Source: Ornithinicoccus hortensis (GTDB lineage: Bacteria; Actinomycetota; Actinomycetes; Actinomycetales; Dermatophilaceae). From it: DNA of 64,000 nt. Below the pieces are notes generated by a model. The model had not been told where the DNA came from. It ran no database searches and was given only the letters and a program-made list of their open reading frames with translations. The translations under genes and the position numbers were made by a program. Below, one piece after another: positions 1 to 64,000 of this stretch (positions are counted from its first letter, which is position 1; every line of letters starts with the position of its first letter). Location of the stretch: positions 1,736,001-1,800,000 of the forward strand of contig NZ_VFOP01000001.1 in the NCBI RefSeq assembly GCF_006716185.1, read 5' to 3'.

Positions 1-1307
1 ACCGGCTCACCCCCGACGGGTTCGACTGGCTGGTGCCCGGACTGCGCGAGGACCTGGTGACCGCGCTGGTCAAGGCGCTGCCGAAGGCCACCAGACGGCA
101 CTTCGTGCCCGCCCCAGACCACGCCCGGCGGGCGCTGCGGGCGATGGGCCCGGAGGGCGGGTCGGGGCCGATCGACGAGGCGCTCGCCGACGCGCTGTCG
201 GCCGACGGCCCGGTGCGGGTCGATCCGGACGAATTCGACTGGGCCAGGGTGCCGGACCATCTGCGGGTCACCTTCCGGGTCGAGCGGCGCGCCGACCCGG
301 CCGGGCGTCGGGGTGGCCGGCCGCGGGGCCGCGTCGAGGTGCTCGGCGAGGGCAAGGACCTCGCGGCCCTGCAACAGCAGCTGGCCCCCCAGGTCCGCAC
401 CACCATGGCCCGGGCGGCCGCCTCCGTGGAGAAGCAGGGGCTGACGACCTGGGACTTCGGGGTGCTGCCGGAGACCTTCGAGCAGCAGGTCGGGCCCCGG
501 ACGGTGCAGGGCTACCCGGCCCTGGTCGACACCGGGTCCGCGGTCGACATCCGGGTGCTCGGCACCGCCTCGGAGCGGGACCGCGCCACCCGCCTGGGCA
601 TCCGCCGGCTGTTGCTGCTCAACACCACGGCGCCCTGGAAGCGGCTGTTGGCGCTGCTGACCAACCAGCAGAAGCTGGCGCTGGGCAACAACCCGCACGG
701 CTCGGTGCCCGCGCTGCTGGAGGACGCGCTGGCCTGCGCGGTGGACTCGGTCGTCGCGGAGATGCCGGGCGCCACGGTCCGCAGACCGGAGGACTTCGAC
801 GCGGCCCTGTCGCAGGTGCGCCAGCAGGCGGTGCCCCGGGTGCTGCAGATCGTGGAGAACCTGGTGCCGGTCCTCGACACGGCCCGGGAGGTCGGGCTCG
901 CCCTGACCCGGCTGACCAGCCCGGCGGCGGCGGACCTCGCCACCGACCTCAGGCGCCAACTGGACCAGCTGGTCCGGCCGGGCTTCGTGGCCGACACCGG
1001 GTACACGCGGCTGCCGCACCTGCGGCGCTACCTGGCGGGCATGGCCGAGCGCCTGGAGAAGGGGCCGCAGGACGTGCGGCGCGACGCCGATCGGATGGCG
1101 ACGGTCCACCAGGTCGAGCAGGAGTATGCCGACTTCCTGGCCCAGCTGCCCCCGCACCGGCGGACCGATCCGGACGTGGTCGACATCGGCTGGCAGCTGC
1201 AGGAGCTCCGGGTCAGCCTGTTCGCCCAGCGTCTCGGCACGCCGCAGCCGGTCTCGGCCAAGCGGATCTACGCCGCGATGGACCGCGCGGAGGACGCCAC
1301 GGCGTGA
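1..1307 (+). CDS. hrpA: ATP-dependent RNA helicase HrpA, C-terminal part (partial)
   Basis: The frame is open from base 3, so the gene begins upstream of the window; about 434 C-terminal residues are present. The sequence matches the DUF3418 region found at the C-terminus of HrpA-type DEAH-box helicases, including the segment WDFGVLPETFE and the GYPALVDTGSAVDIRV block. No helicase motifs are visible here because they lie upstream. HrpA helicases act on RNA and, in Escherichia coli, on stalled ribosomes; a similar role here is inferred from family only. An in-frame ATG at 33 is internal and should not be taken as a start. Confidence 0.85.
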   Translation, partial: RLTPDGFDWLVPGLREDLVTALVKALPKATRRHFVPAPDHARRALRAMGPEGGSGPIDEALADALSADGPVRVDPDEFDWARVPDHLRVTFRVERRADPAGRRGGRPRGRVEVLGEGKDLAALQQQLAPQVRTTMARAAASVEKQGLTTWDFGVLPETFEQQVGPRTVQGYPALVDTGSAVDIRVLGTASERDRATRLGIRRLLLLNTTAPWKRLLALLTNQQKLALGNNPHGSVPALLEDALACAVDSVVAEMPGATVRRPEDFDAALSQVRQQAVPRVLQIVENLVPVLDTAREVGLALTRLTSPAAADLATDLRRQLDQLVRPGFVADTGYTRLPHLRRYLAGMAERLEKGPQDVRRDADRMATVHQVEQEYADFLAQLPPHRRTDPDVVDIGWQLQELRVSLFAQRLGTPQPVSAKRIYAAMDRAEDATA

Positions 1308-1387
1308 GTCGTGCGGTGAGTCGTGCGGCGGGCCGTGGGGGACGGGCGTCGTGGGAACGGACCCCGGGTCGGTAACGTCTGCGTGTC

Positions 1388-2173
1388 ATGAGACGAATCA
1401 CACGGATGCGGCGGGCGGTGACTGCGGTCGCGGCGGGTGCCGGGCTGGTCCTGGCGCTGGGGGCCTGCGGAGACGGCGAGGACACGGAGGGCGACGCGGG
1501 GGACGGCGGGGACCCGGTCTCGCAGACCGGTGGCTCCGACGGCGCCGCGGGGTCCGAGGGCACCGACACGGACGCGGCGACCGCCACGGAGGGGGCCGAC
1601 CCGGCGGCCGAGGAAGTGGCCGGTGCCCGGGCCGGTCTGGCGTCCTGGCTGGAGGAGAACAAGCCGGAGACCGCGCAGACCAGCACAGACATCCCGGACT
1701 GCCCCGCCATCACCGTCGAGCGGATGGAGGAGGCGTTGGGGGCTGCCGGGCACGAGGGGGTCTCGTTGGCCAGCTGGGGCACCGAGATCGAGTGGAGCGA
1801 GTACGAGGCGCTGCACCCCGACCTGATGGGGATCGTCTGCGGCGGGGACTCCGACGGGGACACCCACGACTCGGAGTTCGGGACGGCCAGTGGCGTCTTC
1901 GCGGTCGACCTGGCGGGCAAGTCCGACTTCGAGTCGCTGCTCAGCGCGCTGGACGTGGCCGACGCCGACAGCGTGCAGCCGCCGGAGGAGCTGGGCGGCG
2001 ACCTCAGGACCGCCTGCTTCGAGGACGGTCCGCCGTTCTGCGTGGCCATCTGGCACTCCGACGGGCTGGTGCTCGGGACGAGCCTGATCGCCGACGACGC
2101 GGACGAGGAGGCGGTTCAGGCCATGTTGGTCGACCTCCTGCCCGACGTGCTGGACAGCCTGGCCCAGGCCTGA
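1388..2173 (+). CDS. putative secreted lipoprotein of unknown function
   Basis: 261 residues. The N-terminus has a twin-Arg/Arg-rich start, a hydrophobic core and the lipobox LALGAC near residue 27, so the protein is predicted to be lipid-modified and anchored outside the membrane. A Gly/Asp/Thr/Glu-rich linker of about 50 residues follows, then a globular acidic domain from about residue 70 with Cys residues at DCPAI, IVCGG, TACFED and PFCVAI that could form disulfides. A TAACGT -10-like hexamer ends nine bases before the ATG and there is no clear Shine-Dalgarno site, so a near-leaderless transcript is possible. I do not recognise the family. It converges on the phosphatase gene with a six-base gap. 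Confidence 0.75.
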   Translation: MRRITRMRRAVTAVAAGAGLVLALGACGDGEDTEGDAGDGGDPVSQTGGSDGAAGSEGTDTDAATATEGADPAAEEVAGARAGLASWLEENKPETAQTSTDIPDCPAITVERMEEALGAAGHEGVSLASWGTEIEWSEYEALHPDLMGIVCGGDSDGDTHDSEFGTASGVFAVDLAGKSDFESLLSALDVADADSVQPPEELGGDLRTACFEDGPPFCVAIWHSDGLVLGTSLIADDADEEAVQAMLVDLLPDVLDSLAQA

Positions 2174-2179
2174 CCGGCC

Positions 2180-2893
2180 TCAGTCGTCCAGGTCCACCAC
2201 GACCACGCTGACGTTGTCGATCCCGCCGGCCGCCAGCGCGGCCCCCGTGAGTGCCTCGCACGCCGCCTGCGGGTCGCCCTCGGCCAGGAGCGATGCGATC
2301 TCGGGGTCGCACAGGTGGATGGTCAGGTCGTCGGTACACAGCAGCAGCCGCCCGGAGGCGGCGACCGTCAGCGTGTCGGCCTCCGCGGCCGGTCCCGCGC
2401 CGCCGAGACGCCGGGTGAGTTTGGACTGCCCCCAGTGGTCGTGGGCCTGCTCCGGGGTCAGTTGCCCGGCGGCCAGCAGCTCGGCCGCCACGTTGTGGTC
2501 GGTGGTCAGCCGGTGCAGGGTGCCGTCGACCAGGTGGTAGGCGCGGCAGTCGCCGACCCAGGCGCCCTCCACGGTGTCCGGCGCGTCCGGGCCGCCCAGC
2601 CGGGCGAGGACGGCGACGCAGCCCATGTCCGGCATACCGGTCTCGACACCGCGCGCGGAGACCCGCTCGTGCCCGACCCGGAACGCATCCGGGAGAGCGT
2701 GGGCCCAGCGGCCGTCCTCGCGCCGGGCGCCAGCATGCTCCAGCAGGGCCTGCGTGGCCGCCTCGGCGGCCACCTCACCACCTTCGTGGCCGCCCATGCC
2801 GTCCACCACGACCCACAGGCCGTCACCGACGGCGAGGGCGTCCTCGTTGCCCTCCCGGACCAGTCCAATGTGCGTCGCACTGCCTACCCTCAT
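2180..2893 (-). CDS. PP2C-family serine/threonine protein phosphatase
   Basis: 237 residues, a complete short PP2C/PPM domain without a membrane anchor. Motifs seen: an N-terminal GNEDALAV segment, the metal-binding VVDGMGGHEGG, a central WVGDCRAY, an LLLCTDDLT in place of the usual LCSDGLT, and a C-terminal GGIDNVSVVVVD with the conserved metal Asp. It should remove phosphate from Ser/Thr residues in the cytoplasm using Mn or Mg. Homologues counteract Hanks-type kinases, but no kinase gene is nearby here. A CAGACT hexamer lies six bases before the ATG, hinting at a leaderless start. Confidence 0.9.
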   Translation of the reverse strand: MRVGSATHIGLVREGNEDALAVGDGLWVVVDGMGGHEGGEVAAEAATQALLEHAGARREDGRWAHALPDAFRVGHERVSARGVETGMPDMGCVAVLARLGGPDAPDTVEGAWVGDCRAYHLVDGTLHRLTTDHNVAAELLAAGQLTPEQAHDHWGQSKLTRRLGGAGPAAEADTLTVAASGRLLLCTDDLTIHLCDPEIASLLAEGDPQAACEALTGAALAAGGIDNVSVVVVDLDD

Positions 2894-2989
2894 GGGCCCA
2901 GTCTGGACCGTGTCGCGGCGACCGCGGGAATCCTGGGCCGTCCGCGTTCGTTGACCGACCCGAGAACACCTGCCCGATCGGAGGGGACC

Positions 2990-3364
2990 GTGTCCGCTGC
3001 TACTGCCACCAAGGCCCTGCGCTGGGGGGCGCTCGCCGCCGTCGCACGCGCCATCAAGTCGGCGAGCTCGCCGGACGCCCCGAGCCTGTGGACCCGGCTC
3101 GCGGCGCTGCCCCGGATGGTGCGTGCCATCCGGCGCGGTGACTACACCGGGGCCGACCTCAGCCGCGTCCTCCTGATGATGGGCGCCGTCGGATACGTGG
3201 TGTCGCCGATCGACCTGATGCCCGAGGCGGTGCTGCTGCTCGGCGGGTTGGCCGACGACGCCGTGGTGGTCGGCTGGCTGGCCGTCACGGTGATCCGCAC
3301 GACCGACGACTTCCTGGACTGGGAGCGCAACCGGCAGGCGGTGCCCGGCGAGGTCATCGGCTGA
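2990..3364 (+). CDS. YkvA/DUF1232 family small membrane-associated protein
   Basis: 124 residues from a GTG start preceded by GGAGGGG at 2980. The central DUF1232 signature is clear: YVVSPIDLMPE followed by a hydrophobic helix GLADDAVVVGWLAVTVI, typical of small proteins with one or two membrane-associated helices. The function of the family is unknown. A much longer open frame extends upstream through the antisense of the phosphatase gene, but its codon use and composition are not coding-like, and the ribosome-binding site sets the start here. It converges on the S9 peptidase gene. Confidence 0.8.
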   Translation: MSAATATKALRWGALAAVARAIKSASSPDAPSLWTRLAALPRMVRAIRRGDYTGADLSRVLLMMGAVGYVVSPIDLMPEAVLLLGGLADDAVVVGWLAVTVIRTTDDFLDWERNRQAVPGEVIG

Positions 3365-3392
3365 CCCGAGGCCACCGGCCGACGCGGGGTCG

Positions 3393-5534
3393 CTACTGGC
3401 CGGCGGCCGACGCCTCGTCGCCCAGGTCTGTGTCGCCGTCCTGGTCCCCGTCGACCGCGCGCACCTGCTCCTCGGTCGGTGCGGTGCGGCCCAGTTCCAC
3501 CGGCAGCGGGGCGGCCTCCTGACCCAGCACGTGCTCGGTCAGGAAGGCGCTCACCACCTCGTACCAGACCCTGGCGTGCTGCGGTGACAGGATCCAGTGG
3601 TTCTCGTTGGGGAAGTAGAGGAAGCGGTGCGGGGAGCGGCCCTCGTCGTCGGCGGGGAGGCCGGACGCGCTGAGCAGCTCGTACCAGAGCCGCAGGCCCT
3701 CACCGATCGGCACCCGGTAGTCCTTGTCGCCGTGGATGACCAGCACCGGCGTCACGATCTTGTCCACGGACAGGTGCGGGCTGTTGGCCTCGCCCATCTC
3801 GCGGGTCATCTCCCGCTGCCAGTAGAAGGCCGCGTCCGTGGTCGGCCCGAACTGGTCCAGCGCCCACAGCGAGGCGTGCGTGACGATCGCCTTGAACCGG
3901 TCGGTGTGCCCGGCGACCCAATTGGCCATGTAGCCGCCGAACGAGCCGCCCATCGCCGCCGTCCGGGTCTCGTCGATGTCCGGCCGGGCCACCACGGCGT
4001 CGGTGATCGCGAGCAGGTCCTCGTAGGGCGCACCGCCCCAGTTGCCCCACCCGCGCTGGATGAAGTCCTGCCCGTAGCCGGTGGACAGCGCGGGGTCCGG
4101 CAGCAGCACGGCATACCCCTGGGCGACCATCAGCCACGGGTTCCACCGCCAGGTCCAGGCGTTCCAGGAGCCGAGGGGGCCGCCGTGGATCCACAGCAGC
4201 ATCGGGGCGGGCCCGTCGGTCTCGGGCAGCGCCAGCCAGGCCCGCACCCGGGTGCCGTCGGCGGTGGTGGTCTCCACCTCCTCGAGGCGACCGGGCAGTT
4301 CCGGGCGGGCGACGGGACCCTGCAGCGCGGTGGTCTCACCGGTCTCCAGGTCGATCCGCACCACCTCCGCCGGGAAGGCGTAGCTGCTGCGCACGGCATA
4401 CCCGGTCGTGCCGTCGGGTGACACCACGAAGTCGCTGTATGCCGAGTCGTCGGTGGTCACCGCGGCCACGCCGCCGGTGGCGGGGTCGATCCGGAACACC
4501 GGGCACCGACCGTTGTCGTCGGCCAGGGCGAACAGGGTCGTGCCGTCGGGCGACCAGGCGACGGGGCTGGCCCACCGGTCCCAGTCCTCGGCGAGGGGGC
4601 TGAGGCTGCCGTCGGCCAGGTCGAGCAGGGCCAGCAGGGGACGGGGCGCGGTGTCCGGCGTGCTCTTGCCCTGGTGGACGACCACGGCGTGCGTGCCGTC
4701 CGGGCTGACGGGTCCGGGGGCGAACTCCCGACCCTCCTCGTCCAACAGCACCCGACGCTCGCCGGTGGTCAGGTCGATCCGTTCCAGGACGCTGCGCTGC
4801 TCGCCGCGCGCCTCCGGGCGGGCCACCGCGGCCAGCGCGAAGGTGCCGTCCGGGCTCAGCTGGACCGAGCCCGCGCCGAGCCGGTTGCCGATGCCCTCGG
4901 TCACGTCCCGCAGTCGCAGTGGGGCGGTGTGGTCCAGCGTCGTCGGCATGGTCGGCTCGTCCGACTCCTCGGGCTCGGCGACGAACAGGTGCGGCGCCGC
5001 CGGTCCGAGGTCGGCGTCCCAGAACCTGACCGGGTAGCCGTCGTGCAGGATCGCCGCGACGCCGCCGTCGGTGCGCACCTTGTGGATCGCGGCGTGGGCG
5101 GACTCGCTGTCGGCACCGGGGTAGGAGGGGGCGGTGACCAGGACCGTGGCCGCGTCCCGGGCGCACTGCACGGCGGAGACCCCGCCGGGACGGGAGAGCA
5201 CGACGCGGGCCTCCCCACCGTGGGTCGGGACCTGCCACAGGGCGGCCTCCGGCTGCTCCTCGTCGGAGTCCGGGTTCGGCCGGGACGAGGTGAAGTACAG
5301 GTCCCCGGTGCTGCTGAACGTGGCGCCGGCCTCGCCCTTGCTGCTGCGGGTGATCCGGTGGGCCGGGGCCTCACCGGTCGGGTCGACCTCCCAGAGGGCC
5401 GTGGCATACCCGGTGCCCTTGCGGGTGGTCGTGGCCACGGTCGTCACCAGCCGTGACCCGTCGGGGCTGAGGGCGAGGCCGGAGAGCCTCGGGTAGGCGA
5501 CGTACTGCATCAGGTCGTGGAAGACGGTCGTCAT
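3393..5534 (-). CDS. S9-family prolyl oligopeptidase-type peptidase
   Basis: 713 residues. The N-terminal ~430 residues look like a beta-propeller with recurring SPDGT turns. The C-terminal alpha/beta-hydrolase domain (about residues 430-670) carries the nucleophile elbow GGSFGGYMANW, the HGDKDYRVP segment with the catalytic Asp, and NENHWI with the catalytic His. This is the acylaminoacyl-peptidase/dipeptidyl-peptidase IV group, which cleaves short peptides in the cytoplasm. No signal peptide is visible. The protein ends in an acidic tail after residue 680. A second member of the same group lies at 39549-41534, with a different N-terminal half. Confidence 0.9.
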   Translation of the reverse strand: MTTVFHDLMQYVAYPRLSGLALSPDGSRLVTTVATTTRKGTGYATALWEVDPTGEAPAHRITRSSKGEAGATFSSTGDLYFTSSRPNPDSDEEQPEAALWQVPTHGGEARVVLSRPGGVSAVQCARDAATVLVTAPSYPGADSESAHAAIHKVRTDGGVAAILHDGYPVRFWDADLGPAAPHLFVAEPEESDEPTMPTTLDHTAPLRLRDVTEGIGNRLGAGSVQLSPDGTFALAAVARPEARGEQRSVLERIDLTTGERRVLLDEEGREFAPGPVSPDGTHAVVVHQGKSTPDTAPRPLLALLDLADGSLSPLAEDWDRWASPVAWSPDGTTLFALADDNGRCPVFRIDPATGGVAAVTTDDSAYSDFVVSPDGTTGYAVRSSYAFPAEVVRIDLETGETTALQGPVARPELPGRLEEVETTTADGTRVRAWLALPETDGPAPMLLWIHGGPLGSWNAWTWRWNPWLMVAQGYAVLLPDPALSTGYGQDFIQRGWGNWGGAPYEDLLAITDAVVARPDIDETRTAAMGGSFGGYMANWVAGHTDRFKAIVTHASLWALDQFGPTTDAAFYWQREMTREMGEANSPHLSVDKIVTPVLVIHGDKDYRVPIGEGLRLWYELLSASGLPADDEGRSPHRFLYFPNENHWILSPQHARVWYEVVSAFLTEHVLGQEAAPLPVELGRTAPTEEQVRAVDGDQDGDTDLGDEASAAGQ

Positions 5535-5656
5535 GACTCATCAGTATCACTCCGCGGTGTGGCCCTGTCCTGCGGAGGTGTCGCCGGAATCAACCGGGAC
5601 CCCGGACCGTTGGAGTAGTCGACAAGGTTCGACCCTGCAGCCCAGGAGGGCAGATC

Positions 5657-6598
5657 GTGACGGAGCGCAGTCCCCTGTTCCAACTGACCGACGAGGCGGC
5701 CCGGCAGCCGATGCACGCGCCACACCTCATCGTGTCCCTCGAGGGATTCATGGACGCCGGCCTGGTCAGCGAGCAGGTCGCCGACCACCTGCTGGAGGCC
5801 CTGGAGCACGAGGTCGTGGCGACCTTCGACGTCGACCAGCTGGTCGACTACCGCGGCCGCCGCCCGGTGATGACCTTCGACAGCGACCACTGGGACGACT
5901 ACGAGGCCCCGAGCCTGCTGCTCTACCGCATGCAGGACCACGCCGGTCAGGACTTCCTGCTGCTGCACGGCTCCGAGCCGGACTACCGCTGGGAGGGCTT
6001 CGTCAAGGCGGTCCGCCAGCTCTGCCTCGCCTTCGGCGTGCGGCGGATGACGACCGCCCACGGCGTCCCGATGGCGGTGCCGCACACCCGGCCCGTCGGG
6101 ATGACCCGGTTCGGCAGCGACCCGGAGGTCGTCGGCCTCCAGGAGGCGGTCTTCGGCCGCGTCCAGGTGCCGGCCAGCGCCGAGTCGCTGCTCCACCTGA
6201 GGCTGGGGGAGGCCGGTCTGGAGACGTTCGGGATCGCCGTGCACGTGCCGCACTACCTCGCCCAGGCCCGCTTCGGCGACGCCGCGGTCGCCGCCCTGGA
6301 CACCCTGCTGGTGCACTCCGGGCTGCAGGTGCCGACCGCCGACCTGGTCGAGGCCGCCAGCCTCAACCGGGTGGACATCACCAAGGAGGTGGCCGGCTCG
6401 ACCGAGGTCACGGAGGTCGTGGAGGCGCTCGAACAGCGCTACGACCGGTTCCTGGAGGGTCAGCGCCGCCGGAGCCTGCTGGCCTCCGAGGCGGCGGACC
6501 TGCCCAGCGCGGAGGAGATCGGTGCCGAGTTCGAGGAGTTCCTGCGGGAGACCACCTCCCCCGACGCCGAGGGCGACCCGGACGGTCCCGCCGACTGA
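5657..6598 (+). CDS. PAC2 family protein
   Basis: 313 residues from GTG at 5657, with AGGAGGG seven bases upstream. The protein matches the PAC2 family (proteasome assembly chaperone 2-like) common in actinobacteria: LIVSLEGFMDAGLV near the N-terminus, VVATFDVDQLVDYRGRRPVM, and a Rossmann-like core with HGVPMAVPHTRP. A cytoplasmic role in proteasome assembly or another carboxylate-ligase-like function is only suggested by the family name. The C-terminal 60 residues are charged and probably helical. It is divergent from the S9 gene and converges on the repeat-rich membrane protein. Confidence 0.85.
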   Translation: MTERSPLFQLTDEAARQPMHAPHLIVSLEGFMDAGLVSEQVADHLLEALEHEVVATFDVDQLVDYRGRRPVMTFDSDHWDDYEAPSLLLYRMQDHAGQDFLLLHGSEPDYRWEGFVKAVRQLCLAFGVRRMTTAHGVPMAVPHTRPVGMTRFGSDPEVVGLQEAVFGRVQVPASAESLLHLRLGEAGLETFGIAVHVPHYLAQARFGDAAVAALDTLLVHSGLQVPTADLVEAASLNRVDITKEVAGSTEVTEVVEALEQRYDRFLEGQRRRSLLASEAADLPSAEEIGAEFEEFLRETTSPDAEGDPDGPAD

Positions 6599-6634
6599 GT
6601 CACCCGCAGCGGGTCCGTCCCGGCGCCGGGCGGG

Positions 6635-7864
6635 TCAGCGCTGCCCGGCGTCGGTGCCCTCGGACTGGCCCTCGCCGTCTGTCTCGCTCGTGCCTTGCTC
6701 ACCGCCGTCGTCTGTGGCGCCGAACGGGGACTGGTAGGGCTGCTGTCCGTATGCCGGGGGCGGCGGCGGGGGCTGCTGGCCGTACTGGTCGGAGCCTGAA
6801 CCGCCCTGCCCGTAGGCCTGGGTCGGGTCCTGCGGCTGGTCCTGGCCGTACTGGTCGTAGCCGCCCTGTTGCTGGTAGGACCCCTGGTCGTAGCCGCCCT
6901 GTTGCGGGTAACCGCCCTGCTGCTCCTGGTAACCGCCCTGCTGCTCCTGGTAACCGCCCTGCTGCTCCTGGTAACCGCCCTGCTGCTGGTAGCCACCCTG
7001 CTGTTGGTAGGACCCCTGGTCGTAGCCGCTCTGCTGCGGGTAGCCACCCTGCTCCTGGTACCCGCCTTGCTGCGGGTAGCCACCCTGTTGCTGGTAGGAG
7101 CCCTGGTCGTAGCCGCCCTGTTGCGGGTAGCCACCCTGCTGCTGGTAGGAGCCCTGGTCGTAGCCGCCCTGTTGCGGGTACCCGCTCTGCTGCGGGTAGC
7201 CACCCTGTTGCTGGTAGGACCCCTGGTCGTACCCGCCCGGCTGCTGGTACCCGGCCGGCGCGGCGGGATAGCCGGCGCCCTGCTGGTCGTAGGACGGCTG
7301 GCCCTGCGCGTGGTACTGGTAGGGCGCCTCTTCCTGCTTCTTCTTGCCCTTGCCGCGGGTCAACAGGGCGGCCAGGGCGAGCAGCAGCGCCAGGCCGAGC
7401 AGGACGCCGCCGATGATCAGGCCCAGCTCGCCCATCACACCCGAGGCGACGGTCCGGGTGGCGCGCGGCCCGGCATACACCGCCTCCTCGGCCCCTTGGC
7501 AGGTGAGCGTGTACTCGCCGGCATCGGTCCCGGCAGGCGTGCGGCCGACCTCGTAGAAGTCGGTCCCCCCGACGTCCACCGTGAACTCGCTGACGGGCCG
7601 CTCGAAGACGACCTCCTCGCTGCCCGACGTGGCGACACAGACGGCCGCCTCCCGCACCGCGTCGGAGCGGGCGTACACGGACATGCCGTTCTCGCTGATC
7701 CGGAGCGTGTCGCCCTGGTTGAAGCCGGTCATGTTCGGCTTGGCCACGGTGAGCGTGCCGTAGAGCCCCAGACCGAGCAGGACCAGGCCTGCCACGCCCA
7801 GGAGGGCGGCAAAGATGGACAGGATCTTGGACGGGCCGGTGCCCCGAGACTCGGTGTTCCCCAT
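6635..7864 (-). CDS. two-TM membrane protein with long Gln/Tyr/Gly-rich repeat tail
   Basis: 409 residues. A transmembrane helix (about residues 13-33) is followed by an extracytoplasmic domain of about 110 residues with Cys pairs, then a second helix (about 145-167) and a basic stop RGKGKKKQ. The cytoplasmic tail from about residue 175 is low-complexity: tandem units built on [11 protein letters not shown] and GGYPQQ, then a Pro-rich and acidic end. The start is supported by TAGGTT six bases upstream of the ATG and no Shine-Dalgarno site, suggesting leaderless translation. Function unknown; the tail resembles prion-like or condensate-forming segments in composition. Confidence 0.7.
6852..7236 (-). 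repeat. tandem coding repeats for Gln/Gly/Tyr-rich tail
   Basis: Degenerate direct repeats of 18-45 bases encode repeated [17 protein letters not shown] and QGGYQEQ units. Three consecutive copies of an 18-base unit lie near 6920-6978. The units keep the reading frame and sit wholly inside the membrane-protein gene, so this is a coding repeat prone to copy-number change. Confidence 0.85.
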
Positions 7865-7994
7865 GCGCGCAACCTAGCGCACCGAGGTCGCGGCGGGATA
7901 ACGAACCCGCGCCGGACGGCATACCCGGACAACCGGTGGCAGGATGTGCCCCGAACCGTCCCGTTGGGGCGCCAGGTCGATGAAGGGGATGCCC

Positions 7995-8705
7995 GTGGGA
8001 CTGTTTGGCAAGAAGGACGACTCCGTCGAGGAGAGCCCGAAGACCATCGACGAGGGAGGCGTGGCCAGCAAGACGGCCAACGCCATCGTGCAGAAGCTGA
8101 TGGACTTCGGCTTCGACGGGCTGGGCCCGCTGGACTCGGTCGAGGACGTCGTGAAGGAGTTCACCGCCAAGTACCCGGACCCGGAGAAGGCGATCACCAA
8201 GATCATCCGGTCGCACACCCGGCTGGTCGCCTCCGCCGGTTTCGTCACCGGCTTCGGTGGCCTGTTCACCCTGCCGGTGGCCATCCCGGCCAACATCATC
8301 GAGTTCTACGTCCTGGCCACCCGGATGGTCGGCAGCATCGCCGAGATCCGCGGGTATGACGTGCGGCGCCCGGAGGTGCGGACCGCGGTCCTGCTCACCC
8401 TGGTCGGCGCCGACTCCACCGAGCTGCTCAACAAGGCCGGCGTCCCGACGGGCACCCGGCTCGCCCAGATCGCGGCCAAGCAGCTGCCCGATGCCGCGAT
8501 GATGGTGATCAACAAGGGTGTGGGCTTCCGGGTCGCCACGAAGTTCGGCGGCCAGACGCTCAGCCGGTTCACCAAGGGCGTGCCGATCGCCGGCGGCGTC
8601 ATCGGTGCCGGGCTCGACACGTTCATGCTCGACAAGATCGCCGACAACGCCAAGGTCGAGTTCCCGGCCCGGCGTCGGTTGGCCGCGGTGCCCGCCGAGG
8701 ACTGA
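7995..8705 (+). CDS. EcsC family protein
   Basis: 236 residues from a GTG at 7995; AAGGGG at 7983-7988 gives a normal six-base spacing, which favours it over the in-frame ATGs at 7980 and 7989. The N-terminus MGLFGKKDD is followed by the EcsC-type region with glycine-rich hydrophobic helices (FVTGFGGLFTLPVAIPANI, GVPIAGGVIGAG). EcsC proteins are membrane-associated and of unknown biochemical role, some linked to ABC exporters. No ABC transporter is adjacent here. A strong hairpin follows the stop codon. Confidence 0.8.
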   Translation: MGLFGKKDDSVEESPKTIDEGGVASKTANAIVQKLMDFGFDGLGPLDSVEDVVKEFTAKYPDPEKAITKIIRSHTRLVASAGFVTGFGGLFTLPVAIPANIIEFYVLATRMVGSIAEIRGYDVRRPEVRTAVLLTLVGADSTELLNKAGVPTGTRLAQIAAKQLPDAAMMVINKGVGFRVATKFGGQTLSRFTKGVPIAGGVIGAGLDTFMLDKIADNAKVEFPARRRLAAVPAED

Positions 8706-8707
8706 AG

Positions 8708-8716
8708 TTATCCACA
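8708..8716 (+). promoter_or_regulatory. perfect consensus DnaA box
   Basis: TTATCCACA, identical to the DnaA-box consensus, lies just after the ecsC-like stop codon and directly against the hairpin at 8717. It is a single site, not a cluster, so it is not an origin. It could titrate DnaA or regulate the downstream DUF4192 gene. Confidence 0.5.
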
Positions 8717-8751
8717 GATTCGGTCGCTCCCGGTTCGGGGGCGACCGAATC
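8717..8751 (+). terminator. strong hairpin, probable terminator after the EcsC gene
   Basis: Perfect 11-base arms GATTCGGTCGC and GCGACCGAATC enclose a second CCCG/CGGG stem with a GTT loop. It lies between two rightward genes. There is no T-tract, which is common for actinobacterial terminators. Because it abuts a DnaA box, a protein-binding role is an alternative. Confidence 0.6.
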
Positions 8752-8766
8752 GGTCACGCTGGGGCG

Positions 8767-9984
8767 ATGAGTGCATCCGAAGGCGTGATCAGGGTGCGGG
8801 GGGCAGCGGAGCAGATCGCCGTGCTTCCCCACCAGTTGGGGTACCAGCCTCGGCAGAGTCTGGTGGTGACGCTGTTGGGGGAACCCCGCAGCGACGGCGG
8901 TCCGCTGACCGCGGCGGTGCTGATGACCATGCGGTTCGACATCCCGGAGCCCAACGTGGTCAACCGGGTGGTGGAGGAGGTCCGGGCGGTGTGTGCCCGG
9001 GAGCAACCGGGGGCGGCCCAGATCTTTGCCTACACCGACGAGCGCGAGGACGCCCACGCGGTGCGGTCGCTCCGGCTGTTCGGGCAGGCCTGCGCCGACG
9101 AGGGCGCTGCCGTGGACACGCTCGCCCAGGTCAGCGACGGGTTCTGGTGCCGTCGCACGCACCTGGGCGAACACGACTGCCCGCCGACCTGGGCCAGGAT
9201 CCCGGCGCTCGCCGACGTGCCGGCCGCCGCCGACCTCGTATTCCGTGGCGCGAGTCCGCTGGGGGACCGGGCCGAACTCGGGCGGGCCCTGGACGCCGAC
9301 TGTCCATTGACGCACCAGGCCGTGCGCCAGGCGCTGCGCCTGCACGACGAGGACCCGGAGGGGCCGTTCGGGGATGTCGACGGGCCCCGCCGGGAGGGGG
9401 ACCTGCAGGCCTGGGAGGACCGCGAGCTCCGGCACTACCGGACGTGGGCCCTGGTGCTGCGTACCGACCCGGACGCGCCGGCCATCGAGCAGTTGGGTAC
9501 GGAGGATCTCGTCGCGACTGTCCGTTCCCTGCGGTACCGGGTGTTCCGCGACTGCCTGTTGGAGCTCATCGCTCCGAGTCAGTTCTCCGACCTGGACTCG
9601 TCGGCCCCGAACAGGGTCCAGGCGGCGCTGGTGCGGGTGGAGCGACGATGCCTCGCCGAGGCCGTCGAGGAGGAGGCGCGTGGGCGCGGGCTGGCCGCGC
9701 CGCCCCCGATCGACCTGGACCTGCTGACCCCCCGGTTGACGACCCTCTGTGCCCGGACCCCCCGGGAGCACGCCGTCCCCGTGCTCAGCCTGTTGGGGAT
9801 GCACGCGTGGTCCAAGGGGGCAGGCACCCTGGCGAACCTCGCCGTCGAGCGCGCGCTCGCGGTCGATCCGGACTACCGGCTGGCCCAACTGCTCGACCTC
9901 GCCCTGACGGCCGCGCTCCGGCCGAGGCGCTTCACCCGGGAGGCCGCCGACCGCTGCGAGGGCCGGGGCCCGGACGCGGCCTGA
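8767..9984 (+). CDS. DUF4192 family protein
   Basis: 405 residues from ATG at 8767, which follows a CACGCT hexamer by six bases. The DUF4192 signature is at the N-terminus: VLPHQLGYQPRQSLVVTLL. The C-terminal half, with AVPVLSLLGMHAWSKGAGTLANLAVERALAVDPDYRLAQLLDLAL, is characteristic of this actinobacterial family. Function is unknown. The gene stands alone between the EcsC-like and universal stress protein genes, all in the same direction. An upstream in-frame extension overlaps the ecsC-like gene and is rejected. Confidence 0.85.
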   Translation: MSASEGVIRVRGAAEQIAVLPHQLGYQPRQSLVVTLLGEPRSDGGPLTAAVLMTMRFDIPEPNVVNRVVEEVRAVCAREQPGAAQIFAYTDEREDAHAVRSLRLFGQACADEGAAVDTLAQVSDGFWCRRTHLGEHDCPPTWARIPALADVPAAADLVFRGASPLGDRAELGRALDADCPLTHQAVRQALRLHDEDPEGPFGDVDGPRREGDLQAWEDRELRHYRTWALVLRTDPDAPAIEQLGTEDLVATVRSLRYRVFRDCLLELIAPSQFSDLDSSAPNRVQAALVRVERRCLAEAVEEEARGRGLAAPPPIDLDLLTPRLTTLCARTPREHAVPVLSLLGMHAWSKGAGTLANLAVERALAVDPDYRLAQLLDLALTAALRPRRFTREAADRCEGRGPDAA

Positions 9985-10084
9985 TCGGCGGACACGCCCT
10001 ACCCCGGTGGGCCCCGACGGGGGACGAAATGACATGCTCCGGTGTAATCTCACCAACATTCTCTCGAGCGGATGAGGAGCACCT

Positions 10085-10492
10085 ATGTCGATCATCGTGG
10101 GTTATGTGCCGACCAAGGAAGGGCGCGCTGCGCTGCGGCGGGCCGCCCAGGAGGCACAACTGCGACGGACCAAGCTCATCGTGGTCAACTCTCACCGGGG
10201 TGGGCGGGACTTCGACGCGGGGGAGGCCCAGCGCTTCGAGGAGGAGCTGGGCAAGGTGCAGCGTTCGCTGGACGCCGACGGTGTCGAGCACGAGGTGCGG
10301 GCCCTGGTCCGCGGAAACGAGCCGAGCGAGGACCTCATCGCGGTCGCCGATGAGTCCGATGGCGACTTCATCGTGATCGGGCTGCGCAGGCGCACCCCGG
10401 TCGGCAAGTTGATCCTCGGCTCCAACGCCCAGCGGATCCTGCTCGACGCCTCCTGCCCGGTGCTGGCCGTCAAGGCGGGCGACGACGACTGA
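10085..10492 (+). CDS. universal stress protein (UspA) family
   Basis: 135 residues, one complete Usp domain. Start ATG is preceded by GATGAGGAG. It opens with IIVGYVPTKEGRAAL and ends with the nucleotide-binding type motif VIGLRRRTPVGKLILGSNAQRILLDASCPVLAV, in which the G-2x-G-9x-G-S/T pattern is recognisable, so ATP binding is likely. Cytoplasmic stress protein; specific role unknown. It lies just upstream of the primary sigma factor gene but is separated by 220 bases holding a likely promoter. Confidence 0.9.
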   Translation: MSIIVGYVPTKEGRAALRRAAQEAQLRRTKLIVVNSHRGGRDFDAGEAQRFEEELGKVQRSLDADGVEHEVRALVRGNEPSEDLIAVADESDGDFIVIGLRRRTPVGKLILGSNAQRILLDASCPVLAVKAGDDD

Positions 10493-10550
10493 CCCGCGTG
10501 TGTCGGGTGGGTTCGCGAGGCCCCGGACACCGCGCTGACCAGCCGGGGAA

Positions 10551-10579
10551 CAACTTCGGCGGCCCGGTGGTTTTATAAT
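10551..10579 (+). promoter_or_regulatory. candidate sigma-70 promoter upstream of the primary sigma factor gene
   Basis: A perfect TATAAT -10 at 10574-10579 lies in an otherwise GC-rich stretch about 135 bases before the sigA start. The -35 at the right distance (CAACTT, 10551-10556) is weak. The strength of the -10 makes a promoter likely, perhaps one dependent on an activator. Confidence 0.5.
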
Positions 10580-10713
10580 GTCAGTAAGCCGCTGATCGGA
10601 ACGCAACACGATCGGTGACACATCGCGAACCCCCCGACCACTCTGGTGCTCCCGTGCGCCCTGACTGGTCGTCCCCGGGTGCTGCGCAGGACCGGCGCAG
10701 CAGAAAGTAGTTG

Positions 10714-12552
10714 ATGCCACCCGTGACCCCCAAGACCGCCGCCAAGACCGCCGAGCCGACCGAGCTTCCCGCTGAGTTCGGCACCCCCGAGCTGACCACC
10801 CTCTTCAAGGAGGGCAAGAAGCGCGGACACCTGAGCATGACCGAGGTGAAGGTCGCGCTGGAGAGCGCGGACCTGGGCTCCCGGGGAAGCAAGAAGGTCC
10901 TCAAGACGCTGCACGACAACGCCATCGAGATCCGCGAGGACGACAGCTCCCAGTTGCCGTCCGGCCGGCGCCGGACCGCCAAGAAGTCCCCGGCCAAGAC
11001 CAAGACGGCGAGCAAGACCACGAGCAAGACGACCGACAAGAAGTCGAGCCCGGAGCCCGCCGACTCCGCCCCCGCCAACGACGAGGCGCAGGACACCACG
11101 TCGGCCGCCAAGAAGCCCGCAGCGAAGAAGGCCGCCGCCAAGACTGCGACGAAGACCGCGGCCAAGACGACCGCGGCCAAGACCGCGGCCAAGACGACCG
11201 CGGCCAAGACCGCGGCCAAGACGACCACGGCCAAGACGACCACGGCGAAGAAGGCCGCGAGCAAGGCCGCGGGAGCGGACGACACGGCCGAGGACGGGAC
11301 GAGCACCAGCACGGGCGCCGCCAAGGGGACCGCCCGCAAGACCGCCTCCCGGGCAGGCACCACCCGCGCCGCTGCCAAGAAGGCTGCCGGCCGCACGACG
11401 AAGGCCGCGGCGGGCAAGACGGCAGCCAAGAAGACGGCCGCCAAGAAGGCCGCCGCCGCGAAGGTGGACGACGACCTCGAGGTCACCGAGGCGGACGACG
11501 AGGAGGGCGAGGACGCCGAGGAGACCGAGGAGGCCGCCACCCCCGGCAACGCCAACAAGAAGCCGGAGCGCGAGGACGAGAGCTTCGTGCTCAGCTCGGC
11601 CGACGACGACGACGCACCGGCCCAGCAGGTCGTCACCGCCGGCGCCACCGCCGACCCGGTTAAGGACTACCTGAAGCAGATCGGCAAGGTCGCGCTGCTG
11701 AACGCCGAGCAGGAGGTCGAGCTCGCCAAGCGGATCGAGGCCGGCCTGTTCGCCGAGGAGCGGCTCAACTCCGGGGACAAGATCGAGGCCAAGCTCAAGC
11801 GTGAGCTTTGGTGGATCTCCCAGGACGGCAAGAACGCCAAGAACCACCTGCTCGAGGCCAACCTGCGCCTCGTGGTGTCGCTGGCCAAGCGGTACACCGG
11901 CCGCGGCATGCTCTTCCTCGACCTGATCCAGGAGGGCAACCTCGGGCTGATCCGTGCGGTGGAGAAGTTCGACTACACCAAGGGCTACAAGTTCTCGACC
12001 TACGCCACCTGGTGGATCCGGCAGGCGATCACCCGCGCCATGGCCGACCAGGCGCGCACCATCCGCATCCCGGTGCACATGGTCGAGGTCATCAACAAGT
12101 TGGCGCGGGTGCAGCGCCAGATGCTCCAGGACCTGGGCCGGGAGCCCACCCCGGAGGAGCTGGCCGCCGAGCTGGACATGACGCCGGAGAAGGTCGTCGA
12201 GGTCCAGAAGTACGGCCGGGAGCCCATCTCGCTGCACACCCCGCTCGGTGAGGACGGCGACTCCGAGTTCGGTGACCTGATCGAGGACTCCGAGGCGGTC
12301 GTCCCGGCCGACGCGGTCTCCTTCACCCTGCTCCAGGAGCAGCTCCACTCGGTGCTGGACACGCTCTCCGAGCGGGAGGCCGGCGTGGTCTCCATGCGGT
12401 TCGGCCTGTCCGACGGGCAGCCCAAGACTTTAGACGAGATCGGCAAGGTCTACGGGGTCACCCGAGAGCGGATCAGGCAGATCGAGTCCAAGACGATGAG
12501 CAAGCTGCGTCACCCCTCGCGCTCCCAGGTCCTGCGGGACTACCTGGACTGA
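10714..12552 (+). CDS. sigA: primary RNA polymerase sigma factor (SigA/HrdB/RpoD)
   Basis: 612 residues from ATG 10714 (an adjacent TTG at 10711 is the alternative). Residues 1-300 are an Ala/Lys/Thr-rich, then acidic, extension typical of actinobacterial principal sigma factors. Residues from about 310 hold region 1.2 ([21 protein letters not shown]), regions 2.1-2.4 with [35 protein letters not shown] and [13 protein letters not shown], region 3 ([13 protein letters not shown]) and region 4.2 [12 protein letters not shown]. It directs core polymerase to housekeeping promoters. A GNAT gene follows four bases downstream. Confidence 0.97.
11152..11250 (+). repeat. tandem AAKT-type coding repeat in the sigma factor N-terminus
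   Basis: Alternating units of 12 bases encoding AAKT and TAKT, partly as 24-base higher-order copies, form a histone-H1-like Lys/Ala segment. The repeat is in frame and within the non-conserved extension of the sigma factor. Confidence 0.8.
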
Positions 12553-12555
12553 CCG

Positions 12556-13113
12556 GTGCCCGTGGCGCGACCGGTGCCGGGGCCGCCGGGTCTGCACCTG
12601 CACCGTGTCGCCGCCGGGGACTGGGCCTCCCACCGCGACCTGCGGCTGCAGATGCTGCGGGAGGCCCCGGACGCGTTCTGGACCACCTACGAGGAGGTCG
12701 CCGACCGCACCGAGCAGGACTGGCGCGCATCGGTGACCGGTGCCGCGTGCGTGCTCCAGGCCCGCTCGGCGGACGACACGCCGCTCGGCACTCTGGGGAT
12801 CCTGCCGGAGGGGTATGCCGACGACGTCCCGTTCGCGCAGGGGTCGGTCAACCTGATCGCGATGTATGTCGTGCCGGCTGCCCGCGGGTCGGGGGTCGGC
12901 GACCTGCTGATGGCCGGCGCGCGGGAGCTCACCCTGGAACTCGGGCGGCGGCGCATCCTGCTCGAGGTCACCAGCAGCAATGCCGCCGCGATCCGGCTCT
13001 ACGAGCGGACCGGATTCCGGTTCACCGGAGCCACCACCCCGCACCCGCGCCGCGCCGACCTGGTGGAGCGCGAGATGGCCTGGGAACTCACCGCCGCCGG
13101 AGGAGCCGGCTGA
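12556..13113 (+). CDS. GNAT family N-acetyltransferase
   Basis: 185 residues from GTG 12556, three bases after the sigma factor stop, so probably cotranscribed with it. The GNAT fold is recognisable: an N-terminal RLQMLREAPDAFWTTYEE, beta-4 with VNLIAMYVVPAARGSGVGDLLM, the acetyl-CoA pyrophosphate loop (R-G-S-G-V-G), and the C-terminal NAAAIRLYERTGFRFTG. Cytoplasmic acetyl transfer from acetyl-CoA; substrate unknown. Its 3' end overlaps the convergent transglutaminase gene by 26 bases. Confidence 0.85.
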   Translation: MPVARPVPGPPGLHLHRVAAGDWASHRDLRLQMLREAPDAFWTTYEEVADRTEQDWRASVTGAACVLQARSADDTPLGTLGILPEGYADDVPFAQGSVNLIAMYVVPAARGSGVGDLLMAGARELTLELGRRRILLEVTSSNAAAIRLYERTGFRFTGATTPHPRRADLVEREMAWELTAAGGAG

Positions 13114-15415
13114 CCCCGTCTCGGATCGCGTGGAGCCCGCTGCGAGGGAGCACCCGGTTGTGCACCCGCACGTTCCACGGCAGCTTCTCGTGGGCGGCGT
13201 CGACGACCGCCCGGACGTCCCGGGCCATCACCGCGACCTGACCCTCCTGCTGGGCGGTGTCGCTCGCGTAGCGGCTGCGCTCGAGGGTGTCGGCGGCCCG
13301 GCCCAGCGCCTCGTTGCTCCGGCGGTCCAGCGAGGTGGCCGCCAGGTAGTGGTCGCGCATCTCCCGGGGGCTGCGGGCACCCGGCGGCCCGACCCCGAGG
13401 TCCTCCAAGGAGCGGGTGAGCAGCAGCCAGTGGCCCTCGATCCGGTCCGGATCGTTCTGTGCGCTGCGCAGCCCGGCCTCGCGGTAGCGGCGACCCGCCC
13501 ACGGCACCAGCAGCATCAGGGCGGCGAGCACCACGAGCCCGACCAGGACCCGTCCGAGCGTGGGTGCCAGGTCCTTGACCGAGTCCCAGAGACCGGACTC
13601 CTGGCCACCGCCGGTGGCGTCGTCGGGCGCGGTGGGCGTGGCGGTCGGCGTGGGGTCGGTGTCCGCGGTCGGGTCGTCCTCCGGCAGCTCGGTCTGGCTC
13701 TGGGCATAGCCGGGAGGGGTGTTACCGGCCCGGCCGGGCGTGGGCTCGAACCGGGTCCACCCCATACCGTCGATGTACAGCTCGGGCCAGGTGTGCGCAT
13801 CGGAGGCCCGCACCGCCCGGGTGCCGTCCTGCTGGATCGTGCCGGGCAGGAACCCGACGGCCATCCGGGCCGGGATCCCCTCGTGCCGCGCCATCATCAC
13901 CATGGCGGTGGCGAACTGCACGCAGTAGCCCCGCCGGGTCTGCAGGAAGTGGCTGATCGGGTCGGACTCGTCACCGCCGGGTGCCAGTTCCAGGGAGTAG
14001 AGGTAGGCCCCGGTGCGGAAGTGGTTCTGGATCCGGGAGGCGACGTCGACGTCGTTCGTGGCGTTGCCGACGACCTCGTCGGCCAGCGCGGAGATGGCCT
14101 GTTCGGAGGCCGGGTCGACCCTCAGGTACTCCTCGAACTGTTCCTCCTGGCCGGGGGGCGGGGTCGCCGGCTCGTCGCCGATACCCTCCGGCAGGCCTCC
14201 CCGGGGCGCGATCTCCAGGTAGCGGACCTGGTACGACTCCGGCGGGGCCTCGACACGGATCGCGGCCGTGCCCCCGTCCACCGCCCAGGCGACGCCGAGA
14301 TCCGCCGAGACGACGGGGCTGGGTACCGCCAGGGCCGGAGCCCGCACGGAGTTCTGCACCACCGTGATCTCCGCCGTGCCGCCGGGCACGTCCGGGTCCA
14401 GCGCGCCGGTCTCCCCGCCCCACTCGAAGCGGTCCGTGCCGCGCTCCGCGGGCGTCTCGGAGTAGTCGGGTGGCAGCCACTGGCCGTCCTCGAACACCGA
14501 GGTGGCGGTGACCCTGAGAGGAGTCGGGACCGCCGAGTTGGTCCGGTAGCGGAGGACGGGTGCCTGGGACGGGTTGTTGAGGTCCTGGCGCAGGTCCATG
14601 GTCTCGGTGAACGACACCGACCCGCTGTCACCCCCGACGCTGCGCCCGTCCGGGTTGCGGGCCAACCCGTCGGCGAAGTAGGTGGGGGGCAGGTGGGGCA
14701 GCAGGGAGGCGGCGAGCAGCGCGCCGATGATGGTGCAGGCCCCGAGGACCCGGGCGACGGCGCGGTAGCCCGTCGGCCCGTGCGAGACGTCCCGGGCACC
14801 GACCGCCTCGCGCCGGTCCGCGGAGGACCAGCCGCCCACGACCCGCCCGCCCTGTTGGGCGATCATCACCAGCCAGGCCGCGGCCACGGCCACGAAGTAG
14901 TAGGGGGCCATCGCCTCCCCGGTGTTGGAGACCGAGACCAGGAACCCGGCGGCGAGGGGGATACCGGCCGCGGCGGGGGAGCGTCCGGTGACCCCGATCG
15001 AGTCGACCGAGAGCGCGGTCAGGGTGATCACCAGGACGATGAGGAACTCCACGCCCTCCGTCGTCGGGGCCGGGGCGGCGTAGGTGCGCAGCACCTGCCC
15101 GGCCTCCTGGAGCAGACGCGACGCGCCGGAGATCGTCTCGGGGGTGGGCAACAGGTACCAGAGCGTGTCGCCCAGGTAGCGGTAGAGGACCGCCCACAGG
15201 GCCACGACCGCCTGGACCAGCACGGTCGTGGTGGGCCCGGCCCCGACCGCCCGCAGGAGCGCCCCGGAGACGGCCACCAACAGCACCATGATGAGGGCGC
15301 CCTCGAGCCAGACGTTCTCCCGGAGCAGCGAGGACACCGGCCACGCCACGCACAGCGAGGCGACCGCCGCGACGGCCGCCTCCTGCCACAGGCTGCGGTC
15401 CAGGCTCGGCCTCAT
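13088..15415 (-). CDS. TgpA-like membrane transglutaminase (DUF3488/DUF4129)
   Basis: 775 residues. Five or more N-terminal transmembrane helices (residues ~10-220) correspond to DUF3488. An extracytoplasmic transglutaminase-like domain follows with catalytic Cys in RRGYCVQFATAMVMMARHEG, His in SDAHTWPELYIDG and a downstream Asp/Glu candidate. A Pro/Thr/Asp-rich linker, one more transmembrane helix (LVVLAALMLLVPWAG) and a DUF4129-like cytoplasmic tail complete it. The start at 15415 forms an ATGA overlap with the DUF58 gene, so these genes are translationally coupled. This moxR-DUF58-tgpA operon type is widespread; its substrate is not established. Confidence 0.9.
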   Translation of the reverse strand: MRPSLDRSLWQEAAVAAVASLCVAWPVSSLLRENVWLEGALIMVLLVAVSGALLRAVGAGPTTTVLVQAVVALWAVLYRYLGDTLWYLLPTPETISGASRLLQEAGQVLRTYAAPAPTTEGVEFLIVLVITLTALSVDSIGVTGRSPAAAGIPLAAGFLVSVSNTGEAMAPYYFVAVAAAWLVMIAQQGGRVVGGWSSADRREAVGARDVSHGPTGYRAVARVLGACTIIGALLAASLLPHLPPTYFADGLARNPDGRSVGGDSGSVSFTETMDLRQDLNNPSQAPVLRYRTNSAVPTPLRVTATSVFEDGQWLPPDYSETPAERGTDRFEWGGETGALDPDVPGGTAEITVVQNSVRAPALAVPSPVVSADLGVAWAVDGGTAAIRVEAPPESYQVRYLEIAPRGGLPEGIGDEPATPPPGQEEQFEEYLRVDPASEQAISALADEVVGNATNDVDVASRIQNHFRTGAYLYSLELAPGGDESDPISHFLQTRRGYCVQFATAMVMMARHEGIPARMAVGFLPGTIQQDGTRAVRASDAHTWPELYIDGMGWTRFEPTPGRAGNTPPGYAQSQTELPEDDPTADTDPTPTATPTAPDDATGGGQESGLWDSVKDLAPTLGRVLVGLVVLAALMLLVPWAGRRYREAGLRSAQNDPDRIEGHWLLLTRSLEDLGVGPPGARSPREMRDHYLAATSLDRRSNEALGRAADTLERSRYASDTAQQEGQVAVMARDVRAVVDAAHEKLPWNVRVHNRVLPRSGLHAIRDGVSRLLRRR

Positions 15416-16677
15416 CGCACGCCCTCCGACCGGCGGGACCCGTGGATGACCTCCCAGGCCCCGGCCACCGGGTCCGCCGGCCCCACGAGGGCGGTCTGCC
15501 AGCCGGACTCGGAGAGCACCCCCTCCAGGGCCAGCGTGCCGGTGTCCCGGGTCGTGCCCGTGGGGGAGCCGGCGTCGAAGGCCGACCGGTCCAGCACGAA
15601 GGCCATCGCCGTGTTGCCCGGTTGCCGGATCGCCGCGAGGTTGCGCACCTCCTGCTCGTCGTGTGCGACCACGGCGGCCACCACGAGGACGCCGCCGGAG
15701 GTGAAGGAGTGCGCGGCCGCGATCAACGGGTCCAGCCCCGCGGAGCCGGTCGCCGGCTGGATCCTGGCCAACACGGTCATGATCCGGTCCAGGTCGAGCG
15801 GGTGCGCGGCGCTGCCGTCCTCCAGCGTCGCCTCGGTGAGCAGGTGGACCACGAAACCGTCCTGGATCAGGTGCCGGGCGACCGAGGCGAGGGCACTGAC
15901 CGCCCACTCGTAGGAGGGGCGGTGGACCGAGCCCGGGTGGGCCGACGAGCGCGAGTCCAGCAACAGCACCGCCCGGCGCCGGGTCGGCCGGTCCTCCTGG
16001 CGCACCATCAGCTCACCCCGGTGGGCGGTGGCGGGCCAGTGCACCCGGCGCAGCTCGTCGCCGTCCCGGTAGGACCGGATGCTCACGTCGTCCTCACCGT
16101 GCAGGGCCACCATCTGCGGCAGCTCGCCCTCCGTGCCGCGGCCCTGCCCGCGGGGCCCCCGGGTCCCGAGGTCGTAGATGCGGGGGAGGACGAGCGCCTC
16201 GTCGGTGCGGGGCAGCTGCATGACCAGGTAGGTCAGACCGAACGGGTCGCGCAGCCGGAGGGTGACCGGGCCGAGGGGGTAGCTGCCGCGGTGCCGACTA
16301 CGGATCGTGTAGCGCAGCTGGCGTTCCTCGCCCCGGTCCATCCGGGGCAGCAGGAACCGCGGCCGGTCGCCCAGCGCGTAGTCGAACTGCTCCTCGGCCA
16401 GGTACATCGGGGTGCGGGAGGAGCCCACGTTGGTGAACAGTGCCCGCACCTCACCGCGCTCGTCCGGCAGCATCCGGGAGGGTGAGACGGTGCGGAGCAC
16501 CCGGATCGAGGGCGGACGCCGGCGCATCCACACCATGGCCAGCAGCGGGAGCGCCAGCAGCAGGATGCCGATCCGGGTCACGTCCCGGTAGCCGAGCACG
16601 ATGCCGGCCAACGCGGTCAGGACGCCGAGCATCAGGAAGGCCTGGCCCCTGCTCGTCAGCACCCCTGGGCTGCGCAT
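15412..16677 (-). CDS. DUF58 domain protein, MoxR-associated
   Basis: 421 residues from an ATG preceded by GAAGGAA. Two transmembrane helices near the N-terminus (residues ~10-55) anchor it. The DUF58 core is clear: GDELRRVHWPATAHRGELMVRQ followed by RRAVLLLDSR, which begins a vWA-like fold. DUF58 proteins accompany MoxR ATPases and may present a substrate or metal-dependent partner to the AAA+ protein. Middle gene of a leftward three-gene operon; 37 bases separate it from moxR. Confidence 0.9.
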   Translation of the reverse strand: MRSPGVLTSRGQAFLMLGVLTALAGIVLGYRDVTRIGILLLALPLLAMVWMRRRPPSIRVLRTVSPSRMLPDERGEVRALFTNVGSSRTPMYLAEEQFDYALGDRPRFLLPRMDRGEERQLRYTIRSRHRGSYPLGPVTLRLRDPFGLTYLVMQLPRTDEALVLPRIYDLGTRGPRGQGRGTEGELPQMVALHGEDDVSIRSYRDGDELRRVHWPATAHRGELMVRQEDRPTRRRAVLLLDSRSSAHPGSVHRPSYEWAVSALASVARHLIQDGFVVHLLTEATLEDGSAAHPLDLDRIMTVLARIQPATGSAGLDPLIAAAHSFTSGGVLVVAAVVAHDEQEVRNLAAIRQPGNTAMAFVLDRSAFDAGSPTGTTRDTGTLALEGVLSESGWQTALVGPADPVAGAWEVIHGSRRSEGVR

Positions 16678-16714
16678 CGTATTCCTTCGTCCGGGAGGTC
16701 GGTCGCCGGGGGCG

Positions 16715-17695
<981 letters not shown>

Positions 17696-17713
17696 GGTGC
17701 GATCTTGCCTCAT

Positions 17714-18105
17714 CGGGGCCACGGGGACCGCACCCGAATTGGGGATCGTGTCCGCACTGTGATCCGTGGGGCGACCCGGGTCCGCGCCGCCCTCCGCCAT
17801 TCCGTCGCTGCCCACCGGCACTCCTCCACTTCGCTCCACCCTCGGCCCCTCCGCGGTGTCCCGATCCTCCCACGCCCGCCCCGGGGAGCCGTCGTTCGGT
17901 GCGCTCCGCGACCGGACGCGGGGCCCGTGGGCCCGCCGTGGCGAACTTCCCCCACTTGGCTCCACCTCGGTTCACCAGCGGGTATTCGGGAAACCTGGTC
18001 GTGAAAGCGGTCAGGAACGATGCGTGGTGGAGGAAAGTGGAGTACTGTGGGGCGCCTAGGAGAGCAGTGGTTCGGACTGGCGCGGTCGGGAAGGGGTGAG
18101 CACCG
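17714..18105. other. divergent intergenic region, moxR / mraZ
   Basis: About 390 bases between divergent operons. The right end holds the MraZ boxes and a TACTGT -10-like hexamer. A run rich in CCTCC/CTTCG and Arg/Pro codons near 17800-17900 is not coding-like. No RNA gene or mobile-element remnant was recognised. Confidence 0.6.
18027..18051 (+). promoter_or_regulatory. MraZ operator boxes overlapping the mraZ promoter
   Basis: Three five-base boxes, GTGGA (18027), GTGGA (18037) and GTGGG (18047), are spaced exactly ten bases apart, the layout of MraZ binding sites in other bacteria. A TACTGT -10-like hexamer (18043-18048) lies within them, so binding would block transcription. This predicts autoregulation of the division cluster. 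Confidence 0.8.
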
Positions 18106-18537
18106 GTGTTCCTCGGCACGCACACGCCACGGCTGGACGACAAGGGCCGGATGTTCCTCCCGGCCAAGTTCCGCGAGAAGCTCGCCGGCGGAGTCGTCAT
18201 CACCCGCGGCCAGGAGCACTGCCTGTACGTCTACCCGATGGCCGAGTTCGAGCGGGTCGCCGCGACGATGCAGACCTCGCCCACCACCAACCGTGCCGTC
18301 CGGGACTACCAGCGCGTCTTCCTCTCCGGTGCCTCCGACGAGGTCCCGGACAAGCAGGGCCGGGTCACCATCCCCGCCAACCTGCGCGCGTATGCCGGGT
18401 TGAGCCACGAGTGCACCGTCATCGGCGCCGGATCCCGGGTGGAGATCTGGGACACCGAGAGCTGGAACACCTACCTGGAAGAGACCGAGCCTGCCTACGC
18501 CGACCAATCGGAAGAGGTGGTGCCCGGACTCATCTGA
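18106..18537 (+). CDS. mraZ: transcriptional regulator MraZ
   Basis: 143 residues from GTG 18106 with GGGAAGGGG upstream. Two AbrB/SpoVT-like repeats are visible: [21 protein letters not shown] near the start and [19 protein letters not shown] in the middle, each with the DxxGR core. MraZ binds DNA at the head of dcw clusters and usually represses them; it also forms ring oligomers. The preceding triple box supports this. A 248-base gap separates it from rsmH. Confidence 0.95.
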
Positions 18538-18785
18538 CCGGCCGCGGGTGCGCACTGCGCTCCTCGGGCCAGGTCTCCAGCCGCTCACCGCTCCGACGTC
18601 CCTTCCCCGGCGCCGGAGCCACGTCGAAACGGTGGCGTCGCCGACACCTCTTCCCCGGTGCCGGACCGCCCCGGAGCGGATGGAGACCTGACCAGAGGAA
18701 CCAGGCCACCCGCGGACCGCCCGGACCGGGCGCACCAGGACCCCCGACCTTGACCATCCAGCGAGCAGAGCGGAGCACCCCGCAG

Positions 18786-19796
18786 ATGACCGAACGGGCA
18801 GCGGCAGACCGGCACCAGCCGGTGCTGCGCGACCGCGTGGTCGACCTGCTCGCCCCTGCCCTCCAGCAGCCGGGCGCGGTGTATGTCGACGCGACCCTCG
18901 GCATGGGCGGCCACACCGAGGCGATCCTGCGGGCCTGCCCCGGGGCCCGCGCCGTCGGGATCGACCGTGACACCGAGGCCCTGGCCCTGGCCGGGGAACG
19001 GTTGGCCGGCTTCGGGGAGCGGTTCGTGCCGGTGCACGCCGTCTACGACGAGATTCCCGCGGCGCTCGCCGAGCTGAGCATCTCCCGGGCCGACGCGATC
19101 CTCTACGACCTGGGGGTCTCCTCGCTGCAGCTGGACGAGGAGGAGCGCGGCTTCGCCTACCGGATGGACGCGCCCCTGGACATGCGGATGGACCAGTCGC
19201 GCGGGATGACCGCCGCGGACGTGCTCAACGGCTACAGCGAGGCCGAGCTGACCAGGATCCTGAAGGACTACGGCGAGGAGCGCTTCGCCCGCAAGATCGC
19301 CCGCGCCCTGGTCCGCCGCCGTGAGCAGGAGCCGTTCACCACCTCCGGCCCGCTCGTGCAGCTGCTGCACGAGGTCGTGCCCGCCGCGTCGCAACGCTCC
19401 GGTGGGCACCCGGCCAAGCGCACCTTCCAGGCACTGCGCATCGAGGTCAACGCCGAGCTGTCCACCTGGCGGGCCGCGCTGCCCGCTGGACTCGATCTGT
19501 TGCCGGTCGGCGGCCGGGTGCTCGTGCTGGCCTACCACTCGCTCGAGGACCGCATCGCCAAGCAGCTGCTCGGCGCCGGCGCCACCAGCTCGGCACCCCC
19601 CGGGATGCCGGTCGAGCTGCCCGAGCAGCGCCCGTGGCTGCGCCTGCTCACCCGTGGCGCGGAGCAGGCCGACGACCAGGAGATCGCCGCCAACCCCCGG
19701 GCCGCCTCGGTCCGGCTCCGCGCCGCCGAACGCATCCGAGAGACCGCGCCCGCCGACCTTCACGCGCCAGCCGACCACAAGGAGAACCGCCGATGA
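18786..19796 (+). CDS. rsmH: 16S rRNA m4C1402 methyltransferase RsmH
   Basis: 336 residues. SAM-binding motif [16 protein letters not shown] near residue 40, then [30 protein letters not shown], and the C-terminal [14 protein letters not shown]. It N4-methylates C1402 of 16S rRNA. The ATG at 18786 starts with the conserved HQPVL core a few residues in; the longer upstream frame overlaps mraZ and has an unlikely composition. The stop overlaps the next start as ATGA. The 248 bases before it contain two imperfect copies of TTCCCCGG(C/T)GCCGGA about 50 bases apart. Confidence 0.95.
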
Positions 19797-20353
19797 GCCA
19801 GATGACCGCGGCGCGAGCCCCGCGAGGCGCCGTCCGGGCCTCCCGGGCAGGCGCCGCCCGCCCCGCGCCGGGGAACCGTCAGACGACGCAGCGTCCCCGC
19901 CTACGGATCGTCGACGCGGCACCGCGCCGCCAGGGCAACACCGGGTTCGCCCTGCTCTGCATCGCCCTCGTCCTCGGGGGCCTGATGGCCGCGCTGATGC
20001 TCAACATGGCGCGGGGGGAGGGGGCCTTCACGCTCGGGGCACTGACCGCCGAGCAGACCCGCCTGCACGACGAACGGGTGACCCTCGAGGCCGAGCTGAG
20101 CGTGCTGAGCTCCCCGGAGACCATCGCGAAGGAGGCGGACAAGCTGGGCATGGTGCCCTCGCCCTCCACGGCCGTGCTGCGACTTTCCGACGGCGCCGTG
20201 CTCGGCGTGGCGGCAGGGGTCGACGGCAATCAGACCTTTACCGTGGTGACGTCCTCAACGACCGACGAGACCACCTCCGGATCCGACGCCGAGGAAGGGG
20301 CCGGATCGGGCACCACCGACGAGAGTTCCGGGGACGCGGACAAGGAAGGCTGA
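19793..20353 (+). CDS. FtsL-like cell division membrane protein
   Basis: 186 residues, ATGA overlap with rsmH and AAGGAGAA upstream. A basic, Ala/Arg/Pro-rich cytoplasmic N-terminus precedes one transmembrane helix ([19 protein letters not shown], residues ~45-63). A periplasmic leucine-zipper-like coiled coil follows ([21 protein letters not shown]), then [14 protein letters not shown] and a Ser/Thr/Asp-rich tail. Position between rsmH and ftsI and topology match FtsL, which joins FtsB and FtsQ to activate FtsWI. The sequence itself is poorly conserved, so the name rests mainly on context. Confidence 0.8.
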
Positions 20354-20356
20354 CCT

Positions 20357-22243
20357 GTGGCGACGAAGCGTCCGACCCCTGCCCGCCGGGCCCGTCGCCG
20401 CTCACCGGCCTCCCGCGGTCTGGTCCACCCGCAGCGCCGGGCGCGGATCATGCTGTTCGGCGTGCTGATCGTGTTCAGCCTGTTCGCCGCCCAACTGGTG
20501 CGGCTGCAGGGCCTGGACGCCGCGTCGGTGTCGGCCGCCGCGCTGGACATGCGGCTGCGGATGGCGACCATCCCGGCGGCGCGCGGCTCCATCGTGGACG
20601 CCAACGGGCTCCCGCTGGCCGAGAGCGTGGAACGCAAGCACATCACCGTCGACTCCACCGCCGTGGTGGAGTACAAGAAGAAGGTCGACGGCGTGACCAC
20701 CACGGTGGGGGCGCAGGGGGCGGCCGAGGACATCGCGGCGGCCACCGGTCGGGACCCGCAGGCGCTGCTGGACATCATGCAGGCCAACCCGGACAGCCAG
20801 TGGGCCTACCTGGTCAAGGACGTCTCTCCCCAGGTCTGGCAGGAGGTGCACGCGCTCGGCATACCGGGCATTTATGCCGAGGACTACTACAAGCGCACCT
20901 ACCCCCGGGGCAGTTCGCACGCCCCGCTGGTCGGCTGGGTCGGTGCCGGGGAGCAGCCGGCCGGCGGCGTCGAGCTCATCTACAACGACCTGCTGACCGG
21001 CACGCCCGGGACCAAGACCTTCGAGAAGGGTGGGGTCGGCCCGACCATCAGCACCGCCGACCACGCGGAGGAGCCGGCCGTCCCCGGCCAGGACGTGCGA
21101 CTCACCATCGACAGCGACCTGCAGTGGTACGCCTACGACGTCATCGAGCAGCGGGTCAAGGAGGCCAAGGCGGTCTCCGGCTACGTGGTGATCACCGACA
21201 TCGACGGCAACGTGCTGGCGCTGGCCAGCTACCCCTCGTTCGACCCGGCCGAGCCGTCGCAGACCTCCGCCGGGATGCGCAACGCGGCCGTCGAGGACGC
21301 CTACGAGCCCGGCTCCACCGGCAAGCTGATCACCGCAGCGGCCGCCCTGGAGGAGGGCCTGGTCGAGCCGGAGACCCCGATCGTGCTGCCCAACCGCCTG
21401 CCGCGGGGCGGCACGCGGTTCAAGGACTCGCACGACCCCGACAACCCCTACGTGACCTTCGCCGGGGCCCTGGCCACCTCCTCCAACATGGGCACCATCC
21501 TGTACGGCGAGGCGCTGGACGACGACGTCTTCTACGAGTACGAGCGCAAGTTCGGGATGGGGAGCACGTCCGGGCTGGGCCTGCCCGGTGAGTCCCCGGG
21601 ACTGCTGTGGGAGCCGTCCAACTGGGGCCCCACGACCAAGTACACGATGCTCTTCGGCCAGGGCCTGACCAGCAACGCCCTGCAGCAGATCGGGGTCTTC
21701 CAGACGATCGCCAACGGCGGGGTCCACATCCCGCCGCGGATCGTCGCCGGCACCCAGGACGAGGACGGCGGATTCGTCGAGGAGCCAGCCCACGAGGGCA
21801 CCAGGGTCGTCACCGAGGAGACGGCCGACACGCTGACCAGCATCATGGAGCACGTGCCGACGCAGGACGGCACGGCGCCCCAGGCCGCGGTCGAGGGGTA
21901 CCGGGTCGCGGGCAAGACCAGCACCGCCGACCGGGTCGACCCCAAGACCGGCAAGTACAACACCGTCACCTCGGCATTCGTCGGCTTCGCGCCCGCCGAG
22001 GACCCGCAGATCATCGTGTCGGTGACCGTGCAGGCGCCCAAGGTGGGCAAGTGGGGTGGCGAGGTCGCCGGGCCGGCGTTCGCCGACGTCATGCGGTTCG
22101 CCCTGCAGCAGCAGGGAATCGAGCCGAGCACGACCGAGTCCCCGGACATCGAGCTCACCTACGACCCGGACGACCCTGCCCCGGGGGAGCCCTCAGGTGT
22201 CACACTGGGCGACATCGCGATCAAGGACGAAGGGAACGACTGA
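20357..22243 (+). CDS. ftsI: penicillin-binding protein FtsI (division transpeptidase)
   Basis: 628 residues from GTG 20357. One N-terminal transmembrane helix (IMLFGVLIVFSLFAAQLV), a PBP dimerisation domain beginning ARGSIVDANGLPLAES, and the transpeptidase domain with SxxK in EPGSTGKLI, SxN as SSN in ATSSNMG, and KTST in RVAGKTSTAD. It cross-links septal peptidoglycan outside the membrane with FtsW. A short C-terminal acidic tail follows. murF starts immediately at the next base, where murE would normally be found. Confidence 0.95.
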   Translation: MATKRPTPARRARRRSPASRGLVHPQRRARIMLFGVLIVFSLFAAQLVRLQGLDAASVSAAALDMRLRMATIPAARGSIVDANGLPLAESVERKHITVDSTAVVEYKKKVDGVTTTVGAQGAAEDIAAATGRDPQALLDIMQANPDSQWAYLVKDVSPQVWQEVHALGIPGIYAEDYYKRTYPRGSSHAPLVGWVGAGEQPAGGVELIYNDLLTGTPGTKTFEKGGVGPTISTADHAEEPAVPGQDVRLTIDSDLQWYAYDVIEQRVKEAKAVSGYVVITDIDGNVLALASYPSFDPAEPSQTSAGMRNAAVEDAYEPGSTGKLITAAAALEEGLVEPETPIVLPNRLPRGGTRFKDSHDPDNPYVTFAGALATSSNMGTILYGEALDDDVFYEYERKFGMGSTSGLGLPGESPGLLWEPSNWGPTTKYTMLFGQGLTSNALQQIGVFQTIANGGVHIPPRIVAGTQDEDGGFVEEPAHEGTRVVTEETADTLTSIMEHVPTQDGTAPQAAVEGYRVAGKTSTADRVDPKTGKYNTVTSAFVGFAPAEDPQIIVSVTVQAPKVGKWGGEVAGPAFADVMRFALQQQGIEPSTTESPDIELTYDPDDPAPGEPSGVTLGDIAIKDEGND

Positions 22244-23665
22244 GTGATCCCGTTGTCGCTGCACGAGGTCGCGGCGGTCACCGGAGGCCGGGTCTTCCCA
22301 GCCGGGTCGGGGGACGTCCTGGTCCGGACCGCCGTGGTGACCGACTCCCGGGAGGCCGATCCCGGGAGCCTCTACGTTGCCCGCCAGGGTGAACACGCCG
22401 ACGGCCACGACTTCGTGGCGGGTGCCGCCGAGCGCGGGGCGGTCGCCGCGCTCACCGACCGCGAGGTGTCCGAGCTGCCCTGCGTGGTCACCCCCGACGT
22501 CCAACAGGCCTTCGCCGACCTCGGCCGGGAGGTGGTGGACCGCTGCACCGCCGCCGGGGGGCTGCGGATCATCGGCATCACCGGGTCCTCGGGCAAGACC
22601 TCGACCAAGGACCTGATGGCCCAGGTGGTCGCCGGGCTGGGCGAGACGGTCGCGCCGATCGCCTCCTACAACTCCGAGGTCGGCGTGCCGCTGACCGTAT
22701 GCCGTCTGGTCGAGTCGACCGCCTACCTGGTCGCCGAGATGGGCGCCTCCGGCGTCGGCCACATCGAGTACCTCACCCGGATCGCGCCGCCCTCCATCGG
22801 CGTCGTGCTCAACGTCGGCACGGCCCACCTCGGCGAGTTCGGCAGCCGACAGGCCATCGCCGACACCAAGGCCGAGCTGGTCCGGGCGCTGCCGGCCGAC
22901 GGCCTCGCCGTGCTGAACGCCGACGACGCAGTGGTGGCCGCGATGGCCGAGAAGACCAGCGCCCGCGTGCTGCTGGTCGGCACCGGACCCGACGCCCAGG
23001 TCCGGGCGGAGGACATCCGGGTCGATGCCCGCGGCCGGGCCGGCTTCCGTCTGCTCCTGCCCGGTGCGGAGCCCCAGGACGTCCAGCTCCGGCTGCACGG
23101 CCCGCACCACGTGGGCAACGCGCTGTCGGTGGCTGCGGTGGCCCAGGAGCTGGGGATGGAGGCCCCCGAGATCGCCCGTGCCCTCGGGGAGGCCGGGCCG
23201 GTGAGCCGGTGGCGGATGGAGGTCCACGAGCTCCCCGGGGGGATCACGCTGGTCAACGACGCCTACAACGCCAACCCCGACTCGATGCGGGCCGCGCTGC
23301 GGTCGCTGGCCTCGATGCGGGGCACCGGCCGGACGTTCGCGGTGGTGGGGGAGATGCGCGAGCTGGGCGAGGACTCCGCGGCCGAGCACCGCGCGGTGGG
23401 CGAGCTCGCGGCACAGCTGGGGATCGACGCCGTGGTGACGGTCGGGCCGGGGGCCCTCCCGGTCGCCGAGGGGTTCGAGTCCGCCGGCGCCACCCGCCCG
23501 GGCGGACCCGGCGCGGTGTTCCGCACCGAGGACGCGGATGCCGCCCGCACGCTGCTCGAGCAGGAACTCGGCGAGGGGGACGTCGCCCTGCTGAAGTCGA
23601 GCCGGGACTCGGGGCTGCGCCTGCTGGGTGATGCGATCGTCGAGGCGGCGGAGGCGAGCGACTGA
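22244..23665 (+). CDS. murF: UDP-MurNAc-tripeptide:D-Ala-D-Ala ligase MurF
   Basis: 473 residues from GTG directly abutting the ftsI stop. ATP-binding [15 protein letters not shown], the Mur-ligase His/Asn region [10 protein letters not shown], and the MurF-diagnostic [12 protein letters not shown] followed by [12 protein letters not shown]. It adds D-Ala-D-Ala to the UDP-MurNAc-tripeptide in the cytoplasm. The motifs distinguish it from MurE, which lacks NDAYNANP and has a diamino-acid recognition site. It overlaps mraY by one base. Confidence 0.95.
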
Positions 23666-24780
23666 TGGTGACCGTGCTGCTGTCCGCGGGGATCGCCATG
23701 GTCGTGGCGCTGTTCGGCACACCGCTGTTCATCAAGTTCCTGGTGCGCCGCGGCTACGGCCAGTTCATCCGCGACGACGGACCGACCTCGCACCACACCA
23801 AGCGCGGCACCCCCACGATGGGCGGTGCGGTGATCATCGCCGCGACCCTGCTGGGGTACTTCGGCTCCCACCTGCTGCTCATGCTGCTGGACGCGACCGG
23901 GCTGGTGGAGCTGGGCAGCAACACCTTCACGATCAGCGCCCTGCTGGTGCTCTTCCTGATGGCCGGGCTGGGCCTGGTCGGGTTCCTGGACGACTACATC
24001 AAGATCTCCAAGCAGCGCAGCCTCGGCCTGCGCTCCCACGAGAAGCTGATCGGGCAGACCGCCGTGGCGGTCATCTTCGCGGTGCTCGCCCTGCAGTTCC
24101 CGGGCGACACCTACCGCACCCCGGCCAGCACCGCCATCTCCTTCGTGCGGGACACCAACATCGACTTCGCCGTGTTCGGCACGGTCGGCGGCCTGATCTG
24201 CTTCGTGCTGTGGGCCAACGTGATGATCGCCGGGGCCTCCAACGGGGTGAACCTCACCGACGGCCTGGACGGCCTGGCCACGGGCGCCTCGGTGATGGTC
24301 TTCGGCGCCTACGTGCTCATCGGGATCTGGCAGTTCAACCAGAACTGCCAGATCAACCCCGGTTCGCGCTGCTACGACGTGCGCGACGCCCACGACCTGG
24401 CGGTGGTGGCCGCCTGCGTCGCCGGTGCCTGCTTCGGCTTCCTGTGGTGGAACGCCTCGCCGGCCAAGATCTTCATGGGGGACACCGGCTCGCTCGCCCT
24501 TGGCGGCGCGCTGGCGGGCCTGGCGATCACCACCCACACCCAGTTGCTGATGGCCATCCTGGGCGGGCTGTTCGTGATGATCACCCTCTCGGTCATCATC
24601 CAGGTGGGCTACTTCAAGATGACCCGCAAACGGGTGTTCCGGATGGCGCCGCTGCAACACCACTTCGAGCTCGTCGGGTGGCACGAGATCACCATCGTGA
24701 TCCGGTTCTGGATCATCGCCGGACTGTGCGTCGCCGTGGGCCTGGGCATCTTCTACGCCGAGTGGGTGGTCCAGCTGTGA
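23665..24780 (+). CDS. mraY: phospho-MurNAc-pentapeptide transferase MraY
   Basis: 371 residues with about ten transmembrane helices. Signature segments: [27 protein letters not shown] with the catalytic Asp pair, [30 protein letters not shown]-like (here [15 protein letters not shown]) and [13 protein letters not shown]. It transfers phospho-MurNAc-pentapeptide to undecaprenyl phosphate to make lipid I. Start codon overlaps the murF stop as TGATG; stop overlaps the murD GTG. Confidence 0.97.
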
Positions 24781-26321
24781 CCGCGCGTCGCTCCCTGGAC
24801 GACCTCACCCACGGCGCCGCGGACTGGGCCGGCCTCAAGGTCGTGGTCACCGGGCTCGGGGTCAGCGGGTTCGCCGCCGCCGACGCCCTGCTCGAGCGGG
24901 ACGCGAAGGTCACGGTGCTGGACGCCGGGACCGGCCGGCAGCACCAGGAGGAACAGGCCCAGATCCTGCGGGTGCTGGACGCCGACGTCCGGCTCGGGGC
25001 CGAGCACGTGTCCGACCTGCCGGCGGACCTCGCCGATGCCGACCTGGTGGTGACCTCTCCCGGCTGGCGCCCCGACCACCCGGTCCTCACCGCCGCGGCG
25101 GGCCTCGGCATACCGGTCTGGGGAGAGGTCGAGCTGGCCTGGCGGATGCGTCCGCAGGAGGGGGCCGCGCCCTGGCTCACGGTCACCGGCACCAACGGCA
25201 AGACCACCACGGTCCAGATGCTGGCCGCCATCCTCACTGCGGCCGGGTTGCGCGCCACCGCCGCCGGCAACGTCGGCACCCCCATCCTGGAGGCGGTGCT
25301 GCACCCCGAGCCGTATGCCGTGATCGCCGTCGAGCTGTCCAGCTTCCAGCTGCACTGGAGCGAGTCGATCGCCCCGGTGGCCTCCTGCTGCCTGAACGTC
25401 GCCCCGGACCACGTGGACTGGCACGGGTCGTTGGAGGAGTACACCGCGGCCAAGGGCAAGGTCTACGAGCACACCGAGCTGGCCTGCATCTACAACGTGC
25501 AGGACCCGGTCACCGAGCAGTTGGTCCGCGACGCCGACGTCCAGGAGGGGTGTCGGGCCGTCGGGTTCACCCTCGGCACCCCGGGCCTGTCGATGGTCGG
25601 CCTGGTCGAGGACGTGCTGGCCGACCGGGCCTTCATCGAGGAGCGACGGTCCTCGGCCGCCGAGCTGGCCACCCTGGCCGACCTCACCCGGGACGGGGTC
25701 CCCCCGGCGCCGCACCTGGTGGCCGACGCGCTGGCCGCTGCGGCGCTGGCCCGTGCCGTCGGGGTCCCCGTGGCGGCCGTCCGGGACGGCCTGCGGGGCT
25801 TCGAGCCCGACCAGCACCGGATCACCGACGTCGGCGAGGTCGCGGGGGTCCGCTTCGTCAACGACTCCAAGGCGACCAACCCGCACGCAGCCGCCGCCAG
25901 CCTGACCGCCTTCGAGCACATCGTCTGGGTGGCCGGCGGCCAGCTCAAGGGCGCCGACGTCGACGGCCTGGTCGCGGGCGCCCGCGACCGCCTGCGCGCC
26001 GTGGTGCTGCTCGGCCAGGACCGGGAGCAGATCGCCGCCGCCCTGACCCGACACGCGCCCGAGGTCCCGGTCGTGCGGGTGTCCGCCGCCGACACTGGGG
26101 ACATGGGACGTGATGGGCAGCAGACTCGGGGGACCGCGGAGGCCCTGGCGGCGGTGATGGACGAGGTGGTGGACCGGGCCCTCGGCCTGGCCCGCCCCGG
26201 CGACGTCGTGTTGCTGGCACCGGCCGCAGCCTCCCTGGACATGTGGCCCAACTACGGCGCGCGGGGCACCGACTTCACCGGCGCGGTCGCCCGGCGCCGG
26301 GACCGGGGTGAGACCTCGTGA
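24777..26321 (+). CDS. murD: UDP-MurNAc-L-alanine:D-glutamate ligase MurD
   Basis: 514 residues from a GTG overlapping the mraY stop (GTGA). N-terminal UDP-binding [24 protein letters not shown], ATPase P-loop [14 protein letters not shown], central ELSSFQLHW and [12 protein letters not shown], and C-terminal [16 protein letters not shown] with [14 protein letters not shown]. It adds D-Glu to UDP-MurNAc-L-Ala. Slightly longer than typical MurD (about 450), because of an N-terminal 17 residues and a loop near residue 280. Coupled to ftsW by a GTGA overlap. Confidence 0.96.
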
Positions 26322-27580
26322 CGACGCTCAACCCGTCGCGGGGCCGCGGCGAGCCGGTCGAGCCGCCGTCGATCACGGCCGCCCTCGCCGACCGCCTGCG
26401 GTCGCCGCTGGCGCCCTACTACCTGCTGGCCACGAGCACCGCCATCCTGGTCGCGATCGGCCTGGTCATGGTGCTGTCCGCCTCCAGCATCGGCTCCTAC
26501 TACGACAGCGGCAGCTCCTACACGGTCTTCCTCAACCAGGTGGTCTTCGCCGGTGCCGGGGTGGTGCTGTGCTTGATCGGCAGCCGGTTGCCGATCGGTG
26601 TCTGGAAGAAGCTCGGCCTTATCGGGATCGTGGCGGCCGTCGGGTTGCAGGCCCTGGTCTTCACCCCGCTGGGGATCGACTGGCAGGGCAACCGCAACTG
26701 GGTGCGCCTCGGGCCGTTCCAGCTGCAGCCCTCGGAGTTCGGCAAGATCGCGCTGGTCGTCTTCGGCGCGGTGGTGCTCGCCCGCAAGCGCAAGGTGATC
26801 CACCGGATCGGCCACGTGATCGTGCCGTTCGTCTTCCCGTTCGCACTCATCCTGATCGGCCTCGTCCTGCTCGGGCACGACCTGGGCACGGCGCTGATCC
26901 TGGTCGCGATCACCGGGGGGATGATGTTCACCGCCGGCGTGCAGGCGCGGTGGTTCATCGGGGCCGGTGCCCTCGCCGGGGTCGGCGTGGCCTACCTGGC
27001 CACCTCCAGCGCCAACCGGATGGAGCGGATCGCCGCCTGGATCGGGGACTCCTGCACCAACCCCCACGTGCAGGGCTGCTTCCAGAAGGTGCACGCCGAG
27101 TACGCCCTGGCCGACGGCGGTTGGTGGGGCCTCGGGCTGGGCGAGAGCCGGGAGAAGTGGGGCCTGTTGCCCGAGCCGCACAACGACTTCATCCTGGCCA
27201 TCATCGGCGAGGAACTGGGGCTGCCCGGCACCCTGGCGGTGCTGCTGCTCTTCGTGGTGATCGGCTACGCCTGCTACCGGATCGTGGCGGGGAGCCCGGA
27301 CACTTTCGTGCGGATCGCCGCCGCCGGCGTGATGGTCTGGCTGCTGGCCCAGGCGATGCTCAACATCGGGTCCGTCATCGGGGCGCTGCCGATCATCGGT
27401 GTCCCGCTGCCACTGGTCTCCAGCGGCGGGTCCGCGCTGGTCTCCGCCCTGCTCGGGATGGGCCTGCTGCTGGCCCTGGCCCGTTCCCTGCCGGGGGCCC
27501 GGGAGTCGCTGGCCGCCAAGCCCTCGGTACTCCGGCGCACCCTCGCGGTGCTGCCCACTCCCCGGGTCGGCCGCCGATGA
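26318..27580 (+). CDS. ftsW: lipid II polymerase FtsW (SEDS family)
   Basis: 420 residues, start GTG within a GTGA overlap. Ten hydrophobic helices typical of SEDS proteins. Conserved segments: VMVLSASSIGSYYDSGSSY, GNRNWVRLGPFQLQPSEFGKIALV with the catalytic-type Asp nearby, LLGHDLGTALIL, and the C-terminal PLPLVSSGGSALVSALLGMGLL. It polymerises lipid II into septal glycan together with FtsI. Cytoplasmic tail of about 30 residues after the last helix. Confidence 0.95.
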   Translation: MTTLNPSRGRGEPVEPPSITAALADRLRSPLAPYYLLATSTAILVAIGLVMVLSASSIGSYYDSGSSYTVFLNQVVFAGAGVVLCLIGSRLPIGVWKKLGLIGIVAAVGLQALVFTPLGIDWQGNRNWVRLGPFQLQPSEFGKIALVVFGAVVLARKRKVIHRIGHVIVPFVFPFALILIGLVLLGHDLGTALILVAITGGMMFTAGVQARWFIGAGALAGVGVAYLATSSANRMERIAAWIGDSCTNPHVQGCFQKVHAEYALADGGWWGLGLGESREKWGLLPEPHNDFILAIIGEELGLPGTLAVLLLFVVIGYACYRIVAGSPDTFVRIAAAGVMVWLLAQAMLNIGSVIGALPIIGVPLPLVSSGGSALVSALLGMGLLLALARSLPGARESLAAKPSVLRRTLAVLPTPRVGRR

Positions 27581-28683
27581 ACCCCCCGGGAGCACGGTCG
27601 GTCGTGCTCGCCGGCGGCGGCTCGGCGGGACACGTCAACCCCCTGCTGGCCACCGCCGACTGCCTGCGGCGTCGGGACCCCGACGTGCGGATCACCGTGC
27701 TCGGCACGGCCGAGGGGCTGGAGTCCGAGCTGGTCCCGGCCCGCGGCTACGACCTGCGGGTCGTGCCCAAGGTCCCCTTCCCCCGCCGACCCTCCGGGGC
27801 CGCCGTGCGCTTCCCGGCCCGGATGCGGTCCGCGCTGGTCACCACCCGTGGGGTGCTGGAGGAGGTGGCCGCCCAGGCCGTCGTCGGCTTCGGCGGCTAT
27901 GTCGCCAGCCCCGCCTACCTGGCGGCCCGCCGTGCCGGGGTGCCGATCGTGATCCACGAGCAGAACGCCCGCCCCGGGCTGGCCAACCGGCTCGGCGCAC
28001 GGTTCACCACCCACGTGGGGGTGACCTTCCCGCAGACCAGGCTGCCGCACGGTCGCGTGGTCGGCCTGCCGCTGCGCCGGGAGATCGCCGACCTGGACCG
28101 CGCCGCCCGCCGCGCCGAGGCCCGGGAACACTTCGGGCTGGCCCCGGACGCCACGACCCTGCTCGTCTTCGGGGGATCGTTGGGCGCGTTGCGCCTCAAC
28201 ACCGCCTTCGCCGGGGCCGCCGGCGACGTCACCGGTGCCGGGGTCCAGGTGCTGCACCTGACCGGGGCCGGGAAGGACATCGAGCTGCCGGAGGGCGGCG
28301 GCGTGCCCTACCGGGCCCTGCCCTACACCGACCGGATGGACCTGGCCTATGCCGCCGCCGACCTGGCGGTGTGCCGGGCGGGCGCGGGCACCGTCTGCGA
28401 GCTGGCCGCGGTCGGGCTGCCGGCCGTCTACGTCCCGCTGCCGATCGGCAACGGCGAGCAGCGGTTGAACGCCGCCGACCTGGTGGCCGCGGGTGGTGGG
28501 GTGCTCGTCGCCGACGAGGACGTCACCGCCGGGTGGGTCCGCTCCGAGGTGCTCCCGCTGCTGCAGGACGCCGACCGGCTCGCCACCATGGCCCGGGCCG
28601 CGGCGGTCATGGGCCACCGCGACGCCGACGAGGCGGTCGTGGACATGGTCCTGGACGCCGTCCGGGGAGGCGACGCGGGGTGA
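27577..28683 (+). CDS. murG: undecaprenyl-PP-MurNAc-pentapeptide GlcNAc transferase MurG
   Basis: 368 residues, ATGA overlap with ftsW. GT28 N-terminal glycine loop VVLAGGGSAGHVNPLLA, GFGGYVASPAYLAAR, IHEQNARPGLANR, and in the C-terminal UDP-GlcNAc domain LLVFGGSLGALRLNTAF and VCRAGAGTVCELAAVGLPAVYVPLPI. It converts lipid I to lipid II on the inner membrane face. Coupled to murC by GTGA. Confidence 0.96.
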   Translation: MNPPGARSVVLAGGGSAGHVNPLLATADCLRRRDPDVRITVLGTAEGLESELVPARGYDLRVVPKVPFPRRPSGAAVRFPARMRSALVTTRGVLEEVAAQAVVGFGGYVASPAYLAARRAGVPIVIHEQNARPGLANRLGARFTTHVGVTFPQTRLPHGRVVGLPLRREIADLDRAARRAEAREHFGLAPDATTLLVFGGSLGALRLNTAFAGAAGDVTGAGVQVLHLTGAGKDIELPEGGGVPYRALPYTDRMDLAYAAADLAVCRAGAGTVCELAAVGLPAVYVPLPIGNGEQRLNAADLVAAGGGVLVADEDVTAGWVRSEVLPLLQDADRLATMARAAAVMGHRDADEAVVDMVLDAVRGGDAG

Positions 28684-30173
28684 GCGACGGCGTCAACGAA
28701 CGGTTCGACTTCACCCAGCCGGTTCCTCCCGCGGAGGAGCTGGGGGCGGTGCACTTCATCGCGGCCGGCGGCTCGGGTATGTCGGGGGTGGCCCGGATGT
28801 TCCTCGCCTCGGGGGCGGAGGTGTCCGGCTCGGACGCCGTCGACAGCCCCGCCCTGCAGGCACTGGCCCGCGAGGGGGTGCGGGTCGCCGTGGGCCACGA
28901 CCCGGCGAACCTCGGTGCAGCGCAGACGGTGGTCATCTCCAGCGCCATCCGCGAGTCCAACCCCGAGCTCGTGGCCGCCCGCGCGGCCGGGCTGCGCGTC
29001 CTGCACCGCGCCCAGGGGATCGCCGCGCTGCTCCACGGTCGGGACGCTGTGGCCGTTGCCGGGGCCAACGGCAAGACGACGACCAGCGCCATGCTCGCCT
29101 GGGCCCTCCGGCAGGCCGGCGCGGACCCGGCATACGTGGTGGGATCCCCGATCGGCGGCACCGGCACCAACGCCGCGCCGGGGACCGGCCCCTTCGTGGT
29201 CGAGGCCGACGAGAGCGACGGGTCGTTCCTGGTTTACCGGCCGCAGGTCGCCATCGTCACCAACGTCAAGCCCGACCACCTGGACTTCTACGGCACCGTG
29301 GACAACCTGAGGGCGGCCTACCGGAGGTTCGCCGCAACAATCCGCCCGGGTGGGCTGTTGGCGGCCAGCTCCGACGACCCCGGTGCGGCCGATTTGGCCG
29401 AGCAGCACCGTGACCAGGGCAACCGGGTGCTCACCTTCGGGTCGGGTCCGGCGGCGGACCTGCAGGTGGGGGAGAGCGTCCCGGGGCCCGACGGGCTCTC
29501 GACGCGGGCGGTGCTGACCGACACCCGGTCCGGTGCCACCCACGACCTGCTGGTCCCGATGCCGGGGCGGCACAACGTGCTCAACGCGGCCGCCGCCTAC
29601 CTCGCGGCGACCGCCGGGCTCGGCCTGGAGCCGGACCCGGTGCTGGCCGGGCTCGCGAGCTACCCGGGGACGCACCGCCGGTTCGAGCCCGTCGGCACCG
29701 CCGGTGGGGTGCAGATCATCGACGACTACGCGCACAACCCGGACAAGGTGGCCGCCGTCGTCCAGGCCGGACGTGCCGTCGCCGGACCCGACCGGCGCCT
29801 CGTGGTGCTGTTCCAGCCGCACCTGTACTCCCGGACCCGGGACTTCGCCGAGGAGTTCGCCGCCGGGCTCGCCGCCGCCGACGTGGTGTGCGTGATGGAC
29901 GTCTACGGCGCCCGGGAGGATCCCGTCCCCGGGATCAGCGGTCAGTTGATCATCGACCGGCTCACGCTGCGCGACTTCCGGGGGGAGGCCCGCTTCCTGC
30001 CCCAACGGGACGGGACGGCCCACCATGTCGCCGAGACCGTGCGGCCGGGGGACCTGCTGCTCACCGTGGGCGCCGGCGACGTGACCCGGGTCGGTCCCGA
30101 GGTGCTGGGGCTGTTGGGTGCCGCCGACCGGGCCGCGGACGAGCCGGACCGGCAGGGGCGGGGCGGGTCGTGA
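28680..30173 (+). CDS. murC: UDP-MurNAc:L-alanine ligase MurC
   Basis: 497 residues, GTG in a GTGA overlap with murG. N-terminal VHFIAAGGSGMSGVARMFLA, P-loop AVAGANGKTTTSAML, FVVEADESDGSFL, NVKPDHLDFYG, and C-terminal IIDDYAHNPDKVAAV with VLFQPHLYSRTRDF. It adds L-Ala to UDP-MurNAc, the first peptide step. GANGKTTT replaces the common GTHGKTTT at the P-loop His, a small departure from consensus. Confidence 0.96.
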   Translation: MSDGVNERFDFTQPVPPAEELGAVHFIAAGGSGMSGVARMFLASGAEVSGSDAVDSPALQALAREGVRVAVGHDPANLGAAQTVVISSAIRESNPELVAARAAGLRVLHRAQGIAALLHGRDAVAVAGANGKTTTSAMLAWALRQAGADPAYVVGSPIGGTGTNAAPGTGPFVVEADESDGSFLVYRPQVAIVTNVKPDHLDFYGTVDNLRAAYRRFAATIRPGGLLAASSDDPGAADLAEQHRDQGNRVLTFGSGPAADLQVGESVPGPDGLSTRAVLTDTRSGATHDLLVPMPGRHNVLNAAAAYLAATAGLGLEPDPVLAGLASYPGTHRRFEPVGTAGGVQIIDDYAHNPDKVAAVVQAGRAVAGPDRRLVVLFQPHLYSRTRDFAEEFAAGLAAADVVCVMDVYGAREDPVPGISGQLIIDRLTLRDFRGEARFLPQRDGTAHHVAETVRPGDLLLTVGAGDVTRVGPEVLGLLGAADRAADEPDRQGRGGS

Positions 30174-30976
30174 GGTGGCTGCCCCGCCGGCGTGGGAAGG
30201 GTCAGCAGAACACCCCCCACCGCCGGATCGCCGAACGTGCTGCCCAGGTGCGGCGCCGCCCCCTGCGCCCGCTGCGCTGGGTCGCCCTGCTGGCCGTGCT
30301 GGTCGGCGCGCTGGTCTTCCTGTTCGGCTACTCCCGGGCGTTCGTGGTCCACGACGTCGTCGTCGAGGGCACCGAGGGAGAGCTGGCCACCGCCGTGGTC
30401 GACTCGGCGGCCATCCCCACCGGGCGTCCGCTGGCCCGGGTGGATACCGGGGACGTGCGCGAGCAGATCCTGGCGGACCCGCGGGTCGCCGACGTCGAGG
30501 TGAAACGCTCGTGGCCCGATGCGATCACCCTGGTGGTCTCGCCCCGGGAGCCGGTGCTGGCCGTGCGGTCGGGCTCCTCGGGGGACTACCAGGCGGCCGA
30601 CCGGGCCGGTGTGCTCTTCGACCCGGTGGGCGGCCCTGCCGAGGACCTCCCGAAGCTGCGGGTGCCCGAGGCGGGGGCACCGGAGGAGCAGGTGGCCGGG
30701 GTCGCGGGCCTCCTGGAGGCGCTGCCCGAGGACCTGCGGTCCCGCGTCTCGGACCTGCGGCTCCGTAGCTCGGGCACCGTGCAGTTCACGATCGGCACGA
30801 TGAAGGTGACCTGGGGCGACGTGTCCCAGTCCGAGCTCAAGACCAGGGTGCTGACCGCCCTGCTCGAGCAGAAGAGCATCGACCCGGACAACGAGGTCCA
30901 GCCGGTCACGGTGGACCTGTCGGCACCGGAGACCCCGGTCCTGACCGGTATGCCGATCGCGCCACCGGAGGACTGA
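30170..30976 (+). CDS. ftsQ: cell division protein FtsQ (POTRA domain)
   Basis: 268 residues, GTG in a GTGA overlap with murC. Basic cytoplasmic N-terminus, one transmembrane helix ([18 protein letters not shown], residues ~40-57), a POTRA domain ([19 protein letters not shown] to [26 protein letters not shown]) and an FtsQ beta domain. It bridges the FtsL-type proteins outside the membrane. Last gene of the tightly coupled dcw run; 188 bases follow before ftsZ. Confidence 0.93.
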
Positions 30977-31030
30977 GCCAGACGAGGATCCGCGAGCCCG
31001 GGCGGAGCTGGGCGCCGGGACCTCACCCTC

Positions 31031-31047
31031 GACCTCTACTTGAGGTC
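31031..31047 (+). promoter_or_regulatory. short perfect inverted repeat upstream of ftsZ
   Basis: GACCTC and GAGGTC around a TACTT loop, in the 188-base ftsQ-ftsZ gap. Possible operator or weak hairpin in the region that must hold ftsZ promoters. A TATGAT lies downstream at 31080-31085 but without a well-spaced -35. Confidence 0.3.
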
Positions 31048-31164
31048 CAGGGATTGGCGGCCGGGAGGGGGCACCGACTTATGATGCGGAGCACCACCCG
31101 ACCACGTCGCCGTCGCTCTTTTCCGGGCGCGCGCGACGAGCCACGAACCCGAGGAAGGCGCACC

Positions 31165-32499
31165 GTGTCATCAGCGCAGAACTACCTGGCCGTCATCAAA
31201 GTAGTCGGGATCGGCGGTGGTGGCGTGAACGCCATCAACCGGATGATCGACGTGGGCCTCAAGGGTGTGGAGTTCATCGCGATCAACACCGACGCCCAGG
31301 CGCTGCTGATGAGCGACGCCGACGTCAAGCTCGACGTGGGCCGGGAGCTCACCCGCGGCCTCGGCGCCGGGGCCGACCCGGAGGTCGGTCGCAAGGCCGC
31401 CGAGGACCACACCGAGGAGATCGAGGAGGCGCTGCGGGGGGCCGACATGGTCTTCGTCACCGCTGGCGAGGGCGGTGGCACGGGCACCGGCGGCGCGCCG
31501 GTCGTGGCCAAGATCGCCAAGTCGCTGGGCGCCCTCACCATCGGCGTGGTGACCCGCCCGTTCACCTTCGAGGGTCGGCGCCGGGCGAACCAGGCCGAGT
31601 CCGGGATCGGCAACCTCCGCGAGGAGGTCGACACCCTGATCGTCATCCCGAACGACCGGCTGCTCTCGATCAGCGACCGCCAGGTCAGCATGCTGGACGC
31701 GTTCCGCTCCGCCGACCAGGTGCTGCTCTCGGGTGTGCAGGGGATCACCGACCTGATCACCACCCCCGGCCTGATCAACCTGGACTTCGCCGACGTGAAG
31801 TCGGTGATGTCCGGTGCCGGGTCCGCGTTGATGGGGATCGGCTCGGCCCGCGGCGAGGACCGCGCGGTCCAGGCGGCGGAGCTGGCCATCTCCTCCCCGT
31901 TGCTGGAGGCCAGCATCGAGGGAGCCCACGGCGTCCTGCTGTCGGTCCAGGGTGGCTCGGACCTCGGTCTGTTCGAGATCAACGAGGCGGCCCGCCTGGT
32001 CCAGGAGGCGGCGCACCCCGAGGCCAACATCATCTTCGGCGCGGTGATCGACGACTCCCTGGGCGACGAGGTCCGGGTCACAGTCATCGCCGCCGGGTTC
32101 GACGGCGGCGCACCGCAGCAGCGCACCGACGAGCGGGCGCTCGGCCAGGTCCAGGCCGGTGGCGGCGGCCAGCAGCGCGGCCAGGGGCAGCAGGCCCCGC
32201 AGGGCCAGCGTCCGCAGGGCCAGCCCCAGCAGCGCCCCGCCCAGGGCGCGCCGCAGCAGGGACAGGGCCAGCCGCAGCAGGGACAGCCCCAGCAGGCGGG
32301 CCAGGCCGGCGCGCCGGCCGGTGGCCAGCAGGGGCAGCAGCGCCCGCAGCAGGCCCAGCCCGCCCCGCAGGGGCAGGGACAGCAGCAGGGGCAGCCCCAG
32401 CAGCGCCCCGCCCAGCCGCAGCAGCGGCCGGCCCAGCCGCCGCCGCAGGTGACCTTCGAGGAGAGCGACGAGCTGGACGTGCCCGACTTCCTCAAGTGA
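31165..32499 (+). CDS. ftsZ: cell division GTPase FtsZ
   Basis: 444 residues from GTG 31165 with GAGGAAGG upstream. Tubulin-type nucleotide binding: [14 protein letters not shown], the signature [16 protein letters not shown], and the T7 loop [13 protein letters not shown] with catalytic Asp. The core ends near residue 318; an unusually Gln/Pro/Gly/Ala-rich linker of about 110 residues follows and the conserved C-terminal peptide [10 protein letters not shown] closes the protein. FtsZ polymerises into the division ring; the C-terminal peptide would bind SepF, encoded four genes downstream. Confidence 0.98.
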
Positions 32500-32529
32500 G
32501 GCGCTGACCCGCGTCGAGACCGGCCGGAA

Positions 32530-32557
32530 CGGCCCGTCCCCATCCGGGGGCGGGCCG
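32530..32557 (+). terminator. terminator after ftsZ
   Basis: GGCCCGTCCCC and GGGGGCGGGCC arms with one G-U pair and an ATCC loop, followed by CTTCGTCATT. It separates ftsZ from the next, independently promoted gene. Confidence 0.75.
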
Positions 32558-32617
32558 CTTCGTCATTCAGGAGCCCTTCTCCGGCAGGTGACCTGCCCGG
32601 CGGCGACCCGAGGGGGC

Positions 32618-32623
32618 TACCGT
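32618..32623 (+). promoter_or_regulatory. -10 element of a leaderless pgeF transcript
   Basis: TACCGT fits the actinobacterial TANNNT -10 and ends seven bases before the GTG at 32631, so transcription would begin at the start codon. This chooses 32631 over the in-frame GTG at 32622. Confidence 0.6.
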
Positions 32624-32630
32624 GGGCCCC

Positions 32631-33398
32631 GTGTTCAGGTGGCGTGAGCGTGAGTCGGGCGAGGGTCTGGAGTTCGGCGTCGACTGGGCCTTCACCGACC
32701 GGTGGGGCGGGGCGAGCCAGGAACCGTATGACGAGTTCAACCTCGGCGCGCACGTGGGCGACCTGCCCGGGGCGGTCGAGACCAACCGGCACCGGTTGGC
32801 CCACGCGCTGCGGCTCTCCGCCACGCAGCTGAGGTTCATGGACCAGGTGCACGGCACCGACGTCCTGGTCGCCGACGTGCTCGGCCGCCCGGCCGGCATG
32901 GACCCGCCCACCGCCTCCTGCGACGGCATCGTCACCGACAGCGACGAGGTCGCCCTCGTGGTGCTGGTCGCCGACTGCACCCCGGTGCTCCTGGTGGACC
33001 GGGTCGCCGGGCTCGCCGGTGCGGTGCACGCCGGACGCAAGGGCATGGTGGGCGGGGTGGTCCCGGCCGCCGTCGAGCGGTTGCGCCAGATGGGTGCCGA
33101 GCGGCTCGAGGCCGTGGTCGGCCCCTCGATCTGTCCGCGGTGCTACGAGGTGCCCGCCGCGCTCCGGCAGGAAGCGGCCGAGGTGGTGCCCAGTGCCTGG
33201 TCGGTCTCCGCGCAGGGCACCCCCGCCATCGACGTGGCCGCGGGGGTCGTCGAACAGCTCTCCCGGGCCGACGTCCCGCTCCGGTGGCTGCCCGGCTGCA
33301 GCCGCGAGGACGAGGGCCTCTACTCGCACCGGCGTGCCGGCACGACGGGCCGGTATGCCGGGGTGATCCGCCTGCTGCCGAAGGAGGGTGCCGCGTGA
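32631..33398 (+). CDS. pgeF: PgeF/YfiH (LACC1-like) family protein
   Basis: 255 residues. Family motifs: FMDQVHGTDVLVAD, TDSDEVALVVLVADCTPVLLVD, AVHAGRKGMVGGV and PSICPRCYEV, with the His and Cys residues that bind zinc. Members were first called polyphenol oxidases; YfiH acts in peptidoglycan editing and relatives act on purine nucleosides. Its usual place just after ftsZ in actinobacteria is kept. Stop overlaps the yggS GTG (GTGA). Confidence 0.9.
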   Translation: MFRWRERESGEGLEFGVDWAFTDRWGGASQEPYDEFNLGAHVGDLPGAVETNRHRLAHALRLSATQLRFMDQVHGTDVLVADVLGRPAGMDPPTASCDGIVTDSDEVALVVLVADCTPVLLVDRVAGLAGAVHAGRKGMVGGVVPAAVERLRQMGAERLEAVVGPSICPRCYEVPAALRQEAAEVVPSAWSVSAQGTPAIDVAAGVVEQLSRADVPLRWLPGCSREDEGLYSHRRAGTTGRYAGVIRLLPKEGAA

Positions 33399-34132
33399 CG
33401 GACCGGCGTGCGGAGCTCGCCGCGAACCTGGCCGCGATCCGGCAGCGCATCGAGGCGGCCTGCGCCGCCGCCGGCCGGGACCCGGCCGGGGTGACCCTCG
33501 TCGTGGTGACCAAGTTCTTCCCCGCCTCCGACATCGAGCTGCTGGCCGGGCTCGGCGTCACCGACATCGGGGAGAACCGCGACCAGGAGGCCGGGCCCAA
33601 GGTGGCCGACCTGTCCCCGGAGGTGGCCGGCGGGGTCCGGGTCCACTTCATCGGCCAGCTGCAGACCAACAAGGCCCGGTCGGTGGCGCGCTACGCCGAC
33701 GTCGTCCACTCGGTCGACCGGGCCCGGTTGGTCACCGCGCTGGACAAGGCCGCCGGTGCCGCGCTCGACGCCGGTGAGCGGACGGCATACCTCGAGGTGC
33801 TCCTCCAGGTCGACCTGGAGGAGGGGGAGCGGGCCGGCCGGGGCGGGGTGCTGCCCGGGCAGGTCGCGGAACTGGCCGACCGGGTCGCGCAGGCGGAGCA
33901 CCTGCGGCTGCGAGGGGTGATGGCGGTCGCCCCGCCGGGGCTGCCCGAGAACGGCACCCGCGCGGCCTTCGCCCGGCTCGCGCAGGCGTCCCGCCAGGTG
34001 GCGGAGGTCGTCCCGGAGGCCCGGCTGATCTCGGCCGGGATGAGCGGGGACCTGGAACTCGCGGTGGCCGAGGGCGCGACACACCTGCGTGTCGGGAGCG
34101 CAATCCTGGGATCACGCCCCGCACCCCGGTAG
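33395..34132 (+). CDS. YggS-family pyridoxal phosphate homeostasis protein
   Basis: 245 residues from GTG in a GTGA overlap with pgeF. PLP lysine in TLVVVTKFFPASDI (about residue 36), then GENRDQEA, VHFIGQLQTNKA and the phosphate-binding end MSGDLELAVAEGATHLRVGSAILGS. Members bind PLP without enzymatic turnover and buffer vitamin B6 and amino-acid metabolism. The consensus HFIGxLQxNK is fully kept. Confidence 0.93.
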   Translation: MTDRRAELAANLAAIRQRIEAACAAAGRDPAGVTLVVVTKFFPASDIELLAGLGVTDIGENRDQEAGPKVADLSPEVAGGVRVHFIGQLQTNKARSVARYADVVHSVDRARLVTALDKAAGAALDAGERTAYLEVLLQVDLEEGERAGRGGVLPGQVAELADRVAQAEHLRLRGVMAVAPPGLPENGTRAAFARLAQASRQVAEVVPEARLISAGMSGDLELAVAEGATHLRVGSAILGSRPAPR

Positions 34133-34178
34133 CGTCGTCAGCGACCACGTACACGCACGGCATCAAGGAGTCCACGAC

Positions 34179-34667
34179 ATGGCTGGGGCGCTGCGAAAGA
34201 CCATGGAGTACCTCGGGCTGCAGGAGGCCGAGGAGCGCTATGACGACTACGAGGACTACGACGACCGTCCCGCGGCCGCCCCGGAGCCCGAGCGTGAGGA
34301 GAAGCCGCGCCGCACCGCCGAGGTGACCCAGCTGCCGCAGCGCACGCCGGTCGCCCGGGTGGTCCGCCAGCCGGAGGTGACCGAGTTGACCAGGATCACC
34401 ACGATCCATCCCCGCACCTACAACGAGGCCAAGGACATCGGCGAGGCGTTCCGCGACGGTGTGCCGGTCATCATGAACCTCAGCGAGATGGCCGACAACG
34501 ACGCCAAGCGCCTGGTCGACTTCGCCGCGGGCCTGGCCTTCGGGCTGCACGGCTCCATCGAGCGGGTCACCAGCCGGGTGTTCCTCATCTCGCCCTCCAC
34601 GGTGGAGGTCGACGGAGGACCCGGTGAGTCTGCCCGCGCGCAGCAGCCGTTGTTCAACCAGAGCTGA
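34179..34667 (+). CDS. sepF: cell division protein SepF
   Basis: 162 residues from ATG 34179 with AAGGAG nine bases upstream. The N-terminal amphipathic membrane-targeting helix MAGALRKTMEYLGL, an acidic Tyr/Asp/Glu linker, and the SepF core HPRTYNEAKDIGEAFRDGVPVIMNLSEM followed by RLVDFAAGLAFGLHGSIERV. SepF tethers FtsZ to the membrane in actinobacteria that lack FtsA; no ftsA is present in this cluster. Confidence 0.96.
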   Translation: MAGALRKTMEYLGLQEAEERYDDYEDYDDRPAAAPEPEREEKPRRTAEVTQLPQRTPVARVVRQPEVTELTRITTIHPRTYNEAKDIGEAFRDGVPVIMNLSEMADNDAKRLVDFAAGLAFGLHGSIERVTSRVFLISPSTVEVDGGPGESARAQQPLFNQS

Positions 34668-34690
34668 GCACCGCTCGTCTGGTCCGCACC

Positions 34691-34724
34691 CGGCGGCACG
34701 GCGATGACCATCGCCCTGCCGCCG
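34691..34724 (+). terminator. terminator hairpin after sepF
   Basis: CGGCGGCA pairs with TGCCGCCG and, after a C/C mismatch, GGCGAT pairs with ATCGCC around a GACC loop. It lies between sepF and yggT and has no T-run. Confidence 0.65.
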
Positions 34725-34743
34725 CCTGCGATACTGGGGCGTA

Positions 34744-35040
34744 ATGAACAACAACATCGTCGGCGCCACCCTGAGCCTGGTGCTCTTCCTGTACTTCATC
34801 GTGCTCATCGGCCGGCTCATCTTCGACTGGATCCAGGTCTTCTCCCGCGACTGGCGGCCCACGGGGCCGCTGCTGGTGATCGCCGAGGGGGTCTACTCGC
34901 TGACCGACCCGCCGCTGCGCGCCCTGCGCAAGGTGATCCCGCCGCTGCGGCTGGGCAACGTCGCGCTGGACCTGGGTTTCCTGGTGCTGATCCTGGCGGT
35001 CAGCATCGCCCGCAGCTTCGCCGCGCAGATCCCGTTCTGA
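34744..35040 (+). CDS. YggT family membrane protein
   Basis: 98 residues, two hydrophobic helices (VGATLSLVLFLYFIVLIGRLIFDW and ALDLGFLVLILAVSIARSF) around the conserved YSLTDPPLRALRKVIPPLRLGNVALDLG. YggT proteins are small membrane proteins next to sepF in many actinobacteria; role unknown but linked to division or envelope by context. A GATACT hexamer lies eight bases before the ATG. Confidence 0.9.
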   Translation: MNNNIVGATLSLVLFLYFIVLIGRLIFDWIQVFSRDWRPTGPLLVIAEGVYSLTDPPLRALRKVIPPLRLGNVALDLGFLVLILAVSIARSFAAQIPF

Positions 35041-35044
35041 ACCT

Positions 35045-35073
35045 TTGGCCTGCGCTGGGCAGGTCGCTAAGGT
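35045..35073 (+). promoter_or_regulatory. candidate promoter of divIVA
   Basis: TTGGCC (35045-35050) and TAAGGT (35068-35073) are 17 bases apart and lie about 85 bases before the divIVA ATG, leaving an untranslated leader. Confidence 0.55.
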
Positions 35074-35103
35074 TGCTCGTTGTCAGTGCATGCCCGTTAG
35101 TCC

Positions 35104-35132
35104 CTGCTGGTCGAGTCGTGAGCGACCGGCAG
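35104..35132 (+). other. hairpin in the divIVA leader
   Basis: CTGCTGGTCG pairs with CGACCGGCAG (one G-U pair) around a nine-base loop, within the predicted 5' untranslated leader. It may stabilise the message or affect translation. Confidence 0.4.
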
Positions 35133-35157
35133 TGATCATCTCCGGATCGAGGTAGAC

Positions 35158-36354
35158 ATGGCGCTCACCCCCGAAGACGTCATCAAGAAGAGTTTCAGCC
35201 CCACGCACATCCGCCGCGGGTATGACGAGCAGCAGGTGGACGACTTCCTGGACGAGGTCGTCATCGAGTTGCGCCGCCTCATCGCCGAGAACGAGGACCT
35301 GAGCAGCCAGCTGGCCGACTGCCGCGCCAGCAAGGGGTATGCCGAGGGCGAGGCGGTGCCCGCATCGTCCGCCGCGGCCGTGCCCGGGTTGAGCGAGGAG
35401 GACCTGGCCTCGCTGCGCGAGGAGCGCTCGTCCCTGGAGTCCGAGGTGGAGTCCCTGCGTGCCGAGCTCGAGCAGGCCCGCGCCGAGGCCTCCGGTGGCG
35501 CCGGTGAGGGCGAGCCGGGCGATGGCGAGGGCACCGACGGCGACAACGACGAGCGCGGCATGGGGGGCGACCCCGACGACGACACCGCCACCGGTGCCGA
35601 CGCGGCCGCCGACGACCTCGGTGCTGCCGGGGTCCAGGCGGAGGAGCCGCAGGACGAGGACCAGCAGGACGACGTGCAGCTCGGTGCGTCCGACGACGCG
35701 GCCACGGTCGAGGAGGCCGAGGTCGACGGGGCCGACGAGCACCAGGACGCCCAGGACGAGTCGGGCGACGCCCCGGCGGCTGCGCCGGTCGCGGCCTTCG
35801 CCGCCGGCGGCGCCACCGCGGCCGTGTCCAGCGACCAGGGTCTGGCCGAGGACCCCACCTCGATCATCACCCTGGCCCAGCGGCTGCACGACGACCACGT
35901 CCGCGAGGGCATGATCACCAAGGAGCGGTTGGTCACCGAGGGCAACGAGTACCGCGACCGGGTGGTCGGCGAGGCCGACGCCCGCGCCAAGGAACTCGTC
36001 GAGACCGGCCAGCAGACCCACGACGAGCTGGTGCGCACCGGGCAGGAGAAGCACGACGAGCTCGTCTCCACCGGGCAGGCCCGGCACGACGAACTGGTCG
36101 CCACCGGTGAGGCCCGGCACGAGGAGCTGGTCACCACCGGGCAGACCCAGCACGACGACCTGGTCAACCAGGCCAACGAGGAGCGCAGCAGCGTCCTGGC
36201 CGACCTGGAGGTCAAGCGCAGCGCGGTGGCCACCAAGATCCAGGAGCTCACCGCCTTCGAGAACGACTACCGCGGTCGGATGCGCTCCTTCATCGGCGAG
36301 CAGCTGAACATCCTGGACCGGGACGGCGACGGCATCCCCGACGCCGCCCAGTAG
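35158..36354 (+). CDS. divIVA: DivIVA/Wag31 polar growth scaffold
   Basis: 398 residues. The N-terminal DivIVA domain LTPEDVIKKSFSPTHIRRGYDEQQVDDFLDEV carries the membrane-binding loop. A short coiled coil is followed by an acidic Asp/Glu/Gly/Ala-rich insert of about 120 residues, then a second coiled-coil region with five 11-residue repeats (HDELV cores, residues ~283-337) and a charged C-terminus ending near DRDGDGIPDAAQ. It marks negatively curved membrane at poles and septa and recruits wall synthesis. Longer than most Wag31 proteins because of the insert. Confidence 0.92.
   Translation: MALTPEDVIKKSFSPTHIRRGYDEQQVDDFLDEVVIELRRLIAENEDLSSQLADCRASKGYAEGEAVPASSAAAVPGLSEEDLASLREERSSLESEVESLRAELEQARAEASGGAGEGEPGDGEGTDGDNDERGMGGDPDDDTATGADAAADDLGAAGVQAEEPQDEDQQDDVQLGASDDAATVEEAEVDGADEHQDAQDESGDAPAAAPVAAFAAGGATAAVSSDQGLAEDPTSIITLAQRLHDDHVREGMITKERLVTEGNEYRDRVVGEADARAKELVETGQQTHDELVRTGQEKHDELVSTGQARHDELVATGEARHEELVTTGQTQHDDLVNQANEERSSVLADLEVKRSAVATKIQELTAFENDYRGRMRSFIGEQLNILDRDGDGIPDAAQ
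36004..36168 (+). repeat. five 33-base coding repeats in divIVA (11-residue hendecads)
   Basis: Five units of the type TG-Q-x-x-H-D-E-L-V-x follow without gaps. An 11-residue period is that of hendecad coiled coils. The DNA copies differ at several third positions, so the repeat is maintained at protein level rather than being very recent. Confidence 0.85.
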
Positions 36355-36367
36355 GGACTCGCACGGA

Positions 36368-36402
36368 CAGGGAGGGGCCCGGAAGACCGGGGCCCCTCCC
36401 TG
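36368..36402 (+). terminator. strong terminator after divIVA
   Basis: CAGGGAGGGGCCC and GGGCCCCTCCCTG form a 13-pair stem, with GG/CC continuing beyond a single bulged C and a short AAGA loop, followed by CTGTTGTC. Confidence 0.85.
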
Positions 36403-36488
36403 CTGTTGTCGCAGGTAGGATCCTCACCTATCCTGCCGCCACACGCTGCGCCCACCGATGCGGCGCTCGACGACACATAAGGGGTCAC

Positions 36489-36914
36489 ATGACCAAGAAG
36501 GCGGGGTCCGCCAAAGTGCTCGAGCACCTCCCGGTGCTCGAGCACGAGGACCCGTGGACCGAGGCCGAGCTGGCCGAGGTCAAGGGGGAGTTGCAGGGCG
36601 ACATGGAGCGGTTGCGCGCCGAGGTCGACGAGGCCGAGGCCGAGCTGTCGGAGTTGATGCGTGACTCCGGTGACGGGGCCGGGGACGACCAGGCGGATGC
36701 GGGCGCGGCCACCTGGGAGCGGGAGCAGGAGATGTCGTTGACGGCCAACGCCCGCGACCTGCTCGAGCAGACCGCCCACGCCCTCGCCCGGATCGAGAGC
36801 GAGGACTACGGGCTGTGCGAGTCGTGCGGGAACCCGGTCGGCAAGATGCGGCTGATGGCCTTCCCGCGTGCGACCCTGTGCATGACATGCAAACAGAAGC
36901 AGGAACGACGCTGA
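36489..36914 (+). CDS. TraR/DksA family zinc-finger protein
   Basis: 141 residues. A Lys/Glu-rich coiled coil (ELAEVKGELQGDMERLRAEVDEAEAELSEL spans residues ~25-55) precedes a C4 zinc finger CESCGNPVGKMRLMAFPRA...CMTCKQ. DksA-like proteins enter the polymerase secondary channel and tune transcription; this actinobacterial type may differ. The conserved acidic tip of E. coli DksA is not obvious. Its 3' end overlaps the lspA start. A TAGGAT at 36416 could be its -10. Confidence 0.85.
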   Translation: MTKKAGSAKVLEHLPVLEHEDPWTEAELAEVKGELQGDMERLRAEVDEAEAELSELMRDSGDGAGDDQADAGAATWEREQEMSLTANARDLLEQTAHALARIESEDYGLCESCGNPVGKMRLMAFPRATLCMTCKQKQERR

Positions 36915-37486
36915 CCCCCGAACCCGACCATGCCACTGGGGCGGCTGCCCCCACCCGGCACCGACCACGGTTGTTCTGGGTGGTCATCGTCGTGGCCGTC
37001 GTGTGGCTCGCCCTCGACCAGGTCACCAAGTACCTCGCCGAACAGCACCTGACCCAGGGCGACCCGATCCCGCTCGTCGGGGGGCTGCTGCAGCTGCGTC
37101 TGATCTACAACTCCGGGGCCGCGTTCTCGCTGGCCACCGGGGCCACCGGACTGCTCACGATCCTGGCCGTCTCGGTCGTCGTCTACATCATCTGGTCGGC
37201 CCGGCGGCTGGGCAGCCTCGGCTGGGCCTGGGGGCTCGGCCTGCTGCTCGGTGGGGCCACCGGCAACCTGACCGACCGGTTGTTCCGCCCGCCGAACTTC
37301 GGCGAGGGCCACGTGGTGGACTTCCTCGCGCTGCCCAACTTCCCGGTCTTCAACGTCGCCGACATGGGGATCACCGCCGCCGCCATCCTGATCGGGTGGC
37401 AGGCGCTGCGCGGGGTCAGCCCCGACGGCAGCCGGTCCGGCGGTGACGCCGCCGACGAGCGCCGGCCGGACCCCGCCGATGACTGA
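36887..37486 (+). CDS. lspA: lipoprotein signal peptidase II (LspA)
   Basis: 199 residues from ATG 36887, which lies inside the 3' end of the dksA-like gene; this is the nearest plausible start to the first helix. Four transmembrane helices, with [39 protein letters not shown] and [11 protein letters not shown] holding the two catalytic Asp residues. It cleaves the signal peptide of diacylglyceryl-lipoproteins, which would include the lipoproteins encoded at 1388 and 50200. The C-terminus overlaps the rluD start by eight bases. Confidence 0.95.
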
Positions 37487-38408
37487 GGTGCGGGCGCTGC
37501 CCGTCCCCGAGGGGCTGGAGGGGGAGCGGGTCGACTCCGCGCTGGCCCGGATGCTGGGGCTGTCCCGCAGCCGCGCCGCCGACCTGGCCGGTCAGGGCCA
37601 GGTCACCGTGGACGGGATCGTGGTCGGCAAGTCCGACCGAGTCAGCGCCGGCGCCTGGCTCGAGGTGGCCCTGCCGCCGGCCCGGGAGGCCGAGGAGCTG
37701 CAGGTCAAGGCCGAGCCCGTGCCCGGGATGCGGATCGTGCACGACGACACCGAGATGGTCGTCGTCGACAAGCCCGCCTTCGTCGCGGCCCACCCGAGCG
37801 TCGGGTGGACCGGGCCCACCGTCGTGGGCGGCCTGGCCGCGGCGGGCTACCGGATTTCCACCTCCGGTGCGCCGGAGCGGCAGGGCATCGTGCAGCGCCT
37901 GGACGTGGGCACCAGCGGCCTGATGGTCGTCGCCAAGTCCGAACGGGCCTACACCGTGCTCAAGCAGGCCTTCCGGGACCGGGTCGTCGACAAGACCTAC
38001 CACACCCTCGTCCAGGGGCTGCCGGATCCGCACGAGGGCACCATCGACGCCCCGATCGGACGGCACCCGGGCCACGACTACCGGTTCGCGGTGATGACGT
38101 CCGGGCGGCACTCCATCACCCACTACACGCTGCTGGAGGCCTACCGTTCCGCCAGCCTCCTGGAGGTGCACCTGGAGACGGGGCGGACCCACCAGATCCG
38201 GGTCCATTTCTCCGCGCTGCGGCACCCCTGCGCGGGCGACCTCACCTACGGCGCCGACCCCACGCTGGCCAAGCGGCTGGGCCTGGACCGGCAGTGGCTG
38301 CACGCCGTGAAGCTCGGCTTCGAGCACCCCGGCAGCGGCGACTACGTGGAGTTCGAGTCGCCCTACCCCGAGGACCTGCGGCACGCGCTCGAGGTCATCG
38401 CGTCCTGA
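37479..38408 (+). CDS. RluD-like 23S rRNA pseudouridine synthase
   Basis: 309 residues from ATG 37479. N-terminal S4 RNA-binding domain ([22 protein letters not shown]) and a pseudouridine synthase domain with the catalytic Asp in [20 protein letters not shown] (about residue 140), [11 protein letters not shown] and the [12 protein letters not shown] motif. HRLD is replaced by QRLD, a conservative change seen in the family. It converts specific uridines of large-subunit rRNA. Standard partner of lspA in gene order. Confidence 0.92.
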
Positions 38409-38440
38409 ACCCGCGGCCGGTCCCCTCCCTCCTCCGGCTG

Positions 38441-39481
38441 GTGCTGCTGGCCGGCCTCGTCGCCGTGACCGCGGTCGGGCTGGGCGCCGCCGGCCTCCCG
38501 TCACCCGACCTGTTCGCCGGGCTCGTCGTGGGGCTGGCGTACGCCCTGCTGGCGCGGGACGAGCTGCGGCTGCCGGGGTGGACCGGCACCGCCGCCCAGG
38601 GGGTGATCGGCGTCGTGATGGGCACCCTGGTCCAGCCGGACACGCTGCGGCCGCTGGCCGGCTACTGGCTGCCGGTCACGTTCATCACGCTGGCCACCCT
38701 GCTGCTGACCGTCCTGGCCGGGCTGCTGCTCGCGCGGTTCACCACGTTGGGGCGGACCACCGCCATCTTCGGGATGATCGCCGGCGGGGCCTCCGGGATC
38801 GTGGCGATCAGCGACGAGCTGGGGGCCGACGGCCGTTACGTCGCGGTGCTGCAGTACCTGCGGCTGCTGCTCATCGTGGTGCTCATGCCGGTGGCCGTCG
38901 TCGTCATCTTCGGCACCGACGGCCGGCAGGGTGACCTCGGGGCCGGGTCCGGACCCGCGGGGCCGTGGCCGGTGGCGGTGCTGGGGGTCATCGTGCTCGC
39001 CGTGGTCGGCACCTGGGTCGCCCGCGTGCTCCGGGTGCCCGCCCCCAGCCTGCTCGGCCCGATGGTCCTGGCCGCGGCGCTCACCGCTGCCGGGATCGAG
39101 GTCGTCCCATCCGTGCCGGTCCTGCTGACCAGCGCGGCCTTCGCCGTGGTCGGGGCCGAGGTCGGCCTGCGGTTCACCCCCGAGACGCTCCGCACGCTGC
39201 GCCGCATCCTCCCGGCGGGCCTGTTCCTGATCGTCAGCCTCATCGTGCTGTGCGGCGGGCTGGGGGTGCTGCTGAGCGTGATGACCGGGTTGACGCCGCT
39301 GGACGGCTACCTGGCGACCACGCCCGGGGGCATCTTCGTCGTGCTCGCCGTCGCCGCGGGGGCCGACGCCAACAGCACGGTGGTCGTGGCCGTGCAGGTG
39401 CTGCGGATGCTGGTCATGCTGCTGGCCGGCCCCGCGCTGGCCCGGCTGCTGAGCGGCCGGGACGGCGGCCCCGACCGGTGA
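38441..39481 (+). CDS. AbrB-family integral membrane protein (putative ammonia monooxygenase-like)
   Basis: 346 residues from GTG 38441; a CTG at 38405 that overlaps the rluD stop would give 12 more residues and cannot be excluded. About nine transmembrane helices in two related halves, with the repeated pattern GMIAGGASGIVAISDELGAD and the C-terminal ATTPGGIFVVLAVAAGADANSTVV. These proteins are wrongly named after AbrB regulators; they are predicted transporters of unknown substrate. Confidence 0.85.
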   Translation: MLLAGLVAVTAVGLGAAGLPSPDLFAGLVVGLAYALLARDELRLPGWTGTAAQGVIGVVMGTLVQPDTLRPLAGYWLPVTFITLATLLLTVLAGLLLARFTTLGRTTAIFGMIAGGASGIVAISDELGADGRYVAVLQYLRLLLIVVLMPVAVVVIFGTDGRQGDLGAGSGPAGPWPVAVLGVIVLAVVGTWVARVLRVPAPSLLGPMVLAAALTAAGIEVVPSVPVLLTSAAFAVVGAEVGLRFTPETLRTLRRILPAGLFLIVSLIVLCGGLGVLLSVMTGLTPLDGYLATTPGGIFVVLAVAAGADANSTVVVAVQVLRMLVMLLAGPALARLLSGRDGGPDR

Positions 39482-39548
39482 CCCGCCGGGGCCGGCGCCG
39501 GGCGGACACGGCCGACCCCCGGCATACGGCCTGTGACAGGCTGCCGTC

Positions 39549-41534
39549 ATGGCTTCCTTGGACGACACCGCCCTCATCCCGCGTGACGCGCTGTTCGGCA
39601 ACCCCGAGCGGGCCCTGGTACAGCTCAGCCCCGACGGGCGCTACCTGAGCTGGGTCGCCCCGCTGGACGGCGTGCTGAACGTCTGGGTGGCGCCGGCCGA
39701 CGATCTGTCGGCGGCCCGCGCGGTGACCGCCGACACCGCCCGTGGCGTCCGGATGTACTTCTGGACCTACCGCCCCGGCGTCCTGCTCTACCTGCAGGAC
39801 ACCGGCGGCGACGAGGACTTCCACCTCTACCTGGTCCAGGTGGAGGGTGCGCCGGAGCAGGCCCGCGACCTCACGGCATACGAGCACACCACCGCCCAGG
39901 TGGTCGGGGTGAGTCACCGCCGCCCGGACGAGGTGCTCGTGGGGATGAACGACCGGGACGCGCAGTGGCACGACCTCTACCGGGTCGACCTGGCCAGCGG
40001 CGAACGCACCCTGGTGGAGGAGAACGCCGGACAGATCGCCGGCTACCTGGCCGACGCCGACTACCAGCCGCGGATGGCGCTGCGCGCCCGCCCCGACGGT
40101 GGGATGGACGTGCTCAGCCGGGCCGGGCAGGAGTGGGAGACCACCGACCTGATCCCGTTCGAGGACGTGATGAGCACGGCCCCGCTCTCGCTCACCGAGG
40201 ACGGCTCCACCCTCTACCTGCTGGACTCGCGGGGGCGCAACACCACCGGGCTGTATGCCGTGTCCACCGCGGACGGGGAACGCACCCTGGTGCACGAGGA
40301 CGACAGCGCCGACGTGGCGGACCTGCTGACCCACCCGCGGACCGGCCGGGTCGAGGCGGTCGCGGTGACCTACCTGCGGCGGGAGTGGGAGGTCGTCGAC
40401 GAGGCGGTCCGGGACGACCTGGCGCGGCTGGCGGACCTGGGGCCGGGTGAGGCCGAGGTGACCAGCCGCACGCTGGACGACCGCCACTGGCTGGTGTCCT
40501 ACTCCGCGGCGGAGGAGCCGCTGGCCTACTACCGCTACGACCGCGACGCGGCCGAGCTCACCCTCCTCTTCCACGGACGCCCGGCCCTGGACGGCGCGCC
40601 GCTGGTGCCGATGACGCCGGTCGAGATTCCGTCCCGGGATGGCCGGACCCTGGTGAGCTACCTGAGCGTGCCCGCGCACGCCGCCACCGGCGCGGCCGAC
40701 GGGCTGCCCGCCGAGCCGGTCCCGATGGTGCTCCTCGTGCACGGCGGGCCGTGGGCGCGCGACAGCTACGGCTACGACGGTTGGGCGCAGTGGCTCACCA
40801 ACCGGGGATATGCCGTGCTGCAGGTCAACTTCCGCGGCTCGACGGGCTTCGGCAAGGACTTCACCGGAGCCGGCGACGGCCAGTGGGGGTTGAGCATGCA
40901 CGACGACCTGGTCGACGCCGTGGAGTGGGCCGTCGCCCGGGGCGTCACCCTGCCCGGGGCGGTGGGGATCATGGGCGGCAGCTACGGCGGGTACGCCACG
41001 CTGGCCGGGCTGACCTTCACCCCGGAGACCTTCGCCTGCGGCGTCGACATCGTCGGCCCGTCCAACCTGGAGACGCTCCTGGCGACCGTGCCGCCCTACT
41101 GGGCGGCCATGTTCGAGCAGCTGGCCCGCCGGGTGGGCGACCCGCGCACCGAGGAGGGGCGGGCCCAGCTGGTGCAGGCCTCGCCGCTCACCCACGCGGA
41201 CAAGATCGTCCGCCCGCTGCTGATCGCCCAGGGCGCCAACGACCCGCGGGTCAAGCAGGCCGAGAGCGACCAGATCGTGGGGGCGATGACCGACAAGGGC
41301 ATCCCGGTCACCTACGTCCTGTTCCCCGACGAGGGGCACGGCTTCGCCCGCCCGGAGAACAACAAGGCCTTCACCGCCGTCGCCGAGGGCTTCCTCGCCG
41401 AACACCTGGGCGGTCGCGCCGAGCCCATCGGGGACGACCTGACCGGGTCCAGCCTGACCGTCCCCACCGGTGCCGACGGCGTCCGCGGCCTGCCCGAGGC
41501 GCTCGCCGGCCACGAGGCCGTGCTCCGCGCCTGA
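39549..41534 (+). CDS. S9-family peptidase
   Basis: 661 residues. N-terminal beta-propeller (residues ~1-370) and C-terminal hydrolase with VLLVHGGPWARD, nucleophile GGSYGGYATLAG, an Asp candidate in QGANDPRVKQAESDQ and His in PDEGHGF. The order Ser-Asp-His matches the family. No signal peptide, so cytoplasmic peptide turnover. The start follows CAGGCT by six bases. Followed by a long palindrome. One of three prolyl-oligopeptidase-clan genes in this window. Confidence 0.92.
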   Translation: MASLDDTALIPRDALFGNPERALVQLSPDGRYLSWVAPLDGVLNVWVAPADDLSAARAVTADTARGVRMYFWTYRPGVLLYLQDTGGDEDFHLYLVQVEGAPEQARDLTAYEHTTAQVVGVSHRRPDEVLVGMNDRDAQWHDLYRVDLASGERTLVEENAGQIAGYLADADYQPRMALRARPDGGMDVLSRAGQEWETTDLIPFEDVMSTAPLSLTEDGSTLYLLDSRGRNTTGLYAVSTADGERTLVHEDDSADVADLLTHPRTGRVEAVAVTYLRREWEVVDEAVRDDLARLADLGPGEAEVTSRTLDDRHWLVSYSAAEEPLAYYRYDRDAAELTLLFHGRPALDGAPLVPMTPVEIPSRDGRTLVSYLSVPAHAATGAADGLPAEPVPMVLLVHGGPWARDSYGYDGWAQWLTNRGYAVLQVNFRGSTGFGKDFTGAGDGQWGLSMHDDLVDAVEWAVARGVTLPGAVGIMGGSYGGYATLAGLTFTPETFACGVDIVGPSNLETLLATVPPYWAAMFEQLARRVGDPRTEEGRAQLVQASPLTHADKIVRPLLIAQGANDPRVKQAESDQIVGAMTDKGIPVTYVLFPDEGHGFARPENNKAFTAVAEGFLAEHLGGRAEPIGDDLTGSSLTVPTGADGVRGLPEALAGHEAVLRA

Positions 41535-41570
41535 CCGCCCCCCTCGGGCGGGCGTGGGTGGCGTGGGGCT

Positions 41571-41601
41571 GCAGGATTATCGGGTCACCCGGTAATCCTG
41601 C
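41571..41601. terminator. 31-base near-perfect palindrome after the S9 peptidase gene
   Basis: Arms GCAGGATTA and TAATCCTGC flank CGGGTCACCCG; only positions 10 and 22 (a G-U pair in RNA) break the symmetry around the centre base. It folds into a 14-pair hairpin with a three-base loop. Placed 36 bases after a stop codon it could be a terminator, but AT-containing arms and absence of a T-run also fit a protein-binding operator. Confidence 0.5.
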
Positions 41602-41917
41602 GCTTCGTAGGAGAAGCTTCCCGGTCGATAGCGCCAGGTTCCGGGGTGAAGCCGGGGGCAGCCCCGCCAGGACGGGCAGGTGACGACCCCGCGCGGAGCA
41701 GGAAACCCGCACGCAGACCCGGGGCGGGATCGCGGGCGGGCCGCAAGGAGTCACCTTCGGGACGGCAACCGGCTGACCGCGGAGCGCCGACCCGACTCGG
41801 ACCGAAACAGGCCGATTCGGGGTTCGGGCCGACACGCCGAGATGGTGCTCCGGCGCCCTGGCCTGCGGTCCCGTGCGAAGCCTGTGACCGCTCGCCGGGA
41901 GTGTCCCCGCGGCGACC
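41602..41917 (+). other. unexplained GC-rich intergenic region upstream of dnaE
   Basis: About 315 bases with several hairpin-forming segments: GCTTC/GAAGC at 41602-41617 and GGGGC/GCCCC near 41656-41666, plus GGGTGAA and GACGGCAACC segments that recall parts of riboswitch cores without a full match. The dnaE frame stays open through it, but the encoded residues are Arg/Pro/Gly-rich and not polymerase-like. No RNA family was assigned. Confidence 0.4.
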
Positions 41918-41923
41918 TATGAT
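41918..41923 (+). promoter_or_regulatory. -10 element of leaderless dnaE transcript
   Basis: TATGAT ends seven bases before the ATG at 41931. This supports 41931 as both transcription and translation start, since the ATG at 41919 would lie inside the -10. Confidence 0.6.
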
Positions 41924-41930
41924 CGACCCG

Positions 41931-44900
41931 ATGTCAGCCTCCACGCCGCCCCCGGACCAGAACTTCGTGCACCTGCACAACCACACGGAGTACTCGATGC
42001 TCGACGGTGCCGCGCGCATCGAGGACATGTTCGCCCGCGCGCAGGAGCTGGGGATGCCGGCGATCGCGACGACCGACCACGGGTTCATCTTCGGGGCCCA
42101 CGAGTTCTGGCGGACCGGCAAGAAGTACGACGTCAAGCCGATCATCGGCCTCGAGGCCTACATCACCCCGGGCACCCACCGCTCCGACAAGACCCGGGTC
42201 AAGTACGCAGACGGCGGGCGGGACGATGTCTCGGGTGGCGGTGCCTACACGCACATGACGATGCTGGCCCGCAACAACAACGGGATGCACAACCTGTTCC
42301 GGCTGGCCTCCCTGGCCTCCCTGGAGGGCTACTACTTCAAGCCCCGGATGGACCGCGAACTGCTGGAGACCTACGGCCAGGGGCTGATCGCCACCACCGG
42401 GTGCCCCTCGGGTGAGGTGCAGACCCGCCTCCGGCTCGGCCAGTATGCCGAGGCGCGGCAGGCGGCGGCGGACCTGCGGGACATCTTCGGTCCGGAGAAC
42501 TTCTACTGCGAGCTGATGGACCACGGCATCGACATCGAGCGCCGCACCCGGCAGGACCTGCTGAAGCTGGCCAAGGACCTGGGCCTGCCGCTGCTGGCCA
42601 CCAACGACCTGCACTACACCCACCGGGAGGACGCCAAGAGCCACGCCGCGCTGCTGTGCGTGCAGTCCGCCTCGACGTTGCAGGACCCGAACCGGTTCAA
42701 GTTCGACGGTGACGGTTACTACCTCAAGACGGCCGCCGAGATGCGCGAGGTGTGGCGCGAGCTGCCCGAGGCCTGCGACAACACGTTGCTGGTGGCCGAG
42801 CGCTGCGAGGTCTCCTTCACCGAGGGCGAGGGCCGCTACATGCCGCGCTTCCCCTGCCCGGAGGGGGAGGACGAGACCAGCTGGTTCGTCAAGGAGGTCG
42901 AGACCGGGCTGCGGAGGCGCTTCCCCGACGGGGTGCCCGACTACGCCAGCAAGCAGGCGGCATACGAGACCGAGGTCATCGTCGGGAAGGGCTATCCGGG
43001 TTACTTCCTCGTCGTCGCCGACTTCATCAACTGGGCGAAGCGGCAGGGCATCCGGGTGGGTCCGGGGCGCGGCTCCGGTGCCGGCTCGATGTGCGCCTAC
43101 GCGATGGGCATCACCGACCTCGACCCGATCCCGCACGGCCTGATCTTCGAGCGGTTCCTCAACCCCGAGCGCATGTCGATGCCCGACTTCGACGTGGACT
43201 TCGACGACCGGCGCCGCGCCGAGGTTATCAAGTACGTCACCGAGAAGTATGGCGACGAGCGCGTGGCGATGATCGTCACCTACGGCACGCTGAAGGCCAA
43301 GGCGGCGCTGAAGGACTCCGCCCGCGTGATGGGCTTCCCGTTCGCCATGGGGGAGAAGCTCACCAAGGCGATGCCGCCGGCGGTGATGGGCAAGGACATC
43401 CCACTCTCGGGGATCCATGACGAGAACCATCCCCGGTATGCCGAGGCGGGCGAGTTCCGCGAACTCCTGCAGACCGACCAGGAGGCCGCCCAGGTCTTCG
43501 AGACGGCCAAGGGCCTCGAGGGGCTGAAGCGTCAGTGGGGCGTGCACGCGGCGGGCGTGATCATGTCCAGCGAGCCGCTGATGGACGTCATCCCGATCAT
43601 GCGCCGCGACCAGGACGGCCAGATCATCACCCAGTTCGACTACCCGACCTGCGAGACGCTCGGGCTGGTCAAGATGGACTTCCTGGGGCTGCGCAACCTG
43701 ACCATCCTGGACGACGCCATCGCCAACGTGCAGATGAACCGGGACCAGCAGATCGACCTGGACGCGCTGTCCAAGGACCTGACGGACCAGCCGACGTATG
43801 ACCTCCTGGCCCGCGGCGACACGCTGGGAGTCTTCCAGTTCGACGGCGGTCCTATGCGTGCGCTGTTGCGACTGATGCAGCCGGACAACTTCGAGGACAT
43901 CTCTGCCGTCGGAGCGCTCTACCGCCCCGGCCCGATGGGGGCGAACAGTCACACCAATTACGCCTTGCGCAAGAATGGGAAACAGGAAATCTCTTATCCT
44001 CACCCCGAATTGGCGGAGGCGCTAGAACCAATCCTGGGAACGACATACGGTTTGATAGTTTACCAGGAACAAGTAATGGAAATTGCCCAGAAACTTTCTG
44101 GGTATACTCTGGGTAAGGCGGATCTTCTTCGTCGCGCAATGGGAAAGAAGAAGCGCGAAGTCCTGGATGCGGAGTATGTCGGCTTCGAGCAGGGAATGCT
44201 TGACAATGGCTTTTCTGCGGCCTCGATCAAGGCGCTCTGGGACATTCTGGTTCCGTTCTCCGACTATGCCTTCAACAAGGCGCATTCGGCGGCATACGGG
44301 CTGGTCTCCTACTGGACCGCCTACCTCAAGGCGAACTACCCGGCCGAGTACATGGCCGCCCTGCTCACCAGCGTCCGGGACGACAAGGACAAGACGGCCC
44401 TCTACCTCAACGAGTGCCGCCGGATGCGCATCTCGGTGCTGCCTCCGGACGTCAACGAGTCGGTCGCCAACTTCGCCGCCGTCGGGACCGACATCAGGTT
44501 CGGTCTGGCCGCCATCCGCAACGTCGGGCGCAACGTGGTCGAGGCGATCGTGCGGACCCGCGAGGAGAAGGGCAAGTTCGTCTCCTTCGAGGACTTCCTG
44601 CGCAAGTGTCCGGCGGTGGTCTGCAACAAGCGCACCATCGAGTCCCTGATCAAGGGCGGTGCCTTCGACGAGCTGGGCCAGACCCGGCAGGGCCTGGTGA
44701 TGGTGCACGAGCGGTATGTCGACGCGCTGGCGGAGGAGAAGAAGCACGAGGCGGTCGGGCAGGACAGCCTGTTCGGCGGGTTCGGCTTCGGCGACGAGGA
44801 CGAGAGCGTCCAGTTGATCGCGCTGCCGCCGGTGCCGGAGATCGAGTGGGACAAGCAGATCCTGCTCGCCTTCGAGCGGGAGATGCTCGGCCTCTACGTC

Positions 44901-45488
44901 TCGGACCACCCGCTCAACGGCATCGAGCACATCCTGTCCCAGCACGCGGACACCTCGATCGGCCGGTTGCAGCAGGAGGAGGGTGGGCCCCAGGACGGCG
45001 AGTTCGTCACCATCGCCGGCCTAATCACCGCCCTCCAGCTCAAGCGCACCAAGAACGGCGACCCGTATGCCCGGGTCATGGTCGAGGACATGGACGGCTC
45101 GATCGAGTGCGTCTTCTTCCCCAAGGCCTACCTGACCGTCTCCACGATGCTCGCCACCGACACCGTCTGCGTGCTGCGCGGCCGGTTGAAGAAGAGCGAG
45201 GACACGGTCGAGATCCTGGCCCAGGACCTCACCCTGCCGGAGATCAAGGAGGGGCCGCGCGGCCCGGTCATCGTCAGTCTCCCGCTGACCCGGGTGACGG
45301 ACGGCCTGGCCCAACAGCTCAAGGGGGTGCTGGCCACCCACCCGGGCGCCACCGAGGTGCACGTCAAGCTGATGCAGCCGGGCCGCTCGGTGCTGATGCG
45401 GCTGGACCCCTCGCTGCGGGTCACCGCCTCACCGGAGCTGTTCGGTGAGCTCAAGGCGCTGCTCGGCTCGGCCGCCGTCGGCAACTGA
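41931..45488 (+). CDS. dnaE: DNA polymerase III subunit alpha (DnaE1)
   Basis: 1185 residues. N-terminal PHP domain (FVHLHNHTEYSMLDGA, ATTDHGFIFGA), palm with GRGSGAGSMCAYAMGITDLDP and catalytic MPDFDVDFDDRR, fingers/helix-hairpin region GTTYGLIVYQEQVMEIAQ, DYAFNKAHSAAY, and a C-terminal OB fold (FVTIAGLITALQLKRTKNGDPYARVMVEDMDGSIE). Replicative chain-elongating polymerase. Codon use is strongly GC3 throughout except for residues ~676-776, where AT-ending codons abound (44041-44100 is about 40% GC). The LLM gene converges 21 bases downstream. Confidence 0.98.
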   Translation: MSASTPPPDQNFVHLHNHTEYSMLDGAARIEDMFARAQELGMPAIATTDHGFIFGAHEFWRTGKKYDVKPIIGLEAYITPGTHRSDKTRVKYADGGRDDVSGGGAYTHMTMLARNNNGMHNLFRLASLASLEGYYFKPRMDRELLETYGQGLIATTGCPSGEVQTRLRLGQYAEARQAAADLRDIFGPENFYCELMDHGIDIERRTRQDLLKLAKDLGLPLLATNDLHYTHREDAKSHAALLCVQSASTLQDPNRFKFDGDGYYLKTAAEMREVWRELPEACDNTLLVAERCEVSFTEGEGRYMPRFPCPEGEDETSWFVKEVETGLRRRFPDGVPDYASKQAAYETEVIVGKGYPGYFLVVADFINWAKRQGIRVGPGRGSGAGSMCAYAMGITDLDPIPHGLIFERFLNPERMSMPDFDVDFDDRRRAEVIKYVTEKYGDERVAMIVTYGTLKAKAALKDSARVMGFPFAMGEKLTKAMPPAVMGKDIPLSGIHDENHPRYAEAGEFRELLQTDQEAAQVFETAKGLEGLKRQWGVHAAGVIMSSEPLMDVIPIMRRDQDGQIITQFDYPTCETLGLVKMDFLGLRNLTILDDAIANVQMNRDQQIDLDALSKDLTDQPTYDLLARGDTLGVFQFDGGPMRALLRLMQPDNFEDISAVGALYRPGPMGANSHTNYALRKNGKQEISYPHPELAEALEPILGTTYGLIVYQEQVMEIAQKLSGYTLGKADLLRRAMGKKKREVLDAEYVGFEQGMLDNGFSAASIKALWDILVPFSDYAFNKAHSAAYGLVSYWTAYLKANYPAEYMAALLTSVRDDKDKTALYLNECRRMRISVLPPDVNESVANFAAVGTDIRFGLAAIRNVGRNVVEAIVRTREEKGKFVSFEDFLRKCPAVVCNKRTIESLIKGGAFDELGQTRQGLVMVHERYVDALAEEKKHEAVGQDSLFGGFGFGDEDESVQLIALPPVPEIEWDKQILLAFEREMLGLYVSDHPLNGIEHILSQHADTSIGRLQQEEGGPQDGEFVTIAGLITALQLKRTKNGDPYARVMVEDMDGSIECVFFPKAYLTVSTMLATDTVCVLRGRLKKSEDTVEILAQDLTLPEIKEGPRGPVIVSLPLTRVTDGLAQQLKGVLATHPGATEVHVKLMQPGRSVLMRLDPSLRVTASPELFGELKALLGSAAVGN
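44086..44102. repeat. perfect 17-base palindrome inside the AT-rich dnaE patch
   Basis: CCCAGAAA-C-TTTCTGGG is perfectly symmetric and lies at the lowest-GC point of dnaE. It is within coding sequence, so a regulatory role is only a possibility. Confidence 0.5.
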
Positions 45489-45509
45489 GCGCGGGGAGCA
45501 CCGGGGCGG

Positions 45510-46295
45510 TCAGCGCAGCGAGGTGAGCCTGCTGCGGATCGACCCGACCCAGTCCGCGTCGGTCTTCGGGTTGGCCGAGAGCACCAACCAGGTCGCTCCG
45601 GCGTCGGCGTACTCCTGTGCCGGGACGCCCTCGACCCAGTGGGCCACGACGTCCCAGTCGGCCGGCGCCGGCTGCTCCAGGCGGCCCAGGTAGTCCGCCA
45701 GCTCGGCGGGCAGGGCGGTCTCGCCCTTGCCGATCGGCACGATGCCGTCCCACCGGCGGGCGCGCTGCAACGGTCGGCGGTTGGGCATCACCCCGGCCAC
45801 CCAGACCGGCGGGCGGGGCTGCTGGACCGGTCGGGGGAGGAAGTCGGCCTGCACCGTGAAGTGCCCGCCGGCGAAGTCGGTGGGCCCGGTCCACAGCCGG
45901 TCGATGAGGTCGAGCGACTCGTCCAGCATCTCGGCCCGGACCCGCGCGTCCCCCTCGTCGCCCAGGTCGGTGAAGTCCTTGTCGACCGGCGATCCCAGCC
46001 CGACGCCGAGCACGGCACGGCCGTTGCTCAGGTGGTCCAGCGTCACCATCTGCTTGGCCACGACCCACGGCCGGCGCCGGGACAGGGGCGTGACCAGGGT
46101 GCCCAGCAGGACCCGCTCGGTCTGCACCGCCGCGGCACCCAGCAGCACCCACGGGTCGTGCGGCTCCACCGGGTGGCTCCACTGCAGGTGGTCCCAGAGG
46201 AAGACCCCGTCCCACCCGGCGGCCTCGGCCTCGGTCGCCAGCGCCAGGACGGTGGTGACGTCGGTGAACGGGGGGATGCTGACGGCATACCTCAT
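45510..46295 (-). CDS. LLM-class F420/flavin-dependent oxidoreductase
   Basis: 261 residues, luciferase-like TIM barrel: MRYAVSIPPFTDVTTVLALATEAEAAGWDGVFLWDHL, LLGTLVTPLSRRRPWVVAKQMVTLDHLSNGRAVLGVGLG and the C-terminal YADAGATWLVLS. Gly-rich GVGLG matches F420-dependent members of actinobacteria. Substrate unknown. TAGGGT lies six bases before the ATG, a leaderless start. Divergent from the oligopeptidase gene with a 74-base shared region. Confidence 0.9.
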   Translation of the reverse strand: MRYAVSIPPFTDVTTVLALATEAEAAGWDGVFLWDHLQWSHPVEPHDPWVLLGAAAVQTERVLLGTLVTPLSRRRPWVVAKQMVTLDHLSNGRAVLGVGLGSPVDKDFTDLGDEGDARVRAEMLDESLDLIDRLWTGPTDFAGGHFTVQADFLPRPVQQPRPPVWVAGVMPNRRPLQRARRWDGIVPIGKGETALPAELADYLGRLEQPAPADWDVVAHWVEGVPAQEYADAGATWLVLSANPKTDADWVGSIRSRLTSLR

Positions 46296-46369
46296 GCCAC
46301 CACCCTATGACCCGGAAGGTGACCGGGCCGGATGGCCGGATGGGCCGCCCCGGAACGTATCGTGGAGCG

Positions 46370-48493
46370 GTGACCGACCAGAACCAGACGATCGCCCCGC
46401 CCGTCGCCGCCCGCGTGGACCACGTCCGAACGCACCACGGCGAGACCGTCACCGACCCCTACGAGTGGCTCCGTGACAAGGAGGACCCGAAGGTCATCGC
46501 CCACCTCGAGGCGGAGAACGCCTACACCGAGGCGATGACCCCGCAGCTGGCCGACCTGAGCCAGGCAGTGTTCGAGGAGATCAAGGGCCGCACCCAGGAG
46601 ACCGACCTGTCGGTGCCGGTGCGCGACAAGGGCTGGTGGTACTACTCGCGCACCGTGGAGGGGCTGCAGTATCCGATCCGCGCCCGGATCGCGGTCGCCG
46701 ACAGCCCCGAGCGGCCGGTGCTCGACCCGGAGACGACACCGGCGGGTGAGCAGGTGCTGCTGGACGAGAACGTGGCGGCGCAGGGTGAGGAGTTCTTCGC
46801 CCTCGGGGCCTTCGACATCTCCCAGGCGGGCGACCGGCTCGCGTATGCGGTGGACACCTCCGGGGACGAGCGCTTCGACCTGATCGTCACCGACCTGGCC
46901 ACGGGCGAGAAGCTCGAGGAGTCCGTCACCGGGATCGGGTATGGCGTGGCGTGGGACGCGCAGGGACGGCACCTGTTCTACACCCGGGTGGACGACGCGT
47001 GGCGCCCCTACCAGGTGTGGCGCCACGAGCTGGGCACCGACCCCGCCCAGGACGTGCTCGTCTTCCAGGAGGACGACGAGCGGTTCTGGATGGGCCTGGA
47101 CTCCTCCCGGGACGAGCGGTTCATCCTGATCGGGGTCGGCAGCAAGAACACCACGGAGTACCGGATCCTGCCCGCAGACGACCCCACGGGTGAGTTCCGG
47201 GTGATCGCCCCGCGGGAGGAGGGGGTCGAGTACGACGTCGAGCCCGCCGGCGACACGATGTGGATCTTGCACAACCGGGCGCACCCGGAGGCCGAGCTGG
47301 CCCGGGCGCCTCTCGGCTCGACCTCCCCCGAGGACTGGCAGACCGTCATCCCCGGTCAGGACGGCGTGCGGCTGACCGGGGTCGACGCCTTCGCCTCGCA
47401 CCTGGTGCTGTCGCTGCGCCGGGAGGGGCTGGCCGAGGTCGAGGTCTACCCGCTGGACGCCTCGTCCGCGACCGGGCTCGGCGAGGGCCGTGCGGTCGAC
47501 GCCGGCGAGGAGCTCTACACCGTCGGCGTCGGGGCCAACCCGAGCTATGAGACCGACACCCTGCAGGTGGTCATCGGGTCCCTGGTGACGCCCCGCTCGA
47601 TCTTCGACGTCGACCTGACGACGGGCGTCAAGACGCTGCTCAAGCAGCAGCCGGTGCTCGGCGGGTACGACCCAGCCGACTACGTCCAGCAGCGCCTGTG
47701 GGCGACCGCAGCGGACGGCACGCAGGTCCCGATCTCGCTCGTGGCCCGCAAGGACGTCACCCCGGACGGCACCGCCCCCGGCCTGCTCTACGGCTACGGC
47801 TCCTACGAGATCCCGATCGACCCGGCGTTCTCGGTGTCCCGGCTGTCCTACCTGGACCGCGGTGTGGTGTTCGCCATCGCGCACATCCGGGGCGGCGGCG
47901 AGATGGGCCGCCGCTGGTACGAACAGGGTCGGATGGAGCACAAGCAGAACACCTTCACCGACTTCGTGGCCTGTGCCGAGCACCTGGTGGACACCGGGTG
48001 GGTGGCACCCGACCGGCTCGCCGCCGAGGGGCGGTCGGCCGGTGGTCTCCTGATGGGTGCCGTGCTCAACCTGGCGCCCGAACGCTTCCGGGTGGTGCAC
48101 GCCGGGGTGCCGTTCGTCGACGCCCTGACCACCATCCTGGACCCGAGCCTGCCGCTGACGGTCGGGGAGTGGGAGGAGTGGGGCAACCCGCTGGAGTCTG
48201 CGGAGATCTACCGGTTGATGCGCTCCTACACCCCCTACGAGAACATCCGCGAGGTGCCCTACCCGGCGATCCTGGCCACCACCGGCCTGAACGACACCCG
48301 CGTCTACTACGTGGAGCCGGCCAAGTGGGTCGCCCGGCTGCGGGAGACGGTGACCAGCGACCCGGTCGAGCGTCCCATCCTGCTCAAGACCGAGATGGTC
48401 GCGGGTCACGGCGGCAAGACGGGCCGCTATGACGCCTGGCACGAGGCGGCCTTCGAGATCGCCTTCGTGCTGGACCAGCTCGGGGCCCGCTAG
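46370..48493 (+). CDS. prolyl oligopeptidase family serine peptidase (oligopeptidase B type)
   Basis: 707 residues from GTG 46370; TATCGT at 46358-46363 ends six bases before it, fixing a leaderless start and excluding the upstream in-frame start at 46307. N-terminal propeller from DPYEWLRDKEDPKVIAHLEAEN; C-terminal hydrolase with LLYGYGSYEIPIDPAFS, AHIRGGGEMGRRWYEQG, nucleophile AEGRSAGGLLMGAVLN, Asp in TTGLNDTRVYY and His near MVAGHGGKTGRYD. Matches oligopeptidase B, which cleaves short peptides after basic residues. Confidence 0.93.
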   Translation: MTDQNQTIAPPVAARVDHVRTHHGETVTDPYEWLRDKEDPKVIAHLEAENAYTEAMTPQLADLSQAVFEEIKGRTQETDLSVPVRDKGWWYYSRTVEGLQYPIRARIAVADSPERPVLDPETTPAGEQVLLDENVAAQGEEFFALGAFDISQAGDRLAYAVDTSGDERFDLIVTDLATGEKLEESVTGIGYGVAWDAQGRHLFYTRVDDAWRPYQVWRHELGTDPAQDVLVFQEDDERFWMGLDSSRDERFILIGVGSKNTTEYRILPADDPTGEFRVIAPREEGVEYDVEPAGDTMWILHNRAHPEAELARAPLGSTSPEDWQTVIPGQDGVRLTGVDAFASHLVLSLRREGLAEVEVYPLDASSATGLGEGRAVDAGEELYTVGVGANPSYETDTLQVVIGSLVTPRSIFDVDLTTGVKTLLKQQPVLGGYDPADYVQQRLWATAADGTQVPISLVARKDVTPDGTAPGLLYGYGSYEIPIDPAFSVSRLSYLDRGVVFAIAHIRGGGEMGRRWYEQGRMEHKQNTFTDFVACAEHLVDTGWVAPDRLAAEGRSAGGLLMGAVLNLAPERFRVVHAGVPFVDALTTILDPSLPLTVGEWEEWGNPLESAEIYRLMRSYTPYENIREVPYPAILATTGLNDTRVYYVEPAKWVARLRETVTSDPVERPILLKTEMVAGHGGKTGRYDAWHEAAFEIAFVLDQLGAR

Positions 48494-48498
48494 TCACC

Positions 48499-48903
48499 GT
48501 GGGCTGCACGTTCTGCGCCATCGTCGCCGGTGAAGAGGCGGCGCACATCGTGCTGTCCACCGAGGACGTCGTGGCCTTCCTGGACCGGCGCCCGGTCTTC
48601 AAGGGGCACGTGCTCGTGGTGCCCCGCGAGCATGTGGTCACTCTGCCCGACCTCACGGATGCCCAGGTGCAGTCGGTGATGACCGCGGCCCGGACGGTCG
48701 CGGACGCGGTGCGCACGGCATACGGGGCCCAGGGCTCCTTCGTCGCGATCAACAACACGGTCAGCCAGTCGGTGCCGCACCTGCACGTCCACGTGGTCCC
48801 GCGGACCAAGGGGGACGGGCTGCGCGGGTTCTTCTGGCCGCGGACGAAGTATGCCGAGGGGGAGGCGGCCGAGTACGCGGACCGGCTGCGGGTGGTCCTC
48901 TGA
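48499..48903 (+). CDS. HIT family nucleotide hydrolase/transferase
   Basis: 134 residues from GTG, five bases after the oligopeptidase stop. Opens CTFCAIVAGE with a zinc-type CxxC, then FLDRRPVFKGHVLVVPREHV and the histidine triad PHLHVHVVPR. HIT proteins hydrolyse or transfer nucleotides such as AMP derivatives or diadenosine polyphosphates. Likely cotranscribed with the upstream gene. Confidence 0.92.
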   Translation: MGCTFCAIVAGEEAAHIVLSTEDVVAFLDRRPVFKGHVLVVPREHVVTLPDLTDAQVQSVMTAARTVADAVRTAYGAQGSFVAINNTVSQSVPHLHVHVVPRTKGDGLRGFFWPRTKYAEGEAAEYADRLRVVL

Positions 48904-48905
48904 CC

Positions 48906-48921
48906 GGTGGCCAGGGCCACC
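48906..48921 (+). terminator. short terminator after the HIT gene
   Basis: GGTGGC and GCCACC around a CAGG loop, followed by AAGCGTTGTT. Small but well placed three bases after the stop codon. Confidence 0.5.
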
Positions 48922-48996
48922 AAGCGTTGTTAGCCTGGCCGGATTGAACCGCCAGGGGAGCCGCACGGTGCGGCACGCGGTCGAGGAGGGGGACAC

Positions 48997-49413
48997 ATGA
49001 GTCGAGCAGCACTGGCACCGGACGCGAGTTGGCCCACGCTCAGACAGGGACACCGGGGACGGAACGTGACGACGCTGCAGGCGCTGTTGCGCTCGCACGG
49101 TTACGCACTGGACGTCGACGGGGTCTTCGGGCAGGGCACCCTGTCGAAGGTCCGTGCCTTCCAGGCCAACCGGGGTCTCGCCGTCGACGGTGTCGTCGGA
49201 CCCAACACGTGGACGGCGGCGACGCCGGCGACGGTGGCCAGGCGGGGCACGAAGGGGTGGCGGGCCACGGCGGCCAACAGCCAGGTCGGGATCGCCTCGA
49301 GCACCTTCGGCGCCAGTTCCGAGTCCGCCTGGAGGTCGCTGCAGCGCAGTCTGGGGCTCACCGCCGACGGCGTCTGCGGCCGTGAGTCGCTGCGTAGCGC
49401 GCTCCTGCGGTAG
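48997..49413 (+). CDS. peptidoglycan-binding-like protein with two repeats
   Basis: 138 residues, GAGGAGGGGG upstream. The first PG_binding_1 repeat is clear: LRQGHRGRNVTTLQALLRSHGYALDVDGVFGQGTLSKVRAFQANRGLAVDGVVGPNTW is its extent (residues ~10-68, quoted motif parts LRQGHRG, VDGVFGQGT, VDGVVGPNTW). A second, weaker repeat covers residues ~80-137 (SESAWRSLQRSLGLTADGV). No signal peptide or catalytic domain is seen, so how it reaches the wall is unclear. Confidence 0.8.
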   Translation: MSRAALAPDASWPTLRQGHRGRNVTTLQALLRSHGYALDVDGVFGQGTLSKVRAFQANRGLAVDGVVGPNTWTAATPATVARRGTKGWRATAANSQVGIASSTFGASSESAWRSLQRSLGLTADGVCGRESLRSALLR

Positions 49414-49497
49414 GGCAGCCGGGCGGTCCGGCTCCGCGACGCGCATGTCGCTTCTGGGCTAGGATCGCCGCACTGGTCGCCGGAACAGGGGAGTGAG

Positions 49498-50130
49498 ATG
49501 TCGGCAACGCCCACGACGCGCAAGGGGCTGCGGACGCGGCAGTCGATCGTCGAGGCCGGACGTGGGGTCTTTGCCCGCGACGGGTTCGTGAGCGCCCGGA
49601 TGGGCGACATCGCCGAGGCGGCGGGCCTGTCGATGGGTGGTCTGTACCGGTACTTCGCCAACAAGGAGGACGTCTTCGAGGCGGTCATCGCCGACGTCCA
49701 CGAGGGGTTGTTCCAGGCGAGCGTGTCCACCAACCACGACTTCCGTACCGAGCCCTACGAGGCTCTGCTGGAGGCGAATCGGGGCTACCTGCAGCGCTAC
49801 TACGAGTACCGCGACGTGATGCGCGCCTTCATGGAGGCGGCCCACGTCGACAAGCGCTTCCGCGACTTCTGGTGGTCGATGCGGTCGCGGCACGTCGAGC
49901 GCTTCCTGGGCGTGATGGGCAAGGTGTCGGCCGACGGGGGTGAGTCGGCCCCCGACCTGCGGCTGGCGGCGGAAGCCGTGGCCTGCATGGTGGAGCAGTC
50001 CGCCTACGTGTGGTTCGCCCAGGACGAGCTCTACGGCGCGACGGTCGACGTCGAGGACGCGACCCGGGTGGTGACCCAGATCTGGCACGGGACCTTCTTC
50101 CCAGAGAAAAAAGCGACATCACCCTCTTGA
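49498..50130 (+). CDS. TetR family transcriptional regulator
   Basis: 210 residues, GGGGAG upstream of ATG. N-terminal HTH: RTRQSIVEAGRGVFARDGFV and GDIAEAAGLSMGGLYRYFANKEDVFEAVI, residues ~10-60. The C-terminal ligand domain is helical and unlike families I know. It lies directly before the solute-binding protein gene in the same direction and may have regulated it or a lost neighbouring gene. Confidence 0.92.
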   Translation: MSATPTTRKGLRTRQSIVEAGRGVFARDGFVSARMGDIAEAAGLSMGGLYRYFANKEDVFEAVIADVHEGLFQASVSTNHDFRTEPYEALLEANRGYLQRYYEYRDVMRAFMEAAHVDKRFRDFWWSMRSRHVERFLGVMGKVSADGGESAPDLRLAAEAVACMVEQSAYVWFAQDELYGATVDVEDATRVVTQIWHGTFFPEKKATSPS

Positions 50131-50199
50131 CTTAACGCCGTTTGCTGGCGACGATCTATCAGACCGACCAATGGTGGTGACGTCTGAAGGGTTGTCCCG

Positions 50200-51012
50200 A
50201 TGGCATTTCGTGAGTGGGCTGGCGGGTTGTCCGCCCTGGCCCTCCTGGCGCTGACCGGCTGCGCCACGGGCGAGGCCGGCGCCAGTACCGGCCCGAGCGA
50301 TGAGGTAACCGTCGCGCTGATCGCCCCGTTCACCGGGTTCTCCGCCAACTACGGACCGGAGGCCAAGGCTGGCATCGAGATCGCCCTGGAGGATGCCGGC
50401 TACGCCGCGGGGGACACCGAGATCACCCTGATCACGGTGGACGAGGACGTGCTGGACCCCTCCCAGACGCTGGAGCGGGTGAAGAAGGCGGTCGAGGGCG
50501 ACGGGGCCGACGTCCTCATCGGCCCCGTGTTCGGCTCCAGCCAGCAGGCGGTCGCGCCCTACCTGTCCCAGCGCAAGCTGCCGATGTTCACCTTCCTCGG
50601 CGGTCAGGAGTCGCTGGCCGGGGAGCGCAGCGGGTTCATCTGGCCGGCGCCCGACGACCAGACCGCCCGTCCGCTCGGCACCTACGCCGGTGAGGAGCTG
50701 GGCTACGAGACGATCGCGACCCTGGGTCCGGACTACGCCTACGGCCACGACGCGATGAACGGTGCCGCGCAGGCCTTCGAGGCCACCGGGGGCACGGTGG
50801 TCCAGCAGCAGTGGGTGCCGTTGGGTACGACCGACATGTTGCAGTACGCCACGTCCCTGGACCGGGACGTCGACGCACTGGTCATGTGGCTGGTGCCCAC
50901 CGACGCCGCGGCCTTCGTCCGGGAGTACCGCAACCTGGGCATCGACATCCCGCTGCTGATGTTCCAGGGCGTCTTCGACCCCGACCCGGCGGTGACCAGG
51001 AGCGGTTCCTGA
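50200..51012 (+). pseudogene. truncated branched-chain amino acid-type ABC substrate-binding lipoprotein
   Basis: 270 codons. Signal peptide with lipobox LALTGCATG (Cys ~24) and the start of a type 1 periplasmic-binding fold (VTVALIAPFTGFSANYGPEAKAGIEIALEDAGY, DVLIGPVFGSSQQAVAPYLS). Family members are about 380-420 residues, so about a third is missing. The frame ends in TRSGS just after the join at about 50998, beyond which another frame encodes the end of an unrelated protein. Loss of the C-terminal lobe should abolish ligand binding. Confidence 0.8.
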
Positions 51013-51059
51013 CCCAGTTCACCGAGGACGTCGTCCCGCGGCTGAGAGACCTCGGCTGA
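51000..51059 (+). pseudogene. 3' remnant of an unrelated gene fused to the truncated binding protein
   Basis: In a different frame from the binding protein, 19 codons read ERFLTQFTEDVVPRLRDLG then stop. This resembles a C-terminal helix of a flavin-dependent monooxygenase-type protein, but it is too short to assign. It marks a deletion or integration junction. Confidence 0.45.
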
Positions 51060-51189
51060 CACTCTGGTGCACCGAGGACAGCAACCGGCTGATTGATCCT
51101 GAGTCGGCCAGTCAGGGGGCAGTCTTGTTCCCTATCGGGCGTGATCTATAGAGCGGCTGGCTGGCACATACCCACGAGAATGGCGGCCA

Positions 51190-51206
51190 ACGCTGGGAGA
51201 CGCTGA
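51190..51206 (+). repeat. direct repeat, left copy flanking the higBA module
   Basis: ACGCTGGGAGACGCTGA; the copy at 51973-51989 differs at one base. About 780 bases separate them, with higA and higB between. A second shared segment, CCTG(G/C)GCAAACGC, occurs at 51207 and 52087. Confidence 0.5.
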
Positions 51207-51256
51207 CCTGGGCAAACGCGGTTGTGATTGGCCGTGGCGCCTCCGGCGGCCGAGTT

Positions 51257-51562
51257 TCAGCTCGCCACCAGCGTGGTCACCTTGGCCAGTTCGGCACCGT
51301 GTAGGTCGCGCTCCACTTCGAGGTCGTAGTCGGTCTGGATGTTGATCCAGAACCGGTCGTCGACCCCGAGCGCCTTGGACAGTCGCAGTGCGGTGTCAGT
51401 GGTGATGGTGCGCTTGCCGCGTACGATCTCGCTGATCCGGGTCTGGGGGAGTCCGGTGGCCTGGGCGAGGCGGTACTGGGTGATGCCCAGCGGCTCCAGG
51501 AACTCGGTCAGCAGGATCTCGCCGGGAGTGATCGGGTCGTGGGCTTTGGTGGTCGTGGCCAT
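51257..51562 (-). CDS. higA: HigA family antitoxin (XRE HTH)
   Basis: 101 residues, GAGGAG upstream of ATG. Opens with ITPGEILLTEFLEPLGITQYRLAQATGLPQTRISEIVRGKRTITTDTALRLSKALG, the HigA HTH (quoted here as its extent, residues ~11-66; key motif PQTRISEIVRGKR), then FWINIQTDYDLE. It binds and neutralises HigB and represses the operon. Second gene of a leftward pair, 24 bases after the toxin frame, the usual toxin-first order of higBA. Confidence 0.93.
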   Translation of the reverse strand: MATTTKAHDPITPGEILLTEFLEPLGITQYRLAQATGLPQTRISEIVRGKRTITTDTALRLSKALGVDDRFWINIQTDYDLEVERDLHGAELAKVTTLVAS

Positions 51563-51586
51563 GATCGTGGCTCCTCTCTTGCTCGG

Positions 51587-51867
51587 TCAGTGGTAGTCGG
51601 TGATCTCGACGTCAGTTGGACCGGTGTCTGTCCAACTGAAGCAGATTCGGTACTGGTCGTTGATGCGGATGGAGTGTTGTCCCGCGCGGTTGCCGACGAG
51701 TTCTCCAGACGGTTGCCGGGTGGCACTCGCAGGCTGTTCAGTTCGGAGGCCGCGTTGAGGAGGCGGAGCTTCTTCTGCGCGGCCCGCTGTAGTTCGGGTC
51801 CGAAGGCCCGAACGTGTTCGCGATTCCAGACCTTCTCGGTTTCGGTGTTCTTGAAGGACCGAATCAC
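51587..51867 (-). pseudogene. higB: HigB family toxin with a single-base frameshift
   Basis: The N-terminal half (GTG 51867; MIRSFKNTETEKVWNRE to LRVPPGNRLE) and the C-terminal half (GELVGNRAGQHSIRINDQYRICFSW to EITDYH) are in different frames. Restoring one G in the GGAG/AAC stretch at about 51703-51706 gives a normal 93-residue HigB. HigB is a ribosome-dependent mRNA endonuclease; the break would inactivate it while its antitoxin stays intact. A sequencing error is possible. The start is leaderless-like: TACGCT six bases upstream. Confidence 0.85.
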
Positions 51868-51872
51868 GACAC

Positions 51873-51914
51873 AAGCGTAACGCGCAACGATACTAACGGC
51901 AAGCGTAAGTATCG
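51873..51914 (-). promoter_or_regulatory. candidate higBA operator/promoter
   Basis: Two direct copies of AAGCGTAA (51873 and 51901) and an inverted pair CGATACT (51888) / AGTATCG (51908). On the minus strand the copy nearest higB supplies TACGCT at -10 position. This arrangement suits autorepression by HigA. Confidence 0.5.
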
Positions 51915-51956
51915 GATCGGCTCGATGGATGGGTGCGCACTGGTTGTGCCCGAGAA

Positions 51957-52020
51957 CGACGAACGGCGGCTGACGCTGGAAGACGCTGAAGGCGTCTCCA
52001 CAGGTCAGCCGCCGTTGTCG
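51957..52020. repeat. 64-base imperfect hairpin containing the right direct repeat
   Basis: Arms AACGGCGGCTGAC (51962) and GTCAGCCGCCGTT (52004) are perfectly complementary, extended outward by CGAC/GTCG beyond one bulged G, and inside by AGACGC/GCGTCT. No T-run follows. It lacks the paired core sites of integron attC elements. Confidence 0.6.
51973..51989 (+). repeat. direct repeat, right copy flanking the higBA module
   Basis: ACGCTGGAAGACGCTGA, one mismatch from 51190-51206. It forms part of the hairpin loop arm at 51957-52020. Confidence 0.5.
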
Positions 52021-52355
52021 GCAACTACTGACAGAGGGCGAACCCTCGGATCAGATGTCGTAATAGAGGACGTCGTACGGCGCTCACCTGCGCAAACGCC
52101 GCTCTGCAGGCGCTGCATGTACCACCCGTGTAACGAGTCGATCGCCCGCGCTGCGTCGGTTGACGACCCAAACCAGCAATGTAGGGACGGCCAGCAACGA
52201 CGAACAATCCGTGACCGCGAGTGGAACGGGCTCAGGGGCGCAACTCCAACCCGGACTGCAGGTTGCCTGCCAAGATGGGCGACAGGCGTCGGAGTTCGCG
52301 CACCTTGTCGGACCGCTCGCGTAACGTAGGCCGACTGTCGATCAGGAGGTCAGTA

Positions 52356-55300
52356 GTGCAGCTCGAGGAGCTCAAGCCCGGTCTGCGGGTTGAGGGGTTG
52401 ATCCCGTCCGAGGTCATCACTGTCATCGCGACGCAGTGGCATGGCACGGATGCGTTGGAGCTGACCTACAAGGATTCCTCCGGTCGTCTCGGCCAGCAGG
52501 TCGTGTTTCGCAAGGAGGAGGCGAACCTGTCGGTTGCCCAGACCGGCGGCCGCGCCTTCGACGCCGAGGCGAGTGATTTCAAGTTGGTCGCGGAAGCACA
52601 GCGCATCACGCTCGCGGGTTTGTTTGATCCGATGCTCGCGGTGGCCACGAGCGACGTGCAGCCGTTGCCGCACCAGATCCGTGCCGTGTATGGCGAGATG
52701 CTCCCGAGGACTCCGTTGCGGTTCCTGTTGGCCGATGACCCTGGTGCTGGCAAGACGATCATGGCCGGGCTCTATGTCAAGGAGTTGCTGCTGCGCGACG
52801 ACGTGAAGCAGTGCCTCATCGTCGCGCCTGGTGGTCTGGTCGAGCAGTGGCAGGACGAGCTGTTCTTCAAGTTCGGTCTCCGGTTCGACCTGCTCACCAA
52901 CCAGTTGATCGACGCGAACATCAACGTCAACGTGTTCGAGCACAGCCCGCTGCTGATCGCTCGCATGGACCAGCTCTCGCGCAACGAGGAACTCCAGGCG
53001 CAGCTCAAGGAGACCGAGTGGGATCTGATCATCATCGACGAGGCGCACCGCATGGGGGCGCACTACTTCGGCGGCAAGCTGGAGAAGACCAAGCGGTTCC
53101 AGCTCGGAGAGTTGCTGGGCGAGATCACCCGGCACCTGCTGTTGATGACCGCGACCCCGCACTCGGGCAAGGAGGAGGACTTCCAGCTCTTCCTGACGCT
53201 GCTTGATCGCGACCGATTCGAGGGCAAGCAGAGGAAGTCCGTTGACGTCTCCGGCGTCATGCGGCGCATGGTCAAGGAAGACCTGCTTACCTTCGAGGGG
53301 AAGAAGCTCTTCCCCGAGCGCATCGCGGAAACGGTGCCGTATGAGCTCACCGCGCTGGAGGAGGAGCTCTATGAGGATGTCACCCACTATGTCCGGGAGG
53401 GGATGAACCGAGCGGACAAGCTGGGTGGCAAGTGGAAGAACACCGTCGGGTTCGCGCTCACGGTCCTGCAGCGGCGCCTGGCGTCGAGCCCGGAGGCGAT
53501 CTACAAGAGCCTCGTGCGCCGCTCGGAGCGACTGGAGCGCAAGAAGCAGGAGATCCTCAACGGCACCTACACCGAATCGGAGCCGTCGGTTGACCTGAGC
53601 GAGATCGATGATGACGAGTACAACGCCGAAGAGATGGAGGAGATGGAGGAGGAACTCCTCGACGCGGCCACTGCTGCGCAGACGGTGGAGGAACTCAACG
53701 CGGAGCTCCTCGAATTGGACGACTTGATCGAGACCGCGAAGAGGGTCCGCGAGACCGGCACCGACCGCAAGTGGACGGAACTGTCGACGATCCTCCAGGA
53801 CAACGCACTGACCACGGACGCCAACGGGATGCCGCGCAAGTTCATCATCTTCACCGAGCACCGCGACACCTTGGACTACCTCGAAGGCAAGATCGGCTCG
53901 CTGCTGGGCAAGCCGGACGCGGTCAAGGCGATCCACGGCGGTGTACGCCGGGGCGAGCGTCGCCTGATCACCGAAGAGTTCACCAAGAACCGCGACGTCC
54001 AGATCCTCCTCGCCACCGACGCCGCAGGAGAGGGACTCAACCTCCAGGCCGCGCATCTCATGGTCAACTACGACCTGCCGTGGAACCCCAACCGCATCGA
54101 GCAGCGCTTCGGACGCATCCACCGCATCGGCCAGGAAGAGGTCTGCCGGCTGTGGAACCTGGTCGCCTCGAACACCCGCGAGGGTGAGGTCTTCACCCGC
54201 CTGCTGACGAAGCTCGAGCAGATGCGTGAAACTTATGGCGGCAAGGTCTTCGACGTGCTCGGGGAGGCGTTTACTGAAACGCCTCTGCGCAACCTGCTGC
54301 GTGAGGCGATCCAGTACGGCGAACGTCCCGACATCAAGGCCAAGATGCACCAGGTCGTCGACTCCTCCGTCGGCGATGGACTGAAGGACCTGCTCGATGA
54401 TCGTGCGCTCGCCTCGGAGAACCTTGCTGAGGGCGACATGCAGGCCCTGCGCGCCGCAATGGACGAGGCCCGGGCCCGCCGGCTGCAGCCCCATTACATC
54501 GAGCTCGCGTTCAAGGCAGCGTTCAGCCGGCTCGGGGGACGGATCGTGAAGCGCGAACAAGGCCGCTACGAGATCGCGAACGTGCCCCAACAGATCCGCG
54601 CCGCCAGCACCGGCCCGATCGCCACCAAGTACGACCGCGTGACGTTCGAACTCGACAAGGTCCACGCCGAGGAACACACCCGGGCCGACCTGCTTGCCCC
54701 AGGCCACCCGCTCCACGACACGGTCATGGACGAAGCCGTCCGCCAATTCGGGGACACCCTCAACCAAGGCACCGTCCTTGTGTCCTCAACCCTGGAGGAA
54801 CCCCACCTGCTGGTCGGCGTGGTCGAGGAAGTCGCCGACGCGACCGGCGAGTCCGTGTCCCGACGCTTCGGCTACGCCTACGTCGACAACTACGGCACCG
54901 TCACCCCAGCCGGGCCCGCTCCCTATCTCGACTGCGTCGCCGCGCCGGACAGCCCTGTCGTGGACGCCGTCCGAGAGCTGCCGTGGCTCGTGGATGCTGA
55001 GGACAAGGCGATGAGCTGGATCATCGCCAACCGGCTGCCCGAGTACCTGTCCGAGGTCCAGCCGCGTCGACTCGCCGAGCTGGACAAAGCACGCGCCCTG
55101 GTCGTCAAACGGCTCGAAGGAGAACGCGACCGGCTCCTCCTCGATGCCGCGGTGGCGTCGGAGAAGGAACAGGCTGGCGACAAGCCCAAGATTTCGTCGG
55201 AGAGCCTCAACCGTAAGGCCGTCGAACTCGACGTGCGGCTGCGCAAGCGGCTCGAGCTGATGGACCAGCAGCAACTCATGTCCACCAAGCCGCCCCGCAT

Positions 55301-55766
55301 CGTCACCGCAGCACTCGTACTACCCGTCGGGATGCTGGAATCGGAGCTGCCCGACACAGCGCCGATCCACGCCAAGGAGACCAAGGAGGTCGAACGCCGC
55401 GGCGTCGACCTCGTGATGGCCCGCGAACGCGAACTCGGCCGCAAGCCCGTCGAACAGGCCTTCAACAACCCCGGCTTCGACATCCTCTCCACCGACGCCA
55501 AGGGCGACACCTACCGCATCGAGGTCAAGGCCCGCATCGACGGAGCGAAGGACTTCTTCGTCACCCACAACGAAGTGATGACCGGCAAGAACGCCGTCCC
55601 GCGATACCGCCTCGCCCTCGTCCGCGTCGACCCACGCGGAGCCCAGTACGACGAAGTCCGCTACCTCGACGACCCCTTCGCAACCACCGACCTCGGCGGC
55701 TTCGACGCCACCGGCGTCCGCGGCGACTGGGCCAAGCAGTGGGCCAAGGGGAAGTTGCCATTCTGA
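52356..55766 (+). CDS. SNF2-family helicase with C-terminal DUF3883 (DrmD-like defence helicase)
   Basis: 1136 residues from GTG 52356 with AGGAGG upstream. Superfamily 2 motifs: Q-type VQPLPHQIRAVYGEM, Walker A DDPGAGKTIMAGLY (~128-140), DEAH in LIIIDEAHRMG (~226-236), motif III TATPHSGKEEDF, and motifs V-VI LLATDAAGEGLNLQAAHLM and QRFGRIHRIGQ (~582). A coiled-coil acidic insert (~430-470) splits the lobes. The C-terminal DUF3883 (GFDILSTDAKGDTYRIEVKAR, ~1040-1100) resembles a nuclease-like fold. Such helicases accompany DUF1156 methylases in DISARM class 1-like and related anti-phage systems; one is encoded at 62956. Codon use is less GC3-biased than in the flanking chromosome. Confidence 0.88.
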   Translation: MQLEELKPGLRVEGLIPSEVITVIATQWHGTDALELTYKDSSGRLGQQVVFRKEEANLSVAQTGGRAFDAEASDFKLVAEAQRITLAGLFDPMLAVATSDVQPLPHQIRAVYGEMLPRTPLRFLLADDPGAGKTIMAGLYVKELLLRDDVKQCLIVAPGGLVEQWQDELFFKFGLRFDLLTNQLIDANINVNVFEHSPLLIARMDQLSRNEELQAQLKETEWDLIIIDEAHRMGAHYFGGKLEKTKRFQLGELLGEITRHLLLMTATPHSGKEEDFQLFLTLLDRDRFEGKQRKSVDVSGVMRRMVKEDLLTFEGKKLFPERIAETVPYELTALEEELYEDVTHYVREGMNRADKLGGKWKNTVGFALTVLQRRLASSPEAIYKSLVRRSERLERKKQEILNGTYTESEPSVDLSEIDDDEYNAEEMEEMEEELLDAATAAQTVEELNAELLELDDLIETAKRVRETGTDRKWTELSTILQDNALTTDANGMPRKFIIFTEHRDTLDYLEGKIGSLLGKPDAVKAIHGGVRRGERRLITEEFTKNRDVQILLATDAAGEGLNLQAAHLMVNYDLPWNPNRIEQRFGRIHRIGQEEVCRLWNLVASNTREGEVFTRLLTKLEQMRETYGGKVFDVLGEAFTETPLRNLLREAIQYGERPDIKAKMHQVVDSSVGDGLKDLLDDRALASENLAEGDMQALRAAMDEARARRLQPHYIELAFKAAFSRLGGRIVKREQGRYEIANVPQQIRAASTGPIATKYDRVTFELDKVHAEEHTRADLLAPGHPLHDTVMDEAVRQFGDTLNQGTVLVSSTLEEPHLLVGVVEEVADATGESVSRRFGYAYVDNYGTVTPAGPAPYLDCVAAPDSPVVDAVRELPWLVDAEDKAMSWIIANRLPEYLSEVQPRRLAELDKARALVVKRLEGERDRLLLDAAVASEKEQAGDKPKISSESLNRKAVELDVRLRKRLELMDQQQLMSTKPPRIVTAALVLPVGMLESELPDTAPIHAKETKEVERRGVDLVMARERELGRKPVEQAFNNPGFDILSTDAKGDTYRIEVKARIDGAKDFFVTHNEVMTGKNAVPRYRLALVRVDPRGAQYDEVRYLDDPFATTDLGGFDATGVRGDWAKQWAKGKLPF

Positions 55767-56584
55767 TGGCCGAGCGAGTCCCGGAGAGGGAGGATGAGCG
55801 TCACGCACGTGAGCTCCTCGAGCGCCAATTGGGCGTTCAGCTGGAGCTCACCGACCTGGGCGGGAAGAGGATTGCGGACTACCGCTTCGTGCGACCCGAC
55901 GGCCGTGTCGGTGTCGTCGAGGTCACTTCCGTAACTAACCCCGATCGCAAAGTGAACGACGTCGCGTGGAGTGGTGAGCTTGGACCGTTCCCCGTGGACG
56001 ATCTCCGCAGGAGTTGGATGGTATTCCTGCCCGAGAGCGCCCGTGCGAAAGGTGTTCGATCTCGGATCCACTCAGCTTTGAAACTCCTTGAGGCCGAAGG
56101 GAAGGACAGTTTCGACCGCCACAGGCCCCCGGTTGATTGGACGTCATCCGGCGCTCGAATCGCATGGTCGCCAGGGGGGCGCGCTCTCGCTGCTGCTGAG
56201 GCGGACCGCGCGAACGCGTACGACGAAGGAGATGGGGCTGTCCATCTCTCGCTGGCCACACACGGCAGCTTTGTGGCGAAAGGCAGCGATGCGTCCGTGA
56301 CCTTGATTTTCGGCGAGCTCGCCGCCAAGCCGGACAACTACGACAAGCTCCGCGAAGCGACAGGCGACGAAAAGCATCTATTCGTCTGGCTCGATGGTCA
56401 GACGGACTACGAGATCTCCCGCCCGCTGATGGACGACCCTGCGCAGCAGTACGAGCACTTCCGGCTGCCGACAGGCGACCCCGACGTCGAGCCGGTCGTA
56501 GACGTTCTGTGGATCGTCCATCGCGGATCCATGCGTGGATGGTTCTGGTCGAGAGGCTCCGGATGGAGCTCGGTCGGCGATTGA
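55766..56584 (+). CDS. hypothetical protein with nuclease-like N-terminus, coupled to the defence helicase
   Basis: 272 residues; ATG overlaps the helicase stop by one base (TGATG), so the two are translated together. N-terminal EREDERHARELLERQLG then DYRFVRPDGRVGVVEVTSV: an acidic residue followed by E-V-T on a predicted strand, the layout of degenerate PD-(D/E)XK folds, with Thr in place of Lys. The rest has no clear match; it includes VTLIFGELAAKPDNYDKLREA and KHLFVWLDG, seen in uncharacterised actinobacterial proteins. Function unknown; a nuclease or DNA-end sensor role is a guess from fold hints and context. Confidence 0.6.
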   Translation: MAERVPEREDERHARELLERQLGVQLELTDLGGKRIADYRFVRPDGRVGVVEVTSVTNPDRKVNDVAWSGELGPFPVDDLRRSWMVFLPESARAKGVRSRIHSALKLLEAEGKDSFDRHRPPVDWTSSGARIAWSPGGRALAAAEADRANAYDEGDGAVHLSLATHGSFVAKGSDASVTLIFGELAAKPDNYDKLREATGDEKHLFVWLDGQTDYEISRPLMDDPAQQYEHFRLPTGDPDVEPVVDVLWIVHRGSMRGWFWSRGSGWSSVGD

Positions 56585-56621
56585 TCGCGCGCCTGCGGTG
56601 TGGCCTGCCCGGCTCGGAGCC

Positions 56622-57167
56622 CTACTCGTGTTCCAACGGCACGTCGGCGATGACGAACGCGATGAACGTCTCCACGGTGGCCAGCATGCCTATCGGGTTC
56701 ACGCAGCACCAGTCCGAGGCCATGTCGTTGGGAAGCTCCGCATACTTCCCGTCGAATCCGTTCGGGGTCACCGCAACCATTGCTGCCACGAACTCCGCGA
56801 CCCACTGCTGGTGGCCGTCCGGAGCGCTGGAGGCCCAGCCGGTCGTGCCGAGTTCGTTGAGCAGGTCGTTCAGCAGGTGCCCCTTGAGCTCGCCTTCGAT
56901 GGCGACCCCGCGCTGGACCAAGGCAGCCTTGATCGCGACCTCACAGGTGTGGTGGGCGGCAAAGATGATCGGCCGCGTCAACGGTTCGTCCGTATGGGCC
57001 GCGGTGCAGAGGATCCTCAGGGCGCGTGCATGCTGGTCCAGCATCCCCAGCCACCCCCCGTTCTCCTCGTCGCCCTCAAGGAAGGAACAGTGGCCGCCGC
57101 CGGGGTGGTCGGACTGGTCATCCCGGCGAAACGCGATTCTGTCGATGTCCGGGAACTGTGACGTCAT
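56622..57167 (-). CDS. HEPN-like helical protein, originally downstream of the SIR2 gene
   Basis: 181 residues. A central helix pair PIIFAAHHTCEVAIKAALVQRG and LKGHLLNDLLNELG resembles HEPN-domain proteins, which are often RNA-cleaving toxins or their regulators. The usual Rx4-6H motif is not evident, so catalytic activity is doubtful. ATG 57167 overlaps a TGA that ends the ancestral SIR2 frame (ATGA), showing it was the second gene of that operon before the IS1380 insertion. It converges on the nuclease-like gene with a 37-base gap. Confidence 0.55.
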   Translation of the reverse strand: MTSQFPDIDRIAFRRDDQSDHPGGGHCSFLEGDEENGGWLGMLDQHARALRILCTAAHTDEPLTRPIIFAAHHTCEVAIKAALVQRGVAIEGELKGHLLNDLLNELGTTGWASSAPDGHQQWVAEFVAAMVAVTPNGFDGKYAELPNDMASDWCCVNPIGMLATVETFIAFVIADVPLEHE

Positions 57168-57220
57168 GGACTGCCCAACGTCGTGGTCACTTCGGACATT
57201 CCGTCGGGCGCTGGCTCTAG
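57164..57220 (-). pseudogene. severed 3' tail of the SIR2-family gene
   Basis: Read leftward from the CTAG at 57217-57220, 18 sense codons (LEPAPDGMSEVTTTLGSP) and a TGA continue the SIR2 frame that breaks off at 58881-58884 on the other side of the IS. The TGA overlaps the HEPN-like ATG. Confidence 0.75.
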
Positions 57221-57377
57221 CCTCGGCCTTTCATGGGGGTCTGGATCGGCTGCGGATTCTTGGGGTGTGCGGGGCGGAGGGCTCCCGGCTGGGGTCTGGG
57301 CAGGCCAGTGTCCCGGGTTGTCGTACCGGGTGGACGTTTTCCGAGGTCTTTCGGGTGGTAGGGGCAGGGGGCTGGGT

Positions 57378-58760
57378 TCAAGTGAACGCGGTGCGGATCC
57401 TGCCCCAGCCGGTGGCGATCGCGGTGGCCCAGGCCCAGGTCTTATCGATACGTAGCCGCACTTGTCGGGCGCCGTGGGTGATCCGGGCGGCGACGTGCAG
57501 GACGGCGTAGCGGAACGCGGCGATCTCGCACCGGGCCAGGATGGGGTGGTCGGTGAAGGCGATGAGCTTGGTCCAGGCGATCAGGTCGGTGGCCATGAGG
57601 ACGACCTGTAACCAGGCAGCGTTCTCGTTCCAAGCCCGGCAGGGCAGGTTGCGCAGCCCGGTGGCCTTGGCCTGGCGGATCCGGTCCTCGACGCGGGCGT
57701 GCTGGCGGTGGCGTAGCTCCAGCCCGGCGAGCTGCCCGGGCACCACGCCAGGGCCGGTGTCGGTCAGGAACGCGGTGATCCGCATCCCGTCGGCATCGGT
57801 GAACGTCAGCTGCGCGCCGGGGTGGGGCCGTTCTTTGCGCAGGATCAACCGAGACCCATCCGGCCAGGGCGACAGGTCAATATTGTCAGTGACCTCAGCG
57901 ACCCAGGCGCCCTCACGCATCCCGTCGGTCTCGACCGCCGGGTACCAGGCACCCTCGGGAATGGCATCGACAATGTCCTTGACCCGCAGGTCAACAGGGA
58001 ACCCGAAAGAGAACCCGACCCCGGCCTGGCGGCACGCGTCAGCGAAGGCGTGGGTCGCCCCTGCCGAGTCCGAGCGGGCCAGCACCCGCGGGCCGCCGGG
58101 GTCATCTGGTCGGGGCCGGGCCTGGGTCGGCAGGGCCGCCAACGCCTGCTCCAGGACGGTGATGTGGTCGGCGGCGGTGTTCGACCCGGCGTTCCCTGCC
58201 CGCAGCAACCCGGCCAACGCCTCCCCGCCGGCGATCTCCGGGCGGTCCAGGAACGCTAGCAGCGGATGGAACCCGAACGTGCGTTTCCACGTGGCGGCAG
58301 CGTTCTCCTTCTCCGAGTGGGCAACCGTGATCGTGGCATCGAAGTCGATCGCCAACTCCTGGGCCAGGTCCGGGCCTGCCCCGGCAGCCCACGCTCGTTC
58401 TCGTGCGTCTGCCCGAGCCGCCTGCACCAAGCCCAGGTGATCGGCATCGACCCGGTCCAGCACCCGCCATGCGGTCGGCATCGAGGCCACCGGCCCGAAG
58501 ACCTCTTCCCGGTCGCTTAGTACGCCGATACCGGTGATCGCCTGCGCACCGTCAGCGACCGCGACCGCCAGGTCGGTCAGCACCCGACCTGGGGCATGCA
58601 CCCAGGGGCCGGAGTAGGTATCGGCCAGTGCCCTGTCCAGGGCGCTGACCAGACCTGTGTACTCAGCCAGTTCCCGCAACATTCCCAGACCGGCGTGGGA
58701 CACCACGCCCTCCCCGTCAGCGCTGACCTTGACCCGCGGAAACGACCCGTTACGCTTCAC
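57378..58760 (-). CDS. IS1380-family transposase (copy A)
   Basis: 460 residues from GTG 58760, aligned with the start used by copy B. DDE-type (group 1) features: LAIDFDATITVAHSEKENAA with the first Asp, VLARSDSAGATHAFADA with the second, and a C-terminal region LPCRAWNENAAWLQVVLMATDLIAW holding the Glu (the Y-(2)-R-(3)-E-like IS1380 signature). Complete and apparently functional. Roughly nine in ten residues match copy B. Confidence 0.92.
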   Translation of the reverse strand: MKRNGSFPRVKVSADGEGVVSHAGLGMLRELAEYTGLVSALDRALADTYSGPWVHAPGRVLTDLAVAVADGAQAITGIGVLSDREEVFGPVASMPTAWRVLDRVDADHLGLVQAARADARERAWAAGAGPDLAQELAIDFDATITVAHSEKENAAATWKRTFGFHPLLAFLDRPEIAGGEALAGLLRAGNAGSNTAADHITVLEQALAALPTQARPRPDDPGGPRVLARSDSAGATHAFADACRQAGVGFSFGFPVDLRVKDIVDAIPEGAWYPAVETDGMREGAWVAEVTDNIDLSPWPDGSRLILRKERPHPGAQLTFTDADGMRITAFLTDTGPGVVPGQLAGLELRHRQHARVEDRIRQAKATGLRNLPCRAWNENAAWLQVVLMATDLIAWTKLIAFTDHPILARCEIAAFRYAVLHVAARITHGARQVRLRIDKTWAWATAIATGWGRIRTAFT

Positions 58761-58765
58761 CTTGG

Positions 58766-58831
58766 AAGTGCTCCTCGAACTGCGACGACGTGACTCTAGA
58801 CAAGCCACATCATCCCAGTTCAGGAGCACTT
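58766..58831. repeat. subterminal inverted repeat of IS1380 copy A
   Basis: AAGTGCTCCTCGAACTG at 58766 and CAGTTCAGGAGCACTT at 58816 are complementary except for one extra base, 33 bases apart, directly upstream of the transposase start. The same structure occurs in copy B, so it is a conserved part of the element. Confidence 0.75.
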
Positions 58832-60024
58832 TCCACGTCAACCCAAGCCCGCGCCACCGCCCCCGCGTGAAACGCCGAGGCTAGTTCCAAATAGGCGCTG
58901 TCCATGAGGCTGAAGCCCAGGAACAGCACGTGACTCGTCATCAGCAACCCCTGGACCAGCCCGTACAGCGGCTTGCCGTCTTCTGCGTGCCGCACGTAGT
59001 CATCCGTAGTCAGGACGACACCACGTGGTTTACCCACTGTCCCGTGAAGTTTGAGCAGCCACGGGCCGCTGGTCGTCGCCCACTGATGCGCCATGACACG
59101 CAGGTCCTCGCCGTGAGTCAACTTCATCGCTGCCTCTAGGGCTGTGTCAAAGTTCGTGGTGACGTTCTGACGGAGCCGCAGGCTGGCGATGAGTCCATGA
59201 CTCAACGCGTGATGTTCGGTCGCGAAGAGTTGCTCGAGCAGCCTGGCGTATCTGTCCTCGCCCAGTGCGTCCTTTGCCCGTTGCGCAGCCGCCTTGTAGG
59301 CCACTTCGTCGGACCCTTTAGGGAGATCTTGTCCCTCCGCCTGCTGTAAGAGACTGTGCACCAACTGCCCCCAGCTCGGCATCCCGAGCGGGACGCTCGC
59401 GCCAGCACCGACGAACACCGACAGTTCACCGCGGCCGGCAAGTTCCCCGAGGCGATCCGCATGATCTAGCAGTTCCTTGCTGACGCTCCATGTCCGCTCC
59501 GTCGCTCCCTGCACGGCCGCGTAGTCCCGCGGATCCCTCATCACCAGCGCGACGTCAACGCCGAGCCGTTCGGCGCACGTCACCAGCGCTGGCACCACCG
59601 CTCCGACCACGGCACCACGGCGGTGCGCGAAGACTCCGTGCCCAGTGCCGGGCAGCGGCATCGCCACGAGACGCCGGGTACGGCCTGCGTGAGCACCCTG
59701 CGGCAGACGGGGAACCAGACGCTCGAGTCCCGAAACGACCGCCTCGGCAAGCTGCTCCACATCCTCCGGCGAGACCGTGTCGACGAGTTCGTATGCCGTC
59801 GGGTCCGGTTCGCGCTCCTGCGAACCTCGGCGGCGAGGCGCCAGGCCTGCGCCCTCGGGGAGCGGTTCCCACGCGTCCTGCGGTTGCCGCGTGGTGTCGA
59901 ACAGCCGGAACCACCAGCTGCTCACGGCCTTGTCCTGGTCGCAGGGGATCAGCACCGCGTCCCAGGACAGCTTGGTCAGGTCACCATGCACGACGAACAG
60001 ATGGCCTTGCGTCTCCGCGGTCAT
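58810..60024 (-). CDS. macro-like/SIR2-family defence protein, 3' end replaced by IS sequence
   Basis: Currently 404 residues; residues 1-380 are native and the last 24 are read from the IS1380 end. N-terminal region GHLFVVHGDLTKLSWDAVLIPCD and VAMPLPGTGHGVFAHRRG resembles macro-type ADP-ribose-binding folds. The SIR2 domain follows: SVFVGAGASVPLGMPSWGQL, QNVTTNFDTALEAAM, WLLKLHGTVGKP and HVLFLGFSLMDSAYLEL. SIR2 proteins in defence islands cleave NAD on infection. The ancestral protein would be 398 residues and overlap the HEPN-like gene. It diverges from the PD-(D/E)XK gene with a 79-base shared promoter region (CACTCT six bases before its ATG). Confidence 0.75.
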   Translation of the reverse strand: MTAETQGHLFVVHGDLTKLSWDAVLIPCDQDKAVSSWWFRLFDTTRQPQDAWEPLPEGAGLAPRRRGSQEREPDPTAYELVDTVSPEDVEQLAEAVVSGLERLVPRLPQGAHAGRTRRLVAMPLPGTGHGVFAHRRGAVVGAVVPALVTCAERLGVDVALVMRDPRDYAAVQGATERTWSVSKELLDHADRLGELAGRGELSVFVGAGASVPLGMPSWGQLVHSLLQQAEGQDLPKGSDEVAYKAAAQRAKDALGEDRYARLLEQLFATEHHALSHGLIASLRLRQNVTTNFDTALEAAMKLTHGEDLRVMAHQWATTSGPWLLKLHGTVGKPRGVVLTTDDYVRHAEDGKPLYGLVQGLLMTSHVLFLGFSLMDSAYLELASAFHAGAVARAWVDVESAPELG

Positions 60025-60103
60025 GAGGTCAGAGTGGCAGGCCTTTCAGGATGGCGCGCGGCGGCATGGCCGACCAAGAATCGTCGGCGCTATCCTGGCC
60101 GGC

Positions 60104-61279
60104 GTGGCCCCCCTTGCGAGTTCCGTCGAGCAGATGGTCACTGCGCTCGTACCGACCCTGTCTCGGAGTCTGGCTGAGCAGTTCAACGTCTTCCGCGTGA
60201 TGCACCACGGGACCCATGAGAAGCAACTGTCCAACGTGTTCGCCTGGCTCCTGACGCCAGGAGCGACACACGAACTGGGCGATGCGTTCCAGCGGCTTTT
60301 CCTCGAGCACGTCAACCAGTTCCTCGACGAGACAGCACAGCTCCCCACAACCGGCTATCGCGTGATCCAGGAGGTCAACACCTCCGTGGCAGAAGAGGGC
60401 GCGGACATCGCGGACATCGTCCTCACGAACGACCGTGCGAGCGTGGTCGTGGAGAACTACGAGGTCTCCGACGGTCACGGCCACGGCTATCACCGGTACC
60501 TTGCGCACGGCGCCCTGGGCGGGAGGCAGAGTGTCGTGGTTCTGCTGTGCGTCAGACGCGAGAGCCAACTCCAGCGAGGAGGTTGGGAGAACGCTGCCGT
60601 CCTCACCTATGCACAACTCCTTGAGAACCTGCATGCGCACATCGCCGGCGACCAGGCCTGGCAGCGTGCCCACCCCAGACAGAACTTCTTCATCAGTGAA
60701 TTCGTCCAACACTTCACGGAAGGCCCAACGGCTGTGAGCACCGGTGACCAGATCGCATTCATCAAAGCCATGTGCGAGACGGGCGAGAGTGTTCGATACG
60801 GTCACCGCCCGCAGGACGCCGCCGGGCAGGAGTTCGCGAGCCTCGTGGCGCAGCATGCCCAGAGGCAGTTCGAGGATGGCCGCAGGACCCTTGCCACGGT
60901 GAAACGGACCTTGAGAAGTTACGCCGAGCACACGCTGACCGGGCAGGTCAACGAAGCGGTGGCGGCGGGGCATATCACCACGGTCTCGACGAACTTCCGC
61001 GGCCTGTGGGAGTGGGCCGTTGCCCTTGAGCGGCCAGTTCCACACCCGCGCATCCATTTCGAGTTCGGCCCGACGGCCGTGGCGGAGAACGCTGTTGTCG
61101 CTGAACCGATCGCTGACCCCGACTACTCGAAGATCTTCGTGAGTCGCCAAGGACCTGACTTAGGCGCGATTGACAAGATTCTCCAGACGGACGTAGGACT
61201 CGACGACGTCCTCGCAGGCCTAAGCCCTGATGACGTCCGACTCCGCGACGATCTGCTCGCGATCACCAGGCTGCCCTAG
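60104..61279 (+). CDS. PD-(D/E)XK nuclease family protein
   Basis: 391 residues from GTG 60104; TATCCT at 60091-60096 ends seven bases upstream, a leaderless start. The pattern is that of the PD-(D/E)XK family in phage-defence loci: HGTHEKQLSNVFAWLLTPGATHELGDAF, ADIADIVLTNDRASVVVENYEVSDGHGHGYHRYL. The catalytic Lys position reads Tyr (E-N-Y for E-x-K), a variant that may use a different residue or be non-catalytic. The C-terminal half is helical. The stop TAG is part of the CTAG flanking IS1380 copy B; it is native, since it survives in-silico excision. Confidence 0.75.
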   Translation: MAPLASSVEQMVTALVPTLSRSLAEQFNVFRVMHHGTHEKQLSNVFAWLLTPGATHELGDAFQRLFLEHVNQFLDETAQLPTTGYRVIQEVNTSVAEEGADIADIVLTNDRASVVVENYEVSDGHGHGYHRYLAHGALGGRQSVVVLLCVRRESQLQRGGWENAAVLTYAQLLENLHAHIAGDQAWQRAHPRQNFFISEFVQHFTEGPTAVSTGDQIAFIKAMCETGESVRYGHRPQDAAGQEFASLVAQHAQRQFEDGRRTLATVKRTLRSYAEHTLTGQVNEAVAAGHITTVSTNFRGLWEWAVALERPVPHPRIHFEFGPTAVAENAVVAEPIADPDYSKIFVSRQGPDLGAIDKILQTDVGLDDVLAGLSPDDVRLRDDLLAITRLP

Positions 61280-61433
61280 CCTCGGTCTTTCATGCGGCTG
61301 CTGACGGTGCCCGTTCTGGCCGGTCGTGAGGCGGGTCTGGCCTGATTCTGGTGGGTGGGCATGGGTGGTGCCCGGCTGTCGCGCCGGGTGTGCGGTTTCC
61401 GAGGTCCTTGGTCGTCGGGACGGGGGTCTGCGT

Positions 61434-62819
61434 TCAGGTGAACGCGGTGCGGATCCGGCCCCAGCCGGTGGCGATCGCGGTGGCCCAGGCCCACGTCCTG
61501 TCGAGGCGCAGCCGGACCTGTCGGGCGCCGTGGGTGATGCGGGCGGCGACGTGCAGGACGCGGTAGCGGAACGCGGCGACCTCGCACCTGGCCAGGGTCG
61601 GGTGGTCGGCGAAGGCGATGAGCTTGGTCCGGGCGATCAGGTCGGTGGCCATCAGAACCACCTCGAGCCATGCCGCGTTCTCGTTCCACGCCCGGCAGGG
61701 CAGGTTGCGCAGGCCGGTGTCCTTGGCCTGGCGGATCCGGTCCTCGACCCGGGCGTGCTGGCGGTGGCGCAGCTCCAGCCCGGCGATCTGCCCGGGGACG
61801 ACGCCGGGGGCGGTGTCGGTCAGGAACGCGGTGATCCGCATCCCGTCGACATCGGTGAAGGTCAGCTGCGCGCCGGGGTGGGGACGTTCCTTGCGCAGGA
61901 TCAGCCGGGAGCCCGCAGGCCAGGCCGACAGGTCCACGTTGCCGGTGACCTCGGCCACCCAGGCCCCGTCCCGCAGGTCGCCGTCGGTCTGGATGGCCGG
62001 GTGCCAGCAGTTCTCGGGGACGGCATCGACGATGTCCTGTACGCGCAGGTCGACGGGGAAGCCGAAGGAGAACCCGACCCCGGCCTTGCGGCACGCGGCG
62101 GCGAACGCGTGCGTGGCACCGGCGGAGTCGGACCGGGCCAGCACCCGCGGGCCCTCGGCATCACCCGGACGGGGTCGGGCGTGCTCGGGCAGCGCGGCCA
62201 GCGCCATGTCCAGCACCGCGATGTGGTCGGCGGCGGTGTTGGACCCGGCGTTGCCCTTGCGCAACAACCCGGCCAGCGCCTCCCCGCCGGCGATCTGTGG
62301 GCGGTCCAGGAAGGCCAGCAGCGGATGGAAGCCGAAGGTGCGCTTCCAGGTCGCGGCCGCGTTCTCCTTCTCCGAGTGCGCGATGGTGATCGTGGCGTCG
62401 AAGTCGATCGCCAGCTCCTGGGAAAGGTCCGGCCCCGCCCCGGCCGCCCACGCCCGCTCCCGCGCGAGCGACCGTGCCGCCCGCACCGCGCCCAGGTGGT
62501 CGGCATCGACCCGGTCCAGGACCCGCCACGCGGTCGGCATGGAGGCCACCGGCCCGAAGATCCCTTCCCGGTCGCCCAGCACCTCGATCCCGGTGATCGC
62601 ATCCGCCCCGTCGGCCACGGCGACCGCGACATCGGTCAGCACCCGGCCCGGGGCATGGATCCACGGCCCACGGTAGGTGTCGGCCAACGCCCCGTCCAGG
62701 GCCTCGACCAGGCCGGTGTCCTCGGCCACCTCCCGCAACATCCCCAGCCCGGCGTGCGACACGACGCCCTCACCATCGGCGCTGACCTTCACCCGTCGGA
62801 CCGACCCGTTACGCTTCAC
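61434..62819 (-). CDS. IS1380-family transposase (copy B)
   Basis: 461 residues from GTG 62819. Same DDE regions as copy A (LAIDFDATITIAHSEKENAA, VLARSDSAGATHAFAAA, NENAAWLEVVLMATDLIA). The extra residue relative to copy A lies in TDGDLRDGAW. Complete. Differences from copy A are mostly synonymous or conservative, so both have been under selection since they separated. Confidence 0.92.
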   Translation of the reverse strand: MKRNGSVRRVKVSADGEGVVSHAGLGMLREVAEDTGLVEALDGALADTYRGPWIHAPGRVLTDVAVAVADGADAITGIEVLGDREGIFGPVASMPTAWRVLDRVDADHLGAVRAARSLARERAWAAGAGPDLSQELAIDFDATITIAHSEKENAAATWKRTFGFHPLLAFLDRPQIAGGEALAGLLRKGNAGSNTAADHIAVLDMALAALPEHARPRPGDAEGPRVLARSDSAGATHAFAAACRKAGVGFSFGFPVDLRVQDIVDAVPENCWHPAIQTDGDLRDGAWVAEVTGNVDLSAWPAGSRLILRKERPHPGAQLTFTDVDGMRITAFLTDTAPGVVPGQIAGLELRHRQHARVEDRIRQAKDTGLRNLPCRAWNENAAWLEVVLMATDLIARTKLIAFADHPTLARCEVAAFRYRVLHVAARITHGARQVRLRLDRTWAWATAIATGWGRIRTAFT

Positions 62820-62824
62820 CTGAG

Positions 62825-62891
62825 AAGTGCTCCTTGAACTGTGACGACGTGAACTCTTGACAAGTCACATCATCCCAGTTCAGGAGCACTT
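62825..62891. repeat. subterminal inverted repeat of IS1380 copy B
   Basis: AAGTGCTCCTTGAACTG (62825) and CAGTTCAGGAGCACTT (62876), same spacing as in copy A, with the intervening bases partly diverged. An inner GTGAC/GTCAC pair adds to a possible hairpin. Confidence 0.75.
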
Positions 62892-62942
62892 TTCACGTCA
62901 ACTCAAGGACCGTGCCGCACCACCCACGTGAAACACCGAGGC

Positions 62943-62948
62943 TAGGGT
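62943..62948 (+). promoter_or_regulatory. -10-like element of the methylase gene, formed at the IS/CTAG junction
   Basis: TAGGGT uses the last three bases of the CTAG duplication and ends seven bases before GTG 62956. It would exist in the IS-free ancestor as well, so the element kept its -10 but replaced everything upstream. Confidence 0.5.
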
Positions 62949-62955
62949 GGTGCGC

Positions 62956-64000
62956 GTGGGAGAACTGAAGCGCAAGCTGATCGAGGTCGCCCTCCCGCTG
63001 GAGGCGATCAACAAGGAGTCGGCGAGGGAGAACTACATCTACAGGGGAAACCCATCGTCGGTGCACAAGTGGTGGGCGCAGCGCCCGCTCGCGGCAGCCC
63101 GTGCCGTGCTGTTCGCCCAGCTCGTCGATGACCCGTCCGCGCGGCCGGACGAGTTCCCCACCGAGGAGGACCAGCGCCGCGAGCGCGAGCGCCTCCACGG
63201 ACTGATCGAGCGCCTCGTCAGGTGGGAGAACGTCCGCGACGAGAAACTCCTCGCCGAAGCCCACGCCGAGATCCTCAAGTCCACCGACGGCAACCCGCCG
63301 CCGATCCTCGACCCGTTCGCCGGCGGCGGCACCATCCCGCTCGAAGCGCAGCGCCTCGGCCTCGAAGCCCACGCCTCCGACCTCAACCCGGTCGCGGTAC
63401 TCATCAACAAGGCACTCATCGAGATCCCGCCGAAGTTCCGCGACCAAGCCCCTTCCTATCCTGACCTCGCCGACTCCGAGATCCGCGACTGGAAGGGCGC
63501 TGAAGGGCTCGCAGCCGATGTCCGCGCTTACGGCGGCTGGATGCGTGACGAAGCCGAGAAGTGGACCGGTCATCTCTACCCGAAGGCAACTCTCGACGAT
63601 GGCACCCAAGCGAACGTCATCGCTTGGATCTGGGCTCGTACCGTGACCTGCCCCAACCCTGCCTGCGGCATCGAAATGCCACTGGTCCGCTCCTGGTGGC
63701 TGGGCAAGAAGAGGGGCAAGGAGGCGTACGTCGTCCCCACCGTCGTGGGTGATCCGGACCACCCCTCGGGCCAGCGAGTGCAGTTCGACATCGGGCACGA
63801 CAAGGCTGGTTCACCGACCAAGGAGACCGACGGCACCGTCGGCCGAAATGGTGCCTTCTGCATCGCCTGCGAGACCGCGGTCGACTTGAAGTACGTCCGA
63901 GCTGAGGGTCGCGACGGGCGTACGGGGCAAACACTGATGGCCGTGGTCGCCGAAGGCAACCGCTCCCGCGCATATGTGGCGCCAGATCAGGTCCACTCTT
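62956..64000 (+). CDS. DUF1156 (COG1743-type) adenine-specific DNA methylase, N-terminal part (partial)
   Basis: 348 codons, open to the end of the window. N-terminal DUF1156: KRKLIEVALPLEAINKESA and SSVHKWWAQRPLAAARAVLFAQLVDDPS. SAM-binding motif I is LDPFAGGGTIPLEAQRLG, followed by ASDLNPVAVLINKALIEIP. Cys pairs TCPNPACG and FCIACE suggest the family's zinc ribbon. The DPPY-type catalytic motif should lie beyond 64 kb. Such methylases protect self DNA in DISARM class 1-like and helicase-methylase-ATPase systems. In-frame GTGs at 62947 and 62950 are alternative starts. Confidence 0.88.
   Translation, partial: MGELKRKLIEVALPLEAINKESARENYIYRGNPSSVHKWWAQRPLAAARAVLFAQLVDDPSARPDEFPTEEDQRRERERLHGLIERLVRWENVRDEKLLAEAHAEILKSTDGNPPPILDPFAGGGTIPLEAQRLGLEAHASDLNPVAVLINKALIEIPPKFRDQAPSYPDLADSEIRDWKGAEGLAADVRAYGGWMRDEAEKWTGHLYPKATLDDGTQANVIAWIWARTVTCPNPACGIEMPLVRSWWLGKKRGKEAYVVPTVVGDPDHPSGQRVQFDIGHDKAGSPTKETDGTVGRNGAFCIACETAVDLKYVRAEGRDGRTGQTLMAVVAEGNRSRAYVAPDQVHS

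Follow-up and report, generated by a model that had tools for sequence, protein, structure and literature searches.

A probable Hma anti-phage operon in Ornithinicoccus hortensis that carries putative defence genes in two internal slots

Introduction

Hma was introduced as a three-gene operon in the text that we draw on from its founding paper (PMC8565338). For Type-1 BREX-related (Type-1 BR) systems, the corresponding text describes auxiliary nucleases that lie within the locus or close to it (PMC12839542). Genes lodged within Hma loci have also appeared in print as Hma-embedded candidates (HEC), as given in passages of three papers (PMC12111858, PMC11411939, PMC12988326), and HEC and PDC genes are both credited to a 2024 preprint by Payne et al., represented here through papers that cite it.

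We analysed a 64,000-nucleotide stretch of the O. hortensis genome (the window) and its right-hand continuation. The locus at the right end of the window is very probably, judged from its sequence, an anti-phage operon of the Hma type (helicase-methylase-ATPase; Type-1 BREX-related), hmaA-hmaB-hmaC, whose core genes are parted in two spots by further genes with a likely role in defence.

Results

Core genes and layout

The features of the locus are as follows, with coordinates beyond 64,000 given on the window scale.

52356..55766, plus strand: hmaA, SNF2 helicase with a C-terminal NOV_C/DUF3883 PD-(D/E)XK-type domain (PADLOC HmaA; Pfam Helicase_C, NOV_C)
55766..56584, plus strand: uncharacterised embedded gene, 272 aa, TGATG overlap with hmaA, no family match
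56622..57167, minus strand: orphan ORF, 181 aa, HEPN-like below threshold
57217..58884, minus strand: IS1380-like copy 1, inside the SIR2 gene; transposase frame 57378-58841 (DDE_Tnp_1_4, E 1.7e-58)
58885..60024, minus strand: macro-SIR2 gene, 3'-truncated (SIR2_2, E 6.9e-19; macro domain, E 1.3e-7)
60134..61279, plus strand: PDDEXK_4 gene (E 5.5e-9, above cut-off), PADLOC candidate PDC-S26 (E 1.2e-13)
61276..62945, minus strand: IS1380-like copy 2, between the PDDEXK_4 gene and hmaB; transposase 61434-62819
62956..64000 in the window and on to 65724, plus strand: hmaB, DUF1156 adenine methylase (PADLOC HmaB)
65721-67559, plus strand: HEC-07-like coiled-coil gene (HEC-07, E 3.1e-18)
67570-69417, plus strand: GmrSD-type DUF262 gene (GmrSD_N, E 2.5e-28)
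69419-72778, past the window, plus strand: hmaC, HEPN_Swt1 plus DUF499 ATPase (PADLOC HmaC)
72803-73423, plus strand: small unclassified gene
73511-74686, minus strand: tyrosine integrase (Phage_integrase, E 4.4e-18)

The core genes lie in the order hmaA, hmaB, hmaC, with hmaC starting 5.4 kb past the window edge. PADLOC matched each over about the whole profile length: HmaA at residues 5-1114 (1320.9 bits), HmaB at residues 8-913 (1033.4 bits), and HmaC at residues 172-1118 (878.4 bits). No Hma-type NCBIfam model scored above its cut-off (DUF1156 anti-phage equivalog, 112.1/1000; DUF499 anti-phage equivalog, 155.6/1200). The original prediction had called a DUF3883 helicase at 52356 and a DUF1156 methylase at 62956, and both are present. 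HmaA carries the motifs PGAGKT, DEAH, and IEVK, the last within its C-terminal domain (NOV_C, E 4.6e-17; GDTYRIEVK), which is predicted from sequence to be an active PD-(D/E)XK nuclease; HmaA is the likely primary effector. Its gene starts with GTG at 52356, preceded by AGGAGG, and no sigma-70-like promoter was found upstream. HmaB has DPPY at residue 519. HmaC bears an N-terminal HEPN_Swt1 domain (E 7.8e-30) and the motifs RNTWAH and NFGGGKT, and had no relatives in viral contigs.

Past 64 kb we found two more cargo genes, hmaC, the small gene, and the integrase beside the operon, in keeping with the expectation of further defence-type genes to the right. Searches for island boundaries returned no tRNA gene in the window, its right-hand continuation, or stretch L004. 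Flanking repeats were limited to 13-14-base matches, with no att repeat. No empty site was found; a search of 10 further genomes of the family at E 1e-30 gave no relative of the left-flank gene. Codon-usage scores were positive for the cargo genes, weakly so for the 55766 gene (0.083), and negative for three antisense ORFs tested; the core genes belonged to the training set, so that their own scores are no test.

Cargo between hmaA and hmaB

The 55766 gene begins within TGATG, overlapping the hmaA stop by one base, and is probably co-translated with hmaA. This overlap had been anticipated together with a nuclease-like product; the overlap stood, while the nuclease label has behind it a D...E-V-[T/I] pattern in an alignment of 6 sequences (25-30% identity) and no family match. 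With its D...EVT pattern, the protein may have a PD-(D/E)XK-like fold. Neither Pfam nor NCBIfam matched the protein, and PADLOC gave one match at E 0.067 and none to any HEC or PDC model. Comparison with solved structures peaked at E 0.66, and a single-sequence structure model was too poor to use (mean pLDDT 43). Six relatives lie in stretches free of Hma core genes, two of them on contigs shorter than 5 kb; plasmid records held one relative and viral contigs none. The gene belongs to a rare, unclassified family.

The orphan ORF at 56622-57167 had been described as HEPN-like, a label that was not confirmed: its Pfam HEPN match is sub-threshold (E 0.036; 14.7 bits, cut-off 22), and searches of 395 further genomes from the phylum, 72,556 plasmid records, and viral contigs turned up no convincing relative. 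The Rx4-6H motif of HEPN RNases sits in the C-terminal helix; the ORF has three such strings, at residues 14, 51, and 65 of 181. Its codon-usage coding score is 0.385, and among the HEC and PDC models it matched only PDC-S19 (E 0.056). We also considered whether the SIR2 gene and this ORF were one split gene and discarded the idea, the best BLAST match to six SIR2 relatives that keep the C-terminus being E 1.7.

The macro-SIR2 protein combines an N-terminal macro domain with a SIR2 part retaining GAGAS, TTNFD, and KLHG. IS copy 1 ends inside the gene at 58884. About 378 residues are left, against 494-549 in relatives; 118-144 C-terminal residues of six relatives are missing, and this layer is probably dead at the present locus. 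The best PADLOC match was Thoeris ThsA (76.1 bits), with PDC-S25 weak (E 1.2e-7). STALD was not matched in the window protein, and SIR2_2 was likewise the sole match in three relatives that keep the C-terminus. Hma core genes are absent from the stretches that hold six macro-SIR2 relatives. Matches came from 97 plasmid records, none covering 80% of the query, and viral contigs one weak, partial match. Of the leftward SIR2+HEPN operon proposed earlier, the divergent SIR2 gene remains; it is cut by the IS, a 1.67-kb IS separates it from the orphan ORF, and the HEPN member is a sub-threshold call.

We take both insertion sequences to belong to the IS1380 family. Each has CTAG at both ends, and copy 2 is 85% identical to copy 1. 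Genome-wide these are the only near-full copies; the other matches are a patchy one of 72-74% close to 948 kb and a 38-base one. A composite transposon formed by two fresh copies is not favoured at 85% identity.

The rightward PD-(D/E)XK gene that had been forecast is present, ending at 61279. It may start at GTG 60104 or ATG 60134, which sets the divergent gap to the SIR2 gene at 79 or 109 bp; the 79-base gap thus holds for the GTG start, and a scan for the shared promoter proposed within it found no sigma-70-like match. The protein reads ENY where ENK is usual. Since tyrosine here and threonine in the 55766 protein occupy the expected position of the catalytic lysine, these two proteins may not be active nucleases. 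No relatives of the PDDEXK_4 protein were found in viral contigs, plasmid records, or 8 related genomes (5 of the same genus), and no solved structure matched at E 1.

Cargo between hmaB and hmaC

The HEC-07-like gene overlaps hmaB through ATGA. Against solved structures its family matched mainly coiled coils, and a model of the homologue from relative L062 (5 sequences) was too poor to use (mean pLDDT 45). Type IV enzymes of the GmrSD kind join a DUF262 domain to an HNH-type C-terminus. In the GmrSD-type protein, GmrSD_N exceeds its cut-off and DGQQR, HHxFP, and NKT are invariant in 6/6 aligned sequences; Pfam gave no GmrSD_C match in it.

Comparison with other Hma loci

A search with HmaB gave 379 relatives, and we compared the locus with the best 80 of them, calling cargo ORFs with a codon score of our own making. 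Fractions from these 80 loci are rough, as they include several apparent near duplicates (L049/L050, L078/L092, and L110/L113). The A-B-C order was kept in 65 of the 66 loci with all three genes. Gaps above 300 bp occurred between A and B in 42/66 and between B and C in 29/73, and at least one cargo ORF was present in 47 of the 65 loci in which both gaps were measured. Cargo matching defence models included AriA-like ATPases, HEC-01, TmtA, RloB, GmrSD_N, Schlafen, and AbiEii, and one relative (L073) carries a whole Thoeris set.

The 8 closest relatives have HmaA proteins 74-84% identical to ours. In 6 of them the A-B gap measures at most 244 bp, and in the other 2 it is occupied by a different gene; the B-C slot contains a DUF262 gene in 2 and is empty in 6. 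Slot contents therefore change while the core is kept.

HEC-07-like genes recurred in 5 of the 80 loci. The 55766 gene, the orphan ORF, and the PDDEXK_4 gene had no relatives among them (E 0.01), and the sole SIR2 relative was one Thoeris SIR2 domain, in the same A-B slot. The check set for the original prediction came out mixed: homologues of its cargo genes near other helicase/methylase pairs were limited to that one case, and yet defence-type genes do continue past 64 kb. Because the present A-B cargo otherwise lacks relatives in these loci, its likely defence role is read from position and domains.

Discussion

Proposed mechanism and alternative readings

The division of labour we infer between the Hma core and its passengers follows family membership. 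HmaB would methylate adenine at a self motif, and the DUF499 AAA+ ATPase of HmaC would scan for unmarked invader DNA. HmaA would then translocate along unmarked DNA and cut it through its C-terminal PD-(D/E)XK-type nuclease, with the Swt1-type HEPN domain of HmaC as a possible last-resort RNase. The GmrSD-type nuclease would be expected to cut modified DNA spared by the methylation-based core. Most likely, the passengers are independent, exchangeable layers and not subunits.

Could the embedded genes instead be dedicated parts of an enlarged complex, the 55766 and PDDEXK_4 proteins serving as extra nucleases for the Hma core and macro-SIR2/HEPN as a guard triggered when the core fails? The TGATG overlap suggests that 55766 is co-translated with hmaA, and the ATGA overlap suggests the same for the HEC-07-like gene and hmaB; the SIR2 and PDDEXK_4 genes are divergent neighbours, and the recurrence of HEC-07-like genes points the same way. 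We nevertheless consider this improbable: cargo differs even between loci with similar HmaA proteins (74-84% identity), three of the A-B genes have no relatives in the 80 loci at E 0.01, six macro-SIR2 and six 55766 relatives occur away from Hma core genes, and SIR2 is truncated. An abortive-infection layer guarding a restriction-modification core, as the original prediction had it, agrees in outline with a core bearing layered defence genes; its SIR2/HEPN part is open to doubt, given the IS-truncated SIR2 gene and the weak HEPN call.

A decaying island, its operon broken by IS insertions and the whole locus no longer defending, is unlikely, if less easily set aside. One element lies within SIR2 and the other between the PDDEXK_4 gene and hmaB, where it could separate hmaB from the hmaA transcript. 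Against decay, all three core genes give near-full-length profile matches with key motifs kept, and the genome holds only two near-full IS copies besides the patchy and the 38-base matches. Scarcely plausible is a DISARM class 1-like system, with a DrmD helicase, a DrmMI methylase, and accessory genes. HmaA does match DrmD profiles (up to 424.2 bits in PADLOC; 377.3 bits in NCBIfam), but the NCBIfam score is under the cut-off of 610 and the HmaA profile gives 1320.9 bits. Moreover, the methylase is HmaB/DUF1156, hmaC follows, and separate DrmA, DrmB (DUF1998), and DrmC (PLD) were absent from the 19 proteins scanned with PADLOC and 29 with Pfam, all of them from 51257 rightward. Of the two affiliations first offered, DISARM class 1-like or helicase-methylase-ATPase, the Hma scores and hmaC uphold the latter; the sub-threshold DrmD match and the lack of other Drm genes in the parts scanned tell against the former.

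Significance

On the Hma reading, the locus shows clearly how a restriction-like core can act as carrier of other defence genes, with similar HmaA proteins and changing passengers. The unnamed passengers, 55766 (relatives at 25-30%) and macro-SIR2 (six relatives), are useful leads as candidate stand-alone defences. A bolder idea, to which we give little credence, is that they represent two defence families absent from the libraries used. The 55766 protein would be PD-(D/E)XK-like, with E-V-T for E-x-K, and act together with the Hma helicase; macro-SIR2 would be a sirtuin effector encoded by a single gene and gated by ADP-ribose-like signals via its own N-terminal macro domain. If true, intact stand-alone macro-SIR2 genes of other actinobacteria would be a new anti-phage effector class. 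The portions of the literature covered on macro and SIR2 domains feature TM-macro ThsA and macrodomain-linked sirtuins (SirTM), and no single-gene macro-SIR2 anti-phage effector was found in them.

Relation to known systems

Thoeris ThsA (SIR2-STALD) shares the SIR2 domain; the present protein differs in its N-terminal macro domain and in giving no STALD match, and no TIR gene (ThsB) was matched among the proteins scanned from the locus and right flank. DISARM class 1 has a related SNF2 helicase and a methylase, whereas our locus has HmaC and, in the parts scanned, no separate DrmA, DrmB, or DrmC. With Type-1 BR systems, as set out in the text drawn on, it has in common a DUF499 ATPase with N-terminal HEPN, a DUF1156 N6-methylase, and a helicase with a C-terminal PD-(D/E)XK domain, active in those systems and predicted to be so here (PMC12839542). 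Auxiliary nucleases, putative in our locus, are likewise common to both, whereas the words SIR2 and sirtuin are absent from the main text of that paper.

To the HEC/PDC genes the likeness is one of position, defence genes lying between hma genes, and of kind, with HEC-05-, HEC-07-, and PDC-S26-like genes at the present locus; in contrast, 55766 matches none of these models, the orphan ORF only PDC-S19, and SIR2 weakly PDC-S25. Hma itself is closest, with the same hmaA-hmaB-hmaC order and near-full profile matches (PADLOC; PMC8565338). From the operon described in the text of that paper, the present locus differs by carrying extra genes in both the A-B and the B-C gap. The original prediction knew of no described system with this exact gene set, which may hold for the set and does not for its kind: the passages cited above already describe defence genes lodged within Hma. 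Passengers in an Hma core are, on those passages, an already published pattern, to which this locus adds a member and not a kind.

The cassette lies within an Hma locus

The helicase and DUF1156 methylase had been noted as families found together in DISARM class 1-like and in helicase-methylase-ATPase (Hma) loci, and PADLOC profiles supported Hma and not DISARM. The window spans bases 1,736,001-1,800,000 of the O. hortensis genome, a single contig of 3.94 Mb, and the Hma locus extends past its right edge. Following it past 64 kb, as the original prediction had proposed, revealed two embedded genes, hmaC, a small gene and an integrase within the next 30 kb (L003, whose positions equal window positions minus 60,000).

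Core genes, embedded (cargo) genes with their own coordinates, and downstream genes
52356-55766: hmaA, helicase (PADLOC HmaA, 1320.9 bits)
56622-57167, - strand: orphan ORF (Pfam HEPN 14.7 bits, below the cut-off of 22)
about 62956-65724: hmaB, DUF1156 methylase (PADLOC HmaB, 1033.4 bits)
L003:5721-7559: HEC-07-like coiled-coil protein, 612 aa (weak HEC-07 match; ATG overlaps the hmaB stop)
L003:7570-9417: DUF262 protein, 615 aa (HHIFP motif)
L003:9419-12778: hmaC, DUF499 ATPase (PADLOC HmaC, 878.4 bits; N-terminal HEPN_Swt1 domain)
L003:12803-13423: small gene after hmaC, 206 aa (RDRFAH, an Rx4H motif; without confident family)
L003:13511-14686, - strand: tyrosine integrase, right of the small gene

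Rival PADLOC profiles scored far lower against HmaA (DrmD 424.2 bits, BrxH 350.4 bits). No NCBIfam model exceeded its cut-off in the core (DrmD 377.3/610, DUF1156 112.1/1000, DUF499 155.6/1200). Motifs were kept in HmaA (PGAGKT, DEAH, IEVK), HmaB (DPPY) and HmaC (RNTWAH, NFGGGKT). Because the strict P-loop pattern G....GK[ST] was found neither in HmaC nor in any of the 72 relative segments compared, this family seems to have a version of its own, NFGGGKT. The hmaB match of one other genome in the class is split into two pieces about 1.5 kb apart (G150:C1:3307766-3312074), consistent with an insertion in the gene.

Cargo between hmaA and hmaB

From left to right, the A-B slot holds the gene starting at 55766, the orphan ORF, IS copy 1, the SIR2 gene, the PDDEXK_4 gene and IS copy 2. 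The SIR2 gene and orphan ORF read leftward and the PDDEXK_4 gene rightward. Coding scores were positive for the cargo genes (lowest for the 55766 gene, 0.083) and negative for three antisense ORFs tested. The predicted one-base overlap of the 55766 gene with the helicase was seen as TGATG, its ATG overlapping the hmaA stop.

Both IS1380-like copies, 85% identical to each other, are bordered at both ends by CTAG, which occurs 13 times in the 64 kb. They are the only near-full copies in the genome; elsewhere there is one 38-base match and a patchy match near 948 kb. The latter (G000:C1:947922-949230 in this genome; 72-74%) is perhaps a third, diverged copy.

The predicted SIR2 plus HEPN-like operon stood in part: the SIR2 domain is genuine, while the gene is broken by IS copy 1 and the HEPN match is sub-threshold. 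Six relatives of the SIR2 gene carry an N-terminal domain, a SIR2 domain and then 118-144 more residues. The window gene ends at IS copy 1, whose far end lies only 49 bases from the orphan ORF start. A profile built from the first ~185 residues of the window protein and of five relatives matches macroH2A1.1 (E 1.3e-7), and by this match the N-terminal domain is assigned as a macro domain. The whole macro-SIR2 profile matches 7uxt (6.2e-29), the SIR2-like domain protein 8k98 (5.4e-28), ThsA (6lhx, 1e-26) and DSR2 H171A (8wyb, 3.9e-26). The SIR2 motifs GAGAS, TTNFD and KLHG are intact in the window protein. The gene was probably once a macro-SIR2 effector and is probably now inactive. Since available excerpts of PMC12700824 include a SIR2-like protein tree labelling extra domains, with Macro as a named example, the fusion as such is probably not new. 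The SIR2-PDDEXK_4 gap, predicted as a 79-base shared promoter region, measures 79 or 109 bp depending on start codon; no sigma-70-like site was found there, a search that says little for an actinobacterium.

PD-(D/E)XK enzymes carry an E-x-K motif. At that position the 55766 alignment has E-V-[T/I] and the PDDEXK_4 protein ENY; these two proteins may be variant nucleases or inactive ones. Residues common to six aligned 55766 members include D30, D38, E52 and V53. The 55766 protein matched no family except for one PADLOC match at E 0.067. Matches to it at E ≤0.001 occur in 3 of 395 other phylum genomes and 2 of 393 other class genomes (overlapping samples); one Arthrobacter plasmid also carries a match. 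For the orphan ORF, the sole strong match in 396 phylum genomes was itself; eight other matches were weak (E 0.001-0.009, 38-103 residues, three with an internal stop), and neither a plasmid search nor a viral-contig scan returned any.

Cargo between hmaB and hmaC, and island flanks

The HHIFP motif suggests that the DUF262 protein is probably a GmrSD-type nuclease. Its family profile matches the protein of PDB 7p9k (E 2.6e-5), which we take to be BrxU. The small gene after hmaC had no relative at E 0.01 in 80 Hma loci.

Directly left of hmaA lies a HigB/HigA-like toxin-antitoxin pair (51257-51874, - strand; HTH_3 E 4.9e-13, sub-threshold HigB-like toxin match E 6.6e-4). Further left, a 270-aa lipoprotein (50200-51012, + strand) resembles a substrate-binding protein by eye; its 3' end, close to the left side of the island, is perhaps missing. 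Searching 10 other family genomes at E 1e-30 gave no relative. Right of the integrase are a metallophosphoesterase, a DUF5677 protein and a Fic/DOC protein (L003:15582-17185 and, in the further right flank, L004:2757-3989). GC content lies mostly at 60-70% between window positions 51000 and about 85000, versus 68-71% for 48000-51000.

Cargo across Hma loci

HmaB matches at E 1e-60 occur in 29 of 396 phylum genomes, including this one. An HmaB query against named genomes gave 379 relatives, and the 80 best were retained; several loci are apparent near duplicates, such that counts are not independent. All three core genes were present in 66 of these 80, in A-B-C line in 65 (in the exception, L044, hmaA is inverted). 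Gaps exceeded 300 bp in 42 of 66 measurable A-B slots and 29 of 73 B-C slots. Both gaps were measured in 65 loci, of which 47 held one cargo ORF or more and 19 had cargo in both slots.

We scanned the 117 of 137 cargo ORFs with at least 150 aa, leaving out 20 shorter ones. Among the first 25 of 40 Pfam families, A-B cargo (67 ORFs) included AAA_21 (8), AAA_15 (8), HATPase_c_4 (5), RloB (4), GmrSD_N (3), SLFN_AlbA_2 (3), SIR2_2 (1) and STALD (1). Among the first 25 of 30, B-C cargo (50 ORFs) included AAA_21, AAA_15 and GmrSD_N (6 each), DUF4276 (4), AbiEii (3) and TIR_2 (1).

The two conditions set to refute the prediction gave a mixed outcome: further defence-type genes do lie right of 64 kb, and relatives of this cargo were almost absent from the 80 loci. 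At E ≤0.01, the 80 loci held no relative of the 55766 gene, orphan ORF or PDDEXK_4 gene, and one SIR2 relative, by its SIR2 domain only. This locus (L073, a Verrucomicrobia MAG) carries a ThsB-ThsA-ThsB Thoeris set between hmaA and hmaB (L073:5510-8174; ThsA is SIR2-STALD), and is thus one precedent for a SIR2 effector there. No Hma core gene was found near any of six macro-SIR2 relatives (19-kb stretches) or six 55766 relatives, two of the latter on contigs <5 kb. Position inside Hma, not recurrence, therefore ties the A-B cargo to defence here.

DUF262 relatives (>60 bits) occur in nine of the 80 loci and HEC-07-like relatives (E ≤0.01) in five. In actinobacteria the HEC-07-like protein, which ends in VGYIGxHL, repeatedly accompanies Hma: in the B-C slot in L062, directly after hmaC in L058, L077 and L096, and further downstream in L060.

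Comparison with known systems

The original observation was largely real. What merits a test in this locus of modest interest is its passenger families without a name. In the excerpts available, PMC8565338 names Hma; PMC12839542 renames it Type-1 BR and points to a study that examined the HmaA helicase experimentally. The latter paper also reports nucleases of PD-(D/E)XK, HNH, HEPN and TOPRIM type inside Type-1 BR loci or close to them, and the BREX and BR effectors it describes include GmrSD-type HNH enzymes. Excerpts of PMC12111858, PMC11411939 and PMC12988326 describe PDC genes and Hma-embedded candidates (HEC), which Payne et al. identified through "guilt by embedding" in a preprint of 2024. 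The cassette is an IS-damaged passenger set in an arrangement of this known, published kind.
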